Source: Rhodobacter aestuarii
GTDB taxonomy: Bacteria > Pseudomonadota > Alphaproteobacteria > Rhodobacterales > Rhodobacteraceae
Assembly (NCBI RefSeq): GCF_900156655.1
Contig: NZ_FTOG01000005.1
Coordinates: forward strand, 1 to 64,000
Direction of reading: 5' to 3'
DNA: 64,000 bases
The notes under the pieces are model-generated. The model worked only from the letters and a program-made list of their open reading frames with translations. It did no database searches and was not told where the DNA came from. Below are positions 1-64,000 of the stretch, one piece after another. Made by a program: the position numbers and the translations under genes. The stretch's first letter is position 1; the number at the start of each line of letters is the position of its first letter.

Positions 1-108
1 GCCGATTTCGACGTCCAAGTCCGCGCCGTCCTCGGCCCCGGTCACGACCCGTTCGCAGAGGCCGAAACCTTCCTCACAACCATGTTCGAAAGACTCCTGA
101 AGCCCTAG
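1..108 (+). CDS. C-terminal end of an unidentified protein (partial)
   Basis: The first 35 codons are open in frame 1 and end at a TAG at 106-108, so this is the tail of a gene that starts before the window. The fragment is charged with a hydrophobic end (..AETFLTTMFERLLKP) and could be the last helix of a TetR-like regulator, but this cannot be decided from so little sequence. A bidirectional terminator follows 25 bases later, which supports a real gene end. Confidence 0.5.
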   Translation, partial: ADFDVQVRAVLGPGHDPFAEAETFLTTMFERLLKP

Positions 109-132
109 GGCAATCTGCCACCTGCGGAAAGG

Positions 133-160
133 AAAAGGCCGCCCCAAAGGCGGCCTTTTT
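133..160. terminator. Bidirectional rho-independent terminator
   Basis: The arms AAAAGGCCGCC (133-143) and GGCGGCCTTTTT (149-160) form a GC-rich stem with T runs on both strands. It sits between two convergent genes, the partial gene at the window start and fdxE, and can serve both. Confidence 0.85.
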
Positions 161-170
161 GTTGTGATGA

Positions 171-620
<450 letters not shown>

Positions 621-662
621 TTAGGGTCTTGCAACCTGACCTTGCCGGATACTGCCGCCTTC

Positions 663-1289
663 ATGCGATCTGTTCGTTTCGCCCTTTTTGTGCCGAAAGC
701 CGCGCTTTTTGTTGCGGTCTTCGGGGCATTGGCAGGCTGCTTCCAGATGCCGGAGCCGCAAAGCACGCCGGTGCCGCCGCCGGGCGAGGAGCCTGAGATC
801 ATCACCGCCGCGCCACGGGATTCCCTTGCTGGCGAGTGGCGTGCCGAGGCTCCCGATGCGGATGAGCCGGGGTGCTTCATGGAACAGTTCCGCCCCGCCG
901 TGGTGGAAACCGTGACCGAACATGAATTGGTGTCAGCGGAGGTGCGGGACAAAACGACCGGTACCGTGACGCGCCCGGCAAGTTATCGCTCGACCACGCA
1001 GGCGCGCATTGTCGAAGGTGGCGAGGTAATGTGGTTTCAGCGGGTTTGTGAACAGGACATGACCCCCGCCTTGATCGCGACGCTGCAACGCGCGCTGTTG
1101 GCGCGGGGCTATTATACCGGCGATGTGACGGGGCAGTTGAGTGCGCAAACGCAAGAGGCGGTGAAAGCCTATCAGGCGCAGCGCGGGCTGATCAGCCCGG
1201 TCTTGTCACGCCGCGCCGCGCAAGAGATGGGGCTGATCATTTGGGATGGCTCGCCCGCCGCCGCTCCTGAGGCGCAGGCCCCCGGCTGA
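663..1289 (+). CDS. Peptidoglycan-binding lipoprotein
   Basis: A predicted lipoprotein of 208 residues. The signal sequence ends in the lipobox LAGC, with Cys26 as the lipidation site, followed by a proline-rich linker. Residues about 130-195 form a peptidoglycan-binding domain (PG_binding_1) with the typical LQRALLARGYYTGDVTG and AVKAYQAQRGL segments. It probably tethers the outer membrane or a periplasmic complex to the cell wall. The middle part is not recognised. The ATG at 663 was chosen because it places the signal peptide directly at the N-terminus, while the longer open frame adds no plausible signal. It is transcribed alone and divergently from fdxE. Confidence 0.8.
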   Translation: MRSVRFALFVPKAALFVAVFGALAGCFQMPEPQSTPVPPPGEEPEIITAAPRDSLAGEWRAEAPDADEPGCFMEQFRPAVVETVTEHELVSAEVRDKTTGTVTRPASYRSTTQARIVEGGEVMWFQRVCEQDMTPALIATLQRALLARGYYTGDVTGQLSAQTQEAVKAYQAQRGLISPVLSRRAAQEMGLIIWDGSPAAAPEAQAPG

Positions 1290-1317
1290 GCCGGAGGCCC
1301 TTACGCATCAGATCCTT

Positions 1318-2523
1318 TTACAGGTCTTCGCCGTAGCCATAGGTTTCGGTGACGTAGTCGATGTCTTTATCGCCCCGGCCCGAGAGGTTGATCAGGATCG
1401 ATTTGCCCGGATTGTTGCCCGCCTCGCGCATCGCAAAAGCCACCGCATGCGCGCTTTCGAGCGCCGGAATGATCCCTTCATGGCGCGAAAGCGCGTAAAA
1501 CGCCTTCAGCGCCTCTTTGTCATCGGCGGTGGTGTAATTCACCCGGCCGGTTTTGTGCAGATGCGCGTGTTCGGGGCCAACGCCGGGGTAATCCAGCCCC
1601 GAGGCGACGGTGTGCACCGGCGCGGGCTCGCCGTTTTCATCGGTCAGCACCAGCGTGCGGAATCCGTGAATATCGCCATCCGCCCCAAAGCTGATGGTGG
1701 CGGCATGGTCGCCAAGGTTGGACGAAGTGCCCAGCGGCTCGACCCCATAAAGGCTGACATCATCGTCAATGAAGCCCGAGAAAATCCCCATCGCGTTGGA
1801 GCCACCGCCGACACAGGCCGCAACCATATCGGGCAATTCGCCGGTCATTTCCAAGAACTGATCGCGCGCCTCAACCCCCACCACATGTTGGAAGTTGCGC
1901 ACCATCATCGGGAACGGGTGCGGCCCCACCACCGAGCCAATGGCAAAGAGTGCATGATCGGCCTGCGCGATATAGCTTTGGAAACAGCTGTCCACCGCTT
2001 CCTTGAGCGAGCGCCCGCCAAAGCCGACAGGCACCACTTTCGCGCCCAGAAGCTTCATCCGGGTGACGTTCGGCGCTTCTTTGGCGATGTCGATCTCGCC
2101 CATATGGATTTCGCATTCCATGCCGAAATAAGCCGCAGCGGTGGCCAGCGCCACGCCATGCTGGCCCGCGCCGGTTTCCGCCATCAGCTTCGTTTTGCCC
2201 ATGAACTTGGCCAAAAGCCCCTCGGCCATGCAGTGGTTGAGCTTGTGCGCGCCGGTATGGTTCAGGTCTTCGCGCTTGGCGTAAATCTGCGCGCCGCCGC
2301 AAAGTTTCGAGAGGTTCTTGAGGTAAGAAACAGGGGTGGGCCGACCTTGGTAGTGTTTGCGGATCTGGCGCAGCTCAGCAATGAAATCTACGGATTTGGA
2401 AATCGTCGCATAAGCCTCGCGGATTTCCTTGAAATGCGGTTCCAGCGGCGGCGGCAACATCGCGCCACCATAATCGCCAAAAAAACCATCCGCCGTCGGG
2501 GTCGTCTTAAGATATGAAGTCAT
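1318..2523 (-). CDS. trpB: Tryptophan synthase beta chain-like PLP enzyme (divergent TrpB)
   Basis: A 401-residue fold-type II PLP enzyme of the TrpB family. The PLP lysine is Lys94 in [10 protein letters not shown], the catalytic glutamate is in AETGAGQHG (Glu116), and the phosphate loop is VGGGSNAMG. The motifs [11 protein letters not shown] and GRGDKD are also present. TrpB joins indole and serine to make tryptophan. The N-terminus ([18 protein letters not shown]) and several family positions differ from the usual alphaproteobacterial TrpB (FGGRFVSETLMPL), so this looks like a paralogue. No trpA, trpF or other tryptophan gene is adjacent. A strong GGAGG site precedes the ATG. It may be the housekeeping enzyme, an indole-scavenging copy, or act on a related substrate. 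Confidence 0.8.
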
Positions 2524-2832
2524 GCCTCACCCTCCATCAGTCAGTGCGGGGATTTGACGCCCAAAGTGGCGCAGTGGCAAGGAGGGAAGCGATTTTTCGT
2601 TCCAACCCATAGGTTTGGGGTGAAAATATGCGGCGCGATGCCGCATTGGCATTGCCGCGGATGGGCCCCGCGCAAGAGGGTAAACCTCGGTGACCCCTAG
2701 GTAACCCTGCGCTTAAAAACACGTCAAATAAGGTGATTTTGCTTCTCGAATCGGCGTTTTAGTCCGTCTCGATTAACGGCACAGAAAAGGTTTGCTGCCA
2801 TGCCTGTCATCTGAACTGGACAGGAGATCGGC
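2524..2832. other. Intergenic region without a recognised gene
   Basis: This 309-base gap separates the divergent trpB-like gene and the binding-protein gene and must hold both promoters. The only structure seen is an imperfect palindrome, GGGTAAACCT (2678-2687) against AGGTAACCC (2699-2707). A short open frame within 2537-2722 on the minus strand has no ribosome site or recognisable protein and is not called. Confidence 0.5.
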
Positions 2833-4035
2833 ATGAGACTCGCAGCGACCCTTGCGCTTTTTGCCCTGCTTGCGGCCCCGCTCGGTGCGCAGGCGCAAAG
2901 TCAGCCCAGCAAGGGGGTAACCCCGGGCGAAGTGCATTTCGCGCAGGTGGCAGCGCTTGAAGGGCCCGCCAGCGCCCTTGGCACTGGCATGAACCTTGGC
3001 ATCCGTGCCGCCTTTGAAGAAGCGAACCGCGCGGGCGGTGTGGCGGGGCGTCAGCTCAAGCTTGATGCCTTTGACGACGGCTATGAGCCGGGCAAATCCG
3101 TCGCCCAAACCCGGGACGTGATCGCGGCCGATGCGCATATCGGTTTTATCGGCCCGGTGGGCACGCCGACCTCTGCCGCGACCCAGCCGCTCGCCACCGA
3201 AGCCGGTTGGCCCTTTATCGCGCCGCTTACCGGGGCGGGGTTCCTGCGCGATCCGGCGCTGCGCAATGTGGTCAACCTGCGCGCGACCTATGACGCGGAA
3301 ACCGAGATGTGGATCAAGTTGCTTGTGGACACGCAGGGGCACAAAAAGATCGGCATCCTTTATCAAGATGATGGCTTTGGCAGGGTGGGCCTGAAGGGCG
3401 TCGAGGCCGCGTTGGAACGGCGCGGTATGCAAGCGGTGGCGCGTGGCGCTTTCCCGCGCAATACGCTGGCCGTGAAGACCGCGCTTTTGGACATTCGTCG
3501 CGCCGGTGCCGATGCGGTGGTGATGGTTGGCCCCTATAAGCCGGTGGCCGAATTCATCCGCGTGGCGCACAAGATCGACTACAACCCGGAGTTCGTGACC
3601 ATTTCATTTGTGGGAACCGATGCGCTCGTGGCCGAACTTGGCGCGGTGGGCAAAGATGTGGTGATTTCGCAGGTTGTGCCGTTCCCCTCCGATACCAGCG
3701 TGCCAATGGTCGCCCGCTATAACGCGGCGCTCAAGGCGCTCGACCCGAAGGCCGCCCCCGGCTTCTTGTCGCTTGAAGGTTATGTGGCCGGGCGTTTGGC
3801 GATTGTCGCTTTGGAGGCGGCGGGCAAGTCCCTGACCCGCGAAAGCTATCTGACCGCGCTGCAAAACCTTGGCGAGGTCGATATCGACGGGCTCAAGCTA
3901 CATTTCGGCCCGGGTGACAACCAAGGCTTTGATGATGTCTTCCTGACGCAAATCTCGGCCGAAGGCACGATTGCCAAGATGGATCTCGGTGCCGCGCGTG
4001 CCCAAGACGATTGTCAGCCCGGCGCGGGCGGTTAA
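2833..4035 (+). CDS. ABC-type periplasmic substrate-binding protein, branched-chain amino acid family
   Basis: A 400-residue secreted protein of the Leu/Ile/Val-binding class (Peripla_BP_6). The Sec signal is MRLAATLALFALLAAPLGAQ. The mature part begins with the class-typical GEVHFAQVAALEGPAS and contains ALGTGMNLGIRAAFEEAN and GFIGPVGTPTS, the first-lobe ligand loop. An AGGAG site precedes the ATG. No permease or ATPase gene is nearby; instead a chemoreceptor gene begins 67 bases downstream with no terminator between. This suggests it may deliver ligand to the receptor rather than, or as well as, to a transporter. The ligand cannot be named. Confidence 0.85.
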   Translation: MRLAATLALFALLAAPLGAQAQSQPSKGVTPGEVHFAQVAALEGPASALGTGMNLGIRAAFEEANRAGGVAGRQLKLDAFDDGYEPGKSVAQTRDVIAADAHIGFIGPVGTPTSAATQPLATEAGWPFIAPLTGAGFLRDPALRNVVNLRATYDAETEMWIKLLVDTQGHKKIGILYQDDGFGRVGLKGVEAALERRGMQAVARGAFPRNTLAVKTALLDIRRAGADAVVMVGPYKPVAEFIRVAHKIDYNPEFVTISFVGTDALVAELGAVGKDVVISQVVPFPSDTSVPMVARYNAALKALDPKAAPGFLSLEGYVAGRLAIVALEAAGKSLTRESYLTALQNLGEVDIDGLKLHFGPGDNQGFDDVFLTQISAEGTIAKMDLGAARAQDDCQPGAGG

Positions 4036-4102
4036 TCCGCCCGCCGCAACGCGTTTGAAAAACGCTCGCTCGTAAAGATCGCCAGCATCGAAGGAAGACA
4101 AG

Positions 4103-6889
4103 ATGATCCGTCAGGCAAAGCAGCTGTTCGCAAGTGTGGGCGCGAAGATCGTCGCAATCGTCGTGGCCTTGGTGGCAACAACGGCGGTTGCGGTGGTGGT
4201 CAGCCTCAATGTGTTCAGCTCCACCGATAAGGTGGTGCGCAACTTGGCCGATGACGAGGTGCCGCTTCTGCGGGCCACTTCGCAACTTTCGACGGTGGCG
4301 GGCGATCTAAGCCAAGACATGATCGACATCCTTTCGGCGGAAAGCGCCGCCGCTTTGGATGCGCCGGATGCCGCTGCCGCGGAGCATTTCACCGCCTTGA
4401 GCGAGGTCTTGTCGAAAAGCGGCGATGCGGAATTGGCGATGCTGGGGCGCACGGTCGATGCGGCCCGCTCTGGCGTGGACAAGCTGATCGACGAGCGTCG
4501 CGCGATGTTTGACGCGACCGCGCAAACCGATGCGGCGGTGGCACAACTGTTCAAAGCCAATACCGAGGTGTCCGAACGCCTGCTCGACGTTACCGATGAT
4601 GCCTATTTCGATATGGTGATGGGCGGCGAGGCGGCGGTGAGGTCTGTTTCCTCCACATTGGATCGTTTGGTTGACGAGGATTTCAATGCCTTGAGCGATG
4701 CGCTCTCGCTGCGCGTCGAGGTCAATGTGATGATTGGCAATGTGTTGGCGCTGTCGCCGGGGCTTGATGCGGCGGGGCGCGCGGCGATTTTTGAAGGCAT
4801 CGCATCTTCGGAATCGCGCATGCGAGACAAGATTTTGCGCATTCATGGCACCTCTGCGCTTGCGGGCCTGCGCGCCGATCTGGAACAACTGGCCGATACC
4901 GCGAAAGAGGTTGCATCACTGCGCTCAACCGCCATTGGTCGGCAACGGCGCGAAATGCAAGACTTGGTCGGACGGCTTGAGTTTGAACTTGGCAAGCTCG
5001 TCGATGATCAGGCTTTTGAACTGACCCTTCATGCGATGGGCGCGGGCCTGTCGAACGAGGCGGCGATCAACCAGTTGATGACGCGCGATGTTGAGCCGCT
5101 GATCTTGGCTGCGCGGGTGGAAGCGCGCGTGCGCGATCTGGTGTCTTCGGCGCTGCGCTTGGCGCTCACCCGCTCGGAAACCGCTTTTGCCAAAGAAAGC
5201 GTGGCTGTAGAAGCCGCCCGCACCGCGCTGAGCGACATGGTTTCGCGCGTGCCGGAGGCTTTGGGCACCAAGCTGAACGATTTGCTGGCGCTGACTGAGG
5301 CAAATGCCGTTTTGCCGACCGCGCATCTGGCCGAGATCAAGGCGAGCGCAGCGGCTGATGAAACCTTTGCCGCAGCCAACAGCACTTTGGCGACTATCGA
5401 CAGTGCTGCGCAAAATGCTGCGAGTGCGGTTCTGGCGCGGATCGAAGCCGCCTCGGGCACGGTGCGTGCCCGCACGGGTGCCTCGATCCAAACGATGCTG
5501 GCGATGGGCGCACTGGCGGCGCTGATTGCGTTGGCCGCTCCGTGGCTTGCTTGGGTCACCATTGTGCGCCCGCTCAAACGTGCCGCTGGGGCCACAAGCC
5601 GCTTGGCCGAGGGGGATCTGGCCGCCGTCGAAGGTATGCAGGCTGGTCCGGGCGAGATCGGCGGTTTGATCGGGGCGCTTTTGGTGTTCCGGGATGGTTT
5701 GCGCGACAAAGCGCGGCTCGAAGAAGAAGAAAAACGCCAAGCCGCGGCAGCCCTTGCCCGTGAGCAAGCCGAGCATGAGGCAGAAACCGCGCGCCAAGCC
5801 GAGGCGCTGGAGCGCGAACGTGCCGAACGTGCCCGCGCCGATGAGGAACGCGCCGAGCGTGCCCGCGTGCGTGAGGCCGCCGAAGCCGAACGCGCCGCGC
5901 AAATGCGCGAACAGCAAGAGGTTGTGTCGAGCTTGGCCGAAGGTCTGCGCGCGATGTCGGGCGGTGATCTGACCGCAAAAATCACCACAGCGTTCCCCGA
6001 GGCTTATGAGGGCCTGCGCCGCGACTTTAACGAAGCGGTGGATCGGATGGCGGAAACGCTTGCCTCGATCGTGCAATCGACGAGTGTTGTGGAAACAGAA
6101 GCTGGCAGCCTGAATACCGCCTCGTCGGAACTTGGGCGCCGCACCGAAACGCAAGCGGCCTCTTTGGAAGAAACCGCCGCCGCGATGAACGAAATGGCAT
6201 CTTCGGTGCAGCAATCTGTTGCGGGCGCGCAAGAGGCGGCCAAGGCTGTGGTGCAAACCCGCGATACCACGGCAACGGGCCGCGATGTGGTGCGCCAAAC
6301 GCTGCAAGCGATGAATGATATTGCCCAAAGCTCGGAGCAAATCTCGCGCATCACCTCGGTGATCGACGATATCGCTTTCCAAACCAACCTTTTGGCGCTC
6401 AACGCCGGGGTTGAGGCGGCGCGAGCGGGTGAAAGCGGGCGTGGCTTCGCGGTTGTGGCGTCTGAAGTGCGCGCGCTGGCGCAGCGCTCTTCGGAAGCTG
6501 CGAAAGAGATTGCCGAATTGATCGAAACCTCGGTCCGGCAAGTGACCTCTGGGGTGCAACTTGCCTCGCGGTCAGACACCGCTTTGGGGCAGATTGAAGA
6601 CTTGGTTGGCAAGCTCGACGGGCTCCTGGAAGCGATTGCCAGCGCCGCGACGGAACAATCGGCGGGCATTTCGGAAGTGACAGCAGCGGTGAACCAGCTT
6701 GATCAGGTGACCCAGCACAATGCCGCAATGTTTGAGGAAAACTCCGCCGCGACACAGGGCCTTTTGGCAGAGGCGCAAAGCCTGCGTGCGCTCAGCGCCG
6801 TGTTCCGGATCATGCAAGCTGGTGCGCAAGAAACGGTGCACAGCTATGGCGATGCGCCGCAGGAAGACGCTTTCCGCGACGCTTCCTAA
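4103..6889 (+). CDS. Methyl-accepting chemotaxis protein, long periplasmic domain
   Basis: A 928-residue membrane chemoreceptor. Transmembrane helix 1 spans about residues 13-36. A largely helical periplasmic region of over 430 residues follows, then transmembrane helix 2 near 465-495. Next come a HAMP domain, a highly charged coiled coil (about 550-615, rich in Glu, Arg and Ala), a second HAMP-like segment ([18 protein letters not shown]) and the signalling hairpin with its tip [20 protein letters not shown] near residue 755. The tip would contact CheA and CheW. No C-terminal CheR-binding pentapeptide is visible. It likely forms an operon with the upstream binding protein. AAGGAAG precedes the ATG. 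Confidence 0.92.
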
Positions 6890-6919
6890 CCGTGAAAAGA
6901 AATCCATAACAATAGCTTC

Positions 6920-6945
6920 GGGCGCGATCTTCAGGTCGCGCCCTT
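6920..6945 (+). terminator. Candidate terminator after the chemoreceptor gene
   Basis: An 8-bp stem, GGGCGCGA (6920-6927) with TCGCGCCC (6936-6943), lies 31 bases after the chemoreceptor stop. The T tract that follows is short, so it may be a weak terminator. Confidence 0.55.
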
Positions 6946-7004
6946 GGTCTATCCCCCCAAGGGGTGACTTGATCCGCTCGCGCAGTGGGGGTTAGGCTTT
7001 TGCT

Positions 7005-7811
7005 ATGCATCCGCTTGTCGCTCATGCCAGTGCCGCGCTCGGGCTGGGGTCTTGCCGGGTCGTTCCCTTGCACGGGGGCGATCTTTCGGAAGTTGTGCGC
7101 CTGATCCCCGACACCGGGCCAAGCATTGTCGCCAAATCCAGCCCCTTAGCCGAGGCCGAGGCGCAGATGTTGCGGGCCTTGGCTGCCGCTGGCGTTCCGG
7201 CCCCGACTGTCTTGCATGCGGCGCCGGATTTTCTGGTGATGGAAGATTTGGGCACCGATACGGGGCTTGGTCAGGCATGGGGGCCTTTGGGCACGGCGCT
7301 CGCGCAGCTTCATGCCACAACCGGGGCGGACTATGGCTGGGCCTGTGACTATGCCTTTGGATCGGTGGTGATCCAGAACACCGCCACCGAGGATTGGCCA
7401 AGCTTTTGGGCCAAGCGGCGGCTTATGCCCTTTGTTCCGCATGTGCCCATCGCTTATGCCCGCCGGATTGAAGACTTATGTCCGCGTCTTCCCCAGTTTC
7501 TGCCCGCGCATCCACCCGCCGCGCTTTTGCACGGCGATCTTTGGGCGGGCAATGTGATGGCGCAAGGTGCGCGGGTGACCGGGCTGATTGATCCGGCGTG
7601 CTATTACGGCGATGCGGAGGTCGATCTGGCGATGCTCTGCCTTTTCGGTCACCCCACGCCCGCCTTTTGGGAGGCCTATGGCGCGCCTGCGCCGGGGTTT
7701 GATGCTCGCCGCGCGCTTTATCAGTTGTTTCCCGCGCTCGTGCATGTGCGGCTTTTCGGGGCGGGCTATTTGAGCCTTGTCACCCGCTGCCTTGAGGCGG
7801 TGGACGCCTAA
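7005..7811 (+). CDS. Fructosamine kinase family protein
   Basis: A 268-residue cytoplasmic kinase of the fructosamine/ketosamine-3-kinase family, which phosphorylates sugar adducts on amines so that they fall off (deglycation). The aminoglycoside-kinase-like fold is visible: an N-terminal lobe with VAKSSPLAEAEAQML, the hinge FLVMEDLG, the catalytic loop LLHGDLWAGNV and the metal-binding GLIDPACYYGDAEVDLAML. The length is that of the family. The gene stands alone between the chemoreceptor and the convergent LysR gene. Confidence 0.85.
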   Translation: MHPLVAHASAALGLGSCRVVPLHGGDLSEVVRLIPDTGPSIVAKSSPLAEAEAQMLRALAAAGVPAPTVLHAAPDFLVMEDLGTDTGLGQAWGPLGTALAQLHATTGADYGWACDYAFGSVVIQNTATEDWPSFWAKRRLMPFVPHVPIAYARRIEDLCPRLPQFLPAHPPAALLHGDLWAGNVMAQGARVTGLIDPACYYGDAEVDLAMLCLFGHPTPAFWEAYGAPAPGFDARRALYQLFPALVHVRLFGAGYLSLVTRCLEAVDA

Positions 7812-7824
7812 GCGCCCACGAAGC

Positions 7825-8721
7825 TCAAAGCAAATCCGCCTGCCGCAGGTCGTCTTGGGCAAAGTCAATCAGCGCGCGCAGCTTTCGGGGCAGGGCGCGG
7901 CCCTCGAGCCAAACCGCGCTTAAAACCCCGCTTTCGCCACCGCAATCGGACAGGATCGGGACCAAGCGCCCAGAGGCCAAAGCCTCCGTCAGTGCGAGCC
8001 GTGGCACATAGGCGACCCCGTGGCCCGCCGCCGCCAATTCCGCCGCTGCGCGTGCCGAATTCACCTGATAGCGCCCCGAAACCTCGATCGTTTCAGACTG
8101 GCCCGCCTGAACGAAACTCCACCGTCGCGGGTTGCGGCGGTTGGTGTCTAAGATGCAGGCGTGCTGCACAAGATCAGCGGGGGTTTGTGGGGTGCCGCGC
8201 TCCGCCAAATAGGCGGGGCTTGCCACAGCGAGCGAGCGCAATTCGCCGAGCTTGCGCTGTTTGAGCGATTGCATGTCCGAGCGGCCAATCCGAAACGCAA
8301 GGTCGATCCCATCGGTGGCAAGGTCGATGAACCGATCTGTGAGCCGCAAATCAAAGGCCAAACCGGGATGCACTGCCCCAAAGCGGGCGAGCATCGGTGC
8401 CACCCAAATCTCGCCAAAGGTGACGGGGGCAGACAGGCGGATCATGCCGGTAAAGCCGCGCGAGCCCTCGGCCACCTCGCCGATGAGTTCATCCAACTCA
8501 TCCAAAAGCGTGGGCGCGCGGGCCAGCAAATCCGCCCCCGCAGGCGTCAGCCCGACACGGCGCGTGGTGCGTTGCAAAAGCCGCACGCCAAGCCGGGTTT
8601 CAAGCGCGGCGACATATTTGGAGGTCAGCCGGTTCGACACCCCCATGTGATCCGCCGCAGCGGTAAAAGAGCCGGTCTGTGCGGTCGCCACAAAGGCGCG
8701 CAATTCGTCAATCAGGTCCAT
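7825..8721 (-). CDS. LysR-family transcriptional regulator
   Basis: A 298-residue regulator. The N-terminal winged helix-turn-helix is FVATAQTGSFTAAADHMGVS followed by LTSKYVAALETRLGVRLLQR. A two-lobe effector domain follows from about residue 90. The start was placed at MDLIDELRAF because the family begins there; the open frame continues upstream into the DoxX control region. It is transcribed divergently from the doxX-like gene, 103 bases apart, so it probably controls the DoxX/dioxygenase pair and itself. The effector is unknown. Confidence 0.9.
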   Translation of the reverse strand: MDLIDELRAFVATAQTGSFTAAADHMGVSNRLTSKYVAALETRLGVRLLQRTTRRVGLTPAGADLLARAPTLLDELDELIGEVAEGSRGFTGMIRLSAPVTFGEIWVAPMLARFGAVHPGLAFDLRLTDRFIDLATDGIDLAFRIGRSDMQSLKQRKLGELRSLAVASPAYLAERGTPQTPADLVQHACILDTNRRNPRRWSFVQAGQSETIEVSGRYQVNSARAAAELAAAGHGVAYVPRLALTEALASGRLVPILSDCGGESGVLSAVWLEGRALPRKLRALIDFAQDDLRQADLL

Positions 8722-8824
8722 ATCATTGCGAACGTTATGAGGAAGATCATTCGCCAAAATCGCCATTTTCTTGAAGGTGTGCAAGGGCCAAATAGGGTGC
8801 ATGATCAATTCAAGGGAGATCACC

Positions 8825-9256
8825 ATGACCCAAACCACCCAAGACACCGCCCAAGACATTGCGGCTTTGGTTTTGCGTGTTGCCTCGGGCGCGCTGTTTT
8901 TGGCCCATGGCCTGACCAAGCTGCTCGTTTTTACCCCTGCGGGCACCGCCGGGTTCTTTGAAAGCCTCGGCCTGCCGGGCGTGCTTGGCTATCTGACGAT
9001 GCTGGCCGAACTTGGCGGCGGGCTTGCGCTGATCCTTGGCGTTGGCGTGCGGCTTATCTCGATCCCGCTTGTGGCCGTGCTTTTGGGCGCCACTTGGGTG
9101 CACAGCGGCAATGGCTGGGGCTTTGCGAGCGCCGGCGGCGGTTGGGAATTCCCGCTCTTTTGGGCTGCGACGCAAGCGGTCATCGGCCTTCTGGGCGCGG
9201 GGGCCTTTGCGCTGCGCCTTCCGGCCCTTGAGCGCCGCCTTGGTGCCTTTGCCTAA
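8825..9256 (+). CDS. DoxX family membrane protein
   Basis: A 143-residue integral membrane protein with four predicted helices and the DoxX signature RVASGALFLAHGLTKL near the N-terminus. DoxX proteins belong to a quinol-oxidoreductase-like family often linked to redox or thiol stress, and their exact function is usually unknown. The start at MTQTTQDTAQ has a GGGAG site. It lies opposite the LysR gene and 57 bases before a LigB-type dioxygenase, with which it probably forms an operon. Confidence 0.88.
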   Translation: MTQTTQDTAQDIAALVLRVASGALFLAHGLTKLLVFTPAGTAGFFESLGLPGVLGYLTMLAELGGGLALILGVGVRLISIPLVAVLLGATWVHSGNGWGFASAGGGWEFPLFWAATQAVIGLLGAGAFALRLPALERRLGAFA

Positions 9257-9275
9257 CTTTTCACACTGCTAAGCC

Positions 9276-9297
9276 GGGGCCGCGCTGCCGCGGCCCC
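9276..9297. other. Intercistronic hairpin between doxX-like and dioxygenase genes
   Basis: A perfect 9-bp stem, GGGGCCGCG (9276-9284) with CGCGGCCCC (9289-9297), has a 4-base loop and no T run. It may be an mRNA stabiliser or processing site that sets the ratio of the two products rather than a terminator. Confidence 0.5.
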
Positions 9298-9313
9298 ATA
9301 CGGAGGACTGAAG

Positions 9314-10144
9314 ATGATTGCCCCCACCACGCTCACCCATCTGCGCGACGGCCTGAACAGCTCAGACCGGATGCCGCTTGTTTTTCTTGGCCATGGCAGC
9401 CCGATGAACGCGATCGAGGATACGCAATTCTCCCGCGCTTGGAGCAAGCTTGGCGATAGCCTGCCGCGCCCGCAAGCGATCTTGGTGGTGTCGGCGCATT
9501 GGATGACCCGGGGCACCACGCTGGTCGATGTGTCTGAAGTGCCGCGCACGATCCATGATTTTTATGGCTTCCCGCAGGCGCTTTATGACCAACAATACCC
9601 GGCCCATGGCGCGCCCGCTTTGGCGCGCGAGGTGAAAACGCTTCTGGCCAGCCACCATGCGGAAGAAGATGACACTTGGGGGCTCGATCACGGCGCGTGG
9701 ACGGTGCTGAAATTCCTCTATCCCGAAGCAGATGTGCCGGTCTTTCAAGTCTCGGTCGATATGTCTCGTGGGTTGGCGCATCAGCTCGAAATTGGCCGCA
9801 CGCTTTCGCAATTGCGCGACCGTGGCGTGCTGATCATCGGCTCGGGCAATATCGTGCACAACCTGCGCGCCATGCGCCCCGGTGGCAAACCGCATGATTT
9901 CGCGCTGGAGTTTGACACGCTCTTTGCCGAAAAACTGGAAGAACGCGATCTGGCCACTTTGGCGGATCGGGCGAAATTGGGCACGCTGTTGACCCAATCG
10001 CACCCGTCGATTGACCACTATCTGCCCGCGCTGACGATTGCGGGGGCGGCGGATGCCAAAGACGATCTGCGCTTCATGACGAATGCAATCGAGCTTGGCT
10101 CTGTTTCGATGCGGTCTTTCATTTTCACGCCCACGGCGGCTTAA
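9314..10144 (+). CDS. LigB-family extradiol dioxygenase (4,5-DOPA dioxygenase type)
   Basis: A 276-residue class III ring-cleaving dioxygenase of the YgiD/DODA family. Metal and catalytic histidines are in PLVFLGHGSPMNAI, VSAHWMTRG and GLDHGAWTVL; the later IIGSGNIVHNL is also typical. The family opens catechol rings such as DOPA, but the true substrate in bacteria is mostly unknown. GAGG lies before the ATG. The stop codon overlaps the stop of the convergent reductase gene at 10141-10144. Confidence 0.88.
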   Translation: MIAPTTLTHLRDGLNSSDRMPLVFLGHGSPMNAIEDTQFSRAWSKLGDSLPRPQAILVVSAHWMTRGTTLVDVSEVPRTIHDFYGFPQALYDQQYPAHGAPALAREVKTLLASHHAEEDDTWGLDHGAWTVLKFLYPEADVPVFQVSVDMSRGLAHQLEIGRTLSQLRDRGVLIIGSGNIVHNLRAMRPGGKPHDFALEFDTLFAEKLEERDLATLADRAKLGTLLTQSHPSIDHYLPALTIAGAADAKDDLRFMTNAIELGSVSMRSFIFTPTAA

Positions 10145-10881
10145 AGCTCTTTTTCAGAGCGATCCGCTTCCCCGGAAACCCAGTATCCCGCGGCCTTCAT
10201 CCAGGGCGCGGGATGTCCGCGTTCTGCCAATGCGGCGCGAAGCGCTTTGGCCACCCCAGCCTCGGCCGCCAGCCAGACAAAGGTTTGCTCGGGCAGGGAG
10301 ATCCGCGCCAAAGCGGCCAAAAGGCCCGTGGCATCGGTTGGGTCGGCGCGGTGCACCCAAAGCGCGACATGCTCGGCCCGCGTTTCAATGCGCTGTTCCT
10401 CGCCCGCACTTTGCACGGCCACAAGGCTCGTCACCGGGGTGCCGGGGGCCATTTCTTCGATCCGGCGCGCAATCGCGGGCAGCGCGGTTTCATCGCCAAT
10501 CATCAGCCAGCGCGCAATCGGTCCCTCGATCACCTGCGCGCCGCGCGGCCCGCCGATCTGCGCCTCATCGCCCACCTGTACGGCCCGCGCCCAAGCGGTG
10601 GCGGGGCCTGCGTCGTGGAGCGCAAAATCAATCACCAATTCCCCCTTGGCGGGATCATAGGCGCGCGGCGTGTAATCGCGCATCGCTTGCCCGCCCGCGC
10701 CATCGGGCACGAAAAGCTTGATGTGATCATCTGCCCCAAGCGAGGTGAACCCCGAAAGCTCCGGCCCGCCCAGCACCAGACGCAGCATTTGCGGTGTCAC
10801 CTCTTCACGGGCCAGAACCGTCAACTTACGGCGCTGCACCTCAAAGCGGTGGCGGGTGATCGTCGGGGTGAGGGCGGTCAT
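10141..10881 (-). CDS. Siderophore-interacting protein (ferric-siderophore reductase)
   Basis: A 246-residue NAD(P)H-dependent flavin reductase of the SIP/ViuB family, which releases iron from imported siderophores in the cytoplasm. The FAD-binding motif RDYTPRAYD, the family-typical LVIDFALHDAGPATAWA and the nucleotide-domain segment IARWLMIGDETALPA are visible. The length is normal. No siderophore uptake gene is next to it and I saw no clear Fur or Irr box in front of it, so its iron regulation is not shown. Confidence 0.9.
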   Translation of the reverse strand: MTALTPTITRHRFEVQRRKLTVLAREEVTPQMLRLVLGGPELSGFTSLGADDHIKLFVPDGAGGQAMRDYTPRAYDPAKGELVIDFALHDAGPATAWARAVQVGDEAQIGGPRGAQVIEGPIARWLMIGDETALPAIARRIEEMAPGTPVTSLVAVQSAGEEQRIETRAEHVALWVHRADPTDATGLLAALARISLPEQTFVWLAAEAGVAKALRAALAERGHPAPWMKAAGYWVSGEADRSEKEL

Positions 10882-11024
10882 GGCAGTGGCGTCCTTGCTG
10901 AGGGATCAACGGCGGTGCTGCAATGCAGCGCACCGATCAAACCCTCAGTTAGCGCGGCGGTAAAGTATAGCAAGCCCTTTGACCTAAAAGCCTGTGTGGC
11001 CTCCCCCCAGCGCTACGAAGGAGC

Positions 11025-12386
11025 CTAGTCTTGCACAAGCGACAGCACTGGCCGCGGCGCGGCGTTTTGCGGTTGTTGTGCCGGAGCGGCTTCCGGTTTG
11101 GCCTGTCGGTAGTGGGCAGCAACACAGCGGTTGCGCCCCCCCTCTTTGGCGGTTTGCAGGGCGGCGTCGGTGCGCGCCAAAGCTGCGGTCAGGCTTTCTT
11201 CTTGCAGATTGTAGGGGCCAAAGCCGAAAGAGGCAGTCACGCCAGCAAGCGGGAAATCATGCGTGGCCCAGCCCATGCCGCCAATCGCGCGGCGCAATTG
11301 TTCGGCTTTGGCCTCCAGCACATCATGATCGGTCGCTTCCAGTAGCACCAAAAATTCCTCTCCGCCCCAGCGGGCAAAAACATCGCCCGGCGCAAGCCGC
11401 GCCTGCACCACATCGGCCACCGCGCGCAAAACCCGGTCGCCTTCAATATGGCCCATCGAGTCATTGATGCGTTTGAAATGATCAAGGTCGAACAGGATCA
11501 TCCCGCTCAGCCGGGGATTGGCCTCAATCGCGTCAATCAAGCCGCGCCGATTGAGCGCGCCGGTCAATTGGTCGTGGTGCAGCGCATGGGTCAGTTTTGT
11601 GCGTTGCAGATGCATTGTGGCCCCGGTGTAAAGAACCACGGCGAGCAGCAGATATTCCATTGCCTCAAATGCAGCGATCATTTGCCCCAGATGGCTATGG
11701 GTGAATTCCCCAGTGTGGGACAAGAGCGCGCCGGTGACAAAGGGCACCCCAACGATCACGCTGAGCATAAGCAAGAAGGGCTGCCGCAATTCTCCGGGAG
11801 CCACAAAAACACGGAAAACGGCGCTATCGGCATGGCGCAGCACCAAAGCGAAAAGCACACATAAAAGCGCCGTGAGCGAAAAGATTGAAAAATGAATATC
11901 TGCGTTAAACAGGCTGAACGAGAATTTGAAAAGCGGCCCCGCAGCGGTGAACCAGCCAAGCGAAACGATTCCAACGGCCAAACGCGGCGAGACCCGCTCG
12001 GCCAAAAGTGCGCCATTCAAGATCAAAAGCGCCCGTGCGGTATTGGTGGAAAAGGCGCCGTTCAGCCCCAGATCGAGCCCCCAAAGGGCAAAAATATCGG
12101 GCGAGACCAGAATGGGCCAGCTTGCAAAGAGGGATTCCAAGATCCGCTGCCCGGCCACCAGCACCACCACGCTTTGCGCGAGTGTTAGGCTTAGGCGAGG
12201 GCGCAATAAAAGCCCCAAGGCTGCGACCAGATAGCCCGCAGCCGAAACCGGATGGAGCGAGGCGCTTTGCATCACATCCGACAAGATGACGTTATGCGCG
12301 CAGCCCAAAAGGACGATCGCGATCACAGTAAGTGCAAGGATACGGATCATCGGGGTGAACCGTGTCGCAGGTGTGGAGACGTCCAT
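11025..12386 (-). CDS. Membrane diguanylate cyclase (GGDEF domain)
   Basis: A 453-residue enzyme that makes the second messenger cyclic-di-GMP. The first 260 residues hold about eight hydrophobic helices of an unassigned membrane sensor. The GGDEF domain follows (HHDQLTGALNRRGLID, DLDHFKRINDSMGH) with an intact active site ARWGGEEF near residue 340. The inhibitory I-site RxxD in front of it reads APGD, so product feedback through that site is unlikely. The start was set at MDVSTPATRF because GGAGG precedes it. An A+T-rich stretch lies in the upstream region. Confidence 0.9.
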   Translation of the reverse strand: MDVSTPATRFTPMIRILALTVIAIVLLGCAHNVILSDVMQSASLHPVSAAGYLVAALGLLLRPRLSLTLAQSVVVLVAGQRILESLFASWPILVSPDIFALWGLDLGLNGAFSTNTARALLILNGALLAERVSPRLAVGIVSLGWFTAAGPLFKFSFSLFNADIHFSIFSLTALLCVLFALVLRHADSAVFRVFVAPGELRQPFLLMLSVIVGVPFVTGALLSHTGEFTHSHLGQMIAAFEAMEYLLLAVVLYTGATMHLQRTKLTHALHHDQLTGALNRRGLIDAIEANPRLSGMILFDLDHFKRINDSMGHIEGDRVLRAVADVVQARLAPGDVFARWGGEEFLVLLEATDHDVLEAKAEQLRRAIGGMGWATHDFPLAGVTASFGFGPYNLQEESLTAALARTDAALQTAKEGGRNRCVAAHYRQAKPEAAPAQQPQNAAPRPVLSLVQD

Positions 12387-12480
12387 GGCGAACCTCCTTG
12401 CCACGGTGTTACTCGATAAAGGGCCGGGGCCCGTGGGGGGGCGGCACGTATGCATTACTCAGAATATTAGGCGCGCTTAT

Positions 12481-12560
12481 GCTTAAGAGAGTGTTACTAC
12501 TAAAAGTTTTTTCTTAACCTTTGATTTGATACATTAAATTTCGATATTTGACCAAAAGGA
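12481..12560. other. A+T-rich patch upstream of the diguanylate cyclase gene
   Basis: About 80 bases here are dominated by A and T (for example TAAAAGTTTTTTCTTAACC and TTGATACATTAAATTTCG) in otherwise GC-rich surroundings. It lies between the rubrerythrin-like and cyclase genes and probably contains the cyclase promoter or a nucleoid-protein site. Confidence 0.4.
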
Positions 12561-12562
12561 AA

Positions 12563-12588
12563 GGGGGCGCACACCTTTTGAACGCCCC
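12563..12588 (-). terminator. Possible terminator of the Mrp/oxidoreductase operon
   Basis: GGGGCG (12564-12569) pairs with CGCCCC (12583-12588) around a 13-base loop. On the minus strand it is followed by a T-rich stretch. It lies 50 bases after the stop of the last operon gene. The stem is short, so the call is weak. Confidence 0.4.
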
Positions 12589-12637
12589 ATTTTAAGCCTT
12601 AAGCGACGACTCACCGCCGTTTTGCGACGGGAATCTT

Positions 12638-13132
12638 TCACACCCCGCCCGAATGCACGACCTCGTAATAGGTCTTCTCCAACTCGGCCTTATGCTCGGT
12701 TTCTTCTTTGGCGAGGAATAAAAACGCATCGCGCAGCGGGCCTGCGGGCGCGGTTTTGGCCAGTTCGGTATATTGCTCCATCGCCGCCGTTTCGCGCATC
12801 AGCGCATATTGCAGCACGGCTTGGTCGTCGGGGTTGGGGCCAAGATCGGGGGTTTGCACGCAATCTGAAAATTTCGGGTCCGCGACGGGGCGGGTGATCT
12901 CTTCGGCCAAAACCGCCTCCACCGCCGGGTTTTGCGCAAGCTCGGTGAAAATGCGGATATGCTCGGCTTCTTCTTCGGCCAGCTCCTCCACCAGCCAGCG
13001 CAGGTCTTTGGACACTTTGGGCACAAGCTCGGAATAGAACCGATGCGCAACGCGTTCAAATTCGGTCGCGACCTCAAAGATTTCGCGCACCGTTGTTTTG
13101 CCTAAGAGCCGCTCTTTGTTGGCTTCACTCAT
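12638..13132 (-). CDS. Rubrerythrin-like ferritin-fold protein, last gene of the Mrp/oxidoreductase operon
   Basis: A 164-residue four-helix protein of the ferritin-like/rubrerythrin class. Likely di-iron ligands lie in FERVAHRFYSEL, EELAEEEAEHIRIF, ALMRETAAMEQYTELA and LAKEETEHKAELEKTYYE, two repeats of Glu plus ExxH. There is no C-terminal rubredoxin domain. Such proteins reduce peroxide or protect iron-sulfur enzymes from oxygen. Its ATG overlaps the stop of the upstream flavoprotein gene as ATGA, so the two are translationally coupled. This suggests it protects or takes electrons from the complex. Confidence 0.85.
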   Translation of the reverse strand: MSEANKERLLGKTTVREIFEVATEFERVAHRFYSELVPKVSKDLRWLVEELAEEEAEHIRIFTELAQNPAVEAVLAEEITRPVADPKFSDCVQTPDLGPNPDDQAVLQYALMRETAAMEQYTELAKTAPAGPLRDAFLFLAKEETEHKAELEKTYYEVVHSGGV

Positions 13133-14928
13133 TGCACCACCTCCCCTTGGGCAATCGCTTCCATCACTGTGCGCGCCGCGCGGTGACCATCGGCCACCGC
13201 GTTGATCACATCGGGGCCTTTGACCGCATCGCCCGCCGCAAAAAGCCACGGTTCCGAGGTGCGCATCTCGCTATCTATTTTGATCCGGCCCCGGTTCCAC
13301 TCCAGCTTTTCGGTCAAGGCGTCGCCCAAAAGCGAGGTATCGGCCATTTGCCCGATCGCCTCGATCACCAGCGCGCCTTGGTGGATTTGTTCGTCGCTTT
13401 CATCATAGGCGGGGGCAAAGCGCCCCTCGGCATCAAAGATCGAGGTCACCGCCCAAGTGCGCAGCCCCGTCACTTGGCCAGAGGGATCGCGCATCACCTC
13501 TTGCGGGCCGCGGCTGTCGAGGATGAGAACGCCTTCCTCATCGCCTTCGACCAGTTCTTCTTTATCGGCCAGAAAATGCGCGCGGTCTTCCAGCGCGGTG
13601 AGGGTGAGGCCCACGCGGCCATATTTGATCTTTTGCAGCCGCGCCATTGAGCGCGCGATGTCAAAGGCCACATTGCCGCCGCCAATCACCACCGCCGTTT
13701 CGGGCACCGGCACGGTCGGGTCCCCCGCCGTGATGCGGCGCAAAAGGTCCACCGCACGCTCCACGCCAGCGCCTTCAGAGCCCGGAATGCGCGTGCCGCG
13801 CCCCATTTGCAGCCCGATGGCCAAGATCACCGCGTCATGGGATTGGCGCAGGTCTTCCATCTGTACATCAACGCCCACCACGGTCGCGCATTTGATCGTG
13901 ACCCCCATCGCCTCGATCACCGCGATGTCACGGTCGAGCGCATCATAGGGCAGGCGATATTCGGGGATGCCATAGCGCATCATGCCGCCGGGTTTGGGCA
14001 GCGCCTCGTAAACGGTGACCTTCACGCCCTCACGCGCCAGATCATAGGCCGCCGTCAGCCCGCCGGGCCCCGCGCCAATGATCGCGACGCTTTTGCCTGT
14101 GGCGGGTTTTGGCGCTCCGATCAGCTCCACCCGGCGCTCCAGCGGGACGTTGTCGACGATATGGCGCTTGAGCCAACGGATCGCGATCGCATCGCCCTCA
14201 TGCACCGCCGCGCAGGAGGTTTCGCATTTATGGGTGCAAATGCGCCCGCAGACTTCGGAAAACGGGTTTGTCTCGTAAAGCAGTTGCAAGCCACGGTCAT
14301 AATCTTGGTCGCGCACGGCGGCGATATAATCGGGGATCGACATATGCGCGGGGCAGGTGGCGACGCAGAGCCCGCATTCAACGCAGCGATCCGCCTCCAA
14401 AATCGCCTCTTCGCGCGTGTAGCCCACGCAAATCTCGTTGAAATTGTCGATCCGCTCATTGGCGTGCAGTTCGCCCATCGGGGACCGGGTCGTGCCAGAC
14501 AGCACCCGCCCGTTTTCGCGTTTATAGCCCGCTTGTTTGTCTTTCCACGGCTCGTTCAGGCCGGGGATGAAGCGGAAGGCATCGGGGTCGCTGTCCACCC
14601 AAGTGTATTCGTTCGACATGGTGAGCGAGCCGGTCATGCAAATATCAACGCACAGCGCACACCAGCAGCAGCGGCCATAGTCGATCATCGGGCGCAGCCC
14701 GCTGTCGCCTTTTTCGGTGTTTTGGCCTTCGACCGGGACCATATCAATCGCGCCGTTTTGGCAGATCGCCTCACAGGTGCCGCAGCCGATACAGGTCTCC
14801 ATATCGTTTTTATGAAAGCCCCGGTAATGCTCCGATGCTTCGCGGCTGAACGGGTCGGCAATGCTGACGGGCGCATCCAAAACGCGCTTCCAGACCGAGA
14901 ACGGGGTTAAAACCTCACGCAAAGACAT
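13129..14928 (-). CDS. NuoI-like 4Fe-4S domain fused to a GltD/NfnB-like NAD(P)H flavoprotein
   Basis: A 599-residue multidomain electron-entry protein. Residues 40-100 are a two-cluster ferredoxin domain (C46-x2-C49-x2-C52-x3-C56 and C87-x2-C90-x2-C93-x3-C97). A GltD-like domain follows with another motif C182-x2-C185-x2-C188-x3-CP and a C-x3-C-x3-C-x3-C set at 227-239. After these come the FAD site VAIIGAGPGGLTAAYD, the GGMMRYGIPEYRLP segment and the pyridine-nucleotide site VVIGGGNVAFDIA. It would pass electrons between NAD(P)H and the NuoBCD-like arm, in the place of complex I subunits NuoEFGI. The ATG at 14928 is preferred over a TTG five codons upstream. Confidence 0.9.
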   Translation of the reverse strand: MSLREVLTPFSVWKRVLDAPVSIADPFSREASEHYRGFHKNDMETCIGCGTCEAICQNGAIDMVPVEGQNTEKGDSGLRPMIDYGRCCWCALCVDICMTGSLTMSNEYTWVDSDPDAFRFIPGLNEPWKDKQAGYKRENGRVLSGTTRSPMGELHANERIDNFNEICVGYTREEAILEADRCVECGLCVATCPAHMSIPDYIAAVRDQDYDRGLQLLYETNPFSEVCGRICTHKCETSCAAVHEGDAIAIRWLKRHIVDNVPLERRVELIGAPKPATGKSVAIIGAGPGGLTAAYDLAREGVKVTVYEALPKPGGMMRYGIPEYRLPYDALDRDIAVIEAMGVTIKCATVVGVDVQMEDLRQSHDAVILAIGLQMGRGTRIPGSEGAGVERAVDLLRRITAGDPTVPVPETAVVIGGGNVAFDIARSMARLQKIKYGRVGLTLTALEDRAHFLADKEELVEGDEEGVLILDSRGPQEVMRDPSGQVTGLRTWAVTSIFDAEGRFAPAYDESDEQIHQGALVIEAIGQMADTSLLGDALTEKLEWNRGRIKIDSEMRTSEPWLFAAGDAVKGPDVINAVADGHRAARTVMEAIAQGEVVQ

Positions 14929-14932
14929 GGGC

Positions 14933-16111
14933 TTACCTTTCAATTTCCGGCGGATAGGTGTGCAAAGACACCATCAAGGCCGCGACGTCAGAGATATTGG
15001 TGCCGGGGATCAGATGTTCGAGCAGCGCCATCGCATGGGTGTAGCTGGGGCCACGCACATTGATCCGGCGCGGGTAGCCCGAGCCATCGGTGACAAGGTA
15101 ATAGCCATATTCGCCGCGGGAACATTCGCCCTTGATATAGGTCTCGCCGCGCGGGATTTTCCAATGCAGGACATTGGGGAGTTTGGCCATCACCGGCCCG
15201 TCTTTCGGCATTTTCTTAAGGATCTGGCGGATCAGGTCGATTGAGGTCTGAATATCCGCGCGGCGCACCTTGGCGCGGGTGAAGATGTCTGAATCCATGC
15301 CCGTCGCGACCTCAAAGTCGAGTTGGTCATAGACCAGATAGGGGCTGTCTTTGCGCACATCTTTCGCCACACCGCCCGCGCGGGCATTGGGGCCGGTGAC
15401 GCCATAGGGTTCAAAAAGCGCAGGCTCGATCACGCCAATCCCTTTGGTGCGGAGTTGGAAGACCGAATTGGCAAACATCACCTTATCGACATCGGCCAAA
15501 TAGGTCTCGGCGGTTTGCAACACCTCTTCCATCCGCGCGGCAAACCCCTCGGGCAGATGCCCGCGCACGCCGCCCGGCAGGATGAACATGTGATAGATGC
15601 GCGCCCCGGTCAGTTCCTCAAACCGGTCCAGCATCAAATCGCGGACATAGGTCATCCATTGCCCGGTGATGCCCAGCCCCAGCGCGCCGCCAATGCCGCC
15701 CAAAAACATCATATAGCTGTTGAAGCGGCCCATCTCCAAAATCAGCGTGCGCATCCAAGTGGCCAGTTCGGGCACCTCGATCCCCGCGAGTTCCTCGACC
15801 GCTGCCGCATAGCAATATTCGTTGAAATCGGGTTCGGGCACGCAAACCCGGCACACGATCGGGAAGACTTGGATGAAGGTGCGCCGCTCCATCAGCTTCT
15901 CAAAACCCCGGTGCAGGTAGCCCACATGGGTTTTACCTTCGACCACCTCATCACCGCACACGGTCAGTTCGACCGACATATTGCCAGTGATGCCGGGGTG
16001 GTTTGGCCCGTGCCAAAGCTTGAGGTATTTGCCGGTCTCTAGGTCGATCTCCAGCTTTCCGTCGAGGCCCGGTTGGGGGTATTCGCTGCGGTCTGGTTGG
16101 AAGGAAAACAT
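14933..16111 (-). CDS. NuoD/[NiFe]-hydrogenase-like large subunit without a complete Ni site
   Basis: A 392-residue homologue of the 49-kDa complex I subunit and of group 4 hydrogenase large subunits. Family marks include LWHGPNHPGITGNMS and YLHRGFEKLMERRTF, and GGVRGHLPEGF. Of the four cysteines that bind NiFe in hydrogenases, the N-terminal pair remains (C87-x2-C90 in PIVCRVCVPEPDFNEYC). The C-terminal pair is gone, since the protein ends SLHTYPPEIER. It therefore cannot be a normal hydrogenase. The retained pair is also unlike complex I and resembles Mbx/Ehr-type proteins. It docks on the NuoB-like subunit. Confidence 0.9.
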   Translation of the reverse strand: MFSFQPDRSEYPQPGLDGKLEIDLETGKYLKLWHGPNHPGITGNMSVELTVCGDEVVEGKTHVGYLHRGFEKLMERRTFIQVFPIVCRVCVPEPDFNEYCYAAAVEELAGIEVPELATWMRTLILEMGRFNSYMMFLGGIGGALGLGITGQWMTYVRDLMLDRFEELTGARIYHMFILPGGVRGHLPEGFAARMEEVLQTAETYLADVDKVMFANSVFQLRTKGIGVIEPALFEPYGVTGPNARAGGVAKDVRKDSPYLVYDQLDFEVATGMDSDIFTRAKVRRADIQTSIDLIRQILKKMPKDGPVMAKLPNVLHWKIPRGETYIKGECSRGEYGYYLVTDGSGYPRRINVRGPSYTHAMALLEHLIPGTNISDVAALMVSLHTYPPEIER

Positions 16112-16112
16112 C

Positions 16113-16643
16113 TCAGCCCCCCGGATAGAGTTTGGATTTCATATATTCGCGCGGGTCATGCGTGACGCGACCGGGCCGCTCGGCATAGGTTTGCTGCGAA
16201 TAGGCCAAACTGTCGAAATCACGCCGATAGGGGGGCAGGTCGGTCCAACCCTCCAAGATGAACTCTTCATCCAGCCGCGGTGAGCCGGGGAAGGTGATCC
16301 CGAACATCTCTTTCAACTCACGTTGATAGGTCGCCGCCGTGGGCCACAGATCGTGGATGCTGTCCATTTGCGCCGTGGTGCGGTCCAGCATCACCCGCAC
16401 GCCCAAGGTCAGATCGCGGGCGCGGTTGTTCATCATATAGGTCAGTTGAAACTGGCCCTCTTCAAGCCAATCCACGGCGGTGAGCAAAACCAAATGGCTA
16501 AAGCCTTGGGTGTCGCGCAACTCGGTCAGGAAACCGCGCAGGTTTGAGGCGGGCAGGGTGACGAAGGCCAGATTTTCGCGCCGGATTTCGAGCGGGCCAA
16601 GCGCATGGCGGGGGGTTAGAAGGGCATGAAGGTCGCGCATCAT
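16113..16643 (-). CDS. NuoC-like 30-kDa subunit
   Basis: A 176-residue homologue of complex I NuoC and hydrogenase subunit HycE-N/MbhK. The signature region is TYQRELKEMFGITFPGSPRLDEEF followed by PPYRRDF, written here as family landmarks near residues 105-140. It carries no cofactor and clamps the NuoB and NuoD homologues together at the membrane face. It begins 2 bases after the nuoB-like stop and ends one base before the nuoD-like ATG. Confidence 0.9.
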   Translation of the reverse strand: MMRDLHALLTPRHALGPLEIRRENLAFVTLPASNLRGFLTELRDTQGFSHLVLLTAVDWLEEGQFQLTYMMNNRARDLTLGVRVMLDRTTAQMDSIHDLWPTAATYQRELKEMFGITFPGSPRLDEEFILEGWTDLPPYRRDFDSLAYSQQTYAERPGRVTHDPREYMKSKLYPGG

Positions 16644-16644
16644 C

Positions 16645-17334
16645 TCACCAATTGTAATCCGGCATGTCCCAGTCCTTGATCACGGACTTCTGGGCGGCTT
16701 TGTAGCTGGCAAAGTTTTCGGCATAGCGGTTTGTGCCCTCGGCCTTGCCCGCACGAATGAGCTTTTTCAGTTCAATAAAGCCGTGCAAGAGCGCCTCTGG
16801 CCGGGGCATACAGCCCGCGATGTAAAGATCGACCGGCAGGTAATCATCGAGCCGCTTGATCGTGTTGTAACTGTCCCAATACATCCCGCCATTGATCGTG
16901 CAGGAGCCAAGGCCGATCACATATTTTGGCCCCTGCATCTGCTCATAGGCACGGATCGCGCGTTTGAGCGTTTTGACGCTGAGATAGCCCGAGATGATCA
17001 AGAGGTTCGCTTGGCGCGGCGTGGGGCGCCATTGCACGCCGTAGCGATATGCATCAAAGCGCGGCGTCATCAGCGGGCGCATTTCAATCGCCCCGCAGCC
17101 GGTGCCAAAGCCCAAAATCCACAAGCTGTTGGAACGCGCCCAGTTGTAGAAGTTCTCGACAATCTGGAAATAGGCCTTGGGGTGAACCTTGGGGGCCGCC
17201 TCGCAGAAGTAGTCTTTCAGCGGCTCAATGGTGATTTCTTGGCCGTCGGGCGTGGTGACGGTGCGCGGGCGCAGTTCTTCGCGCAAAGGCACGGTCGCGT
17301 CGATCTTGCGGAAGGTTTCGTCAATATCTTTCAT
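16645..17334 (-). CDS. NuoB-like (PSST) subunit with an altered N2 cluster motif
   Basis: A 229-residue homologue of complex I NuoB/MbhJ, which holds the [4Fe-4S] cluster nearest the catalytic site. Visible are RPTPRQANLLIISG, GLGSCTINGGMYWDSY with Cys145 and YIAGCMPRPEALLHG with Cys175. The usual adjacent cysteine pair (CCxxEM) is FGTGCGAIEM here: Cys80 is kept, but the next residue is Gly81. Only three of the four standard ligands are therefore visible, although Cys44 upstream could contribute. The N-terminus is extended by about 45 residues compared with compact homologues. Confidence 0.9.
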   Translation of the reverse strand: MKDIDETFRKIDATVPLREELRPRTVTTPDGQEITIEPLKDYFCEAAPKVHPKAYFQIVENFYNWARSNSLWILGFGTGCGAIEMRPLMTPRFDAYRYGVQWRPTPRQANLLIISGYLSVKTLKRAIRAYEQMQGPKYVIGLGSCTINGGMYWDSYNTIKRLDDYLPVDLYIAGCMPRPEALLHGFIELKKLIRAGKAEGTNRYAENFASYKAAQKSVIKDWDMPDYNW

Positions 17335-17337
17335 TGC

Positions 17338-18246
17338 TCACACCATCAGAATGGCAAGCACGCCAACCGGCACGCCCCATTTCATGAAGAAGCGGATCGA
17401 CTGCTCCACCCGGAAACGCGGATGCACCACGCCGATGAAGGCCGAGACCATGTAAAGGGCAAAGACCTTGATCGCGAATTCGCCCCAACTCGACGCGCCG
17501 CCGAAGAACAGGTTCATGTAGATCACGGTTTTCGCCACCGGGAAGATCGCGCGGTTGGTTTGCATCAGCGCGAGATAAGCGGAGTGGTATTCGGTGGGCG
17601 GGCCAATCGGAATTTCTTGCGGGGCCAGCACCACATCAAAGGGCGGGCGCATCATCGTGCCAACAAAGGCAAACATCGCCGCCACGGTCGCGAGCGGGTT
17701 GGTGAAAAGCGTCCAGTGGAAAAGCCCGCCTTGTTGGGCGGCCACAATCTCGGTGATGTTGAGCGTGTGGTATTGCACCGCAATCGCATAGACAGCGAGG
17801 GCGAGCGGCAGTTCCGCCATCGTCACTTGTGCAAGCCCACGCGAGACACCAATCGCCGCATGCGGATGCCCGCTTTCGCCCGCGCCAAGCGCCATGCCAA
17901 GTGTGCCAAAGAACACAAAGTAGAGCGCCAGCACCAGATCCCCCGCGAAGGAGAAGTTCTGCGCCCATGTCGAGCCGTAGATCGTTGGCACGAACAAAAG
18001 CAGCCCCACACCGCCCGCGAGCCGGAACACCGGGCCAAGGTAGAACATCACACCGTGTGTGATTTTGGAGCGTTGCGCGAAGTTCTTCACCAGATCGATG
18101 TAGTTTTGCCAAAACGGGATGCCGTGCCGCCCGCCCACACGCGCGGCGATCTTTTGTACGACGGCGGTCATGATCAGCCCATAGTTCAACACGATGAACA
18201 GCGTCAGCAGCGCGTAGGGGATTTGCACCCAGTGAAAACTGCTCAT
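17338..18246 (-). CDS. NuoH-like membrane anchor subunit
   Basis: A 302-residue membrane protein of the NuoH/HycD/MbhM family with about eight helices, which links the hydrophilic redox arm to the antiporter-like subunits. The cytoplasmic loop near residue 200 has the family landmark RPPFDVVLAPQEIPIGPPTEY. This is closer to hydrogenase-type (RPPFD..AP..I..GP.TEY) than to complex I quinone-chamber sequences. It overlaps the end of the antiporter fusion gene by ATGA at 18243-18246. Confidence 0.9.
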   Translation of the reverse strand: MSSFHWVQIPYALLTLFIVLNYGLIMTAVVQKIAARVGGRHGIPFWQNYIDLVKNFAQRSKITHGVMFYLGPVFRLAGGVGLLLFVPTIYGSTWAQNFSFAGDLVLALYFVFFGTLGMALGAGESGHPHAAIGVSRGLAQVTMAELPLALAVYAIAVQYHTLNITEIVAAQQGGLFHWTLFTNPLATVAAMFAFVGTMMRPPFDVVLAPQEIPIGPPTEYHSAYLALMQTNRAIFPVAKTVIYMNLFFGGASSWGEFAIKVFALYMVSAFIGVVHPRFRVEQSIRFFMKWGVPVGVLAILMV

Positions 18247-21200
18247 GCCACACCTCCCAGCGCGATCAGATAGACGGTCACCACAAACAAGATGACCTGC
18301 ACGGCATAGGTTTGCCCGTTGCCGCTATAGAGTTTGCGGGTGAACTCGGCGGTGCCCGAAAGCGCCTCGCTCACGCCGCCCCAGAACCGGGTGACGAGCG
18401 GCATTTCCATGAAGCCCATCGCGCGGCGATAGGGCGCGAAGAAGTTCCAAGCGAAATGGGTGGTTTCGGGGCGATAGGGGCGCTCGGCCGAGAAGACGAT
18501 GTTGAATTGTTTCACCTTCACCGCATCGTGGTTCTTGGCGATCAATATCCCGAAAAGCGTGACAAAGATCACCACGATCACCACCATGATCGCCACCGGG
18601 TTCCAGTTGCCAAAGGCGCTTTCCACCGCGCGGCCATGCCAGATAAGCGGCTGGTCTCCAAAGACCGTGCCCAAGAACCGGTCCACCCGTTGCAGCACTA
18701 GGCCGGGCACGATGGCAAAGCCGATCAGGAAGGCCACAAAGATCATTTGCGGCACCAAAAGCCAGATTGGCGCCTCTTTGATTTGGTGGTTTTCGTCTTT
18801 CAGTTGGCCCAAGAAGATCGTGTGGATCAGCCGGAAGAGGTAAAGGAAGCCAACCGGGCCGGACATGAAGATCAGCACCAGCGGCAAGCGCAGGTCGGTT
18901 TCCAAAATGGCGTTGTAGAAGATCCAACGCCCGCCAAAGCCCGAAAGCGGCGGCACGCCCGACATGGCGATAATACCCACCAGCACCGAGACAAAGGTGA
19001 AGGGCATCAGCGTGATCAGCCCACCCATTTTGTACATCAGCTTGGTGTGGGTGCGTTTGTAAACGCCGCCGACCGCCAAAAAGAGCATGGATTTATAGAC
19101 ATAGTGGTTGATGACGAACATCACCGCCAAAAGCCAGCCAAGGTGGTTCATCAGCGCCAAGCCAAAGAGCGCATAGCCCATTTGCGAGATTGAGCTATAG
19201 GCCAACAGCCGTTTGGCATCTTCTTGGAAGACGGCGAGCACCGCGCCGACAAAGGCCGAGATTGCGCCGATCCAAGCCAGCACATTGACCAGATCAACGC
19301 CATGCAGGCTTTGCCGCCCCATCGCCAAAAGCAACACCACCAGCCCATAAAGCCCGGCTTTCAGCAAAATGCCCGACACCATCGGCGAGACATCGGTTTC
19401 CGCCTCGGCATGGGCACCCGGCAACCAGATATGCACACCGACAGAGGCCGTCTTGGTCATGAAGCCCACGGCCAGCAGGGCAAAGACCCAAGGCGCCACC
19501 TGCTCTGGCACAAGGCTCAGCGCGCTAAGCGGGAAGGGGGTGACCCCATCGGCAGCAAGCGCAAAGCCCGAAAGCAGCACAAAAGCCCCGCCAAGCGAAA
19601 AGATCATATAGCTCAGCGCATGGGGTTCAGATTGCTTGCCGCGCAAAATCAGGAAGTAGCTGCCCAAGGTCATCACTTCCCAAGCGGCAAAGAACTCAAA
19701 GGTGCTTTGCGCTTCCAGCAAAAGCGCAAGCCCCGCATACATCAGCATTGCAGGCGGGTAGAAGCCAACCCGGCGGCCGTCTTCATTGAACGAGGCGAGC
19801 AAGATCACCGCCCCGCCCAAGATCATCACCAAAAGGAAGATCAGCCGCATCGGGTCATACACCCCGGCATGGGCGGCAAACCAATAGACAAGCGCCATGA
19901 TCGCGAGGCCGTTTTTGAGTTTCGCAGGCATCGGTTCGAGCGCAAGGAAGAAAAGCGCGGCGAGCATCGGCACGGTGGCAAACAGATTGCCGTTTTCCGA
20001 CAGATCGCCCCAAAGCGCGCCCAAGCCAAAGGCGGCGGCCAAAGTGATCAGCACCACCATGCAGTCGATTTGTTTCGGCCCCAAAGGCGTGTCGGTTTCG
20101 CGCTTCATCGCCATGCCGAACCAGCGGAACAGATAGACCGCTTCAATCAGCGTGCCGATCAAGATTGCGGCGAGGATCGGCAAGCGGTCGGTGGTGGCAA
20201 GCACCTGCGCCAATTCCCATTTGGCGTAAAAGCCGGGGAAGGGGGGCAGGCCCGTCAGCATCGCCAAAAAGGTGGCAAAGGCGATCACAAGCGGCGGGCG
20301 CACACGGATCGCGGCCCAATCCGAAAGCCCGCGCGCCTTGACCATGATCGACATCCAGAAAAGCCCGGCCTTGGCCACCGCATGGCTCAGCACCAGCCCG
20401 CCCGCGACGTAAAGATAGCCCTCGCCCAGCACATCTTGCTGGCCGATCACCGCAAGCAACAGCCCCAGCTGGCCAACAGAGGAATAGCCCAAAAGGCGGC
20501 GGTCATTGTCTTGGCGCAGCGCCACGATATTGGCGCCGATGAAGCTGATGAGCCCAAGCAATGTGAACATGGCAAACCAATCAGGGCCCGCTGCTTTCAC
20601 CAGCTTATCGGCCACCACCAGCATCGCCGTGCCGGAGGCAGCGGAAAAGACCGCCGAAAAACCGGGATGCGCGGCGGTGTAAACATCCAATGCCCAGCCG
20701 TTTGCGGGGAAGGGTTTCAGCTCCAAGACCACCGCGATCAAGATCAGGAACAGCGCCAGCCCCAGCCCGCTAAAGCCCATCGCCGTTTCGGGGATGTCGT
20801 CGATGTTGAGTGAGCCGGTCGCGTGATAGGTGAAGATGATGCCCACCAAGAGCAAGATCGTCACAAGCTGGCTGATGATCAGATATTTGAACCCCGCCGC
20901 AATCGCGCGGATGTCTTTGGACAAAAGCGCAAGGCCCCCGGTGGAGATCGCCATCAGTTCCAAAAAGACAAAGAGGTTGAACACATCGCGCGTCATCACA
21001 AGACCAGAGAGCGCCATGATCAGCACAAGCACCACGGCCATTGAGCCGCGCCCCATGCGGGTGAGCGCGGTGCGCAGTGCCAGCACCGCCAAAAGGCCCG
21101 TGAGCGTGATCAGCGTGATCGCCCCCGCCTCCATCAGGCCCATGCGCAGGTTGATGGCAAAAGGCGGCTCGGCGCCTGCGGTATAGATTTCAACCGGGGC

Positions 21201-21365
21201 GGCGCCTTGGGCGAGCACGATCAGCCAGCCCACAGCCATCGCCGCCATCAGCCCCAAAGCGCCCAAGGTCAGCCCAAGCGCCAGCACGGCGCGGCGGCGG
21301 TTTAACAGGCCCAGCCCGAAGGCGGTGCCAAGGCCAATGGCCAGAATAAGGATCGAGCTTACCAT
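18243..21365 (-). CDS. Fused double antiporter subunit (MrpD/NuoN-like plus NuoL/M-like)
   Basis: One 1040-residue membrane protein holds two proton-translocating modules that are usually separate genes. Module 1 (about 1-480) has the helix-5 glutamate in NLFVFLELMAIST, then FKYLIISQ and LDVYTAAHPGFSAVFSAASG. Module 2 (about 490-1000) has FFAAWEVMTLGSYF, KTASVGVHIWLPGAHAEAET and LLAYSSISQMGYALFG. Both keep charged residues of the ion path. The single frame has no stop or frameshift, and motifs of both modules are intact, so the fusion is real. In the archaeal Mbx order these would be subunits H and H'. Confidence 0.93.
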   Translation of the reverse strand: MVSSILILAIGLGTAFGLGLLNRRRAVLALGLTLGALGLMAAMAVGWLIVLAQGAAPVEIYTAGAEPPFAINLRMGLMEAGAITLITLTGLLAVLALRTALTRMGRGSMAVVLVLIMALSGLVMTRDVFNLFVFLELMAISTGGLALLSKDIRAIAAGFKYLIISQLVTILLLVGIIFTYHATGSLNIDDIPETAMGFSGLGLALFLILIAVVLELKPFPANGWALDVYTAAHPGFSAVFSAASGTAMLVVADKLVKAAGPDWFAMFTLLGLISFIGANIVALRQDNDRRLLGYSSVGQLGLLLAVIGQQDVLGEGYLYVAGGLVLSHAVAKAGLFWMSIMVKARGLSDWAAIRVRPPLVIAFATFLAMLTGLPPFPGFYAKWELAQVLATTDRLPILAAILIGTLIEAVYLFRWFGMAMKRETDTPLGPKQIDCMVVLITLAAAFGLGALWGDLSENGNLFATVPMLAALFFLALEPMPAKLKNGLAIMALVYWFAAHAGVYDPMRLIFLLVMILGGAVILLASFNEDGRRVGFYPPAMLMYAGLALLLEAQSTFEFFAAWEVMTLGSYFLILRGKQSEPHALSYMIFSLGGAFVLLSGFALAADGVTPFPLSALSLVPEQVAPWVFALLAVGFMTKTASVGVHIWLPGAHAEAETDVSPMVSGILLKAGLYGLVVLLLAMGRQSLHGVDLVNVLAWIGAISAFVGAVLAVFQEDAKRLLAYSSISQMGYALFGLALMNHLGWLLAVMFVINHYVYKSMLFLAVGGVYKRTHTKLMYKMGGLITLMPFTFVSVLVGIIAMSGVPPLSGFGGRWIFYNAILETDLRLPLVLIFMSGPVGFLYLFRLIHTIFLGQLKDENHQIKEAPIWLLVPQMIFVAFLIGFAIVPGLVLQRVDRFLGTVFGDQPLIWHGRAVESAFGNWNPVAIMVVIVVIFVTLFGILIAKNHDAVKVKQFNIVFSAERPYRPETTHFAWNFFAPYRRAMGFMEMPLVTRFWGGVSEALSGTAEFTRKLYSGNGQTYAVQVILFVVTVYLIALGGVA

Positions 21366-21715
21366 TTCAGATCCATGAATTGCGAGATGTCGAGGCTGCC
21401 GCGCAGCCGGAAAAGGCGGTAGGCATAGGCGAGCATCAGCGCGGTGACGCCCAAGCCAATGACAATCGCCGTCAGCACCAGCACTTGCGGCACCGGGTCG
21501 ATGATGCGGGCCGCCGCTTGGCCCGCAGGCACGGCGCTATCCAAAATCGGTGCGGTGCGATGCGCCATATAGCCCACGCTCACCAGCACCACATTCACCC
21601 CGGCATCGGCGATGGTGAAGGAAACGATCATCCGCAAGATGTCGCGGTTCGTCAGCGCGCCATAAAGGCCCAAAAGGATCAGCGTGAAGCCGATCAAAAG
21701 CGAGACTTGCGCCAT
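21359..21715 (-). CDS. MrpC/NuoK-like antiporter subunit
   Basis: A 118-residue three-helix protein of the MnhC/MrpC family, related to NuoK. It shows GLYGALTNRDILRMIVSFTI and VLVLTAIVIGLGVTALMLAYAYR, written here as landmarks near 18-38 and 78-100. An upstream GTG at 21718 in the same frame would give a GTGA overlap with the preceding gene; the ATG at 21715 gives TGATG. Either is possible. It overlaps the next gene by 7 bases. Confidence 0.88.
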   Translation of the reverse strand: MAQVSLLIGFTLILLGLYGALTNRDILRMIVSFTIADAGVNVVLVSVGYMAHRTAPILDSAVPAGQAAARIIDPVPQVLVLTAIVIGLGVTALMLAYAYRLFRLRGSLDISQFMDLKW

Positions 21716-22416
21716 CACGCATCCTCCGTTTCTTCAAGGCTTTCGAGGATCGAGGCGAATTCTGCGCCCACTTTGAGGCCAATCAGCACCGAGACGATCG
21801 GGATGATCCCCGCCGAGAAAAGCGCACCAAATTGGCCAAGCGGCAGGAGTTTGTTGTCTAAGAACCCGCCTGCAAACAGCATCCCCAACAGGCCCAACCC
21901 CACAAAGGCAAGGCCCGAGGCGCTTTCGACGCGGTGGATGATCTTATGGCCAAACCGGCGCGACGGATCGGCGAGCAGCATCAGCAGCGCGCCCGAGGCC
22001 AAGATCGCCCCGCCTTGAAAGCCGCCGCCCGGTGTGAGGTGGCCGTTTGCCATCACATAGGCCCCCAAAAGCGCAATCAGCGGGAGCAACATTTTCGTGC
22101 CGGTGGTGAGCAATTCGCCGGAGGGCAAAAAGCCCGAGCCGGAGGCGCCTTTTGGCGCTTTTGACCGGCTCAGCACCAGTGAAACGATGGCGGCGGTCAA
22201 GAAAAGCACCGTCACCTCGCCCAGGGTATCAAGGCCGCGCCAAGTGATCAGCACGGCGGTGACAACGTTTTGCGCGCCGACTTCCTCTTGCGCATGGGTG
22301 GCGTAATAGGCGGCGGTGCGGTTGAGCTCGGTCGCGGGCTCAAAGCCCATCGTCAGCGTGAGGAACGCGCTGCCCAAAATGAAAAGCATCAGCCCAATCA
22401 AAGCGTTGCGGATCAT
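21715..22416 (-). CDS. MrpB-like subunit with N-terminal MbhE-type segment
   Basis: A 233-residue protein. The first 85 residues resemble the last part of MrpA (the MbhE unit), with RNALIGLMLFILGSAF and TAVLITWRGLDTLGEV. The rest is MrpB/MnhB-like, with the family mark ANGHLTPGGGFQGGAILASG. The same join of MrpA tail and MrpB occurs in some Mrp operons. It is part of the ion-translocating half of the complex. Confidence 0.9.
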   Translation of the reverse strand: MIRNALIGLMLFILGSAFLTLTMGFEPATELNRTAAYYATHAQEEVGAQNVVTAVLITWRGLDTLGEVTVLFLTAAIVSLVLSRSKAPKGASGSGFLPSGELLTTGTKMLLPLIALLGAYVMANGHLTPGGGFQGGAILASGALLMLLADPSRRFGHKIIHRVESASGLAFVGLGLLGMLFAGGFLDNKLLPLGQFGALFSAGIIPIVSVLIGLKVGAEFASILESLEETEDA

Positions 22417-22664
22417 TTCTTATCCTCCCGCCGGATCCGGCCCAGCACGTAGAAAAAGAGGAAGGTGGTCAGGCCCGAGCCAATCGCCGCTTCGGTCATG
22501 GCCACATCGGGCGCGGCCAAAAGCACAAAGAGCACCGAGGCAAAAAGGCTCAAGAGCCCCGCCGCCAAAACGGCGGTGGCGGTTTGGCGGGTGAGCAGCG
22601 CGACGAGCGCCGCCCCGATCATCCCCGCACCGCATAAAAGCGTGGCCAGCATCAACAGCGTCAT
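22413..22664 (-). CDS. MbhD-like (DUF4040) antiporter subunit
   Basis: An 83-residue, three-helix protein with the DUF4040 signature LLAAPDVAMTEAAIGSGLTT. It corresponds to the part of MrpA that precedes its C-terminal tail and to hydrogenase subunit MbhD. It overlaps both neighbours by 4 bases. Confidence 0.88.
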   Translation of the reverse strand: MTLLMLATLLCGAGMIGAALVALLTRQTATAVLAAGLLSLFASVLFVLLAAPDVAMTEAAIGSGLTTFLFFYVLGRIRREDKK

Positions 22665-22993
22665 CGCTTGGCCTCCTCATCTGCGGCGAGCGCATCAAAA
22701 CGGGTGCGCGGATCGGGTTTGACGCCTGCCCGGTGCGCGGCGCGCGCCAGCACCTGCGACGAGAGCGGGTTGGTGAACATCAAAAACAGCGCGATCAGCA
22801 CCAGCTTGATGGTCCAGCCCGGCATCAAGATCGCTGCGCCCGCCATTGAAAGGATCATGCCGAGCGTTGTCGCTTTGGTGCCCGCTTGAATGCGGGTCCA
22901 TGTGTCGGGCATGCGCCACACGCCAAGCCCGCCAAGCGCCAGAAAAACGGCCCCAGCGGTCAGCACGATTGCGCCCAAAAGGCTTTGCATCAT
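22661..22993 (-). CDS. MrpG/MnhG-like antiporter subunit
   Basis: A 110-residue membrane protein of the MnhG/MrpG family. The family pattern GLGVWRMPDTWTRIQAGTKA and TTLGMILSMAG is clear, followed by FLMFTNPLSSQVLARAAHR. Two ATG codons in tandem (22993 and 22990) can serve as start; the first overlaps the mnhF-like stop. Confidence 0.9.
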   Translation of the reverse strand: MMQSLLGAIVLTAGAVFLALGGLGVWRMPDTWTRIQAGTKATTLGMILSMAGAAILMPGWTIKLVLIALFLMFTNPLSSQVLARAAHRAGVKPDPRTRFDALAADEEAKR

Positions 22994-23244
22994 TCGCCCC
23001 CTTCCAAATAGCGCGCGGCGACAATGACGCCGAGGAAGGACAAAAGCGCATAGACCAGAGCGACATCGAGATAGATCGCCCGGCCCGTGGCGAGCGCAAT
23101 GATCACCAGCCCCGCGACCGAAATGATGGTGAGCGCGTCAAAGGCGACGACCCGGTCCACCGCGCGCGGGCCAATGGCAAAGCGCGCCGCCGAAAGGGCA
23201 ATGCCAAGGGCGGCCAACAGGCCCGCCAGCCAAAGCTCAGCCAT
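22990..23244 (-). CDS. MrpF/MnhF-like antiporter subunit
   Basis: An 84-residue protein with three predicted helices and the MnhF/MrpF landmark RAVDRVVAFDALTIISVAGL, followed by YLDVALVYALLSFLG. It lies between the E- and G-type subunits, as in all Mrp operons, and overlaps the mnhE-like gene by 8 bases. Confidence 0.9.
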   Translation of the reverse strand: MAELWLAGLLAALGIALSAARFAIGPRAVDRVVAFDALTIISVAGLVIIALATGRAIYLDVALVYALLSFLGVIVAARYLEGGE

Positions 23245-23725
23245 AGATCACCTCCAGATATTTCTCAAAGCCCGCCACAATTTTGCGGGTGGCGGCTTCG
23301 GGGTCGGTGGTCTCGGCCACGACCCAATGGACATAGATGTGCTCTCCCTCAATCTCGACAGAGAGCGTGCCGGGGGTGAGGGTGATGGAATTGGCCAGCA
23401 AAAGCCGCCCCACCGGGTGGGTGAGCTTGGTGCGGACCTTCACGAAAGCGGGTTTGACAGCGATCGTGGGCATCAACACGAGATGCGCCATCGACAGGTT
23501 TGCCTTGATCAGTTCTTTGAAGAAGAAGGCGATATAGCCGAGCGTTGCCAAAGGTTTGGCCTTGTATCCTGAGAGGAAAGACAGCCCGTTTGGCAAGAAA
23601 TAAGTGATCGCTGCTGCCACGATCAGCCCAACGACCGCCACATCGGGGGCGAGTGACCCATTGAGCAAAATCCAAAACAGGAATGTGGTGGCAAAGAGTT
23701 TTGCGGGTGCGAGCCTATCGCTCAT
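23237..23725 (-). CDS. MrpE/MnhE-like antiporter subunit, first gene of the operon
   Basis: A 162-residue protein of the MnhE/MrpE family. Visible are FATTFLFWILLNGS, the pattern VKVRTKLTHPVGRLLLANSI followed by TLTPGTLSVE, and IYVHWV. The ATG at 23725 was chosen because GGAGGA precedes it; the frame stays open 18 codons further. It begins a 13-gene unit running to 12638, with gaps of at most a few bases, so the operon promoter must lie in 23726-23925. Confidence 0.9.
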   Translation of the reverse strand: MSDRLAPAKLFATTFLFWILLNGSLAPDVAVVGLIVAAAITYFLPNGLSFLSGYKAKPLATLGYIAFFFKELIKANLSMAHLVLMPTIAVKPAFVKVRTKLTHPVGRLLLANSITLTPGTLSVEIEGEHIYVHWVVAETTDPEAATRKIVAGFEKYLEVIYG

Positions 23726-23827
23726 GGGGTCCTCCGCGTGGGGCGTGAGGGCGCGCTTGGGCAAACCTTCTCCGGTCACGGCAAACGTGTGCCGTGGCGC
23801 AGGGAAGAGATGGGGAAGGCGCGTCCG

Positions 23828-23849
23828 ATCTGCGTATCAATATGCAGAT
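23828..23849. promoter_or_regulatory. Inverted repeat in the control region of the Mrp/oxidoreductase operon
   Basis: ATCTGC (23828-23833) and GCAGAT (23844-23849) form an inverted repeat with a 10-base A+T-rich centre, about 100 bases upstream of the first operon gene. It is the only obvious dyad in the presumed promoter region apart from a short CGCAA/TTGCG hairpin at 23884-23897. The binding protein is unknown. Confidence 0.35.
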
Positions 23850-23924
23850 ATTCAACTTGTCCGATTTGACCTCGAACAAATGCCGCAATTTTTTGCGAGG
23901 GATTTCTTGCTTTGCGTTTTGGGC

Positions 23925-23965
23925 AAAAGGAGGGGGCCCGCACGCCCAAAGGTGGGGCCCCCTCC
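23925..23965 (-). terminator. Terminator after the RND pump gene
   Basis: A perfect 11-bp stem, GGAGGGGGCCC (23929-23939) with GGGCCCCCTCC (23955-23965), is followed by TTTT on the minus strand. It lies 12 bases after the RND stop and separates the efflux genes from the Mrp operon. Confidence 0.85.
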
Positions 23966-23977
23966 GGTTGTGGTGGG

Positions 23978-26900
23978 TCAGGCCTGTTCGCGCGACACCC
24001 GACCCGCCGCAGACATGATCAGCACATAAAGTGCGGGCACCATGAAAAGCCCGATGAAGGTGGAGGCGACCATGCCGCCGATCACCCCGATGCCAATCGC
24101 GTTTTGCGCGGCTGCCCCCGCGCCCGAGGCGGTGGCGAGTGGCAGCACCCCCAAGATGAAGGCCAGCGCCGTCATCAAAATGGGGCGCAGGCGCAACCGC
24201 GCGGCCTCGATTGCGGCGTCTTTGAGCGTGCTGCCTTGCTGGCGCAGGCTTTCGGCAAACTCGACGATCAAAATCGCGTTGCGCGCCGCCAAGCCGATGG
24301 TGGTGAGCATGCCGACCTTGAAGTAAACGTCATTCGACTGACCAAAGAGCCAAGCCGCAATGAGCGCGCCCAAAACACCGACGGGCACCGCCAGCATCAC
24401 CGCAAAGGGAATGGTCCAGCTTTCGTAAAGCGCGGCAAGGGCAAGGAAGACGACCAAGACAGAGATCGCATAAAGCAGCGGGGCTTGGCTACCCGATTGC
24501 TGCTCTTGATAGCTGAGCCCTGTCCACGCGAGCCCATAGCCGCCATCCAGCCCTTCAACCAGGTCTTGCATGACCTCCATCGCCGTCCCAGTCGAAACGC
24601 CACTCGCCGCAGAGCCGGACACCGAAATTGCCGAGGTCGCATCAAACCGGCTCAGCGTCGGCGGCACCGGCTCCCAGCTTGTGGTGGCAAAGGCGGCAAA
24701 GGGCACCATCTCGCCCGAAGAATTGCGGGCATACCAATCAAAGATGTCTTCGGGCTGCATCCGGTAGGGGGCCTCAGCCTGCACGATCACCGGGCGCAGC
24801 GAGGAGCCAAGCACGAAGTCATTCACCTCATTGCCGGCAAACAGGGTCGAGAGCATCGCGTTCACTTCCGACAGGTTCAGCCCAAGGCTTTCCAGCTTTT
24901 GCTGATCCAGCGTCAGCCGCAGCGCGCTTTCGGTCTCGGTCCCATCCACGCGCACGGTGGTCAGGCGTGGGTCTTGGCCCGCGCGGGTTTCCAACTCTTT
25001 TGCCGCCGCTTGCAGGGACTCGGTGCCGCGCCCGGCTTGGTCGATCAGGTACAGGCTAAAGCCGCCGGTGTTGCCAAGGCCCCGGATTGCGGGAGGCTGC
25101 ATCACAAAGACCCGCCCCGCGCGGATCGAGGAATAGGCCGCATTCGCCCGCCCGGCAATCGCGCTCGCGGTCAGGGTTGCATCGCCTGCGCGGGCGTCAA
25201 AGTCTTTCAGCTTCACAAAGACCATCGCGCGGTTTTGCCCCGAGCCACCAAAGCCAAAGCCAAGCGAAGCAAAGGTGCTTTCGACGCCATCCGCCTCGGT
25301 ATTCAGAAGGTAGTCATTCACCCGGTCCAAAACGGCGCGGGTTTGTTGCGTGGTGGCCCCGTCATCAAGCTGGATGATCGTCATCAAAACGCCCTGATCC
25401 TCGGTCGGGATGAAGGACGATGTGAGCCGCTCATAAACCGCCCAAGCCCCACCCAGCACAAACAGAAGGGCGGCAAGCATCAGCACCGGGGCGCGCAGGC
25501 TTTGCCCCACGGCGCGGCCATAAAAGGCGGTGAAACGATCCAGCCCGCCATTGAACCAGCGCGCGGGTGCGAATTGCGGCTCGGCATCCCCCAATCGCAA
25601 CAGCCGCGCCGACATCGGCGGCGACAGAATGATCGCGACAAGGAGCGAAAGCGCCATCGCGGTGACCATGGTGAGCGAAAACTGCCGATAAATCACGCCG
25701 GTGGAGCCCGGGAAAAACGCCATCGGCAGAAAGACCGCTGCCAGCACAACGTTAATGCCGACAAGGGCGGCGGTAATTTGCCCCATGCTTTTGGCGGTGG
25801 CCTCGGGCGCGCTGAGCCGTTCATCACGCATCAGCCGTTCGACGTTTTCCACCACAACAATCGCATCATCGACCAAAAGCCCGATCGCTAGCACCATGGC
25901 AAACATGGTCAGCGTGTTGATCGAATAGCCCGCCGCATAAAGCACCGCGAGCGTGCCCAGCAGCACCACCGGCACGGTGATCAACGGAATGAGCGTGGCA
26001 CGCCAGCTTTGCAAGAAAACGATCAGCACCAGCACCACAAGGCCCACCGCTTCAAATAGCGTATGTTCCACCTGCTGGATTGAAAGCTCGACAAAGGGAG
26101 AGGTGTCATAGGCGATGCGGAACTCCAGCCCCGCAGGCAAGGCGGCGGAAAGGCGGTCCAGCGTTTCGCGTACGGCGGCGGAGGTATCGACCGCATTCGC
26201 CCCGGTTTCCAAGTTCACGCCAAAGCCCGAAGCTGCCGTGCCGCTAAAGAGGCTATCGCCACCATAGCTTTCTTGGCCAATCTCGACCTTGGCCACATCG
26301 GCAAGCCGCACCGTGTCGCCACCTTCTTCGGTTTTCAGCAGGATCTGCTCAAAATCCGCCACTGAGGTAAGCTGGCTTTGCGCGGTGATGGTGGCGGTGA
26401 ATTGCTGGCCTTCCAAGGTGGGCTGGCTGCCCAGCGAGCCCACAGAAACGGTGGTGTTTTGTGCCTGCACCGCCGAGGTCACATCGGCGGGCGTGAGTTG
26501 AAACCGCACCAGCGCCAGCGGGTCGAGCCAAATCCGCATTGCGTAGCCCGAACCAAAGCTGTTCACCCCGCCCACGCCATCCGTGCGCTCAATCTGGCCC
26601 TCCACCTGCTCGGACATGATATCCCCGAGTTGCAGCGTGGAATATTGCCCGGTGGTGTCGACCAAGGCACCGATCATCAAAATATCGGAGGAAGAGCGCG
26701 AGACCGTCACGCCTTGGCTTTGCACCGAACTGGGCAGGCGGCTTTCCACCCGCGAAACCTTGGTCTGCACATCGTTTTGCGCATCGACCGGATCGACCGA
26801 GCCATCGAAGGTCAGCGTCACAGAAGAAGACCCCTCGCGCGAGGTGCTTTCCATATACAAAAGCCCGTCGAGCCCGGTCAGGCTTTCTTCAATCACCCGG

Positions 26901-27085
26901 GTCACGGAATTCAGCACCGCATCCGCTGTGGCGCCCGAATAGGTGGCCGAAATGCGCACCGTGGTGGGGGCGATATCAGGGTATTGCGCGACGGGCAGCC
27001 GGGTGTAAGAGGCCGCACCCGCCAGCATCATCATGATTGCCAGCACCCAAGCCAGAACGGGGCGTTTGAGGAAGAAGGTTCCCAT
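23978..27085 (-). CDS. RND efflux pump inner-membrane protein, HAE1/AcrB family
   Basis: A 1035-residue proton-driven drug exporter. It has 12 helices and two large periplasmic domains, with the opening FFLKRPVLAWVLAI and a conserved N-terminal TRLPVAQYPDIAPTTVRISA. The paired helix-4 aspartates are in GLLVDDAIVVVENVER (near 402-403). In AcrB a helix-10 lysine completes the proton relay (GLSAKNAILIVEFA); here that position is arginine (GLAARNAILIVEFA, near 935). The start MGTFFLKR lies 4 bases after the adaptor stop. No outer-membrane channel gene is nearby. Confidence 0.93.
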   Translation of the reverse strand: MGTFFLKRPVLAWVLAIMMMLAGAASYTRLPVAQYPDIAPTTVRISATYSGATADAVLNSVTRVIEESLTGLDGLLYMESTSREGSSSVTLTFDGSVDPVDAQNDVQTKVSRVESRLPSSVQSQGVTVSRSSSDILMIGALVDTTGQYSTLQLGDIMSEQVEGQIERTDGVGGVNSFGSGYAMRIWLDPLALVRFQLTPADVTSAVQAQNTTVSVGSLGSQPTLEGQQFTATITAQSQLTSVADFEQILLKTEEGGDTVRLADVAKVEIGQESYGGDSLFSGTAASGFGVNLETGANAVDTSAAVRETLDRLSAALPAGLEFRIAYDTSPFVELSIQQVEHTLFEAVGLVVLVLIVFLQSWRATLIPLITVPVVLLGTLAVLYAAGYSINTLTMFAMVLAIGLLVDDAIVVVENVERLMRDERLSAPEATAKSMGQITAALVGINVVLAAVFLPMAFFPGSTGVIYRQFSLTMVTAMALSLLVAIILSPPMSARLLRLGDAEPQFAPARWFNGGLDRFTAFYGRAVGQSLRAPVLMLAALLFVLGGAWAVYERLTSSFIPTEDQGVLMTIIQLDDGATTQQTRAVLDRVNDYLLNTEADGVESTFASLGFGFGGSGQNRAMVFVKLKDFDARAGDATLTASAIAGRANAAYSSIRAGRVFVMQPPAIRGLGNTGGFSLYLIDQAGRGTESLQAAAKELETRAGQDPRLTTVRVDGTETESALRLTLDQQKLESLGLNLSEVNAMLSTLFAGNEVNDFVLGSSLRPVIVQAEAPYRMQPEDIFDWYARNSSGEMVPFAAFATTSWEPVPPTLSRFDATSAISVSGSAASGVSTGTAMEVMQDLVEGLDGGYGLAWTGLSYQEQQSGSQAPLLYAISVLVVFLALAALYESWTIPFAVMLAVPVGVLGALIAAWLFGQSNDVYFKVGMLTTIGLAARNAILIVEFAESLRQQGSTLKDAAIEAARLRLRPILMTALAFILGVLPLATASGAGAAAQNAIGIGVIGGMVASTFIGLFMVPALYVLIMSAAGRVSREQA

Positions 27086-27089
27086 CGGC

Positions 27090-28280
27090 TCAGTTCCCCG
27101 CAGCGGAGGTATCGGTGGCGGGGGCATCTTGCACCACGCCTTGCGCATCAATTGTCACCGGCACGGTGGTGATGGCGGACCCGTCTTGCAGATTGGTCAG
27201 CCCATCGAGGATCAATTGGTCCCCGGCTTTTACGCCATCGGTCACGACCCAAGCGTTTTGATAGCTGCCGTTTTCGGTAAGGGTACGTTTTTCGGCCTTG
27301 CCCGCCACGGCGACAAAGGCGCTGAGCGTGCCATCACTGCCGCGTGTGGTGGCGCGCTGCGGCACCAAAACGGCACGGGTGGTGCCGAGTGTCGTCTCCA
27401 CGCGCAGAAATTGGCCGGGCAGAATTTTCCGTTCCGGGTTGTCAAATTGCAGGCGCATCTCGGTGGTGCCGGTGGTCGACGAAACCGTGGTCGAGGGCGA
27501 GACGAAGCTTCCCTTGCGATCATAGGTTTCGCCGGTTTCCAACGTGAGCGAGATATCGACTTGGTCGGCGCGCGTCAGCGTGCCCGCCTCCCACATGGCG
27601 CGGTGTTCCAGCATTTGACGGCTCGATTCCTTCACATCGACATAGATCGGGTCGAGCCGGGTCACGGTGGTCAGCGCATCGGCTTGGTTCGCGGTGACGA
27701 TTGCGCCCACCGAGACCGTGGCCATATCTGGCACGCCGGAAATGGGCGAGGTGATCTGGGTGCGGTCAAAATTGAGTTGCGCCATGTCGCGATCTGCCTC
27801 GGCGGAGGAAAGCGTGGCCTCAGCCTGCGCCACAGCCACGCGCGCGGCTTCCACATCCTCGGTCGAGATTGAGGTGGTCTCGAGCTTTTTGTAGCGCGCA
27901 TAGGTGGCTTTTGCAGCTTCGAGCGCGGCTTTTGCACCATCTACCGTTGCTTGAGCGGATTTGAGATCTGCCGCGTAAGTGTCTCCATCAATGGTGAAAA
28001 GTGGCGTTCCCGCACGCACTGGGCGGCCCGCTTGATAAAGGATTTCCGAAATGACCCCCGCGACACGCGGCCGAATGTCGACCTGTTCAAAGGCCACGGC
28101 ACGACCGGGCAGGGTGACGGTATAGGGCACATCGCTTTGGCTGAGTTCGATCACCCCCACTTGGGTGCTGCGCGCGCCTTGTGGCCCCTCTTGCGCCAGC
28201 GCGGGCGTTGCGAAGGTCAGCGCCAGCGCGGCCAGAAGCGTGCGGTGCAGTGGGGCGGAGGGGCGGAACATCAAGGTCAT
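27090..28280 (-). CDS. Efflux periplasmic adaptor protein (membrane fusion protein)
   Basis: A 396-residue AcrA/MexA-type adaptor linking an inner-membrane pump to an outer-membrane channel. Signal sequence TLLAALALTFATPALAQ; lipoyl half-motifs VDIRPRVAGVISEILYQAGR and DRTQITSPISGVP; a coiled-coil hairpin in between (about 105-170); and the beta-barrel part GQFLRVETTL. There is no lipobox. It is coupled to the RND gene, and lies 74 bases after a DHA2-type pump gene, so it may serve both pumps. Confidence 0.92.
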   Translation of the reverse strand: MTLMFRPSAPLHRTLLAALALTFATPALAQEGPQGARSTQVGVIELSQSDVPYTVTLPGRAVAFEQVDIRPRVAGVISEILYQAGRPVRAGTPLFTIDGDTYAADLKSAQATVDGAKAALEAAKATYARYKKLETTSISTEDVEAARVAVAQAEATLSSAEADRDMAQLNFDRTQITSPISGVPDMATVSVGAIVTANQADALTTVTRLDPIYVDVKESSRQMLEHRAMWEAGTLTRADQVDISLTLETGETYDRKGSFVSPSTTVSSTTGTTEMRLQFDNPERKILPGQFLRVETTLGTTRAVLVPQRATTRGSDGTLSAFVAVAGKAEKRTLTENGSYQNAWVVTDGVKAGDQLILDGLTNLQDGSAITTVPVTIDAQGVVQDAPATDTSAAGN

Positions 28281-28354
28281 GGCGGCTTTCGCAAAAGAGG
28301 GGACAGGAGCTAAACGCAGGCGCCGCAACTCTCCGTCGCTGCGGCGCAGAAGTA

Positions 28355-29884
28355 TTAGGCGGCTTTCGCCTCGGGCGGGGGCAGTTCGGTGCCTTTGAGG
28401 CGGAGTGAGAGCAAAAGCGCGAGGCACATCACGCCACAGCCAATCATGAAGCTGCCGGCAATCGCTTGGCGAAAGGCTTCGGCCACTTGGGCTTGGGCGG
28501 CTTCGGGGAGTGTATGGATCACCTGCATCCCACCTGTGGCAATGGCGCTGGCATCGACGCCACCGAGCCCCGCGAGTTTGGCCGCGAGAAGGCTGGTCAT
28601 CACGCCGCCCGAGACAGCAACGCCAAGCGCCCCACCGAGCGAGCGCAGGAAGGACATCGCCGCCGTGGCCACCCCAAGGGTGGCGCGCGGCACGGCGTTT
28701 TGCACGATCACGGTCGCGTTCGGCATGGCACTGCCCATGCCCGTGCCCAAGACCGCAAGTGCGCCCAATACCGGCACAACGCCTGCCTCTTCATGCGCAA
28801 GCGCTGCGAGAAGGCCAAGCCCTGCGGCCTCAAGAATGATGCCGCCCACCAAGAAGAGTTTCGGTTTGCCGATTTTCGCCGAAAGTCGCCCGCCCAAAAC
28901 CGAACTGACCAGCATCATGGTGATTTGCGGCAGCATCACGAGGCCCGATTGCGCCGCGGTCATGCCCAAGACAAGTTGCAGATAAAGCGGCAAAAACACC
29001 ATCGCACACATCATCGCGAAGGTCATCCCGCCGGTGGTCAGCGTGCCAATGGTGAAGGGGCCGTTTTTGAAAAGCGACAGGTCCACCATCGGCTCGGCGG
29101 CGCGCTTTTCTTGCCAGATGAAAAGCGCAAGCGCGATAAGCCCGCCACCCGCAAGCAATGCCGAGGTGGTGGAAATGCGCGGAAAGACCGAGCCCGCAAG
29201 CGAGAACAGCAGCAGCAAAGCGCCCGCCGCGAGGGTGAGCAAAATCGCCCCCAGCCAATCAATCTGGTGACTGCGTTTTTCAACGGGGGACAGTTTGAGG
29301 CCAATGACCAGCAAGGTGAGGGCAATCGCGCCCACGGGGATGTTGACGTAAAACACCCAGCGCCACGAAAGCGCGGTTGTGAGCCCGCCGCCAAGTAATG
29401 GCCCCGCCACCGAAGAAAAGGCGAATGCCCCGGTGAAAAGCCCCTGATAGCGTAGCCGCTCACGCGGGCCGACGACATCGGAAATGGTGGTTTGCGTGAG
29501 CGTCATCAGCCCGCCGCCGCCGATCCCTTGCAGCAGGCGAAAGGCGATCAGTTCTTCCAACGACTGCGCCAAGCCGCACAAAGCGGAGGCGGCGATGAAA
29601 AGCGTGATACAGCCCAAAAGCAAATTGCGCCGCCCGAACATATCGCCCAGCTTGCCAAAGATTGGCGTGGCGGTGGTGGAGGCGAGCATGAAGGCCGTGA
29701 CCACCCAAGACAGATGCGCCATCCCGCCAAGTTCGCTCGCCACAGCAGGCAGCGCGGTGTTGACGATGCTTTGGTCCAGCGCGGCAAGCACCATCGCCAG
29801 CATCAGCCCGACCAAGATCACATGCAGATCGCGGCGGGAATGGTCGGGGGCAAAATCAGCGGGGGAGGTGGTCACGTCGGTCAT
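28355..29884 (-). CDS. MFS multidrug transporter, DHA2 (14-helix, EmrB/QacA-like)
   Basis: A 509-residue proton-coupled drug exporter. Landmarks are the helix-1 motif LAALDQSIVNTALPAV, motif A GKLGDMFGRRNLLLGC, and motif C in GSAMPNATVIVQNAVPRATLG. The length and 14 hydrophobic segments fit the DHA2 family. EmrB-type members work with an adaptor (EmrA), and the next gene here encodes one, but of AcrA type. A hairpin with T-rich tail separates it from the upstream flavin reductase gene. Confidence 0.92.
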   Translation of the reverse strand: MTDVTTSPADFAPDHSRRDLHVILVGLMLAMVLAALDQSIVNTALPAVASELGGMAHLSWVVTAFMLASTTATPIFGKLGDMFGRRNLLLGCITLFIAASALCGLAQSLEELIAFRLLQGIGGGGLMTLTQTTISDVVGPRERLRYQGLFTGAFAFSSVAGPLLGGGLTTALSWRWVFYVNIPVGAIALTLLVIGLKLSPVEKRSHQIDWLGAILLTLAAGALLLLFSLAGSVFPRISTTSALLAGGGLIALALFIWQEKRAAEPMVDLSLFKNGPFTIGTLTTGGMTFAMMCAMVFLPLYLQLVLGMTAAQSGLVMLPQITMMLVSSVLGGRLSAKIGKPKLFLVGGIILEAAGLGLLAALAHEEAGVVPVLGALAVLGTGMGSAMPNATVIVQNAVPRATLGVATAAMSFLRSLGGALGVAVSGGVMTSLLAAKLAGLGGVDASAIATGGMQVIHTLPEAAQAQVAEAFRQAIAGSFMIGCGVMCLALLLSLRLKGTELPPPEAKAA

Positions 29885-29897
29885 CTTCAGGCCTCAC

Positions 29898-29926
29898 AAA
29901 AGAAAGGCGGCGCCGGATGCGCCGCC
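29898..29926 (-). terminator. Terminator between the flavin reductase and MFS genes
   Basis: GGCGGCGC (29906-29913) pairs with GCGCCGCC (29919-29926). On the minus strand the stem is followed by TTTCTTTTG. It starts 11 bases after the reductase stop, so the efflux genes may have reduced read-through or their own promoter. Confidence 0.65.
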
Positions 29927-29936
29927 CCGGATCGGC

Positions 29937-30497
29937 TTAGGCCGCAAGCTTGCCCACCCATGCGGCATAGGCGGTCATGATTTTGCTGAGATAGGCTTTT
30001 GTTTCATCGGTGTTCGGGGCGCCGGTTTGATCAAAGAGCGTGCCCAAATGGCCCACATAGGCCTCGGGCTGGGAAAGCGTCGGCACATCAAGCACCACGA
30101 GCGTGTCGCGCAGATGGTGGTTCGCGCCATAGCCGCCAAGCGCGCCGCCCGAACCAGAGACCACAAGCCCCGGTTTGCCGCCCCAGACATTGGAGCCATA
30201 GGGGCGCGAGCCGACATCCAGCGCGTTTTTTAACGCCGCCGGAAGGGCGCGGTTGTACTCGGGCGTGACAAACATCACCCCGTCAGCTTGGGTAATCTCG
30301 TTGCGAAGGCGCACCCAAGCGGCGGGCGGTGTCTCGGTATCCAGATCGGGGTTATAAAGCGGCAGGTCGCCAATTTCGATAAAGGTGAAGCGCAGGTTTT
30401 CCGGCGCGAGCTTGGTCAGCGCATTGGCGAGCGTCCGGGTCAGCGCGCCTTTGCGCAAGCTGCCCACAAGAACGGCGATTTCAAATGTTTGGCTCAT
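29937..30497 (-). CDS. NADPH-dependent FMN reductase (ChrR/azoreductase-like)
   Basis: A 186-residue flavodoxin-fold reductase. The FMN phosphate loop is LVGSLRKGALTRTLANAL, followed by DGVMFVTPEYNRALPAALKNALD, with GSGGALGGYGANHHLR as the second flavin loop. These enzymes reduce quinones, azo dyes or chromate in the cytoplasm. The start MSQTFEIAV was chosen because AAGGATAAGAAG precedes it. It lies just upstream of the efflux genes and may act on the same toxic compounds. Confidence 0.9.
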   Translation of the reverse strand: MSQTFEIAVLVGSLRKGALTRTLANALTKLAPENLRFTFIEIGDLPLYNPDLDTETPPAAWVRLRNEITQADGVMFVTPEYNRALPAALKNALDVGSRPYGSNVWGGKPGLVVSGSGGALGGYGANHHLRDTLVVLDVPTLSQPEAYVGHLGTLFDQTGAPNTDETKAYLSKIMTAYAAWVGKLAA

Positions 30498-30825
30498 CTT
30501 CTTATCCTTCGATTGGCCCGTGGTGGGCAAGGCGGGGGAGGCCGCCTGAAACTTGATGCTCCAGAGATACTGCGCATTTTGGCGCAATCAATGGCAAATG
30601 GGGTGAAGATATGTGCGTCAATGCGCAAGAGGGCGTGGAGATCCGCCGAGACTTTTTTGGGAACCGCGCGCCGGAAGCTTGAGCGCGCCCATATGCCTTG
30701 AAAAGACAAAGAAAAAAGCCCGGAGGTAAAGCATCCTCCGGGCTCACCCCCCGCGAGTGGGGCGCCACAGCGGGGCCCCAAGGTGCAGCCTTCCCACTGC
30801 ACCCGGGAAGTCTTAGTGTGACAGA
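30498..30825. other. Intergenic region with two hairpins and no recognised gene
   Basis: This 328-base gap lies upstream of the flavin reductase gene, whose promoter it must contain. Apart from the terminator at 30711-30744 it holds a second dyad, GGTGCAG (30782-30788) with CTGCACC (30797-30803), between that terminator and the stop of the exported-protein gene. A small RNA cannot be excluded, but there is no family match that I recognise. Confidence 0.45.
30711..30744 (-). terminator. Terminator of the EcfG-controlled exported-protein gene
   Basis: A perfect 10-bp stem, AGCCCGGAGG (30717-30726) with CCTCCGGGCT (30735-30744), is followed by TTTTTTC on the minus strand. It lies 81 bases downstream of the stop of the gene at 30826. 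Confidence 0.85.
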
Positions 30826-31314
30826 TCATTCCAGACGTGCAACCACCTGATTGGCAAACGCATTCACCATGGCGACATAATAGGCGGGGCTGTCGAAATA
30901 TGCGCCTTTCTTAAGCTTGCCGTCTTTGTCAAACGCATGCGCCGCCGAGGTGTTCACGGTGACGATGTAGCTGTCAAAGTCCGAGTTGTCGGTCTCTGAG
31001 GTGACATTGACTTGGCCCACCAGAACCGCCTCTTCGTCACTGGTGAGGGTCTGGAAGGTGTTTGCGAGCGCCAGCTCATCAATATCGACCGAGACCGTGG
31101 CTCCTTCCGGGGCCAGTTGCCCATCCGCAGCCAAGCGCGCGGCAATGGCTTCTTGCAGATCGGGCGCGATGCCACCCCAATAGGCCAGCGCTTCGGGATT
31201 GGCGATGGCGCTGAGGTCGGTTTCAACCTCGATTTGATGAACCGGCGTGGTGGCCAGCGCGGGACTTGCGATCAAAAGGGCGGCAGTCGTGGTGATAAGA
31301 GCCTTGCGGAACAT
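30826..31314 (-). CDS. Exported protein of unknown function under EcfG control
   Basis: A 162-residue protein with a Sec signal (MFRKALITTTAALLIASPA, cleavage near LAT). The mature part is acidic and shows no family that I recognise. Segments include VHQIEVETDLSAI, a run with ATVSVDIDELALANTFQ, and VNTSAAHAFDKDGKLKKG. There are no cysteines and no transmembrane helix after the signal, so it is probably a soluble periplasmic protein. AGGAGAGAAAG precedes the ATG. A perfect EcfG-type promoter lies 54 bases upstream, which places it in the general stress regulon. Confidence 0.8.
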   Translation of the reverse strand: MFRKALITTTAALLIASPALATTPVHQIEVETDLSAIANPEALAYWGGIAPDLQEAIAARLAADGQLAPEGATVSVDIDELALANTFQTLTSDEEAVLVGQVNVTSETDNSDFDSYIVTVNTSAAHAFDKDGKLKKGAYFDSPAYYVAMVNAFANQVVARLE

Positions 31315-31367
31315 CTTTCTCTCCTGTGCTGAGCCCGGCAGATGCGTGTCGGGCCTTCTGAGAAAGA

Positions 31368-31393
31368 AACGCGCAAAGATGTGCCTGCGTTCC
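31368..31393 (-). promoter_or_regulatory. EcfG-type promoter of the exported-protein gene
   Basis: Read on the minus strand, GGAAC (31393-31389) and CGTT (31371-31368) are separated by exactly 17 bases. This is the alphaproteobacterial general stress sigma factor consensus. The predicted transcript would begin near 31361 and have a leader of roughly 47 bases before the ATG at 31314. Confidence 0.8.
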
Positions 31394-31422
31394 ACCTTTT
31401 CACGCGCGCTTGATCACAAAAG

Positions 31423-31450
31423 AAAACCCGCCGTGCGCGCGGCGGGTTTT
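31423..31450 (-). terminator. Terminator of phyR
   Basis: AAAACCCGCCG (31423-31433) pairs with CGGCGGGTTTT (31440-31450) over a 6-base loop, with T runs on both strands. It lies 22 bases after the phyR stop and just upstream of the EcfG promoter of the next gene. Confidence 0.88.
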
Positions 31451-31472
31451 AACGGCGTCATGTGGGGCGCGA

Positions 31473-32282
31473 TTAGCCCGCAAGCGTCTCGGTCGAGGCA
31501 AAGAACATTGCTTGGCTGACGGCGGAGCGGACTTGTTCTTCCGAAAACGGCTTGGTGATCAGGAAGGCCGGTTCGGGCTTGTCGCCCGTCAGCAGACGCT
31601 CGGGGAAGGCGGTGATGAAAATCACCGGAACCTCGCCGATATCGGCCAAAATGTCATTCACCGCATCAATGCCCGAGGAGTTATCGGCCAGTTGAATATC
31701 CGACAAGATCAGATCGGGGCGGGTTTTCGCGGCAAGCGCCACGGCCTCGGCACGGGTGCGGGCGACCCCGGTCACCTCATGGCCAATGGTGGCGACGATG
31801 TCGCTCAGATCCATCGCGATGATCGCTTCATCTTCGATCACCATCACGCGACCGGTGACGGCGGCGGCCATCTCGTCATTGGCGGCGGTGATCAGCGTGG
31901 CGACCTCCTCCGCATCCATCTGCATGATCGCGCCGATTTCTTCGTGGGTGAAGCCTTCGATCGAATGCAAAAGCAGCGCCTCGCGCGAGTTTTTGGTGAG
32001 ACCCGCCATCAGCGCTTGCGCGCGCGCAGCCAGGCCTTCGGTTTCTTCCCCGCCCGGCGCGCCTGCACTCGCCCAAACAAGGTGGAAGGCATGAAACAGC
32101 CCGACTTTGGGGCGCGAGGCGGCTTCGACCACCGAGGGGTCAACCAACAGGCTTTCCAAAGTCGCCACCGCGAAAGCATCGCCCGATTTTTGATTGCCGG
32201 TCAACGCACGCGCGTAGCGGCGCAGGTAGGGAAGCTCCCCAGCGATCGCTTGCGACAAATCGAGGGTGGCGGTTGAGCTCAT
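31473..32282 (-). CDS. phyR: General stress response regulator PhyR
   Basis: A 269-residue anti-anti-sigma regulator. Residues 1-135 resemble an ECF sigma factor (LPYLRRYARALTGNQKSGDA and SREALLLHSIEGFTHEEIGA) and bind NepR when activated. Residues 140-262 are a receiver domain with VMVIEDEAIIAMDL, the phospho-aspartate in LILSDIQLAD, the switch IFITAFP and the lysine in LITKPF. When phosphorylated, PhyR sequesters NepR and frees EcfG. The gene diverges from nepR-ecfG across a shared palindromic promoter region. A GGGGAG site precedes the ATG. Confidence 0.97.
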   Translation of the reverse strand: MSSTATLDLSQAIAGELPYLRRYARALTGNQKSGDAFAVATLESLLVDPSVVEAASRPKVGLFHAFHLVWASAGAPGGEETEGLAARAQALMAGLTKNSREALLLHSIEGFTHEEIGAIMQMDAEEVATLITAANDEMAAAVTGRVMVIEDEAIIAMDLSDIVATIGHEVTGVARTRAEAVALAAKTRPDLILSDIQLADNSSGIDAVNDILADIGEVPVIFITAFPERLLTGDKPEPAFLITKPFSEEQVRSAVSQAMFFASTETLAG

Positions 32283-32311
32283 GGTTTTTTCTCCCCAATG
32301 CGAGTTTTTCT

Positions 32312-32346
32312 GGGAACCGAACGCTGTGTGGGGGCGTTGGGTTCCC
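32312..32346. promoter_or_regulatory. Divergent, overlapping EcfG promoters of phyR and nepR-ecfG
   Basis: On the plus strand GGAAC (32313-32317) and CGTT (32335-32338) are 17 bases apart and point at nepR. On the minus strand GGAAC (32345-32341) and CGTT (32323-32320) are also 17 bases apart and point at phyR. The whole is an inverted repeat with 12-base arms and one mismatch, so the -35 of each promoter flanks the -10 of the other. EcfG should thus activate its own operon and phyR, but two polymerases could not bind together. Confidence 0.88.
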
Positions 32347-32388
32347 GAAGTTTGTCAGATACACCCAAAAAAACGAGCATGGCGCAAG

Positions 32389-32550
32389 ATGAAAGAGGAA
32401 AATGCAAAGTCCGCGTTGCGGCGTGACATCGACGAGAACCTCAAGCGTGTCTATGAAGCCGCGCTTGAGCCGGAGATTCCCGACCGTTTCAAAGACCTTC
32501 TGGCGCAGTTGAAGGCGCAGCAAAGCCAAACCGAGGAGGGCACGAAGTGA
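32389..32550 (+). CDS. nepR: Anti-sigma factor NepR
   Basis: A 53-residue anti-sigma factor that holds EcfG inactive until PhyR removes it. It shows the NepR core DIDENLKRVYEAALEPEIPD followed by RFKDLLAQL. The ATG at 32389 lacks a strong ribosome site; an out-of-frame ATG ten bases before it opens only a short peptide. The stop overlaps the GTG of ecfG (GTGA), so the anti-sigma and sigma factors are made in a coupled way. It lies about 43 bases from the predicted EcfG transcript start. Confidence 0.93.
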   Translation: MKEENAKSALRRDIDENLKRVYEAALEPEIPDRFKDLLAQLKAQQSQTEEGTK

Positions 32551-33119
32551 GCGGTTCGGCCAAAGTTCCCGCCGATCCGCGCGATGAGCTGGCAACGCAT
32601 ATTCCCGCGTTGCGGGCCTTTGCGATTTCTCTCACCCGCAACACTTCCGAAGCCGATGACCTCGTGCAAGAGGCGATCCTGAAAGCTTGGAGCAACTTTG
32701 ACAAGTTTCAGGTCGGCACGGATATGAAGGCTTGGCTTTTCACGATCTTGCGCAACACCTTTTATTCGGCACGCCGCAAAACGCGCCGCGAAGTGGCGGA
32801 CCCCGATGGCATTCATGCCGGTTCGCTTTCGGTCCGCCCGGCGCATGATGGGCGCTTGGCCTTGGCAGATTTTACCCGCGCCTTTGACCAACTGTCTGAT
32901 GAGCATCGCGAGGTGCTGATCTTGGTCGGTGCCAATGGCTATTCCTATGAACAAGCTGCGGGCATGATGGGCTGTGCGGTCGGCACGGCCAAAAGCCGCG
33001 CAAACCGGGCGCGGGCGCGGCTCGGCGAATTGCTCGGCCTTGAGGAGGGGGAGGATTTGCTGTCTTCGCCCGCCACCTTCCAGGCCGTTGCGGGCCCGAA
33101 TGGTCCGCAGGCTGCATGA
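32547..33119 (+). CDS. ecfG: General stress ECF sigma factor EcfG
   Basis: A 190-residue extracytoplasmic-function sigma factor of the EcfG group. Region 2 is LRAFAISLTRNTSEADDLVQ, with the -10 recognition part DMKAWLFTILRNTFYS. Region 4 is FDQLSDEHREVLILVGANGY then GTAKSRANRARARL. Translation begins at GTG 32547 with GGAGG in front and overlaps the nepR stop. Its target promoter (GGAAC-N17-CGTT) occurs at four places in this neighbourhood, including its own operon. It is followed by a coupled histidine kinase gene. Confidence 0.96.
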   Translation: MSGSAKVPADPRDELATHIPALRAFAISLTRNTSEADDLVQEAILKAWSNFDKFQVGTDMKAWLFTILRNTFYSARRKTRREVADPDGIHAGSLSVRPAHDGRLALADFTRAFDQLSDEHREVLILVGANGYSYEQAAGMMGCAVGTAKSRANRARARLGELLGLEEGEDLLSSPATFQAVAGPNGPQAA

Positions 33120-34906
33120 GCATCTGGCATAAATTCCGCACGCGCGCCGATGGCCTTGGCGCGCGTTTGATGCTGGGTATGGGGGTGGTTTTGCTGCCTC
33201 TTGCGCTTTTGTCTTTTGCGCAATCCATGGCGTCAAACCGCTTGGCCGAAAGCCGGATGCGCGCGGCCATTTTGGGCGAAACGCTGATGGCCGCCGGGCC
33301 GCAGATTGATTTGCTGATGCAAGCGCGCGGCACCGCGATGGCGATGGCCGCTGGCCTGCCGCAATGGATTGAAGATACCGACACTTGCTCGGCGCATATG
33401 CGCCATATCGTCGAAACCGCTCAGGAAGATTATTCCTTTGTCGGTTTTGTGCCGCTGGATGGGCAGATCATCTGCACCTCGGATGACAAACCTTTCGATG
33501 TGCAGGGCAACGCGTGGTTTAACGACATTCGGACCAATCCGCGGCCCCTGCTTTACGTGAACCGCGAAGGGCCGATCTCTGGCACCTCGATTTTGAATTT
33601 CTCTTTACCGGTGCGCGATGACGCAGGAGCGCTGCTTGGCTTTGCCTCGGTGTCGATGCCGCATGCAGGCTTTGAGACGCGCGGCATTGCCAATACCGTG
33701 GGGGGCGACCGTCCGCTCACGATTTTGACCTTTGATGCCAAGGGCGAGGTGCTGACCTCGACCACCGGGCTGGATGATGTCGCCCGTGCTTTGCCGTCGG
33801 ATCGGCCCTTGGGGCAATTTGTGGGGCAGGGGGGCAATAGCTTTTTGGCGAAGGCCGCCGATGGCCGCCGTCGTGCTTTTGCCGTGGTGCCGCTTTCCGA
33901 GGGCAATCTTTACCTGCTCGCCTCGTGGCCCGCCGATACGCTGGATGACGAGGGGATGCTCTCGAATTGGCCGCCCTTTGCCTTTCCGTTCCTGATGTGG
34001 GCGGCGAGCCTTTTGGTCGCTTGGCTTGCGGCGGAAAGTCAGGTGCTGCGCCATGTGCGGGTGCTGCATGCCTCGATCACCTCTTTTGCGCGCGGCGATC
34101 GGCGCGTGCGCCATATTTCGATGGCGGGGGCGCCCTCTGAATTGCGCGATGTGGCGCGGGCGCATGAGCACATGACGGATTCTGTGCTGCGCGACGAGGC
34201 TTATTTGGAAAATGTGATCCACCAAAAAGAGGTGTTGCTGCGCGAAGTGCACCACCGGGTGAAGAACAACCTGCAACTCATCGCCTCAATCTTGAACATG
34301 CAATTGCGCCGCGCGAAATCGGAGGAGACCCGCGCCGCGATGAAAAACGTGCAAGAGCGGGTGCTGAGCCTCGCCACGATCCACCGCGAGCTTTATCTGA
34401 CCTCGGGCCAGACCGACATTCGCGCGGATGAACTGTTGCCGCGGATTGCGCATCACATCCTCAAAATCGGCTCGACCCGCGAGCGGCGTTTTGACCTTGA
34501 TCTGGAAGTGCAAGATATCCGTCTGGTGCCCGATCAAGCCGTGGCGTTGGCGCTTTTGCTGACCGAGGCACTTGATAACGTGCTCAAACATGCGTGGCGT
34601 GGCCAGCGCGGTGTGGCTGCTGTTCGGGTGGCATTTACGCGCCAAGACGATGGTTCTGCCTTGCTTGAGGTCGCCAATTCGCTCGCCCCCGAAGACGCAC
34701 CGCAACTCACGGTGCCGCCAACGATGGTGCCGCCGTCTGATGGTTTTGGCACGCGTCTTTTGGCGGCCTTTGCCGCGCAATTGCAGGGCCGGATGGCGCG
34801 GGGCCGCGAAGGTGAGACTTATCGGTTGAGTTTGCGGTTCACGCCGACCGATCTGCAAGCGGCAGAAGAACGCCATTGCTGCGACGGCCCGCAAAGCGAG
34901 ATTTGA
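33116..34906 (+). CDS. Membrane sensor histidine kinase, HisKA_2/HWE-type (PhyK-like)
   Basis: A 596-residue kinase. Transmembrane helix 1 (about 17-37), an extracytoplasmic sensor of about 250 residues with Cache-like features (SFVGFVPLDGQIICTS), helix 2 (about 290-305), and a HAMP-like linker precede the kinase core. The phosphoacceptor lies in REVHHRVKNNLQLIASILNM near residue 378. ATP-domain segments include LLTEALDNVLKHAW and DGFGTRLLAAFAAQLQG. Kinases of this class phosphorylate PhyR. It overlaps ecfG by ATGA, which strongly suggests it is the stress-input kinase for this system. Confidence 0.92.
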   Translation: MSIWHKFRTRADGLGARLMLGMGVVLLPLALLSFAQSMASNRLAESRMRAAILGETLMAAGPQIDLLMQARGTAMAMAAGLPQWIEDTDTCSAHMRHIVETAQEDYSFVGFVPLDGQIICTSDDKPFDVQGNAWFNDIRTNPRPLLYVNREGPISGTSILNFSLPVRDDAGALLGFASVSMPHAGFETRGIANTVGGDRPLTILTFDAKGEVLTSTTGLDDVARALPSDRPLGQFVGQGGNSFLAKAADGRRRAFAVVPLSEGNLYLLASWPADTLDDEGMLSNWPPFAFPFLMWAASLLVAWLAAESQVLRHVRVLHASITSFARGDRRVRHISMAGAPSELRDVARAHEHMTDSVLRDEAYLENVIHQKEVLLREVHHRVKNNLQLIASILNMQLRRAKSEETRAAMKNVQERVLSLATIHRELYLTSGQTDIRADELLPRIAHHILKIGSTRERRFDLDLEVQDIRLVPDQAVALALLLTEALDNVLKHAWRGQRGVAAVRVAFTRQDDGSALLEVANSLAPEDAPQLTVPPTMVPPSDGFGTRLLAAFAAQLQGRMARGREGETYRLSLRFTPTDLQAAEERHCCDGPQSEI

Positions 34907-34918
34907 CGGTTTCGTGAG

Positions 34919-34958
34919 GTAAGGAACGTTCGGCCGTAATCGCGCGTTCTTTCCTTAC
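34919..34958 (+). promoter_or_regulatory. EcfG-type promoter of the DUF1328 gene, inside an inverted repeat
   Basis: GGAAC (34923-34927) and CGTT (34945-34948) are 17 bases apart and point at the DUF1328 gene, whose ATG is 70 bases downstream of the -10. The promoter is bounded by GTAAGGAA (34919-34926) and TTCCTTAC (34951-34958), a perfect 8-base inverted repeat that may be an additional operator. Confidence 0.8.
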
Positions 34959-35017
34959 AACGCCGCAAGATGTTGTGGCGCTTAAACCTAGATCCAGCTT
35001 CCGAAAGGAGACTTCTC

Positions 35018-35191
35018 ATGCTTGGTTGGGCTGTGACCTTTCTCATCATCGCGCTGATTGCTGGCGCGCTCGGATTTGGCGGCATCGCGGGGGCTTCTGC
35101 CTCGATCGCGCAAGTGCTGTTTGTCCTGTTCTTGATCCTGTTCGTGATCGCCATGGTGGCGCGCGCGGTGCGGGGCCAACCGCCGACCTAA
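35018..35191 (+). CDS. DUF1328 family small membrane protein
   Basis: A 57-residue, two-helix membrane protein of the DUF1328/YtjA family, with the typical [20 protein letters not shown] and [21 protein letters not shown] is well placed before the ATG at 35018. The family has no proven function but is often stress-induced; here a perfect EcfG promoter precedes it and a strong terminator follows, making it a single-gene member of the general stress regulon. Confidence 0.9.
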
Positions 35192-35237
35192 TCGGTGGTG
35201 GTGATACGCAACACCCGAGGCGCGTGCGGCGCGCTTC

Positions 35238-35268
35238 AAAAGGGCCTTCCTGCGGGAGGGCCCTTTTT
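35238..35268 (+). terminator. Terminator of the DUF1328 gene
   Basis: AAAGGGCC (35239-35246) pairs with GGCCCTTT (35259-35266), with further pairing inside the loop, followed by a run of T at 35264-35268. It lies about 47 bases after the stop codon. Confidence 0.85.
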
Positions 35269-35295
35269 CTGTTGATCTTTCGCGGCATCCGCACG

Positions 35296-35316
35296 GATGT
35301 AAAAACTTTTTACATC
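35296..35316. promoter_or_regulatory. Perfect 21-bp palindrome upstream of the DUF2852 gene (site 1)
   Basis: Ten-base arms GATGTAAAAA (35296-35305) and TTTTTACATC (35307-35316) meet at a single central C. A related palindrome lies 59 bases further on. It has no T tail and sits in a promoter region, so it is read as a protein-binding site (core TGT-N11-ACA). Confidence 0.6.
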
Positions 35317-35354
35317 GCCCCTTGATTGCGACGGATCTGTTTCCCATCTCCGTT

Positions 35355-35375
35355 CATGTGAAAGGAATTCACATC
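35355..35375. promoter_or_regulatory. Related palindrome just before the DUF2852 gene (site 2)
   Basis: ATGTGAA (35356-35362) and TTCACAT (35368-35374) are inverted around AGGAA. The site matches site 1 in its outer bases (ATGT..ACATC), giving the same TGT-N11-ACA core. It ends 17 bases before the ATG, where a bound protein would block transcription or translation initiation. Confidence 0.55.
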
Positions 35376-35392
35376 AGCCCCGGAGAAAGACA

Positions 35393-35860
35393 ATGACTGC
35401 AACCACCTTCCATGCCCATGAGCGCCCCGGCGTGGTGACGCGTGCCCTGAATTGGCTTGACGAACGCGGGCCCATGAGCTGGGTCATCGTGATGATCGGG
35501 TCGTTCATCTTTGCTGGCCCGCTTGGCCTTCTGGTGCTTGGCTTCATCTTGATCACTGGCCGCTTCTCTGGCCGCAAATGCCGTTCGCTGCACGCGGGTT
35601 GCCCAAGCCGCTATGACCTGCGGATGCACTTCAAAGCGGCCCGTCCGACCGGCAATGCCGCGTTCGATGCCTATAAAGCCGATACGCTGGCGCGGCTTGA
35701 ACGCGAGCAAGATGAGTTTGAAGCCTTCCTGCACCGCTTGCGCGAGGCCCGCGATAAGGCCGAATTCGACCAATATATGGAAGAGCGTGCGCGTGCCGCG
35801 GCGGCGGAGACCGCTTCTGCGGAAGGCGATGCCACCGAGGCTCCGCGCGGCCAATACTGA
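35393..35860 (+). CDS. DUF2852 family membrane protein
   Basis: A 155-residue protein of the DUF2852 family, found in alphaproteobacteria and without known function. A hydrophobic stretch spans about residues 30-55 (WVIVMIGSFIFAGPLGLLVL). The conserved cytoplasmic part reads AAFDAYKADTLARLEREQDE then FLHRLREARDKAEFDQYMEE, probably helical, with an acidic and alanine-rich tail. GGAGAAAG precedes the ATG. Two tandem palindromes upstream suggest tight control. It lies next to the stress locus, but no EcfG promoter precedes it. Confidence 0.88.
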   Translation: MTATTFHAHERPGVVTRALNWLDERGPMSWVIVMIGSFIFAGPLGLLVLGFILITGRFSGRKCRSLHAGCPSRYDLRMHFKAARPTGNAAFDAYKADTLARLEREQDEFEAFLHRLREARDKAEFDQYMEERARAAAAETASAEGDATEAPRGQY

Positions 35861-36005
35861 CGCTGAAATGACAAAAGCTGACCAATCCCGCCTGAAAGGG
35901 CGGGGTTGTCGCGATTTCGTGACACGAAATCCTTGGCGTTGGGCGCAGGCTTTGTTAGCTTAAGGGCGCGTCGTCATGCATGCGGCGCGCAATTTCCCGA
36001 ACGTG

Positions 36006-36827
36006 ATGCGCCATTCACTCCCTCTTGCCCCGCAATTCTATGTGACCGCGCCGCAGCCTTGCCCTTATCTTGAGGGCCGGTCAGAGCGGAAATTGTTCAC
36101 GGCTTTGCAAGGCGAAAGTGCGGAAAAGCTCAACAACGCACTCTCGCGCCAAGGCTTCCGTCGGTCGCAAAACGTGCTCTATCGCCCGTCTTGTGCGGAT
36201 TGTTCGGCCTGTCTTTCGGCGCGCATTCGCGTTGAAGATTTCGTGCCGGGCCGCACCCAACGCCGGGTGCTGAACAAAAACGCCCATCTCAAGCGTACCG
36301 CTACCAGCCCTTGGGCCACGGAAGAACAATATACGCTGTTCCGGCGTTACCTCGATGCGCGCCACGCCGATGGTGGCATGGCCGATATGGATATTTTCGA
36401 ATTCGCCGCGATGATCGAGGAAACGCCGGTGAAGACGCGGGTGATTGAATATCGCGATGGCCGTGTGACGGAATCGCCGCGCCCGCTGACGGCGGTGTGC
36501 CTGACCGATGTGCTCGATGATGGCGTGAGCATGGTCTATAGCTTCTATGACCCCGCGCTCGCCGATACGAGCCTTGGCACCTATTTGATCCTTGATCATG
36601 TCGCGCTCGCGCAGAAGGCAGGGCTTCCCTACGTCTACCTTGGCTATTGGGTGCCCGGGTCGCGCAAGATGGGTTACAAGGCCCGGTTTTCGGCTCTTGA
36701 GATTTTCAAGGGCGGGCGCTGGCAACCGATTGGCAACCCCGAAGATCACTCGGGCGAGACGCATCCGCTTTCGGTCGATCCGATTGCAGAGCAGGTCGCG
36801 CGAATCCAACTGCCGGATATGCGCTAA
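36006..36827 (+). CDS. bpt: Aspartate/glutamate leucyltransferase Bpt (N-end rule)
   Basis: A 273-residue aminoacyl-tRNA-protein transferase. It moves leucine from charged tRNA to proteins with N-terminal Asp or Glu and so marks them for ClpS/ClpAP degradation. The N-terminal domain has [15 protein letters not shown] and the cysteine cluster [16 protein letters not shown]. The C-terminal GNAT-like part has [20 protein letters not shown] and [16 protein letters not shown]. The family start [11 protein letters not shown] was chosen; an in-frame ATG at 35976 would add ten residues and has a better-placed AGGG. Confidence 0.93.
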
Positions 36828-38180
<1,353 letters not shown>

Positions 38181-38202
38181 GCCGGTTGTGTGCGAGAAGA
38201 AG

Positions 38203-38230
38203 AGCCCCGGGGAAACCCGGGGCTTTTTTG
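38203..38230 (+). terminator. Terminator of takP
   Basis: A 9-bp stem AGCCCCGGG (38203-38211) with CCCGGGGCT (38216-38224) and a GAAA tetraloop, followed by a run of T, 22 bases after the stop. Confidence 0.92.
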
Positions 38231-38422
38231 TTTGGGCGTTCGGTAAGCCCACATCCGCGGGTGTGATGCCGTGGGCAATCATGACGCAGATGATGCTTTG
38301 AAGCGTGAGGGAGGTTGTCGGACAAAGCGCGGTGGCGATACTGTTCCATGCAGGTTTTGAAAAGCGCGCGGCAGACGGTGTCTCGCGCGATAAATTCCAA
38401 CGGATTGATAAGGGCTGGGACG

Positions 38423-39367
38423 ATGAAACCTCTCAATTGGCTTTGGGGGCGGCGCGGGCGCTCTGGTCCTACGATTTGCATTTCCCTGATCAAAAACGAG
38501 CAAGACATCATCGAACCGTTCTTGCGCCACAATCGGCGTTTCTTCGACGAAATGATCGTTTTGGATCACGGCTCAACTGACGACACTGCCGCGATTGCGC
38601 AGCGCTGTGCGCAGGAGCTTGGGCATATCCATATCACTCCGATTGAAGAGCCTGCTTATCATCAATCCAAGTTCACAACCGAGGCGCTGCGAGCCGCTGT
38701 GCGGGATTATCATCCTGATTACGTGGTGTTTTTGGATGCGGATGAGTTTATTGGCTCGGAAAGCCGTGCTGCCTTTGATCGGGTGCTTTCGCGCGTTCCC
38801 GCCCGGGCCTGTGGGGAGGTGCGTTGGCAAACCTATCTGCCTGCCCCAATGGCATCGCCGCCCCCTGACCCGATTGCGCAGATCGCTTTTCGACGTGAAG
38901 CGGAGTTGCCGCAGTTTTCTAAGATTATTTTGCGCTTGGCGGGGCACGCGGCGGATCAAATCGTGATCGGGCAGGGAAATCACAGTGCAACAAGACGCGG
39001 GAAGGCCCTGAAAACCGTTCCGTTGCCCGACCTTTGCCTGATGCATTTTCCCGTGCGCAGCCGGGAGCAATTTATCGCCAAATGCGCTGTGGGGTGGAGC
39101 ACCCATTTAAAGCGGGCCGACCGTTCCGCGGTGCAGGCTTTCCAGTGGGAAAAGGTTGGGCGTTTGGTGGTCGAAGAGGGGGCCGCCTTAGACACGCTTG
39201 AGGTCGATCTTTCGCAGGCCGCTTTGGAATATGCGCAAGATTTCCCGCCGCCAGTTTGGCCGCAAAACACCGTCGCTGCGCGCCCAGACATTTTCTATGA
39301 GCGCAAATATTCAGACGGCAAATTTGCGGACCCAGCAAGGCTCATCGCAGAAGCGCTGAAGACCTAG
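38423..39367 (+). CDS. Glycosyltransferase family 2 protein
   Basis: A 314-residue GT-A type transferase of the family 2/92-like group. The N-terminal part has ICISLIKNEQDIIEPFLRHN and MIVLDHGSTDDTAAIAQR, the nucleotide-sugar domain, and VVFLDADEFIG near residue 102 supplies the metal-binding Asp-x-Asp-like motif. The later LMHFPVRSREQFIAK is typical of this subgroup. The start at MKPLNWLW has AAGGG upstream; an earlier TTG at 38315 and ATG at 38348 are less well supported. There is no neighbouring polysaccharide gene, so the acceptor is unknown. Confidence 0.82.
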   Translation: MKPLNWLWGRRGRSGPTICISLIKNEQDIIEPFLRHNRRFFDEMIVLDHGSTDDTAAIAQRCAQELGHIHITPIEEPAYHQSKFTTEALRAAVRDYHPDYVVFLDADEFIGSESRAAFDRVLSRVPARACGEVRWQTYLPAPMASPPPDPIAQIAFRREAELPQFSKIILRLAGHAADQIVIGQGNHSATRRGKALKTVPLPDLCLMHFPVRSREQFIAKCAVGWSTHLKRADRSAVQAFQWEKVGRLVVEEGAALDTLEVDLSQAALEYAQDFPPPVWPQNTVAARPDIFYERKYSDGKFADPARLIAEALKT

Positions 39368-39408
39368 CCCCCCGCCGTGGGTCTATGTTCCTGTCCGAGG
39401 GGCGCCCC

Positions 39409-39891
39409 TCACAGAGCCCGATACAAGATCGCCGTGGAAATTGGGCAGGTGAGGCTTGCGATGCGGGCGCCTAAAATTGCCGGCGGCACTTCGTAGCGGG
39501 CGAGTTCGCGAAACCCGTGGTGGATGAAGAACTTGGCCGAAGCGGCGGGGCTATAGGCGTAAACATCATGCGCGCCTGCGGCTTTCACCTCGGCCAAAAG
39601 CGCAGACAGCACCGCGCGCCCATGACCTTTGTCGCGCAAGCTTGCGGGCACAAGGATCGAGCGAATAAGCCCATGCCCCTCAATCATCTCATAGCCGCCA
39701 TAAATCCCGCCATCGCCAGCGGGCGTTTGATAGGCGAAGAAGGTCCGCCCCGGTTCGGCCAGATCCGCAACGGGCAGGCGGGCTGCGGCAAGCGATGCGG
39801 CAAAATCCGTGTTACTGCCCGCAACGGGCGCTGCCATCAGCGTTGAGGGGGGCAGGGCGGCGGGGGCGGAAATGGGATTCAGGCCAGCCAT
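39409..39891 (-). CDS. GNAT-family N-acetyltransferase, ArsN2-like
   Basis: A 160-residue acetyltransferase. The acetyl-CoA loop region is LIRSILVPASLRDKGHGRAVLSALL, where Q/RxxGxG/A reads RDKGHG, and AKFFIHHGF is the usual C-terminal element. The end PPAILGARIASLTCP resembles arsenic-resistance GNATs of the ArsN2 type. No ars genes are adjacent, so that link is only by sequence. It converges on the glycosyltransferase gene. Confidence 0.75.
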   Translation of the reverse strand: MAGLNPISAPAALPPSTLMAAPVAGSNTDFAASLAAARLPVADLAEPGRTFFAYQTPAGDGGIYGGYEMIEGHGLIRSILVPASLRDKGHGRAVLSALLAEVKAAGAHDVYAYSPAASAKFFIHHGFRELARYEVPPAILGARIASLTCPISTAILYRAL

Positions 39892-40226
39892 CGCAGGGCT
39901 CCTTCACCAAAGGGTACGGGGATTACTCGAAAACAAGGCACAGGCACCGCCGCGGCCCGGGGCGGGCAAAAATCCGATGAGGGTGGTCTTGACCTTGCCT
40001 GTTCCATTGCGGGCCCTCGCAAGCGGTGACGAAAGTGTGAACCTGTCACGGGTGTGGGTCAAGCCCGTCGCGCGCGGTTCGTATTAAGTTTCACACCGGT
40101 AAACGTTAACAAAGGCTCAAGAAATCCGGCCCAAATTGGCAAGGCGCGGCAACATGTCCATAGCGGGGCGAAGCTATGGTCAAGATGCCCTCTCGCCTGC
40201 GGCTTTGCTTCGTGTTTGATGGGATC
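39892..40226. other. Intergenic region without a recognised gene
   Basis: This 335-base gap lies between the divergent GNAT and antiporter genes and must hold both promoters. If the antiporter starts at the earlier ATG (40176) the gap is 284 bases. I see no repeat, RNA gene or clear operator, and no EcfG-type promoter. Confidence 0.5.
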
Positions 40227-41990
40227 ATGTCTACAGCTCACGACCTTGGCTTCTATCGCGAAGCGCTCATTTTCCTTGGCACCGCCGGTGTGGTGCTGCC
40301 GCTCATGACGCGGTTCCGCGTCTCCCCCGTGGTCGGGTTTTTGGTGGCCGGGCTTTTGCTTGGCCCCTATAGCGCGGGGCGGCTGACGGAATATTTGCCC
40401 TTTGTCGGCTGGTTCACGATTTCCTCGCAAGAGGCGGTGGATCAACTGGCCGAACTGGGCGTGGCCTTTCTTTTGTTCAACATCGGGTTGGAGCTGTCCC
40501 TGGACCGGTTGTGGACGATGCGGCGCGCGGTCTTTGGGCTTGGCATGGCGCAGGTGGTGCTGACGACTGTGGCGATTGCGGTCACGGCTTGGCTGTTTGG
40601 CAACCCGATTGACGCGAGCTTGGTGATTGGTGCCTGTCTGGCGCTGTCTTCCACCGCGATCGTATTGCAGCTTTTGGCCGATCAACACCGGCTGAACACC
40701 CAATCGGGGCGCAATATTTTTGGCATTCTGCTTGCCCAAGATTTGGCCGTGGTGCCGATTTTGTTCCTGATCGTTGTCTTTGGCGATGCCACCTCCAAAG
40801 GCGGTGAGGTCTCGGTCACCGATGTGCTTTCCGGGCTTGGCATCGCGCTGTTGCAGGCGATTGCGGCCATCTCGCTGATCGTCGGCTTTGGCCGGTTGAT
40901 TTTGCGGCGTCTGTTCCGTCAAGTGGCGCATACGCAAAACCGCGAACTTTTCATGGCGACGATCTTATTTGTCGTCGTGGGCACCTCGCTCGTCACCCGT
41001 TTTGCCGGGCTGTCGATGGCTTTGGGCGCGTTTTTGGCGGGGCTTTTGTTGGCTGAAACCGAATTTCGCCGCCAAGTCGCGGTGGATATTGAGCCCTTTA
41101 AGGGCCTGCTTTTGGGGCTTTTCTTCATCTCGGTCGGGATGCGGATCGACCCTGCGGCGATTGCGGCCTATCCGGTGATGGTGGCGCTCTCGATTATTGG
41201 GATGACGGCGGTGAAGGCGGCGGTGGTGGCCCCCTTGGCGCGTGCTTTTGGCATTTCGTGGCCACAGGCGTTAGAGGCGGCGCTGTTGTTGGCGGGCGGT
41301 GGGGAATTTGCCTTCCTTGTGCTCAGCCTTGCGGGCTCAAGCGGGCTGACCTCGCGTGAGGTGCAGCAGTTCATGTTGCTTGTGGCCTCCGGCACGATGC
41401 TGATGACCCCGCTTTTGGCGCGGCTCGGGCGGCAGGTTGGCTCGCGCGCCAGCGCCAGTGCGACCCCCGGTGAGGGGGTCTTGCCAGACCTGTCTACAGG
41501 GCGCGTTCTGGTGGTGGGCCATGGCCGCGTGGGGCGGCTTCTTAGCGAGGTGCTGGAGCGCGAAAGCTTTGATTGCCTGATGATTGAGCGCGATGCTGAT
41601 CTGGTGCGCCGGGGCCGCGAACGCGGGCGCGATGTGGTTTATGGTGATGCAACCCGCACGGGCTTTTTGCGTCGCTGTGGGCTGGATGACGCGCCCGCCG
41701 TGATCTTGACCATGCATGATGCCACGGCGGCCGAAGCGATTGTGACCGCTGTGCGGGCGGAGCGGCCCGAGGTGCCGATCATCGTGCGTGCGCAAGATGC
41801 CGATCATGCGGTTCGGCTTTTTGCTTTGGGGGCCAGCCATGTGATCCCCGAAGCGTTTGAAACGAGCCTCGAGCTTTTGGATCGTGCGCTTGGCGCCTTG
41901 GGGGTTGAGGGCGAACGGTCTGAAAATATCGTGCAAAGCCAGCGCGAAGAGATGATGCGGTTTTTGCGCCGCGAAATCAGCGCGGAATAG
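40227..41990 (+). CDS. Kef-type monovalent cation:proton antiporter (CPA2) with RCK domain
   Basis: A 587-residue membrane protein that exchanges K+ or another cation for protons. The CPA2 transport domain (about 1-375, 12-13 helices) includes FLLFNIGLELSLDRL, FGILLAQDLAVVPILF and LLLAGGGEFAFLVLSLAG. The C-terminal nucleotide-binding RCK/TrkA-N domain starts with VLVVGHGRVGRLLSEVL and continues with VVYGDATRTGFLRRCG. The start MSTAHDLGFY matches the family; an in-frame ATG at 40176 is also possible and neither has a strong ribosome site. The end overlaps the convergent hydrolase gene by 14 bases. Confidence 0.9.
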   Translation: MSTAHDLGFYREALIFLGTAGVVLPLMTRFRVSPVVGFLVAGLLLGPYSAGRLTEYLPFVGWFTISSQEAVDQLAELGVAFLLFNIGLELSLDRLWTMRRAVFGLGMAQVVLTTVAIAVTAWLFGNPIDASLVIGACLALSSTAIVLQLLADQHRLNTQSGRNIFGILLAQDLAVVPILFLIVVFGDATSKGGEVSVTDVLSGLGIALLQAIAAISLIVGFGRLILRRLFRQVAHTQNRELFMATILFVVVGTSLVTRFAGLSMALGAFLAGLLLAETEFRRQVAVDIEPFKGLLLGLFFISVGMRIDPAAIAAYPVMVALSIIGMTAVKAAVVAPLARAFGISWPQALEAALLLAGGGEFAFLVLSLAGSSGLTSREVQQFMLLVASGTMLMTPLLARLGRQVGSRASASATPGEGVLPDLSTGRVLVVGHGRVGRLLSEVLERESFDCLMIERDADLVRRGRERGRDVVYGDATRTGFLRRCGLDDAPAVILTMHDATAAEAIVTAVRAERPEVPIIVRAQDADHAVRLFALGASHVIPEAFETSLELLDRALGALGVEGERSENIVQSQREEMMRFLRREISAE

Positions 41991-42705
41991 GAAAAAGCTT
42001 CGCGCGCCGCTGCCCGCCCGCAGAGGCCGCGATCCGCAAAAGTCGCCGCCGGTCGTCCGCAAAAGCGGCCTCCACCAGCCCCGAAAGTGCGCCGCGGCGT
42101 TTGAGATGGGGCACCAAATCGGAATGGCTGAGATCGGGAAAGATCACCTGTTCCGTGCCTTTGGTTTGCGGAAACCGTAACGCGTGGGGCAGGTCATCCA
42201 CGCCACCATGAAACAGCCACGCTTGCCCGCGCGAGGGCAGGGGCGCGGTGGGCCAGCGCCAGTTTGCGATGTGCGCGGTCCAGTCTGCCCAGCGGGTTTC
42301 CTCGGGCATCAGATCCGGCGCGACCGAGATTTGCGGTCCAAAGGCGAGCACCAGATCCACAGGCAAAACCTGCGCCGCAACAAGCGCCGAAAACGCCCCC
42401 ATAGACAGACCAAGGGTTGCAATCCGCGCCACCTCTTGGCGCGCCTGCACGGCTTTGAAACTTTCCAAAAGCGCCGCTTCAAAGCCTAGATCATTCGCCC
42501 AACTGCGGCTCGCATCTGAAATAAAAAGCGCAGGCCGGGGATGGGCCTCAGTGCCGCGCCCGGTGGCGGTGGCGACAAATTCGGGCGCGGGGGGGCGCGT
42601 CGGGTCATGCCCGATCGAGGCGAAGGATATCACCAAATCGGCCCCCTTGCCAGGCAGATAATCCACCGCGAAAGGGGCGCGGTCCCACAAACGCTCAAAC
42701 TGCAT
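41977..42705 (-). CDS. Alpha/beta-hydrolase-like protein
   Basis: A 242-residue protein. The nucleophile elbow is LGLSMGAFSA (G-x-S-x-G). The other hydrolase elements are LVISFASIGHDP near the N-terminus, AWLFHGGVDDLPHALRFP (possible acid residue) and FPDLSHSDLVPHLK (possible catalytic histidine). Such proteins often occur next to glycosyltransferases or as loner esterases. The substrate is unknown. The start MQFERLWDRAP was preferred over an upstream extension. Confidence 0.7.
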   Translation of the reverse strand: MQFERLWDRAPFAVDYLPGKGADLVISFASIGHDPTRPPAPEFVATATGRGTEAHPRPALFISDASRSWANDLGFEAALLESFKAVQARQEVARIATLGLSMGAFSALVAAQVLPVDLVLAFGPQISVAPDLMPEETRWADWTAHIANWRWPTAPLPSRGQAWLFHGGVDDLPHALRFPQTKGTEQVIFPDLSHSDLVPHLKRRGALSGLVEAAFADDRRRLLRIAASAGGQRRAKLFPIPR

Positions 42706-42754
42706 CGGGCCTCCGGGCCCAGATGTGCCGCGCGGGGGACATTGACGCAAGGGG

Positions 42755-43660
42755 TTAGGCTTCGCAGTGCTCTGCCAGTGTGACGATCTCGGCCCCCAGT
42801 TGCGCCACCAAGGCGCGCCCGCGCGCTTCGCCCAGCACCATCACTGCGCTTGCCAGCGCATCGGCCCGCATGCAGCTTTCGGCCAAGACCGTGACCGAGG
42901 CGGGGCTTTGTTTTAGCGGCCCCCCCGTTGCCGGGTCCATCGTATGCGCCAGATGGCGGTCGCCGAGTTTCACGAAATGGCGGTAATCGCCCGAGGTGGC
43001 GAGCGCGATATTTTCAATCTCAAACATCGAATGGATCGCGCGGGTGCCAATCTCTGGCTTCTCCAACGCCACCGTCCAGCCGCGCCCATCGGGTTGAGTG
43101 CCTAAGGCGCGCAACTCGCCATCAATGCTTGCCAAAGCGTGATTAAGGCCAAGCGCCTGCGCGGTGCGGATCAGGCGATCGACCCCATAGCCCTTGGCGA
43201 TGCCGCACAGATCAAGCGTGATTTCTGCATGCTTGCGCGCGCGGCTTTGCGTGATGTCGAGTTCGAGCACCTCATGCGCGGGGCAGCGTGTCTTTTGCAG
43301 CGCGGCGCGGATGGCGGGTTCACTGGGCGCAGTCGGGCCAAAGCCCCAAGCGCGCACCGCATCGCCCATGCCAATCTCAAACGCGCCCCCAGAGGCGCAC
43401 CCAATCGTCAAAGCCTCGGCCAAAACCTCCATCAAAGCGGCGGGCAAGAGATGCCATTGCCCCACCGAGGCTGCGTTGAAGCGCATCAAATCGCTGTGCG
43501 GTTTCCACGTGGACATCTGATCATCGACCAGATCCACCGCCTCTTGAAAGCGTGCCTGAAGCGGGATCAGGTCAATGTCTTCGGGCGCGAAAAACACCAC
43601 CGACCAGCGGCTGCCCATCGTCGGGCCGTTCAGCACATGGCGGGCAAGGTTAGTAGACAT
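42755..43660 (-). CDS. apbE: FAD:protein FMN transferase ApbE without a signal peptide
   Basis: A 301-residue flavin transferase that attaches FMN from FAD to Thr/Ser of target proteins, using magnesium. Family marks are GPTMGSRWSVVFF, SGGAFEIGMGDAVRAWGFGP, LDLCGIAKGYGVDRLI and the metal region HTMDPATGGPL. Most Gram-negative ApbE proteins are lipoproteins or secreted; this one starts MSTNLARHVL with no signal sequence. It overlaps by 11 bases the gene for a PepSY flavodoxin reductase and probably modifies the DUF2271 protein of the same operon. Confidence 0.92.
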   Translation of the reverse strand: MSTNLARHVLNGPTMGSRWSVVFFAPEDIDLIPLQARFQEAVDLVDDQMSTWKPHSDLMRFNAASVGQWHLLPAALMEVLAEALTIGCASGGAFEIGMGDAVRAWGFGPTAPSEPAIRAALQKTRCPAHEVLELDITQSRARKHAEITLDLCGIAKGYGVDRLIRTAQALGLNHALASIDGELRALGTQPDGRGWTVALEKPEIGTRAIHSMFEIENIALATSGDYRHFVKLGDRHLAHTMDPATGGPLKQSPASVTVLAESCMRADALASAVMVLGEARGRALVAQLGAEIVTLAEHCEA

Positions 43661-45857
43661 CTTCAAGGTAGCGTCCTTCAGCTTTCAATGTGGCGGGGCT
43701 CTGCGCGGCGGTTTCGGCAATGTCATCGAGCGTGGCACGCACGGCGGCGGCCATGTCACGCCCGCCGCAGACCATGATTTGCGCGCCAGCAGCGAGCATT
43801 GCGCGCAGCTTCTCTGCATCGGCGCGCAGCGCGTCTTGCACGTAGTGGCGGGCTCCGCTGCGCGAGGAGGCGGTGGTGAGCCCGGCCAAATGCCCGGCCT
43901 TTTGCCAGGCCGCGAAATCCTCGCCATAAAGCAGATCGCTTTCGGGGCTGCGGATGCCGAAATAGAGATGCAACGGGCGGCGGCGGCGATTGGCGCGGAT
44001 AAAGCCCGCCAAAGGCCCGACCCCGGTGCCCGCGCCGATCAAAATGACCGGCTTGCGCGAGGTTTGTGGGCGGAAGCCCGGGTTGGGGCGCAAGAAACCC
44101 GCGACCGTGTCGCCCGGTTGCAACTCGGTCAATTGGCCCGAGCAGAGCCCGCCCGGATGGCGGCGCACGCAAATTTCCACAAAGCCATCGCGCGAAGACG
44201 AGGCGAGCGAATAGAACCGCGGCACATCCGAGCCACGCGGCAAGATGCCGATCAGATCGCCCGCGTCAAAGCGCGCAAAGCCTTGGCCCGACACCCGCGC
44301 CCAAAGCGATTTGCGCGGCAAGGCAAACCGCAAGATCGCGGTGGGGGCCTGCACCTCCGCCCCGTAATCGCGGCGCGAGATCAGGGTGAGCGTCTCGGTC
44401 CGCGGGCGTTCGGGCAGATGGGTGAGGTCCAGCGGCAGCCCCAGCGCCGCGCCCAAGTCGCGCGACCAGCGGGTGAAATCTTGCGCGGATTGGCGATCCA
44501 CCGTGCCCATCGGCATCAGCTCTGTCCAACCCGCCGCGCGGGCGGCTTGGGCCAAGCTTTCGGCGTAGCCGCAGAACTGCGGGAAGGAGCGATCTCCAAA
44601 GCCCAAAATGGCGAGCGGTGCGGTGGGGGCGGGGCGCAATTTGGCAATGCGCTCGGCCACACCGCGCGCGGCAGTTGGGGCCTCCCCCTCGCCATAGGTC
44701 GCGGCCAAAATCACGAAGCGCTCTGCATGGGGGAAACGGTTTGGGTCAAAGGTTGAAAGCGCGCCGGTATGCACCTTTTGCCCGGCCTTGGTGAGCCCGT
44801 TGTGCAACGTGCGGGCAAAGCCCCAAGTCGAGCCACCTTCCGAGGCCACCAAAACCACGATCTGCGCCAGCGTGGGTTTGACATTGGCTTTGATGCGGGC
44901 GCCATAGCGGCGCGCGGCGCGCCATTGCTGAAAGCCCGTCCAGCCCAACACCGGCACAGAGAGCGACATCAGCCCCAAGATCAGGCCGAGCGTTTCCGCG
45001 CCTTGGCCGGTGTGCAGCATGAGGATGATCTCGCTCACGCGTTCCATCACGCCCGGCGTCGCAAAAGAGAGCATCTGCCCGGTGCCGGGGTCGATCAGCG
45101 CCGCGCCGCCCTCGGTTGTTAGTTTCAGCGTATCACTGGGCAGATCGGGGGAGGGGAAAGAGAGTTCTTTAAGCGCGCTCGCCGGGGTTTCCGCGAACAG
45201 CGGGATCTGGTCAAAGGCCAACGGGGTTTGCGATGCGCTGGCAAACGCGGGCGCAGGCTCCACGGATGTGTCCGGGATTAACGAAAAGACAGAGGCCGTC
45301 ATCCAAAGCCCGGTGAGGGATGACAAGATGAGCCCGCCAATCGCAAACCGCGCCAGTTCGGTGTGCAGCCGGGTCGAAAGCGGGCCGCGCGCGCGGGCAA
45401 ACCAGCGGTTCCAGCCGCCCATGCGGCGCGCCACCAAAACCGTGCCCGAGGCAGAAAGCAAAAGCATCAATCCCGCGCCCATGGCAGCGGTGATCCGCCC
45501 GCCATCGCCCATCAGCAATTTGCGATGCAAATCGGTGAAAAAGCGCAAGCCAAAGGCCGGGTCGGGGCTGCCAATTTCGGCCCCCGTTGCCGGGTCAATC
45601 ACCGCCGCGCCGGGGGTGCCATTTTCAAACCACCACGCCACCACGCGCCCAGAAGGCGCGCGGCGAATTTGTTCCACCCCCGGATGGGCATTTTGCACGC
45701 GCTTTGCCAAATCGGCCACCGTGAGCGTACTTTCCACTTGCGGGACGTTTAGCCGCTCCGCCATCGGGTAAAGCGATAAGATCGCCCCGGTGACAGAGAG
45801 CAAAAGCACAAGAGCCATGGCCAAAAGGCCGGGCCAACGGTGAAGAAGACGCAACAC
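43650..45857 (-). CDS. PepSY membrane domain fused to flavodoxin and ferredoxin-NADP reductase domains
   Basis: A 735-residue transmembrane reductase. Residues 1-320 are a PepSY_TM domain with four helices and histidines that may bind heme (LLHRWPGLLAMALVL, FTDLHRKLLMG, RLHTELARFAIGG, MLHTGQGAET). Residues about 340-480 are a flavodoxin-like domain (VLVASEGGSTWGFARTL). The rest is an FAD/NADPH reductase (RFYSLASSS, GAGTGVGPLAGFI, MVCGGRDMAAAV). It would take electrons from cytoplasmic NADPH across the membrane to an outside acceptor. Translation starts at GTG with GGAGG in front. It belongs to the operon with DUF2271 and ApbE. Confidence 0.9.
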   Translation of the reverse strand: MLRLLHRWPGLLAMALVLLLSVTGAILSLYPMAERLNVPQVESTLTVADLAKRVQNAHPGVEQIRRAPSGRVVAWWFENGTPGAAVIDPATGAEIGSPDPAFGLRFFTDLHRKLLMGDGGRITAAMGAGLMLLLSASGTVLVARRMGGWNRWFARARGPLSTRLHTELARFAIGGLILSSLTGLWMTASVFSLIPDTSVEPAPAFASASQTPLAFDQIPLFAETPASALKELSFPSPDLPSDTLKLTTEGGAALIDPGTGQMLSFATPGVMERVSEIILMLHTGQGAETLGLILGLMSLSVPVLGWTGFQQWRAARRYGARIKANVKPTLAQIVVLVASEGGSTWGFARTLHNGLTKAGQKVHTGALSTFDPNRFPHAERFVILAATYGEGEAPTAARGVAERIAKLRPAPTAPLAILGFGDRSFPQFCGYAESLAQAARAAGWTELMPMGTVDRQSAQDFTRWSRDLGAALGLPLDLTHLPERPRTETLTLISRRDYGAEVQAPTAILRFALPRKSLWARVSGQGFARFDAGDLIGILPRGSDVPRFYSLASSSRDGFVEICVRRHPGGLCSGQLTELQPGDTVAGFLRPNPGFRPQTSRKPVILIGAGTGVGPLAGFIRANRRRRPLHLYFGIRSPESDLLYGEDFAAWQKAGHLAGLTTASSRSGARHYVQDALRADAEKLRAMLAAGAQIMVCGGRDMAAAVRATLDDIAETAAQSPATLKAEGRYLEDVY

Positions 45858-45881
45858 GGGTTTGCCCTCCGGGGGTTGGGG

Positions 45882-46349
45882 TTACTTGGAGATGGTCACG
45901 CTTTGCACGTAACGCTTGCCGGAAACGGGTTGGCCCAGCGTCGCGGAAGTGAGCGGGATCACCACATCATTGGGCTGGTCCGCCATATCCTCGACCGAGC
46001 TATCGACATGGAGCACATAGCCATTGTCAAAAAGCGCATCTTGAAGGTCGAGCGTGATGCTCAGGTTGCGTCCCGCCCCGACAGAGGCCCCGGTGATGCC
46101 ATCGACTTGCGCAGTGTTGCCGCCCGTGGCCGCATACCATCCGCTCAGGTGCTGGTAATATTTCGCCTTACCGCCCGCCATCCAGAGGCTGCCCATATAG
46201 GCGCCGGACGCATCGGTGACGTAATAGGCAAGGTAAGCGCCATCGCCGCCATAGCTGTTCATTTGCGTGGTGAAGGTGACCGGGGTGGCGGCTGCCAGCG
46301 CCGGGACCAAAGCGGTTGAAAGTGCAAGGGTTGTGGAAAGCGATTTCAT
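45882..46349 (-). CDS. Secreted DUF2271 protein with a flavinylation motif
   Basis: A 155-residue periplasmic protein. The signal MKSLSTTLALSTALVPALAA is clear, and AAGGAG precedes the ATG. The mature domain is DUF2271 (MNSYGGDGAYLAYYVTD, WMAGGKAKYYQHLSGWYAA). Residues 83-89 read DGITGAS, matching the D-x-x-S/T-G-A-T/S sequence that ApbE flavinylates, with Ser89 the likely FMN carrier. ApbE itself is encoded two genes downstream. It is expected to be an extracytosolic electron carrier or acceptor for the PepSY reductase. The residue is Ser rather than the more common Thr. Confidence 0.85.
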   Translation of the reverse strand: MKSLSTTLALSTALVPALAAATPVTFTTQMNSYGGDGAYLAYYVTDASGAYMGSLWMAGGKAKYYQHLSGWYAATGGNTAQVDGITGASVGAGRNLSITLDLQDALFDNGYVLHVDSSVEDMADQPNDVVIPLTSATLGQPVSGKRYVQSVTISK

Positions 46350-46359
46350 GGCGGGCTCC

Positions 46360-46875
46360 TTAATTGGTTTGCACTTGCGGCTTGGTGCCGGGGGTAAAGA
46401 GCCCGTTATTGGGGGCCTCCGTCGTGCCTGCGGCGGCAGGGCTGCCCGAGGTGCAATTGGTGGCACCGGGCGGGCAACGGTGATGGTCGTCGTCATCATC
46501 GTGGTGGCCGCGGCGGTGATGATCATCGTCGTCATCATCGTCGAACATGCCAAAGAACCAGCCATCGCGGCCGTGCCGGTCGGCCAATTGCACGGGGGCG
46601 GTGTCTTCTGCGGGGCTTTGCGGGGCAGCCTCAGTCGCGGCTGGCATCGAGGCGAAAAGCGCGTTGCCCGCGGGGGTGTCGGCCGGTGTGACGGGCGCGC
46701 TGTTCGGCATCGAGGCGAACAGCACATTGGCGGAGATCTCTGCGACCGGAGCTTGCACCTTCGCGGCAGGGATTTGATCGGCCACAGGCGCGGTGATCGG
46801 CGCAGCAGAGAGCGCGCCAAAGACGCTGCTTGAAAGCGCGGCGGCAAGGGCGAGGGTGGGAAGGGCGGATTTCAT
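46360..46875 (-). CDS. Secreted Asp/His-rich protein of unknown function
   Basis: A 171-residue protein with a Sec signal (MKSALPTLALAAALSSSVFG). The first part is Ala/Pro-rich with an internal repeat: NVLFASMP and NALFASMP. The second part has WFFGMFDDDDDDDHHRRGHH and another DDDDDHHR, a dense acidic and histidine tract that could bind divalent metal ions. A lone pair of cysteines follows (CPPGATNC). I recognise no family. It lies 10 bases before the DUF2271 gene in the same operon. Confidence 0.75.
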   Translation of the reverse strand: MKSALPTLALAAALSSSVFGALSAAPITAPVADQIPAAKVQAPVAEISANVLFASMPNSAPVTPADTPAGNALFASMPAATEAAPQSPAEDTAPVQLADRHGRDGWFFGMFDDDDDDDHHRRGHHDDDDDHHRCPPGATNCTSGSPAAAGTTEAPNNGLFTPGTKPQVQTN

Positions 46876-46928
46876 TGTGTCTGTTCCTTTTCTTTGTTCG
46901 CGTGGTGTTTCGGCATGCAGCTTTCGGT

Positions 46929-47037
46929 CCCGCCAAAGTCTGGCGGGGCAAAAGCCCATTTGGGGTTGGGGCGCGCAGCGGTCCGACCAAGGAAAGCCGC
47001 TGCGCGCAAAGCGGGGCGCGGTTTCGGGAAACGCCCC
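46929..47037 (-). other. Cluster of three hairpins between the PepSY and Asp/His-rich genes
   Basis: The 165-base intercistronic gap holds CCCGCCA/TGGCGGG (46929-46935 with 46941-46947), an 11-bp stem GCGCGCAGCGG/CCGCTGCGCGC (46971-46981 with 46997-47007) and GGGGCG/CGCCCC (47013-47018 with 47032-47037). None has a T run on the minus strand. They may protect or cleave the mRNA so that the two small secreted proteins are made in different amounts. Confidence 0.5.
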
Positions 47038-47040
47038 GAT

Positions 47041-47382
47041 CTAGTCGTGATCGCGGCGGTCGCGTTTGCGCCCGTCGTGATCGTCATCGTCGTCATCGCC
47101 GTGATGGCGATGCGGGATCGCTTGGCGCAAGATCGCCAAACTGCCCGGATCAAGCCGCATCCACAGCCGCTGCCCGGTGCCATCAAGCGCGTCGACCTCA
47201 TAGCAACCGTCGTCGATCTTGATGCGCCGCACCACCAGCCCTTGGCTTTCCAGCGCCGCTTGTACAGCCTCGCGCGGTTGCCAATCGGCCAAGGGCACAG
47301 TGCAATGCATGTCACGGGCCTGCGCTGGCACTGCCGCAACAAGCGCGGCAAAGATCAGCGGCAGGGGCAGCGAAAGTGTCAT
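47041..47382 (-). CDS. Secreted PepSY-like small protein with Asp/His tail, first gene of the operon
   Basis: A 113-residue protein. The signal peptide (MTLSLPLPLIFAALVAAVPA) ends at AQA. The core looks like a PepSY_2 domain (REAVQAALESQGLVVRRIKI, then DDGCYEVDALDGTGQRLWMR, LDPGSLAIL). The tail carries HRHHGDDDDDDHDGRKRDRR, again a probable metal ligand tract. GGAGAG precedes the ATG at 47382. It diverges from the two-component genes across a 129-base control region. Confidence 0.82.
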   Translation of the reverse strand: MTLSLPLPLIFAALVAAVPAQARDMHCTVPLADWQPREAVQAALESQGLVVRRIKIDDGCYEVDALDGTGQRLWMRLDPGSLAILRQAIPHRHHGDDDDDDHDGRKRDRRDHD

Positions 47383-47423
47383 GGCTCTCTCCGATTTCGA
47401 TGGGGCCGTTATTGCCCCCCAAT

Positions 47424-47472
47424 CTGACACGAAGCTGACGGCGGTAAAAATAGTCGTTCAGCTTGCTGTCAG
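47424..47472. promoter_or_regulatory. Inverted pair of 11-bp-phased direct repeats, likely response-regulator sites
   Basis: On the plus strand CTGAC occurs at 47424-47428 and 47435-47439, exactly 11 bases apart. On the minus strand the same unit reads CTGAC (47472-47468) and CTGAA (47461-47457), also 11 bases apart. The two 16-base blocks agree at 13 positions and face each other over 17 bases. OmpR-family regulators bind such helically phased direct repeats. One block would serve the two-component operon, the other the PepSY/DUF2271 operon. Confidence 0.65.
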
Positions 47473-47511
47473 TTTTGCACGCGATAGGGTGGGGGAACTT
47501 AGGGGGCAAAG

Positions 47512-48171
47512 ATGCGCATCCTCATCATTGAAGACGACGCGGTGTTAGGGGCGGCGGTGCGGGATCAGATCGCCGCCGATGGCCATTCGGTCGATTGGGT
47601 CACCCGGCTTGATGCTGCGTCAGATGCGATGGATGTGGCCAGCTATGATCTGATTGCGCTCGATCTGATGCTGCCCGATGGGCGCGGCGTGCCGTTTCTC
47701 AAAACCCTGCGCGCGCGCGGTATGGCGACCCCGGTGATCATTATGACCGCGCTCGATCAGGTGTCGGACCGGATTGCTGGGCTCAATGCCGGGGCGGATG
47801 ATTACCTTGTCAAACCGTTTGATCTGGATGAGCTTTCCGCGCGTATTGGCTCGGTCGCGCGGCGCTATGTGGGCAACCCGAACCCGCTTTTGACCTTGGG
47901 CGCGTTGGAGGTCGATCTGGCGGGCCGCGCGCTCAAACGTGCTGGCAAGGCGGTGGCGCTGACAGCACGGGAATGGGCCTTGTTTGAAGCGCTTTTGAGC
48001 CGCCCGGGCCAAATCTTTTCCAAAGCGGCGCTGGAAGAGCGGCTCTATTCCTTTGACGATGAGATCGGCTCCAACACGCTTGAAGTCTTGGTGAGCCGCT
48101 TGCGCAAGAAGCTGGGGCAAGGCGTAATCGAGACTGAACGCGGCCTTGGCTACCGGCTGGTGCGGCCATGA
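47512..48171 (+). CDS. OmpR-family response regulator (QseB/PmrA-like)
   Basis: A 219-residue regulator. The receiver domain has MRILIIEDDAVLG, the phosphorylation site LIALDLMLPDGRG (Asp51), the switch IIMTAL and LVKPFDLDEL. The winged-helix DNA-binding domain follows from about residue 125 (LTAREWALFEALLSRPGQIF, then SNTLEVLVSRLRKKLG). AGGGGG precedes the ATG. It is coupled to the kinase gene by ATGA. Its position next to the metal and redox operon and the phased repeats in between make that operon its likely target. Confidence 0.94.
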   Translation: MRILIIEDDAVLGAAVRDQIAADGHSVDWVTRLDAASDAMDVASYDLIALDLMLPDGRGVPFLKTLRARGMATPVIIMTALDQVSDRIAGLNAGADDYLVKPFDLDELSARIGSVARRYVGNPNPLLTLGALEVDLAGRALKRAGKAVALTAREWALFEALLSRPGQIFSKAALEERLYSFDDEIGSNTLEVLVSRLRKKLGQGVIETERGLGYRLVRP

Positions 48172-49526
48172 AAACGTGGTCGCTCCAGACCCGGCTGGGC
48201 GTGGCGGTCGGTGCGCTTGTGGCCACGCTTTGGGCGGGCGGGGCGGCTTTTACGGCAAACCGGCTTTCCACCCGCATTGATGCGGTTTTTGATGGCGAGC
48301 TTGAATCCACCGCCGAACGGATCTTGCCGCTTGCCGTCTCAGAGGTGTTGGGCCGCGAAGAGGTGGTGACGGGCGCGCAGGTCATGCCGCTCATTCGCGA
48401 CAAAGACGGCGATGAAGACGAGCCAATGATCTATATCGTGCGCAATGCGGCGGGCGAGGTTTTGATGCTGTCGCATGGCGCCAAGGCCGAGGATTTCCCG
48501 CCCTATGACGGCCCCGGCTTTCGCACCGCGCGCAAATTGCGCCTTTACGCCGATGAGGCTTTGCGCGGCTCTGTTACCATTGCGGTGGCCGAACCCACCG
48601 CGCACCGCCGCGCGATCCGGCGCGAATTGATGATGGGGCTTTTCGCGCCGCTTATCGTGCTTTTGCCGCTTACGCTCGTGGGGATTGGCGCGCTGATGCG
48701 CTTTGGCTTTGCGCCGATGCGGCGGTTTCGAGACCGGCTTGCCAAACGCTCGGCGGCGGATTTGGCCCCGGTGGAACTCGACGGGCTGCCCGCCGAGGCG
48801 CTCCCCTTGGCGGAAACGATCAATGCGCTGCTCTCGCGCCTTGATGCGGCCTTTGAGGCTGAGCGCAGCTTTGCCGCCAATGCCGCGCATGAATTGCGCA
48901 CACCGCTTGCGGGCGCCATTGCTCAGGTGCAGCGCCTGCGTGCCGAAACCGAGAAAGAGAGTGTCGCCGCTCGGGCCCGCGATATTGAAGCGGTGCTGAA
49001 ACGGCTCACGCGTCTTTCGGAAGGTTTGATGAGTTTGGCCCGTGCCGAGGGCGGCAAGCTGCGCGGTGACGTGGTGCAAGATTTGCGGCCCGTGGCGCAG
49101 CTTGTGGTCGAAGATACCGCGCGGCTGGCGGGCAGCGCGCAGGTGACGCTTGATCTGCCTGAAGGCCCGGTTCATTCTGACCTTGATCCCGATCTCTTTG
49201 CGATTTTGCTGCGTAATCTTGTCGCCAATGCGCTGCGCCACGGCACAGCAGGGGCGCCGGTAACGGTGCAACTCAGCGAAACTGGATCGCTCAGCGTGCA
49301 AAACGACTGCGATCCGCTCGCCCCCGAAGACCTTGCCCGGATCGGCGCGCGGTTCGAGCGGGCGGCCCAAAGCGCGGGGCGTGTTGACGGCGCGGGGCTG
49401 GGCCTTGCCATCATGCAGGCGATTTTATCGCGTGCGGGCGGGGCCTTGGCACTTTCCTCGCCAATTCCGGGCCAGTCGCGCGGGTTTGAAGCGCGCGCCA
49501 ACTTCCGACTTCGCGCCGAAATTTGA
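48168..49526 (+). CDS. Sensor histidine kinase (QseC/PmrB-like)
   Basis: A 452-residue membrane kinase. Helix 1 (about 12-30), a periplasmic domain (about 31-155), helix 2 (about 158-180) and a HAMP region precede the dimerisation domain with NAAHELRTPLAGAIAQVQRL (phospho-His near 241). The ATP domain has LRNLVANALRHG and GAGLGLAIMQAIL. The periplasmic part contains the acidic run RDKDGDEDEPM, which could sense a metal cation. It should phosphorylate the regulator encoded just before. Confidence 0.93.
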   Translation: MKTWSLQTRLGVAVGALVATLWAGGAAFTANRLSTRIDAVFDGELESTAERILPLAVSEVLGREEVVTGAQVMPLIRDKDGDEDEPMIYIVRNAAGEVLMLSHGAKAEDFPPYDGPGFRTARKLRLYADEALRGSVTIAVAEPTAHRRAIRRELMMGLFAPLIVLLPLTLVGIGALMRFGFAPMRRFRDRLAKRSAADLAPVELDGLPAEALPLAETINALLSRLDAAFEAERSFAANAAHELRTPLAGAIAQVQRLRAETEKESVAARARDIEAVLKRLTRLSEGLMSLARAEGGKLRGDVVQDLRPVAQLVVEDTARLAGSAQVTLDLPEGPVHSDLDPDLFAILLRNLVANALRHGTAGAPVTVQLSETGSLSVQNDCDPLAPEDLARIGARFERAAQSAGRVDGAGLGLAIMQAILSRAGGALALSSPIPGQSRGFEARANFRLRAEI

Positions 49527-49671
49527 TTAGGAATTCGCTAACCCTGACGGGGGCTTGAAGCGCGACCTTTGCGCACATCCCAGCACTTCTTACTGCCGTT
49601 TACGCGATCTTTCCCATTGCTGGTTAGACCCGCTCGAAGCCTTTCCACAGTTTCGTCATGCGAGGTCTCCT

Positions 49672-51957
49672 GTGACAAATCCTTTCAAGACCGTGTCGGG
49701 CAAGTTGATTATTGCCACCGGCGCCGCAATTGCCGTGATCGTATTGAGTTACACCGCCTATAGCGGATGGCGCACTGCAGAGCGCGTCAATGAGCAAGTC
49801 ATCGAATTGGCCACCACCAAGGCGCGCAACGCCTCGAATGAAGTGGCAGAGCATCTGGCAGTGGCAACGGCGGCTGGCCGCGCCCTTTCCGGGATGGTCG
49901 AGGGATATATGTCCACGGGCGACGCCTCGACCGACGGGTTGATCACCATGCTCGAAGCCTTACCGATGAAATATGATGATCTGTTTTCCGCCTGGATGGC
50001 TGGGCTGCCGAATGGCCCCACCGACCAGTTCCTGGCGGGCGAAACCGGGCGCAATGCTGCGGGCGTTTTCTCGCCGTATTGGACGAAGAACGATACGGGC
50101 GGTCTGAGCTTCTCGACCTTCAATATCAATGAGACACAGATGTGGTTCAAAGGGCCTGTCAGCACTGGGGAGGCCCTGTTGACCGAACCCTATGTGACCG
50201 ATGCGGGCTTCATTCTGACCTCTGTTTCTGTCCCGGTCCGGGCGAATGGAGAGATCGTCGGGCTTGTCGGTGTCGACATCACGCTCAAGGAAATGTCCGA
50301 TATCCTTGAGCAGATGGTGCCCTTTGAAGGTTCGAAAATGCTGCTTGTCGATGGCAGTGGCAAATGGGTGGCCACCCCCGATCCGGCCCTGCGCACGAAA
50401 GCCTATGAAGGGCCGGGGGCAGAGGCCTTGCAAACCGCCCTTCGGGAGCGGACGGTTCAAGTGGTTGAGGGCCTGCCCGGCGGTGCAAAGCGGATGATTT
50501 ATCCTTTTGCGATCAACGGCATGAACACCACTTGGGCGGTGATCCTTGATATGCCCGCCGAGGTTTTCTCGGCGCCCGTGCGCCATGAGGTTGTGACCAA
50601 TTCGCTTGGGTCGCTGGTGATCTTATTCATGGCGCTCGGGTCGAACTGGTGGGCCTCAACCGTCCTGGTGCGTCGCCCATTGGCCGAAATTCACTGCACC
50701 GTGCATGGTTTGGCGATTGGCAATTATGACAGCGAGGTAGAAGGCCTGAACCGCAAAGATGAAATCGGCGCGATGGCGGGGGCGGTCGATATGCTGCGCC
50801 TACGGCTGATTGAGCGGCGCGCGATGGAGGCCGAGCAAAAACGCCTTGAGGCCGAAGCGGAGGCCGAGCGTCAGCGTCGTGCGGAGGAAGAAGAGAAATT
50901 CCGCGCCGAACGCGAAGCGCGGCGTTTGGAAGATGAAGAACGCGAACGGTCCTTGGCTGCTGCGGTAGAGGCTGACCGCGCCCGCGACGAGGCCGAACGC
51001 GCCGCGCGTGCCGCAGAGCAAAACGCCGTGGTGGATAGCCTTGCCTCGGGCCTGCGTGGGCTTGCCTCGGGCAATCTGAACGTTGCCATCGCGCAGAGCT
51101 TCCCCGAGGGCTATGACCAGCTGCGGCTCGACTTCAACGATACCGTCGCGCATCTGTCGGATCTGATCGGCTCGATTGGCGAGGCGACCAGCGCGATTGT
51201 GGGCGGCGTGCAGGAAATCACCGGCGCGACCAACGGGCTTTCCAGCCAAACCGAGGCCGCCGCCGCCACGCTGGAAGAAACCGCCGCCGCGTTGAACGAA
51301 CTTACCGCCTCGGTGCAGATGGCCGCGCAAAACGCCCGCCGCGTGGATACGGCGATGCAATCGGCCACCCAAGAGGCGCAAACCACCACCAAAGTGGTCG
51401 AAGAAACCGTCTCCGCAATGGGGGCAATTCAGCAATCGTCCGAGAAAATCTCCCGTATTATCAATGTGATTGATGATATCGCCTTCCAAACCAACCTTCT
51501 GGCGCTGAACGCGGGTGTTGAGGCTGCGCGCGCGGGCGAGGCAGGGCGCGGCTTTGCCGTTGTGGCCTCCGAAGTGCGCGCGCTGGCGCAGCGTGCCTCG
51601 GAAGCGGCGCATGAGATCAATACCCTGATCTCCGATTCCGGCACGCAGGTGAATACCGGCGTGGCGCTTGTGGGCCGGGCGGGCGAGGCGCTTGATACGA
51701 TCGTGCAGTCGATTGCGACGATGTCGGGCTATGTGCGCGAGATTGCGACCTCAGCCGATGAGCAAGCCTCTGGTATTGGCGAGATCAACACCGCGATGAG
51801 CCAGCTGGACCGCACGCAGCAGCACAATGCCGCCGGCTTTGAAGAAACCGCCGCCGCTTGCATGACGCTCAATGACCAAGCGCGCGGGCTTGAGGCAATG
51901 GTGGCGCAGTTCCAAGTCTCGGGTTCGCGGGCCGACACGACCTATCAAGCAGCCTGA
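49672..51957 (+). CDS. Methyl-accepting chemotaxis protein with dCache-type sensor
   Basis: A 761-residue chemoreceptor. It starts at GTG 49672 with GAGG in front; upstream in-frame codons have no signal or site. Helix 1 (about 7-28), a periplasmic double-Cache-like domain (about 35-300; [38 protein letters not shown]), helix 2 (about 305-330), HAMP and a charged coiled coil follow. The signalling hairpin tip [20 protein letters not shown] is near residue 600. dCache domains commonly bind amino acids or organic acids. It is not linked to other chemotaxis genes here. Confidence 0.92.
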
Positions 51958-51981
51958 TCTCCTGTGTGAAGCTTTCTGGAG

Positions 51982-52011
51982 CGCCCCGCCGATGCGGGGC
52001 GTTCTGTTTTT
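51982..52011 (+). terminator. Terminator after the second chemoreceptor gene
   Basis: CGCCCCGC (51982-51989) pairs with GCGGGGCG (51994-52001), loop CGAT, followed by TTCTGTTTTT. It lies 24 bases after the stop and before tgt. Confidence 0.78.
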
Positions 52012-52094
52012 GGCGGTTTCCGCAAGCGCCATAGAGCGACCCGGCCTTCCCCTGCGCCCGCATCGCTGCTAAACGCGCCGCGAAGGAGCGCCCG

Positions 52095-53222
52095 ATGACC
52101 CAGTTCAGCTTTTCCCTTTCCGCCACCGATGGCACCGCCCGCACGGGCGTGATCTCCACCCCGCGCGGCGAGATCCGCACCCCCGCGTTCATGCCGGTGG
52201 GCACGGCCGCAACGGTGAAGGCAATGATGCCCGAAAGCGTGCGCGCGACGGGCGCCGATATCTTGCTGGGCAACACCTACCATCTGATGCTGCGCCCGAC
52301 GGCAGAGCGGATCGCGCGGCTTGGCGGCTTGCACAAATTCATGAATTGGGAGCGCCCGATCCTGACCGACTCGGGCGGGTTTCAGGTGATGAGCTTGGCC
52401 TCGTTGCGCAAGCTCACCGAAGAGGGCGTGACCTTTTCGAGCCATATCGACGGGTCCAAACATCACCTGACCCCGGAACGCTCGATGGAGATCCAAAAGC
52501 TTTTGGGCTCTGACATCGTGATGGCGTTTGACGAATGCCCTGCGCTGCCCGCGACCGATGCCGAGGTGGCAAAATCGATGCGATTGTCGATGCGGTGGGC
52601 GCAGCGGAGCCGCGATGCTTTTGGCGATCGCCCCGGCCATGCGCTTTTTGGCATCATGCAAGGCGGGGTGACCCGCGAGCTGCGCGAAGAAAGCGCCGAG
52701 GCGCTCAAGCAAATCGGTTTTGATGGCTATGCGGTGGGCGGTCTTGCCGTGGGCGAGGGGCAAGAGGCCATGTTCTCCGTGCTGGATTACGCGCCCGGTT
52801 TCCTGCCAGAAGACAAGCCGCGCTATCTGATGGGCGTGGGCAAGCCCGATGATATTGTCGGCGCGGTCGAGCGCGGCATCGATATGATGGATTGCGTGTT
52901 GCCCTCGCGCTCTGGCCGCACCGGGCAGGCTTGGACCCGGCGCGGGCAGATCAACATCAAAAACGCGCGCCACCAAGATGACCCGCGCCCTCTGGATGAG
53001 GCTTGCACCTGCCCTGCCTGCCGCAACTACAGCCGTGCCTATCTGCACCATGTGTTCCGGTCGCAAGAGATGATCTCGGGCATGCTGCTGACGTGGCACA
53101 ACCTGCATTACTATCAAGAGCTGATGCAGGGGCTGCGCGATGCGATTGCCGCGGGAACGCTAAGCGCCTTTGTCGCGCAGTTTCACGCGCAACGCGCCGA
53201 AGGCGATATCGACCCGCTTTAA
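52095..53222 (+). CDS. tgt: tRNA-guanine (queuine) transglycosylase
   Basis: A 375-residue enzyme that exchanges guanine 34 for the queuosine precursor preQ1 in GUN-anticodon tRNAs. Family marks are [28 protein letters not shown], the substrate-site [24 protein letters not shown] and [13 protein letters not shown]. The zinc site is [16 protein letters not shown] near residue 303. AAGGAG precedes the ATG. No other queuosine gene is in the window. Confidence 0.97.
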
Positions 53223-53228
53223 ACGGTT

Positions 53229-53873
53229 TTACTGCCCCGCGATCAGCACCACCGCCGCGTAATGCGTGGCGGCGGCGGCCAGCACATGGCCGTGCCAGAT
53301 TGCGCGTGAAAACGGCAGGCTCTTGCGGGTGTAAAACACCGTGCCGAGCGTGTAGATCACGCCGCCGGTGCCCAGTAAAATAAGCACCGCAACTGGCAGC
53401 GCTTGCAACAGTGGCCAAATCGCCACCACACCAAGCCAGCCCATCGCAAGGTACAGCACAAAGCCGAACCGCTCACCGCGGTGAAAGAAGCCAAGCTTCA
53501 TCACCATACCAATGAGCGCGAGTGTCCAGATCGTGGCGGTCATCGCAATGCCCAAGCCGCCGCCAAGGCCAATCAGTGCCATCGGCGTGTAGGTGCCTGC
53601 GATCAAAAGATAAATCGCGGCATGGTCAAAGCGGCGCAGCACCGCGCGGGCGGGGGCATAAAGCGTGAGGTTATAGCCCGCCGAAAAGCCAAAGGAGGCA
53701 ATGAGGCCCACCGCATAAACGATCAGCGGCCAGATTTTCGGCCCCAAACCCGCCATTGCGGCCCAGACCATCATCGCCGAAACAGCCGCCACGGCAAAGA
53801 CAAGGCCCAGCACATGCATCACGCCATCGGCGAAATGTTCCTTAAAGGAATGGGCAAGCTGGTGTCGTGTCAT
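53229..53873 (-). CDS. Hemolysin III / PAQR family membrane protein
   Basis: A 214-residue protein with seven predicted helices. The family marks are HFADGVMHVLGLVFAV near the start, FDHAAIYLLIAGTYTPMAL in the middle and WHGHVLAAAATHY near the end, with the histidine and aspartate set typical of PAQR metal-dependent membrane hydrolases. Despite the family name a haemolytic role is not implied. The start MTRHQLAHSFKEHF was chosen by family likeness. It converges on tgt with only 6 bases between. Confidence 0.92.
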   Translation of the reverse strand: MTRHQLAHSFKEHFADGVMHVLGLVFAVAAVSAMMVWAAMAGLGPKIWPLIVYAVGLIASFGFSAGYNLTLYAPARAVLRRFDHAAIYLLIAGTYTPMALIGLGGGLGIAMTATIWTLALIGMVMKLGFFHRGERFGFVLYLAMGWLGVVAIWPLLQALPVAVLILLGTGGVIYTLGTVFYTRKSLPFSRAIWHGHVLAAAATHYAAVVLIAGQ

Positions 53874-53975
53874 GGCGCGGTGTCTCTCATGGGGAATGGC
53901 CGAGATTATCACGCCTCTGACCCGCTCCAAAGGCTAACGCTGCGTCAGGGGCTGGCCGGGCAGGGGCCGCGGCCC

Positions 53976-54482
53976 TTAGCGTGCCAGCACCACAAGATCG
54001 GCGGCGCGCAGATCGCCGTCCGGGTCGGGCTTGGTGCCCGGTGTGACAAGGCGGATCGTCAGATCAAAAAGCGGATAAAGGTCGCGCAGCGGCGCGCTGG
54101 TGCGCAAAAGCTGGGGGCCCGCAACCAGCACCACTTGTGTGCGTTCTGGCAAGGGCGCGGGGGCAGGGCCTTCGGCGGGCATCTGCGCAAGATAGTGGCA
54201 AAGCGCGGCACTCTCGAGCGCGCCGTCATCATCCGCAAAGCCTTCTAGCGGCAAAAGCGCAGCGCTTTCGGGGCGCTTGCTGTTCAGAGCTTCGGCAATC
54301 TCGCGGGCAAGCTGCACCTCGCCCGCGCCGGGCGCGCCGGTAACCGCGACCAAGACCCGCGCTTCGCCCAATTGGCGGATATGGCCGGGCAGATCGGCGC
54401 GATCCACGCGCAGCTCCGACGCCATGAAGGCGCCCACATCACCCATCGGGCCGTTGCTATCGCCAAGCCAGAACTCTGCCAT
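53976..54482 (-). CDS. Kinase-like protein with a degenerate P-loop
   Basis: A 168-residue protein resembling the N-terminal half of uridine-kinase/FrcK-like P-loop kinases (LVAVTGAPGAGEVQLAREIA). The Walker A sequence should be GxxxxGKS/T; here it is GAPGAGEV, so the lysine is Glu and the Ser/Thr is Val. Nucleotide binding of the normal kind is unlikely. The later LLPLEGFADDDGALES corresponds to the usual substrate segment (..LDGFH..). It begins 4 bases after the thiamine phosphate synthase-like gene. It could be a pseudoenzyme or a decaying gene, though the frame is intact. Confidence 0.7.
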   Translation of the reverse strand: MAEFWLGDSNGPMGDVGAFMASELRVDRADLPGHIRQLGEARVLVAVTGAPGAGEVQLAREIAEALNSKRPESAALLPLEGFADDDGALESAALCHYLAQMPAEGPAPAPLPERTQVVLVAGPQLLRTSAPLRDLYPLFDLTIRLVTPGTKPDPDGDLRAADLVVLAR

Positions 54483-54486
54483 CCGT

Positions 54487-55104
54487 TCAGCTCATCGCCG
54501 CAATGAGTTGGCCCAAAGCGCCGACCGGATTGTCGGTGTTCCAAATCTCTTCGCCGATGGCAAAGAAGTCGGTCACGGGCGCGGTGGCACGCACGAGGTC
54601 CGCGGTCAGCGCGCCTTCGGCAACAATCGGCACTTCGATCATTTCCGACCACCACTCAAAAAGCTCCCGCTCGGGCCGCGCGCCGGTGCCAAGCCCGGTT
54701 TCGCCGACAGGGCCAAAGCAGACGTAATCCGCGCCCGCTTCGCCCGCCGTCATGCCCTCGTGTTTCGAGGCGCCGCAGAAGGCCCCCACAATCGCCTCGG
54801 TCCCAAGTTCCTTACGCGCCGCACGCACCGAACGCGCGCCGTCGCTCAGATGCACGCCATCGAGCCCGTGGCGATCCACCAGCGCGACATGGTTTTCAAT
54901 CACCAGCGCCACATCATGTTCATGCGCCACAACCCGCACCGCATCGGCTGCGCGCATCACCGCATCTTCATCCTTGCTGGCGAGCGCCAAGCGGATGCAG
55001 GCCACCTCATGCGCGCCCAACACCCGCGACAACAGCGGCGGGAAGATATCAAGGTCGAATGTCGGCGGCGTAAGCAGGTAGATCTGCGGGCGATCCTCGG
55101 CCAT
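54487..55104 (-). CDS. Thiamine phosphate synthase/TenI-like protein
   Basis: A 205-residue TIM-barrel protein of the ThiE/TenI family, which joins the thiazole and pyrimidine halves of thiamine (ThiE) or isomerises the thiazole (TenI). Visible are PQIYLLTPPTFDL, HDVALVIENHVALVDRHGLD, the phosphate-site VHLSDGARSVRAARKELG, GADYVCFGPVGET, and PIVAEGALTADLV. The usual GxGIFAiGaI end is TDFFAIGEEIW here. The start MAEDRPQIYL has GGAGAG upstream. No other thiamine genes are adjacent, so the precise reaction is open. Confidence 0.78.
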   Translation of the reverse strand: MAEDRPQIYLLTPPTFDLDIFPPLLSRVLGAHEVACIRLALASKDEDAVMRAADAVRVVAHEHDVALVIENHVALVDRHGLDGVHLSDGARSVRAARKELGTEAIVGAFCGASKHEGMTAGEAGADYVCFGPVGETGLGTGARPERELFEWWSEMIEVPIVAEGALTADLVRATAPVTDFFAIGEEIWNTDNPVGALGQLIAAMS

Positions 55105-55186
55105 GGGGCTCTCCATCTGGTTTGGTGCTTCTCTAACGCAGCCGCGCGCGCCTTGCCAGCGGCTTTGCGCGGCGCTATCGGGGGGC

Positions 55187-55921
55187 ATGAGCATGCAGAT
55201 TCCGACTTTCATCCTGATCCGGCCCCAGATGGGCGAGAATATCGGCGGCGCGGCCCGTGCGATGTTGAACTTTTCGCTTAACCGGTTGCGGTTGGTTGCG
55301 CCGCGCGATGGCTGGCCAAACCCGAAAGCGGTGGCAATGGCCTCGGGCGCGGCGGGGCAGGTGCTTGATCATGCGGGGGTGTTTGCGACCACCGCCGAGG
55401 CGATTGCGGATTGCGATTTTGTCTTTGCCACCACCGCTCGGGGGCGCGAACTGACCAAGCCGATCTATACCCCCGAAGCGGCGATGGCCGAGGCGCGGGC
55501 ACGGATTGCGCAAGGCCAAAAGGTCGGCGTGATGTTCGGGCCCGAGCGCACCGGGCTCGAAAACGATGAGATCATCCGCGCCAATGCGATCATCACCGTG
55601 CCGGTGAACCCGGAGTTTTACTCGCTCAACCTCGCGCAGGCGGTGCTTTTGCTTTCCTACGAATTTGGTCGCCAAGGCAGCGACGCCCCGGCGATTGATC
55701 CGGGGTTGGCGGGGTCTGAACCCGCCAATGCGCTCGAGATCGAGAAACTGGGGGACCATTATGAGGAACGGCTGGAGCAGGCCGGGTTCTTCTTCCCCGA
55801 GACGAAAGCCCCGATGATGAAGCGCAACCTGCGCAATATGTGGAGCCGATTTGGCCTCACCCGCGCCGATGTGCAAACGCTGCACGGCGCGCTGCGCCAA
55901 CTGATGCGCGGGCGCGACTAA
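55187..55921 (+). CDS. trmJ: tRNA 2'-O-methyltransferase TrmJ (SpoU family)
   Basis: A 244-residue knotted methyltransferase that modifies tRNA position 32. SpoU motifs are IRPQMGENIGGAARAM (motif 1), GVMFGPERTGLENDEI (motif 2) and YSLNLAQAVLLLSYEF (motif 3). The C-terminal helical extension ends RADVQTLHGALRQLM, typical of TrmJ. The start at 55187 (or the Met two codons later) was chosen because the family begins there; no strong ribosome site is seen. Confidence 0.92.
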   Translation: MSMQIPTFILIRPQMGENIGGAARAMLNFSLNRLRLVAPRDGWPNPKAVAMASGAAGQVLDHAGVFATTAEAIADCDFVFATTARGRELTKPIYTPEAAMAEARARIAQGQKVGVMFGPERTGLENDEIIRANAIITVPVNPEFYSLNLAQAVLLLSYEFGRQGSDAPAIDPGLAGSEPANALEIEKLGDHYEERLEQAGFFFPETKAPMMKRNLRNMWSRFGLTRADVQTLHGALRQLMRGRD

Positions 55922-55958
55922 GCTTGCCTGCGCCCCAAGCCGCGCCCATCCTACCCGG

Positions 55959-56669
55959 ATGAGAAAATCTTTCCGCAAAGCGATTCTGGCGCTTGCCCTT
56001 GGGGCGGGGCTGGGCGCTGTTGCGCTTTTGGTGTTTTTTCCGGCGCTGCGCGGAGCGCTTTGCCCAAGCTGCTATGGGTTGGAACAGGTTTCATCCGAAC
56101 TCTTTGTCGAAGCGGAGATGCCGCTTCATGCACGTCTTGCACTTTTGCGCGAAGTGGCACAGGCGCGCGGGCAGATTGAAGCGGCGCTTGGCCCCGCGCG
56201 GGCGCATTTGCGGATTTTGGCTTGCCAAAGCGATGCCTGCGACCGCCGCCTTGGAGGGCGCGGGGCGGCGGCGGTGACCTATTCGCTTGGGCCTATTTCG
56301 GTGGTGCGGCTCGCGCCACGCGGGCTTTCGCTCACCATTTTGACCCATGAGCTGACGCATACCGAAACCCACGCCCGAATGGGTGCCTTAGGCCAGTTGC
56401 GCGGGCGCATGCCCACTTGGATGGATGAGGGCGTCGCGGTGATCGTGTCGAATGACCCACGCTACCTTGGGCCGGGGCAGGGCGCAGAGCGGTGCCTGAA
56501 GCGGCCCCGCGCGACCCTGCCGGTTTCGCCCTTCATCTGGGGGCCACTCGCGGGACAGGACCGCGACATTTATGCCGAGGCGGCCTGCGCCACGCTGATG
56601 TGGATGGACAAAAACGGTGGTGCGTCAGCGCTTTGGGCACGGCTGGACGCGGCAGAGCCATTGCCCTAA
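55959..56669 (+). CDS. Membrane-anchored zinc metalloprotease-like protein
   Basis: A 236-residue protein with one N-terminal helix (about 8-30) and an extracytosolic domain. It contains THELTHTETHARMG, an HExxH zinc motif near residue 130, and WMDEGVAVIVSNDPRY about 25 residues later, where the Glu could be the third ligand as in gluzincins. Several cysteines (CPSCYG, CQSDAC) may form disulfides. I do not recognise a named family. It sits between trmJ and a CtaA-like gene without evident functional link. Confidence 0.75.
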   Translation: MRKSFRKAILALALGAGLGAVALLVFFPALRGALCPSCYGLEQVSSELFVEAEMPLHARLALLREVAQARGQIEAALGPARAHLRILACQSDACDRRLGGRGAAAVTYSLGPISVVRLAPRGLSLTILTHELTHTETHARMGALGQLRGRMPTWMDEGVAVIVSNDPRYLGPGQGAERCLKRPRATLPVSPFIWGPLAGQDRDIYAEAACATLMWMDKNGGASALWARLDAAEPLP

Positions 56670-56748
56670 GGGAGGCGCGCGGGCCTGCCCCCTTGCCCCT
56701 TGGGCGTGCGGGGCCTAGTCTCGCGCACGATCAAAGTAGGAGCGCCCG

Positions 56749-57978
56749 ATGGGGATGAAACCGTCGAAGAAAGCCAACCGCGCCCTGTTCGAAGAGGTTG
56801 GGGTCGAGACGCCAAAGCAAATGCCCGTCACACCAAAAGGCGGCATGATCGATGCCCGGCCCAAAGGGGCGCGTGGGGCGGTGGCCTTTTGGATGGCGAC
56901 GCTCGTGCTGCTTGCGCTGGTGATGCTGGGGCTCGACCAAGTTGCGTTGCCCGAGCCTGTGGCCGAAGCACAGGTTTATAGCGGCACCGCTCTGCTGGGT
57001 GTGTGGCTCTTGGGCGCTTTGGGCTTGGCCATAGGGCGGAAGTTTCCGCGCGGTTGGGGTCTGCGCAGTCTTGGTCTTGGCGCGCTGTGCCTCGTGGCGG
57101 TCCTGTCAGATGATCGGTTTTTTGTAAATATCGACAATGCTTTGCAAGGCGATGCTGTCACTGAGCAGGTCTCTGTTCTGCCGCAGGCGGGCGATATGCC
57201 GCCGATGGTGATGCTGCCCGCCACCCCGCCGAGCCCGACCCCGGACCCCGCTCCCGAAGCCGCACCAGAGGCCGCGCCTTCGGCCCTTGCGCCCTACATC
57301 GCGCAGGCTTCGCACTATACGCAGGTGGCGGCTTCCTTCACTGCCGCGCAGATTGAGCAAATGCGCAGCCTCCTCACCGCGCCTGTGCTTGTGGCGCTGC
57401 GCGCGGGGCTGGCGCTGATGATCGCGGGTTTTGCGCTTTGGTATGCGCTGCTTCTCGGCCGCAGCGAGGCGGAGTTGATCTCCGCCCGCCGTCAAGGCGA
57501 AGCGGGGCTGACGGGCCTTGCCTCTGGCGTGATGCACCTTGGTTTTGTGCAAACGCTACTGGGGGCGCTTGTGTCCGCGCTTGGCGCGGGCGCTGTTTAT
57601 ATGGATTGGCCGCTGATGGGCGGGGCCTTCTTGCCCGCCGATGCGCTGAGCTTAGAGCCCGTGTGGCGCAACTTCCTTGAAAACCAAGGGCTCGTGCAAT
57701 TCATGCATCGCATCGCGGGCTATCTGCTTTTGGTGCTGGGCATTGTCGCCTTTGTCCGGTCGCGCCGCTCGGTGCATGGGGTGACGCGCTCGGCCTTTTT
57801 GATGGCCTTTATCTGGCTCGCGCTCGCCGCCATTTTGGGCGTGCTCACGCGTCTGCGCGGCGATGCGCTTGAAATGGCGCTCGCCCATCTGGGCGTTGTG
57901 GTGCTGATGTGGCTCTTTGTGATCCGTGCCCGTTTCCTTGCGCGATACCCGCGCGTGCAATCCATCCGGAGGTCGTGA
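56749..57978 (+). CDS. COX15/CtaA-like membrane protein lacking the N-terminal heme site
   Basis: A 409-residue, eight-helix protein derived from alphaproteobacterial heme A synthase. The N-terminal tail (FEEVGVETP then GGMIDARPKGARGAV) and the middle LWYALLLGRSEAELISARR are CtaA-like. The C-terminal half is well kept: YMDWPLMGGAFLPAD, ENQGLVQFMHRIAGYL and ALAHLGVVVLMW, with the heme b histidines. In the N-terminal half the GGLTRLTxSGLS and GHRxxGR motifs are missing, a His is replaced (VALRAGLA for ATHLGLA) and a Pro/Ala-rich loop is inserted (about 155-185). Heme A synthesis by this protein is doubtful. AGGAG precedes the ATG. Confidence 0.8.
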   Translation: MGMKPSKKANRALFEEVGVETPKQMPVTPKGGMIDARPKGARGAVAFWMATLVLLALVMLGLDQVALPEPVAEAQVYSGTALLGVWLLGALGLAIGRKFPRGWGLRSLGLGALCLVAVLSDDRFFVNIDNALQGDAVTEQVSVLPQAGDMPPMVMLPATPPSPTPDPAPEAAPEAAPSALAPYIAQASHYTQVAASFTAAQIEQMRSLLTAPVLVALRAGLALMIAGFALWYALLLGRSEAELISARRQGEAGLTGLASGVMHLGFVQTLLGALVSALGAGAVYMDWPLMGGAFLPADALSLEPVWRNFLENQGLVQFMHRIAGYLLLVLGIVAFVRSRRSVHGVTRSAFLMAFIWLALAAILGVLTRLRGDALEMALAHLGVVVLMWLFVIRARFLARYPRVQSIRRS

Positions 57979-59447
57979 TGTCTGCCTATGCCGAACTAAC
58001 CGCGCATCTGCGCGAGACCGAGGCACTGAGCTATGTGGCGGAGCGTTTGGGCTGGGATCAGGAAACGATCATGCCGCGCGCGGCGACCGAACAACGCGCC
58101 GAGGAAATTGCGGCACTTGAATCGGTGCTGCATGCGCGCCGCACCGACCCGCGCATTGAAGATTGGGTGACCCGGTCTGAGGCCACAACCGAGGTCGAGG
58201 CACGTGTGCTTGACCTTGCGGGGCGCAGCTACAACCGGGCGAGCCGCATTCCGGCGCGGCTGGCGACCGAACTGGCCCGGCTCACCTCGCTTTCGCAAGG
58301 TATCTGGGCCGAGGCGCGCGCCGCCGAAGACCCGGCACATTTCCTTCCCACACTCGCGCAGGTTGTGGCGCTGAAGCGCGAAGAGGCGGCCTGTCTGAGC
58401 GAAGGCGATCTTTATGATGCGCTGATGGAAGATTACGAACCCGGTGCGACGCATCGTCAAATTGGCGCGATGTTTGACCGGATGCGCCCGCGCATTGTCG
58501 CCTTGCGGGAAAAGGTGCTGGGTGTTGCCAGCCAACCGAAAGCGATGGATCAGGTCTTCCCAGAAGCTGCGCAACTGCGCATGGCACGGATTTGCGCCAC
58601 CGCCTTTGGCTATGATTGGACGGCGGGCCGGCTTGATCTGGCGGTGCATCCGTTTTCTTCTGGCTCGGGGCGTGATGTGCGCATCACCACCCGCGTGGTG
58701 GAAAGCGAGCCCTTCAATTGCCTCTATTCCACCATCCATGAGGTGGGGCATGCGTGTTATGAACAAGGTATCGACCCGGCCTATGCCTTCACGCCGCTCG
58801 GGCGTGGTGTGTCGATGGGCGTGCATGAAAGCCAAAGCCGGATTTACGAAAACCAGCTGGGCCGCTCTGCCGCCTTCACCGGTTGGCTTTACCAGCGCAT
58901 GGTCGAGGGCTTTGGCGATTTTGGCGTAGCCGATGCTGAGAGCTTCCATGCCTGCGTGAACCGGGTGAGCCCGGGCTACATCCGCACCGAAGCGGATGAG
59001 CTGCACTACAACCTGCATATCATGATGCGGTTCGATCTGGAGCGCGCGCTGATCACCGGAAAGCTGGAAGTGGCCGATCTGGAAGAGGCGTGGAACACCC
59101 GCTTTGAGGCCGATTTCGGCGTGAAGGTGGACCGCCCCTCGCATGGGTTCTTGCAAGATGTGCATTGGTCGGTTGGTCTCTTTGGCTATTTCCCGACTTA
59201 TAGCTTGGGCAATGTCTATGCGGGCTGCCTGCACAAAACCATGCGGTCCGAGGTAGACGGGATCGACGCGGCCTTGGCCGAAGGCACGGCAAAACCCGCC
59301 ACGGATTGGCTGCGTGAAAAGCTGCAAGTGCATGGCGGCCTACGCCCGCCGCGCGAAACCATCGCCCATGCCTGCGGGTTTGAGCCCTCTGAAGCGCCGC
59401 TGCTTGAGTATCTCGAAGAGAAATTCAGCGCGATTTACGGGTTGTAA
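57978..59447 (+). CDS. Thermostable carboxypeptidase Taq-type (M32 family)
   Basis: A 489-residue zinc carboxypeptidase. The active site is STIHEVGHACYEQG (HExxH near residue 252) with the third ligand in MGVHESQSRIYENQLGRS. Other M32 marks are LGWDQETIMPRAATEQRA, DVRITTRVVESEPFNCLYS, YIRTEADELHYNLHIMMRFD and GYFPTYSLGNVYAGCL, given here as separate landmarks. GGAGG precedes the ATG, which overlaps the stop of the CtaA-like gene as ATGA, so the two are translationally coupled although their functions differ. Confidence 0.95.
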   Translation: MSAYAELTAHLRETEALSYVAERLGWDQETIMPRAATEQRAEEIAALESVLHARRTDPRIEDWVTRSEATTEVEARVLDLAGRSYNRASRIPARLATELARLTSLSQGIWAEARAAEDPAHFLPTLAQVVALKREEAACLSEGDLYDALMEDYEPGATHRQIGAMFDRMRPRIVALREKVLGVASQPKAMDQVFPEAAQLRMARICATAFGYDWTAGRLDLAVHPFSSGSGRDVRITTRVVESEPFNCLYSTIHEVGHACYEQGIDPAYAFTPLGRGVSMGVHESQSRIYENQLGRSAAFTGWLYQRMVEGFGDFGVADAESFHACVNRVSPGYIRTEADELHYNLHIMMRFDLERALITGKLEVADLEEAWNTRFEADFGVKVDRPSHGFLQDVHWSVGLFGYFPTYSLGNVYAGCLHKTMRSEVDGIDAALAEGTAKPATDWLREKLQVHGGLRPPRETIAHACGFEPSEAPLLEYLEEKFSAIYGL

Positions 59448-59454
59448 CGGGGCA

Positions 59455-59600
59455 GGGGGCGCTGCCCCCGTCCTTGCAGGACACCCCCGGGATATTTCGA
59501 CAAAGTCGAAGGACAAAGACACCTGATCTTCGACTTTGCTAAAATATCCCTGAGGTGAATTTGCCCCTTAGGGCAAAGAGGGGGCAGCGCCCCCTTTTTT
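59455..59600. repeat. Large inverted-repeat element with terminator between convergent genes
   Basis: The outer arms GGGGGCGCTGCCCCC (59455-59469) and GGGGGCAGCGCCCCC (59580-59594) are exact reverse complements, followed by six T. Inside lie a second pair, GGGATATTT (59489-59497) with AAATATCCC (59542-59550), and a third, CAAAGTCGAAG (59501-59511) with CTTCGACTTTG (59528-59538). Similar GGGATATTT/GTCGAAG intergenic elements are, to my memory, dispersed in Rhodobacteraceae genomes. It probably acts as terminator for both neighbours and may be a mobile-element relic. Confidence 0.8.
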
Positions 59601-60846
59601 ATGCCACCGAGGTGAATTTGTTGGCCGCTGTGGTGATCAGGCTTTTGGCGTGGCTCAGCCCCGCAAAGCGCGCAGCGAGCGTTTTGGATCCGGCGGTGAC
59701 GCGGAAATAGTCGTAAGCCTTGGGGCGATCAAAGGCGCAAAGATATTGGAAATGCAGCCGGAAGAAGCGCCAACGGAGTTCCTTCCAGCGCGCGGGGCTG
59801 AGCGTTTGCGTGAAGGCGGCGGAGAGCACCAGCGGATGGCGCTGCCCCTGAGGCCCCACGCCCGAGACGCGCACCGGATCACAAAGCGCAAAGGCGCAGC
59901 CATCGCCCGGCGCGGTGACATCGACCCAAGCCAGTTCCGCGCGCGTGCAAAGATAGGCCAGATCACCGCGCAGGCGATGCGCTTTGGGCAGGTAGCTGAC
60001 CATCGGCACCACATGGCCGAGCGAGAGAAACCCAAGCGCGGGGCCATCGGCCGGCACGCGGCCCGCGCGGATAAGATCGGCCAAGATCGACACCGCCAGA
60101 TGCGCGCCCGAGGAATGGCCGACGACCAAAACCTCGTCCCAATCCTCTTGCAAAGCTTGCGCGATGGTCTCACCAAACTGCGCCATGCGGGCTTCAAGTT
60201 CGGGCGGGTTCGCGCCGCCCCAACGCGCGGTAAAGGCGTAATCATGCATCAGGTAATAGGCGTAAAAGGTGCCGTCTTTTTTGCGAAACCAGCGCAAGAG
60301 CCCGAAGACAACGCCCAAGCCCGCAAGGGCCGAGACCCCGGTGGTAAAGAACGGCAGCAGACCGGGCACGGAAAAGAGCGAGACCGCCCAGCCCAAGTAA
60401 GCCGCAAGCCCGGCATAGGTGCCAAAGCCCAAGCCGAGCGCGACAAGAAGTTGCAAAATCAGCGCAAAAATCGGGTAAAGCGCGGCAATCACCGGGCCTT
60501 TGCGCAGCCGCATCAGCCGAAACAGCGCGCCCGAGGCGATATAGGCCCAAGCGGTGCGCAGCAATTGCCCGTACGTCGCTGGGATCGAATTGGCCATGCT
60601 GTCGCGCACGATATCGGCCCAGATCAGCACCTCGATATCGGCCTCGACCGCGGCGCCGTCTTGGGTGGAGGTCACATGCCAGCCATAGGGGCCGCCGCCG
60701 CGTTTGGGCGCAAGGGTGAGATCATAGCCCGAAATCTGCGCCTGCGCGCGGCCTTCCTTGCGGTAAAGCTCGCGGTAGCGGCGCGGGTGGATCGGGTCAT
60801 AACCGGGGATGTAGAACACCCGGCGCTTGGCAACGTCTTGGGTCAT
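59599..60846 (-). CDS. Membrane-associated serine hydrolase-like protein
   Basis: A 415-residue protein. The N-terminus begins the hydrolase fold (RRVFYIPGYDPIHPRRYREL), three or four hydrophobic helices lie at about 140-210, and the second part has the nucleophile elbow LVVGHSSGAHLAVSIL (G-x-S-x-G near residue 243). It looks like an alpha/beta hydrolase with an inserted membrane hairpin. The start MTQDVAKRRVF was chosen because the hydrolase strand begins right after it. The substrate is unknown and there is no operon partner. Confidence 0.72.
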   Translation of the reverse strand: MTQDVAKRRVFYIPGYDPIHPRRYRELYRKEGRAQAQISGYDLTLAPKRGGGPYGWHVTSTQDGAAVEADIEVLIWADIVRDSMANSIPATYGQLLRTAWAYIASGALFRLMRLRKGPVIAALYPIFALILQLLVALGLGFGTYAGLAAYLGWAVSLFSVPGLLPFFTTGVSALAGLGVVFGLLRWFRKKDGTFYAYYLMHDYAFTARWGGANPPELEARMAQFGETIAQALQEDWDEVLVVGHSSGAHLAVSILADLIRAGRVPADGPALGFLSLGHVVPMVSYLPKAHRLRGDLAYLCTRAELAWVDVTAPGDGCAFALCDPVRVSGVGPQGQRHPLVLSAAFTQTLSPARWKELRWRFFRLHFQYLCAFDRPKAYDYFRVTAGSKTLAARFAGLSHAKSLITTAANKFTSVA

Positions 60847-60911
60847 TTGGGGCCTATCTTGCGTGCTTTGATCTCGGCACGCTAGCAAAAAAGCCAAGCC
60901 AAAGCTGTGAC

Positions 60912-61607
60912 TTATGCCCCATTCCAGCGCGCAACATTGCTGCGAATGGCGCGCATCCGTGCCTCGGTCGCGGGGTGAGAGAGAAGCCAAGCAGGGGTGG
61001 CGCCCGCGCGCGCGCCGGTGAGCGCATCAAGCTTTTCAAAGAGGCTAAGCTGAGGCTCTGCACCAACGCCCGCCTTGATCAAAAGGGCGGAGGCGAATTC
61101 ATCGGCCTCATATTCATCCTTCTGGCTTAGCTTCGCCGCCACGGCGGCGGTGATCAAATTGGCGATCCACGGGCCAATGAAGGGGATGAACCGCCCCAAA
61201 ACGCCCGCAAGCAGCACGCGCAGCAGGTTTTGGCCCGAGAAATCCAGCATCCGCCGCTTGGCGTGGCCGCGCGCAACATGACCGATTTCATGCGCGATGA
61301 CCGAAGTCAGTTCCTCCGGGCTGACCTTGCCCGCGCGATAAAGCTCCATGAACCCCTCGGTCAAGAATACCCGTCCATCGGGGGCTGCAAGCCCGTTTAC
61401 TTGCGGGATTTCATAGACAAAGACCGGGAGCCGTTCGACCCCGAGCGCGGTGCGCAGACGCTCCAGATAGGGCGCAAGACGCGTGTCATTAAGCGGGCGC
61501 GACTCGGCTGTGAGTTTGCGCATCGTCGCGCGGGCCGAGAAATGCCACATCACAAGGCCGCCCGCGATGAGCAGCAAGAAGGGAAGAAGGCGAAGCAATA
61601 GGACCAT
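60912..61607 (-). CDS. M48-family membrane metalloprotease (HtpX/LoiP-like)
   Basis: A 231-residue protease with an N-terminal membrane helix (about 4-22). The zinc motif is VIAHEIGHVARGHAKRRM (HExxH near 105-109) and the third ligand is in KDEYEADEFASALL. NGLAAPDGRVFLTEGFMEL is typical of the family. It likely degrades damaged membrane or periplasmic proteins. The length is somewhat short for HtpX, with one rather than two leading helices. Confidence 0.92.
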   Translation of the reverse strand: MVLLLRLLPFLLLIAGGLVMWHFSARATMRKLTAESRPLNDTRLAPYLERLRTALGVERLPVFVYEIPQVNGLAAPDGRVFLTEGFMELYRAGKVSPEELTSVIAHEIGHVARGHAKRRMLDFSGQNLLRVLLAGVLGRFIPFIGPWIANLITAAVAAKLSQKDEYEADEFASALLIKAGVGAEPQLSLFEKLDALTGARAGATPAWLLSHPATEARMRAIRSNVARWNGA

Positions 61608-61637
61608 GTTTCACAAATGGGGTTGGGTGCGGGCCGT

Positions 61638-62273
61638 TCAATCCCCCGTCGTAGCGGGGGCTGGGTCCTGATCACTGTCTTTGGCGGGGCGGCGCAGGGT
61701 GCGGGCGAGCCAAAGCCCCAGCCCAATTGCCACAGCGCCTGCCGTGATCAAGCCAAGCACGTTGCCCGCCAGATCGGCGGCCGCATCAAGATTGGCGCCA
61801 AAGACCATGCCGAGCCCGATATAGGCGCTGACCCAGACCAACTCGCCCGCGACATCGGCAAGCGTAAAGCGCGTGTGGCCATAGCCCGAAGCGCCCGCAG
61901 CAAGGTTCACCCAAGGCCCAAGCGCGGAAAAGAGCCAACGGCTGAGAAACACCGCCACCGCGCCGTTTTGCGCGAGCTTTTCCAAAGCGACGGTGATGAG
62001 TGCCGCGCGTTTCGAGCCCGGTGCGGGCAGCAAATGCCCCGCCTTGCGGCCAATGACATAGCCGATCTGGTCGCCCATCAGCGCGCCGCCAAAAGCCGCC
62101 AGCGCCACGGGGGCGAGCGCCAAATCCCCCGAGGCGACAAAGGCCCCGGCAGCGATCATCATCAAAGACGAGGGCACGGGCAGCGCCAAACAGCTGAGAA
62201 GCGTGGTCAGCCCCACAAGCCAAGGCCCGTAAAGGGGCAGCGCCGCCAAGAACCAATCGGTCAGATCGGTCAT
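61638..62273 (-). CDS. DedA family membrane protein
   Basis: A 211-residue protein of the DedA/VTT family with about five helices. Visible are LPVPSSLMMIAAGAFVASGD, the acidic GGALMGDQIGYVIGRKAG, and FLSRWLFSALGPWVNLAAGA with the conserved Arg and Pro. DedA proteins move undecaprenyl phosphate or other lipids across the membrane. It overlaps the preceding small gene by ATGA and so is the third gene of a three-gene unit with the VWA protein. Confidence 0.92.
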   Translation of the reverse strand: MTDLTDWFLAALPLYGPWLVGLTTLLSCLALPVPSSLMMIAAGAFVASGDLALAPVALAAFGGALMGDQIGYVIGRKAGHLLPAPGSKRAALITVALEKLAQNGAVAVFLSRWLFSALGPWVNLAAGASGYGHTRFTLADVAGELVWVSAYIGLGMVFGANLDAAADLAGNVLGLITAGAVAIGLGLWLARTLRRPAKDSDQDPAPATTGD

Positions 62274-62644
62274 GAGCCGGGGTCCGCCTGTTTTGCGGCG
62301 ACAAGCGCGGGCAGGCCGGTTTCCAGACGGGCGATCAGATCGGGCAGGGGGACATTGATCTTGCGGGCAATCCGGTCGAGCGTGGGCGGGCCTTTGCCCA
62401 CAAGCTCGGGCCCGTTTTCAATGCCCAAAACACCATCCACCTGTTCAACAGGCAGATGCCAACTGCGCGCGATATAGCCCGGGGTCATCCAACCCTCTGG
62501 CGCTTGGTGCTGGTGTTCGGGGTTTGCCCAATAAAGCGTGCGCACCACAATCCGCCCACCGAAAAACGCCGCCAAGAGCGCGGCCAGCACAAAGGCAATC
62601 AGCGCGCCGCGTTGTTCGCGCCACAATCTGCGCAACGCATTCAT
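62270..62644 (-). CDS. Single-helix membrane protein of unknown function
   Basis: A 124-residue protein with one N-terminal helix (about 13-32) and a soluble domain with no family I recognise. The segment WMTPGYIARSWHLPVEQVDG followed by PTLDRIARKINVPLPDLIAR looks like a helix-turn-helix-like or LysM-like repeat. It overlaps both neighbours by 4 bases (ATGA), so it is co-translated with the VWA protein and DedA and may work with them. Confidence 0.75.
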   Translation of the reverse strand: MNALRRLWREQRGALIAFVLAALLAAFFGGRIVVRTLYWANPEHQHQAPEGWMTPGYIARSWHLPVEQVDGVLGIENGPELVGKGPPTLDRIARKINVPLPDLIARLETGLPALVAAKQADPGS

Positions 62645-63822
62645 CCCAGCACCTTCATCGCGCGGGTGATCCCTTCCAGCGTCAGCGGGAACATGCGGCC
62701 CGCGAAGATCTGATCAATCATGCCAATCGACATCGTGTAGGACCAGTGCCGCTCTGGCACCGGGTTGAGCCAGATGTGATCGGGCCATTGTTCCATTGCG
62801 CGTTCCAGCCAAAGCGTGCCGGGTTCGGGGTTCCAATGCTCATTCGCGCCGCCGACATGGGTGATTTCGTAAGGTGACATCGAGGCATCGCCGACAAAGA
62901 TGCATTTGTAATCTGGCCCGTAGCGATGCAGCACCTCCCATGTTGGGAGTAACTCGCCCCAGCGGCGGTGGTTGTCGCGCCAGACGCCCTCATAGAGGCA
63001 GTTGTGGAAGTAGTAATGTTCAAGGTGTTTGAACTCGGCCCGCGCGGCGGAGAATAGCTCATCCACCAGCGCGATATGGTCATCCATCGAGCCGCCAACA
63101 TCGAGGAAGAGCACGACCTTGACCGCATTATGCCGCTCCGGCCGGGTTTTCACGTCGATATAGCCCGCTTCGGCGGAGGCGCGGATTGTGCCCGGCAGGT
63201 CCAGTTCTTCATGGGCGCCGTGGCGCGCCCATTGCCGCAGCCGTTTGAGCGCCACTTTGATGTTGCGGGTGCCCAGTTCCACCCGGTCATCGAAATCACG
63301 AAATTCGCGTTTGTCCCAGACCTTGACTGCGCGGCGGTGGCGGCTTTCGGCTTGGCCGATGCGCACGCCTTCGGGGTTATAGCCATAAGCGCCAAAAGGG
63401 GAGGTGCCAGCGGTGCCAATCCACTTATTGCCGCCTTGGTGGCGTTTTTGCTGTTCTTTGAGCCGCTCGCGCAGCGTCTCCATCAGCTTTTCAAAACCGC
63501 CCAAAGCCTCGATCTGGGCTTTCTCTTCCTCAGACAGGTGCTTTTCGGCCATTTTGCGCAGCCAATCCTCGGGCAGATCAAGCGCATCAAGAATGGCTTC
63601 TTGAGGAATGGCCTCCAACCCTTTGAAAGATTGCGAAAAAGCTTGATCGAAGCGGTCTAGAAAACGCTCATCTTTCACCATCGCCGCGCGGGCGAAGTAG
63701 TAGAAACCATCCAGATCATAGGTGCAAAGGCCCGCCGCGAGCCCTTCCAGAAAGCCCAAATATTCGCGCGGGCTGACGGGGACGCCAGCCGCGCGGAGGT
63801 TTTCAAAAAAGGGTAAGAACAT
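62641..63822 (-). CDS. CoxE-like VWA domain protein
   Basis: A 393-residue cytoplasmic protein of the VWA/CoxE family. The VWA domain starts near residue 235 with VVLFLDVGGSMDDH. Its metal-binding motif is D-x-G-x-S instead of the usual D-x-S-x-S. Later elements include CIFVGDASMSPYEIT and YTMSIGMIDQIFAGRMFPL. Such proteins usually work with a MoxR-type AAA ATPase to insert cofactors or assemble complexes. The ATG at 63822 was taken; a GTG one codon before is possible. It heads the unit with the small membrane protein and DedA. Confidence 0.88.
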   Translation of the reverse strand: MFLPFFENLRAAGVPVSPREYLGFLEGLAAGLCTYDLDGFYYFARAAMVKDERFLDRFDQAFSQSFKGLEAIPQEAILDALDLPEDWLRKMAEKHLSEEEKAQIEALGGFEKLMETLRERLKEQQKRHQGGNKWIGTAGTSPFGAYGYNPEGVRIGQAESRHRRAVKVWDKREFRDFDDRVELGTRNIKVALKRLRQWARHGAHEELDLPGTIRASAEAGYIDVKTRPERHNAVKVVLFLDVGGSMDDHIALVDELFSAARAEFKHLEHYYFHNCLYEGVWRDNHRRWGELLPTWEVLHRYGPDYKCIFVGDASMSPYEITHVGGANEHWNPEPGTLWLERAMEQWPDHIWLNPVPERHWSYTMSIGMIDQIFAGRMFPLTLEGITRAMKVLG

Positions 63823-63867
63823 CACATCCCCCGCGCCAGTTGCCCGGCGCGGGATTTGCGCGCCGGA

Positions 63868-64000
63868 TCAGCCGCGCCCGGCGCGGGCCAGCGCCGCCAC
63901 TTCGGCGGCCCGAGCGCGCACCGCAGCATCGGAGCCAAAACCGTAACGCGCCCATTGCGCCGAGTCGACCCGTGCTTGCTGTGCCTGCGCCGGATTGCCG
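63868..64000 (-). CDS. C-terminal end of an unidentified protein (partial)
   Basis: On the minus strand the window edge opens a frame of 43 codons that ends at TGA (63870-63868). The peptide is Ala/Arg-rich (..WARYGFGSDAAVRARAAEVA..) and too short to assign. It lies just upstream of the VWA gene, from which it is separated by 45 bases. Confidence 0.5.
   Translation of the reverse strand, partial: GNPAQAQQARVDSAQWARYGFGSDAAVRARAAEVAALARAGRG

Follow-up and report, generated by a model that had tools for sequence, protein, structure and literature searches.

A recurrent proteobacterial operon encodes a putative NAD-linked relative of the sulfane sulfur reductase MBS

MBS, formerly called Mbx, is a membrane-bound sulfane sulfur reductase, an ion pump with polysulfide as a substrate. 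In the heat-loving archaeon Pyrococcus furiosus its electron donor is ferredoxin, and its structure is available as PDB 6U8Y (PMC7684303). Subunit homologies of the Mbs complex have been tabulated, including the MbhE-MbhF(MrpB) fusion that makes up MbsE (PMC8415708). The name Mbx has also been given to six Hyf-like genes of Chlorochromatium, which were argued not to be sulfur-reducing since similar clusters occur outside sulfidic habitats (PMC4053972); this habitat argument could be used against a sulfane-sulfur reading of the operon described here where its carriers are not sulfur bacteria. Other papers mention Mbx only in general terms (PMC6349859, PMC10451490). In Endoriftia, the sulfur-oxidising chemoautotrophic vent symbiont of Riftia, expression of a putative Mrp-Mbx follows the rTCA cycle rather than the Calvin cycle, although most sulfur-oxidation genes go with the latter, and the authors list it with complexes whose function or direction is unknown (PMC11636981). 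Its name and its type of host are what it has in common with the present operon, and its membership in the same NAD-linked type is not established. Beyond this passing mention, our search of the open-licence literature found no account of the operon in proteobacteria; an initial annotation of the locus had known of no characterised example from this group.

The operon comprises thirteen minus-strand genes at 23779-12638 of the window, the 64,000-nt stretch of Rhodobacter aestuarii contig NZ_FTOG01000005.1 (GCF_900156655.1) that we analysed. All 13 are open, run in one direction and match named Pfam families, as the initial annotation had claimed. The first encodes MrpE, a Na+/H+ antiporter subunit (MbsA-like; 23237..23779; MNHE, 2.2e-36); its longest reading frame begins at GTG 23779, and the limit of 23725 first given for the operon is an in-frame ATG of this gene. 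There follow MrpF (MbsB-like; 22990..23244; MrpF_PhaF, 1.3e-17), MrpG (MbsC-like; 22661..22993; PhaG_MnhG_YufB, 3e-23), an MbhD/MbsD-like subunit (22413..22664; MbhD, 3e-18), an MbhE-MrpB fusion of the same type as MbsE (21715..22416; MnhB, 5.2e-23; MbhE, 3.8e-10), MrpC (MbsG-like; 21359..21718; Oxidored_q2, 4.4e-21) and a fused double antiporter of 1040 aa (18243..21365; Proton_antipo_M, 2.4e-79). The remaining genes encode a NuoH/MbsM-like membrane anchor (17338..18246; NADHdh, 4.9e-45), NuoB/MbsJ-like (16645..17334), NuoC/MbsK-like (16113..16643; Complex1_30kDa, 8.5e-25) and NuoD/MbsL-like (14933..16111) subunits, a NuoI/MbsN part fused to a GltD/NfnL-type flavoprotein (13129..14943; Fer4_20, Pyr_redox_2 and Fer4_7; likely ATG 14928, taken from the translation) and a rubrerythrin-like diiron protein (12638..13132; 164 aa from ATG 13132; Rubrerythrin, 1.9e-12 for the longer reading frame). 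Presupposing the starts at 14928 and 13132, eight of the 12 gene junctions are overlaps of 4-8 bases and four are gaps of 1-4 bases. No separate ferredoxin subunit was found by Pfam among the 13 genes. Queries with E. coli NuoE, NuoF and NuoG found no match in the 64-kb window at 1e-4; their matches form a separate complex I locus elsewhere in the genome, and R. aestuarii thus has an ordinary complex I besides the operon.

The complex encoded here is very likely an Mrp-linked complex I relative of the MBS type. Counterparts of MBS subunits A, B, C, D, E, G, H, H', M, J, K, L and N are all present; archaeal Mbs/Mbx genes run in the order A-B-C-D-E-G-H-H'-M-J-K-L-N, which the operon matches. By sequence, P. 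furiosus MBS is the closest solved structure for five parts of the complex: NuoB (6u8y_J, 2.7e-60; next best 8.1e-39), NuoD (6u8y_L, 2e-92; next 1.2e-63), NuoH (6u8y_M, 9.1e-39; next 2.4e-12), the NuoI part and the MbsH'-like C-terminal half of the double antiporter (6u8y_X, 1.6e-55), while the MbsH-like N-terminal half matches 6u8y_H. Trees grouped NuoB with MBS at support 100/99 and NuoD at 100/100, apart from complex I, including R. aestuarii's own; this grouping, like the subunits and their order, is shown by the data. It rests on a single MBS sequence, long branches were flagged, and the complex I rows did not fall on one side of any branch in these trees. The initial annotation had proposed a likeness to Mbx/Mbs, which held and is strengthened by these structural matches and by the three-cysteine proximal cluster described below, and it had named two outcomes that would refute it. 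Neither was met: the trees do not place NuoB and NuoD inside ordinary complex I, and the nuoEFG genes elsewhere belong to a separate complex I rather than completing this operon. With complex I the operon shares a core of NuoB-, C-, D-, H- and I-like proteins and antiporter subunits; it differs in lacking NuoE/F/G, the quinone residues and the tandem cysteines, in having an Mrp module and in its tree branch. Nor is the complex MBS itself, since a flavoprotein, absent from MbsN, is fused to its MbsN-like part and a rubrerythrin-like gene is added; moreover, its H and H' counterparts form one gene, and its hosts are proteobacterial whereas those of MBS are archaeal.

The active-site residues follow MBS rather than complex I. 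In the alignment, the MbsJ cluster ligands C28, C93 and C123 correspond to NuoB C80, C145 and C175, which are kept in 85 of 85 relatives, while Gly81 replaces the second cysteine of the complex I tandem pair (Cys-Gly in 85/85). The three-cysteine motif is shown; that it holds the proximal cluster as in MBS is inferred from sequence alone. NuoB C44 is also invariant and might be a fourth cluster ligand, although its position could not be placed. The counterpart of MbsJ C25 is Gly77 (85/85) and that of MbsL C385 is NuoD Tyr386 (77/79, with two gaps); MBS stayed active after mutation of either cysteine, and MbsL C85 and C385, the two cysteines to which the NiFe ligands are reduced in MBS, are both dispensable (PMC7684303). 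NuoD C90, the counterpart of MbsL C85, is kept in 78/79 and forms a pair with C87, a cysteine additional to those of MbsL that is present in 79/79. The CVPEP motif of MbsL is shared. At the positions of Nqo4 His38 and Tyr87, the complex I quinone residues, NuoD has Thr42 and Val91 in all 79 sequences. Because both residues are missing, quinone looks the least likely of the three partners (quinone, ferredoxin or a sulfur compound) first suggested for the complex. Group 4 [NiFe] hydrogenases (Mbh, FHL) carry two NiFe-binding cysteine pairs, a motif against which we compared NuoD. By this motif NuoD has no NiFe site, with Tyr386 instead of cysteine at the C-terminal place and the N-terminal C87/C90 pair out of hydrogenase register.

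We then considered electron entry. The NuoI-GltD protein matches Fer4_20 (2.4e-27) and Pyr_redox_2 (7.1e-26), as do NfnL/GltD flavoproteins, with which it has in common a dihydropyrimidine dehydrogenase-type Fe-S domain and FAD/NAD(P) domains. NCBIfam PRK13984, a 'putative oxidoreductase', spans the whole fusion at 838.6 bits, below its cut-off of 946, and the PDB matches include NfnI and MbsN. An arginine motif marks NADP(H)-type flavoproteins. Here the YRR of NfnI becomes ALED, so that Leu-Glu stands in place of the arginines; E452 occupies the second arginine position in 68/70 rows, and basic residues occur only in the other two (YRR in L037, RK in L093). Because this motif is replaced, we predict that electrons likely enter from NAD(H) and not NADP(H), which narrows the NAD(P)H originally proposed. 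This preference is an inference drawn from a single motif. The structure model of the fusion had a mean pLDDT of 75.6, with the NuoI part mostly below 50.

The last gene product conserves its ExxH residues and is modelled as a ferritin-like fold (pLDDT 86.9); a Foldseek search with this model returned nothing at E <= 0.001, the nearest structure being 1vjx at 4.9e-3. Its role can only be inferred, and it likely shields or mends an exposed cluster in oxic cells. The MbsH-like antiporter half differs from MBS in that the canonical lysine is absent from its usual place in 76/76 sequences. Lys254, roughly two turns further along, is however invariant, and the pairwise alignment there is shaky, so that loss of the proton pump in this half is entertained only in the boldest reading given below.

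The operon is not special to R. aestuarii. The module occurs in Alpha-, Beta- and Gammaproteobacteria, with 478 related stretches, 80 of which were examined; Thiothrix, Celeribacter and Tropicimonas are among the culturable carriers. Within the DNA available for each locus, 83 of 84 further loci keep this gene order; all 13 genes were visible in 58/84, and the set was complete in 54 of the 55 loci whose DNA spans the whole operon. Such constancy of order and content is far beyond chance. Searching NuoB against 72,556 plasmid records at 1e-30 gave 103 matches, none with 80% coverage and all below 60% identity, and therefore no close plasmid copy exists in that collection. No conserved neighbour was found outside the operon in the flanks of the 84 loci and the window, the largest flank cluster being ABC-transporter ATPases at nine loci. 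When 13 window neighbours were compared with one 20-kb stretch from each of two same-genus genomes, only LigB matched, and no clean empty site was found.

Carriers of the operon are enriched in genes for sulfur oxidation and CO2 fixation. SoxB was found in 35/41 carriers versus 12/38 non-carriers, DsrA in 30/41 versus 4/38 and RuBisCO in 33/41 versus 11/38, while a urease control was not enriched (27/41 versus 25/38). This co-occurrence is shown, but a second control, napA, was also enriched, if more weakly (21/41 versus 5/38, P = 0.0003; alphaproteobacterial subset, 6/17 versus 1/20, P = 0.03), so part of the sulfur-gene association reflects lifestyle or sampling. SoxB alone was not significant in the alphaproteobacterial subset (P = 0.08), the counts carry no correction for relatedness, and not all 478 loci are covered. 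Three of the 41 carriers lacked both DsrA and SoxB above cut-off, one of them having a partial SoxB, and four carriers outside the family of the R. aestuarii window had no RuBisCO match. The R. aestuarii genome itself has SoxB, two RuBisCO matches and an sHdr-like cluster that includes GcvH-type and DsrE2 genes, with no match to SoxC or DsrA. A simple link to RuBisCO is weakened by the rTCA-associated Mrp-Mbx of Endoriftia, if that complex is of the NAD-linked type.

Taken together, we propose, with a probability of roughly 0.5, that the operon's products form an MBS/Mbx-type membrane complex that acts as an ion-coupled NAD(H):sulfane-sulfur oxidoreductase, its substrate, ion coupling and direction all being inferred. 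Electrons would pass between NAD(H), FAD and the [4Fe-4S] chain of the GltD-NuoI protein and then the NuoB cluster, in which one iron would lack a cysteine. At this cluster an S-S bond (of polysulfide, persulfide or an organic disulfide) would be cut or made, perhaps aided by the adjoining NuoD C87/C90 pair, and NuoH would link this event to the double antiporter and the Mrp Na+/H+ module. In sulfur-oxidising carriers the complex may run mainly towards NAD+ reduction, the ion-motive force lifting electrons of sulfide or persulfide over a small energy step and the quinone pool being bypassed. An S-S compound as the substrate is, on balance, the inference we favour; operation mainly towards NAD+ reduction is possible but less likely than not. 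Starting from the 41 kJ/mol stated for MBS and from textbook potentials, we calculate that about 10 kJ/mol is released when NADH reduces sulfur; if one ion moves per two electrons, the reaction is driven towards NADH once the ion-motive force exceeds about 105 mV. The direction argument stands on these potentials. Against the proposal as a whole, we found no report of activity for any member in the open-licence literature searched.

The rival that survives best is the forward mode, in which the complex would possibly serve to discard reductant by using NADH to reduce polysulfide or sulfur, at little or no gain in ions, for example with stored sulfur as acceptor under anoxia. MBS was measured working in this direction (PMC7684303), and for the putative Mrp-Mbx of Endoriftia, which lies on the rTCA side alongside sulfur globule and hydrogenase genes, the authors point to sulfur reduction in other organisms (PMC11636981). 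However, about 10 kJ/mol per two electrons scarcely covers ion pumping, sulfur-oxidation genes and RuBisCO are present in many carriers, and the rubrerythrin-like gene hints at use in oxic cells. An alternative ion-pumping NADH:quinone oxidoreductase with an Mrp module, in effect a second complex I, is unlikely. Its core subunits are homologous to those of complex I, NuoD exceeds one NCBIfam NuoD cut-off (384.7 versus 360 bits) and NuoB exceeds two NuoB cut-offs (205.4 versus 116 and 158.6 versus 142.7 bits), but both quinone positions are changed in 79/79, the NuoB tandem cysteine is gone in 85/85, the trees put both subunits with MBS and the genome already has an ordinary complex I. An ion-driven, Rnf- or Nfn-like NAD(H):ferredoxin (or other low-potential carrier) oxidoreductase finds support in the closeness of the flavoprotein part to NfnI and similar enzymes and in the use of ferredoxin by P. 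furiosus MBS (PMC7684303), but is very unlikely, as the NuoI part, the expected ferredoxin acceptor, is fused to the flavoprotein, the operon has no separate ferredoxin subunit and the three-cysteine cluster would be left without a role.

On the preferred sulfane-sulfur reading, the MBS active-site motif across sulfur-oxidising proteobacteria would mean that ordinary mesophilic bacteria, too, carry out S-S chemistry at a cluster, the novelty relative to MBS being the NAD-linked flavoprotein and the added diiron protein. The usual account of NADH formation in sulfur lithotrophs is reverse electron flow, in which quinol feeds electrons back through complex I. A bolder version, which we regard only as possible, is that a reverse-running MBS gives sulfur-oxidising proteobacteria NADH for CO2 fixation with quinones bypassed, one MbsH-like pump having been altered to suit the small energy gap. 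The finding could revise the accounting of NADH supply in sulfur lithotrophs, and carriers of the operon would give cultivable systems for studying complex I evolution.

Our best reading of the operon is an ion-coupled NAD(H):sulfane-sulfur oxidoreductase. Its thirteen genes run from 23779 to 12638 on the minus strand and encode, by Pfam and in gene order, MrpE, MrpF, MrpG, MbhD, MbhE-MrpB, MrpC, a protein of 1040 aa that contains two antiporter stretches, NuoH, NuoB, NuoC, NuoD, a NuoI-GltD fusion and a rubrerythrin-like protein, which is the make-up that the initial annotation had described. Eight of the twelve gene junctions overlap and the remaining four are gaps of 1–4 bases, a count that relies on the ATG starts assigned to the NuoI-GltD and rubrerythrin-like genes. 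MbsE of Pyrococcus furiosus is likewise an MbhE-MbhF fusion (PMC8415708). An AcrB-type efflux pump and HlyD-type adaptor lie immediately upstream (23978–28427); we did not find these genes in the 20-kb stretches around LigB in two same-genus genomes.

The operon is not part of an ordinary complex I, as shown by its separate locus and by trees. In the host genome (3.84 Mb, 31 contigs), we found a further NuoD match on another contig, C16, within a stretch matching NuoB, C, D, E, F, G, H and I, and a search of the window with E. coli NuoE, F and G returned nothing at 1e-4. The initial annotation would have been refuted by nuoEFG genes completing the operon elsewhere or by NuoBCDH homologs falling inside ordinary complex I. 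Neither was borne out: E, F and G sit in the separate complex I locus, and in the NuoB and NuoD trees the operon and 20 chosen relatives grouped with the membrane-bound sulfane sulfur reductase (MBS) of P. furiosus (support 100/99 and 100/100, respectively), separate from the complex I sequences (host, E. coli and others) as well as from the formate hydrogenlyase of E. coli. These trees contain a single MBS sequence, long branches were flagged, and the complex I rows were not recovered as one side of a branch.

Sequence searches of the PDB returned the MBS structure, 6u8y (PMC7684303), as the best match for NuoB (2.7e-60; next 8.1e-39), NuoD (2e-92; next 1.2e-63) and NuoH (9.1e-39; next 2.4e-12). 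It was also the top hit for the antiporter's C half (1.6e-55, to MbsH'), and for the NuoI part it ranked first among the chains of NuoI type (4.2e-19; next 1.7e-9). In the MbsH-like half of the antiporter gene (18243–21365), the canonical lysine position holds T, A, S or G in all 76 sequences, and an invariant Lys254 lies about two turns past it. Unlike the operon, MBS takes electrons directly from ferredoxin without a flavoprotein; we therefore call the operon an MBS-type variant rather than filing it as MBS.

MBS holds its proximal cluster by only three MbsJ residues, C28, C93 and C123, and the proposed catalyst is the iron that lacks a cysteine; MbsJ C25 and MbsL C85 and C385 are dispensable (PMC7684303). 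In our alignment the three ligands correspond to NuoB C80, C145 and C175, and glycines occupy the places of MbsJ C25 (Gly77) and of the second complex I cysteine (Gly81), in 85/85 sequences (the window, four genomes and 80 loci, including two pairs that do not differ in the last 200 residues). In NuoD, C90, equivalent to MbsL C85, is kept in 78 of 79 sequences and an invariant C87 (79/79; Leu in MbsL) forms C87-x-x-C90 with it, while the MbsL C385 place is Tyr in 77 and a gap in two. The places of Nqo4 His38 and Tyr87, which we take to be the complex I quinone residues, are Thr42 and Val91 throughout (79/79). An N-terminal C44 of NuoB (16645–17334) is also invariant (85/85); it falls outside the range aligned to MbsJ, and its spatial position is undetermined.

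The flavoprotein part of NuoI-GltD matches NfnI (4.5e-66, 8.2e-64) and similar enzymes in PDB sequence searches. Where NfnI has YRR, the operon's family has ALED, with E452 in 68 of 70 flavoproteins and position 453 likewise acidic (D or E) in 68 of 70; because of this replacement, and on the motif alone, we predict that the cofactor is probably NAD(H). PRK13984, an uncharacterized model, covers the full-length fusion below its cut-off (838.6 vs 946 bits). E452 is missing from two loci, L037 (YRR) and L093, whose flavoprotein (L093:12399–14198) has a basic TTRKEA in place of TALED and may prefer another cofactor. As inferred from sequence, the complex would in our view likely work like MBS at its active site and like NfnL at its entry.

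The 164-aa rubrerythrin-like protein carries E26 (or Asp), E55, H58, E114, E144 and H147, assigned by pattern as resembling a diiron site; across 37 sequences (the window and 36 of 63 ORFs, selected by length), H58 and E144 never vary, and E55, E114 and H147 almost never do. Its structure model is ferritin-like (pLDDT 86.9), nearest to TM1526 (1vjx; sequence 4e-5, fold 4.9e-3) and a thioferritin. The protein also weakly matches PRK12775 (2.4e-4), a fusion of GltD with ferritin, which hints that such proteins may pair with GltD-type flavoproteins; we infer a role in protecting an exposed cluster. One locus, L056, had no rubrerythrin-like match at 1e-5 within 10.6 kb downstream of NuoB.

In lineage samples that included the window's genome, 1 of 149 genomes from the order had NuoI-GltD (1e-60), while NuoB (1e-48) occurred in 1 of 385 genomes from the class and 5 of 398 from the phylum. 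When genome contigs were scanned, 492 pattern matches and 478 relatives emerged, and the best 80, the only ones examined, include by record title Rhodobacterales, Thiothrix, Thiocapsa, Thiohalocapsa, Sedimenticola, Gallionella, Sideroxydans, Rhodoferax, Dechloromonas and Magnetovibrio. Gene order was kept in 83/84 loci and the complete thirteen-gene set in 54 of 55 fully spanned loci, the exception being L037; no conserved operon neighbors were found across loci. The L037 operon (L037:1831–14678) has two NuoB-like genes, Ala in place of NuoD C90, a YRR flavoprotein of 47% identity and a different ferritin-like ORF downstream, and is conceivably an NADPH-linked subtype.

We compared 41 carriers (the window's genome, four phylum genomes and 36 genomes from the 80 loci, chosen by hand, in most cases because their contigs were long, and before sulfur genes were searched for; a 37th, L022, was left out) with 38 non-carriers (20 belonging to the window's genus or family, 18 from the phylum sample), in tests that ignore relatedness. 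SoxB over cut-off (35/41 vs 12/38, p 1e-6), DsrA at 1e-60 (30/41 vs 4/38, p 1.5e-8) and RuBisCO at 1e-60 (33/41 vs 11/38, p 5e-6) were all more frequent in carriers, and 38/41 carriers vs 14/38 non-carriers had SoxB or DsrA. In an alphaproteobacterial subset, the window's genome and 16 genomes of loci L016–L035 (one Rhodobium) against the 20 genus or family non-carriers, the values were 14/17 vs 3/20 for RuBisCO (p 6e-5), 14/17 vs 10/20 for SoxB (p 0.08) and 7/17 vs 1/20 for DsrA (p 0.014). A urease control showed no enrichment (27/41 vs 25/38, p 1; subset 14/17 vs 20/20, p 0.09); napA was enriched too (21/41 vs 5/38, p 0.0003; subset 6/17 vs 1/20, p 0.03), and the contrast is therefore partly one of lifestyle or sampling. 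Against a RuBisCO link speak the four phylum carriers, from other families, which have DsrA and no RuBisCO at 1e-60, and Endoriftia, whose putative Mrp-Mbx is co-expressed with rTCA and not with the Calvin cycle (PMC11636981).

The host genome has SoxB and two RuBisCO matches, and no match to SoxC or DsrA. On contig C5, genes like HdrC, HdrB, HdrA, a second HdrB, a GcvH-type protein and DsrE2 (L108:3436–10737) form what we take to be an sHdr/LbpA cytoplasmic sulfur-oxidation cluster, and a RuBisCO gene precedes the first of these genes by about 10 kb. Neither of two same-genus genomes (G024, G115) has the operon, a SoxB over cut-off or RuBisCO at 1e-60. Given SoxB, RuBisCO and the sHdr-like cluster, we infer from gene content that the host probably handles sulfane sulfur in the cytoplasm and possibly fixes CO2.

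Electron transfer from ferredoxin to sulfur is put at 41 kJ/mol (PMC7684303). The potentials of ferredoxin and NADH are −480 and −320 mV. Combining these values, we computed ~10 kJ/mol per two electrons from NADH to sulfur, and a break-even ion-motive force of ~105 mV with one coupled ion or ~52 mV with two. The usual ion-motive force, 150 mV or more, exceeds both, so the reaction would run towards NADH. The same complex may instead work in the forward direction, from NADH to sulfur, against which this estimate stands; concentrations and stoichiometry are unknown. For the ion-coupled NAD(H):sulfane-sulfur oxidoreductase that we propose, energetics and host type would favor the reverse, in which electrons may pass from sulfide or persulfide to NAD+.
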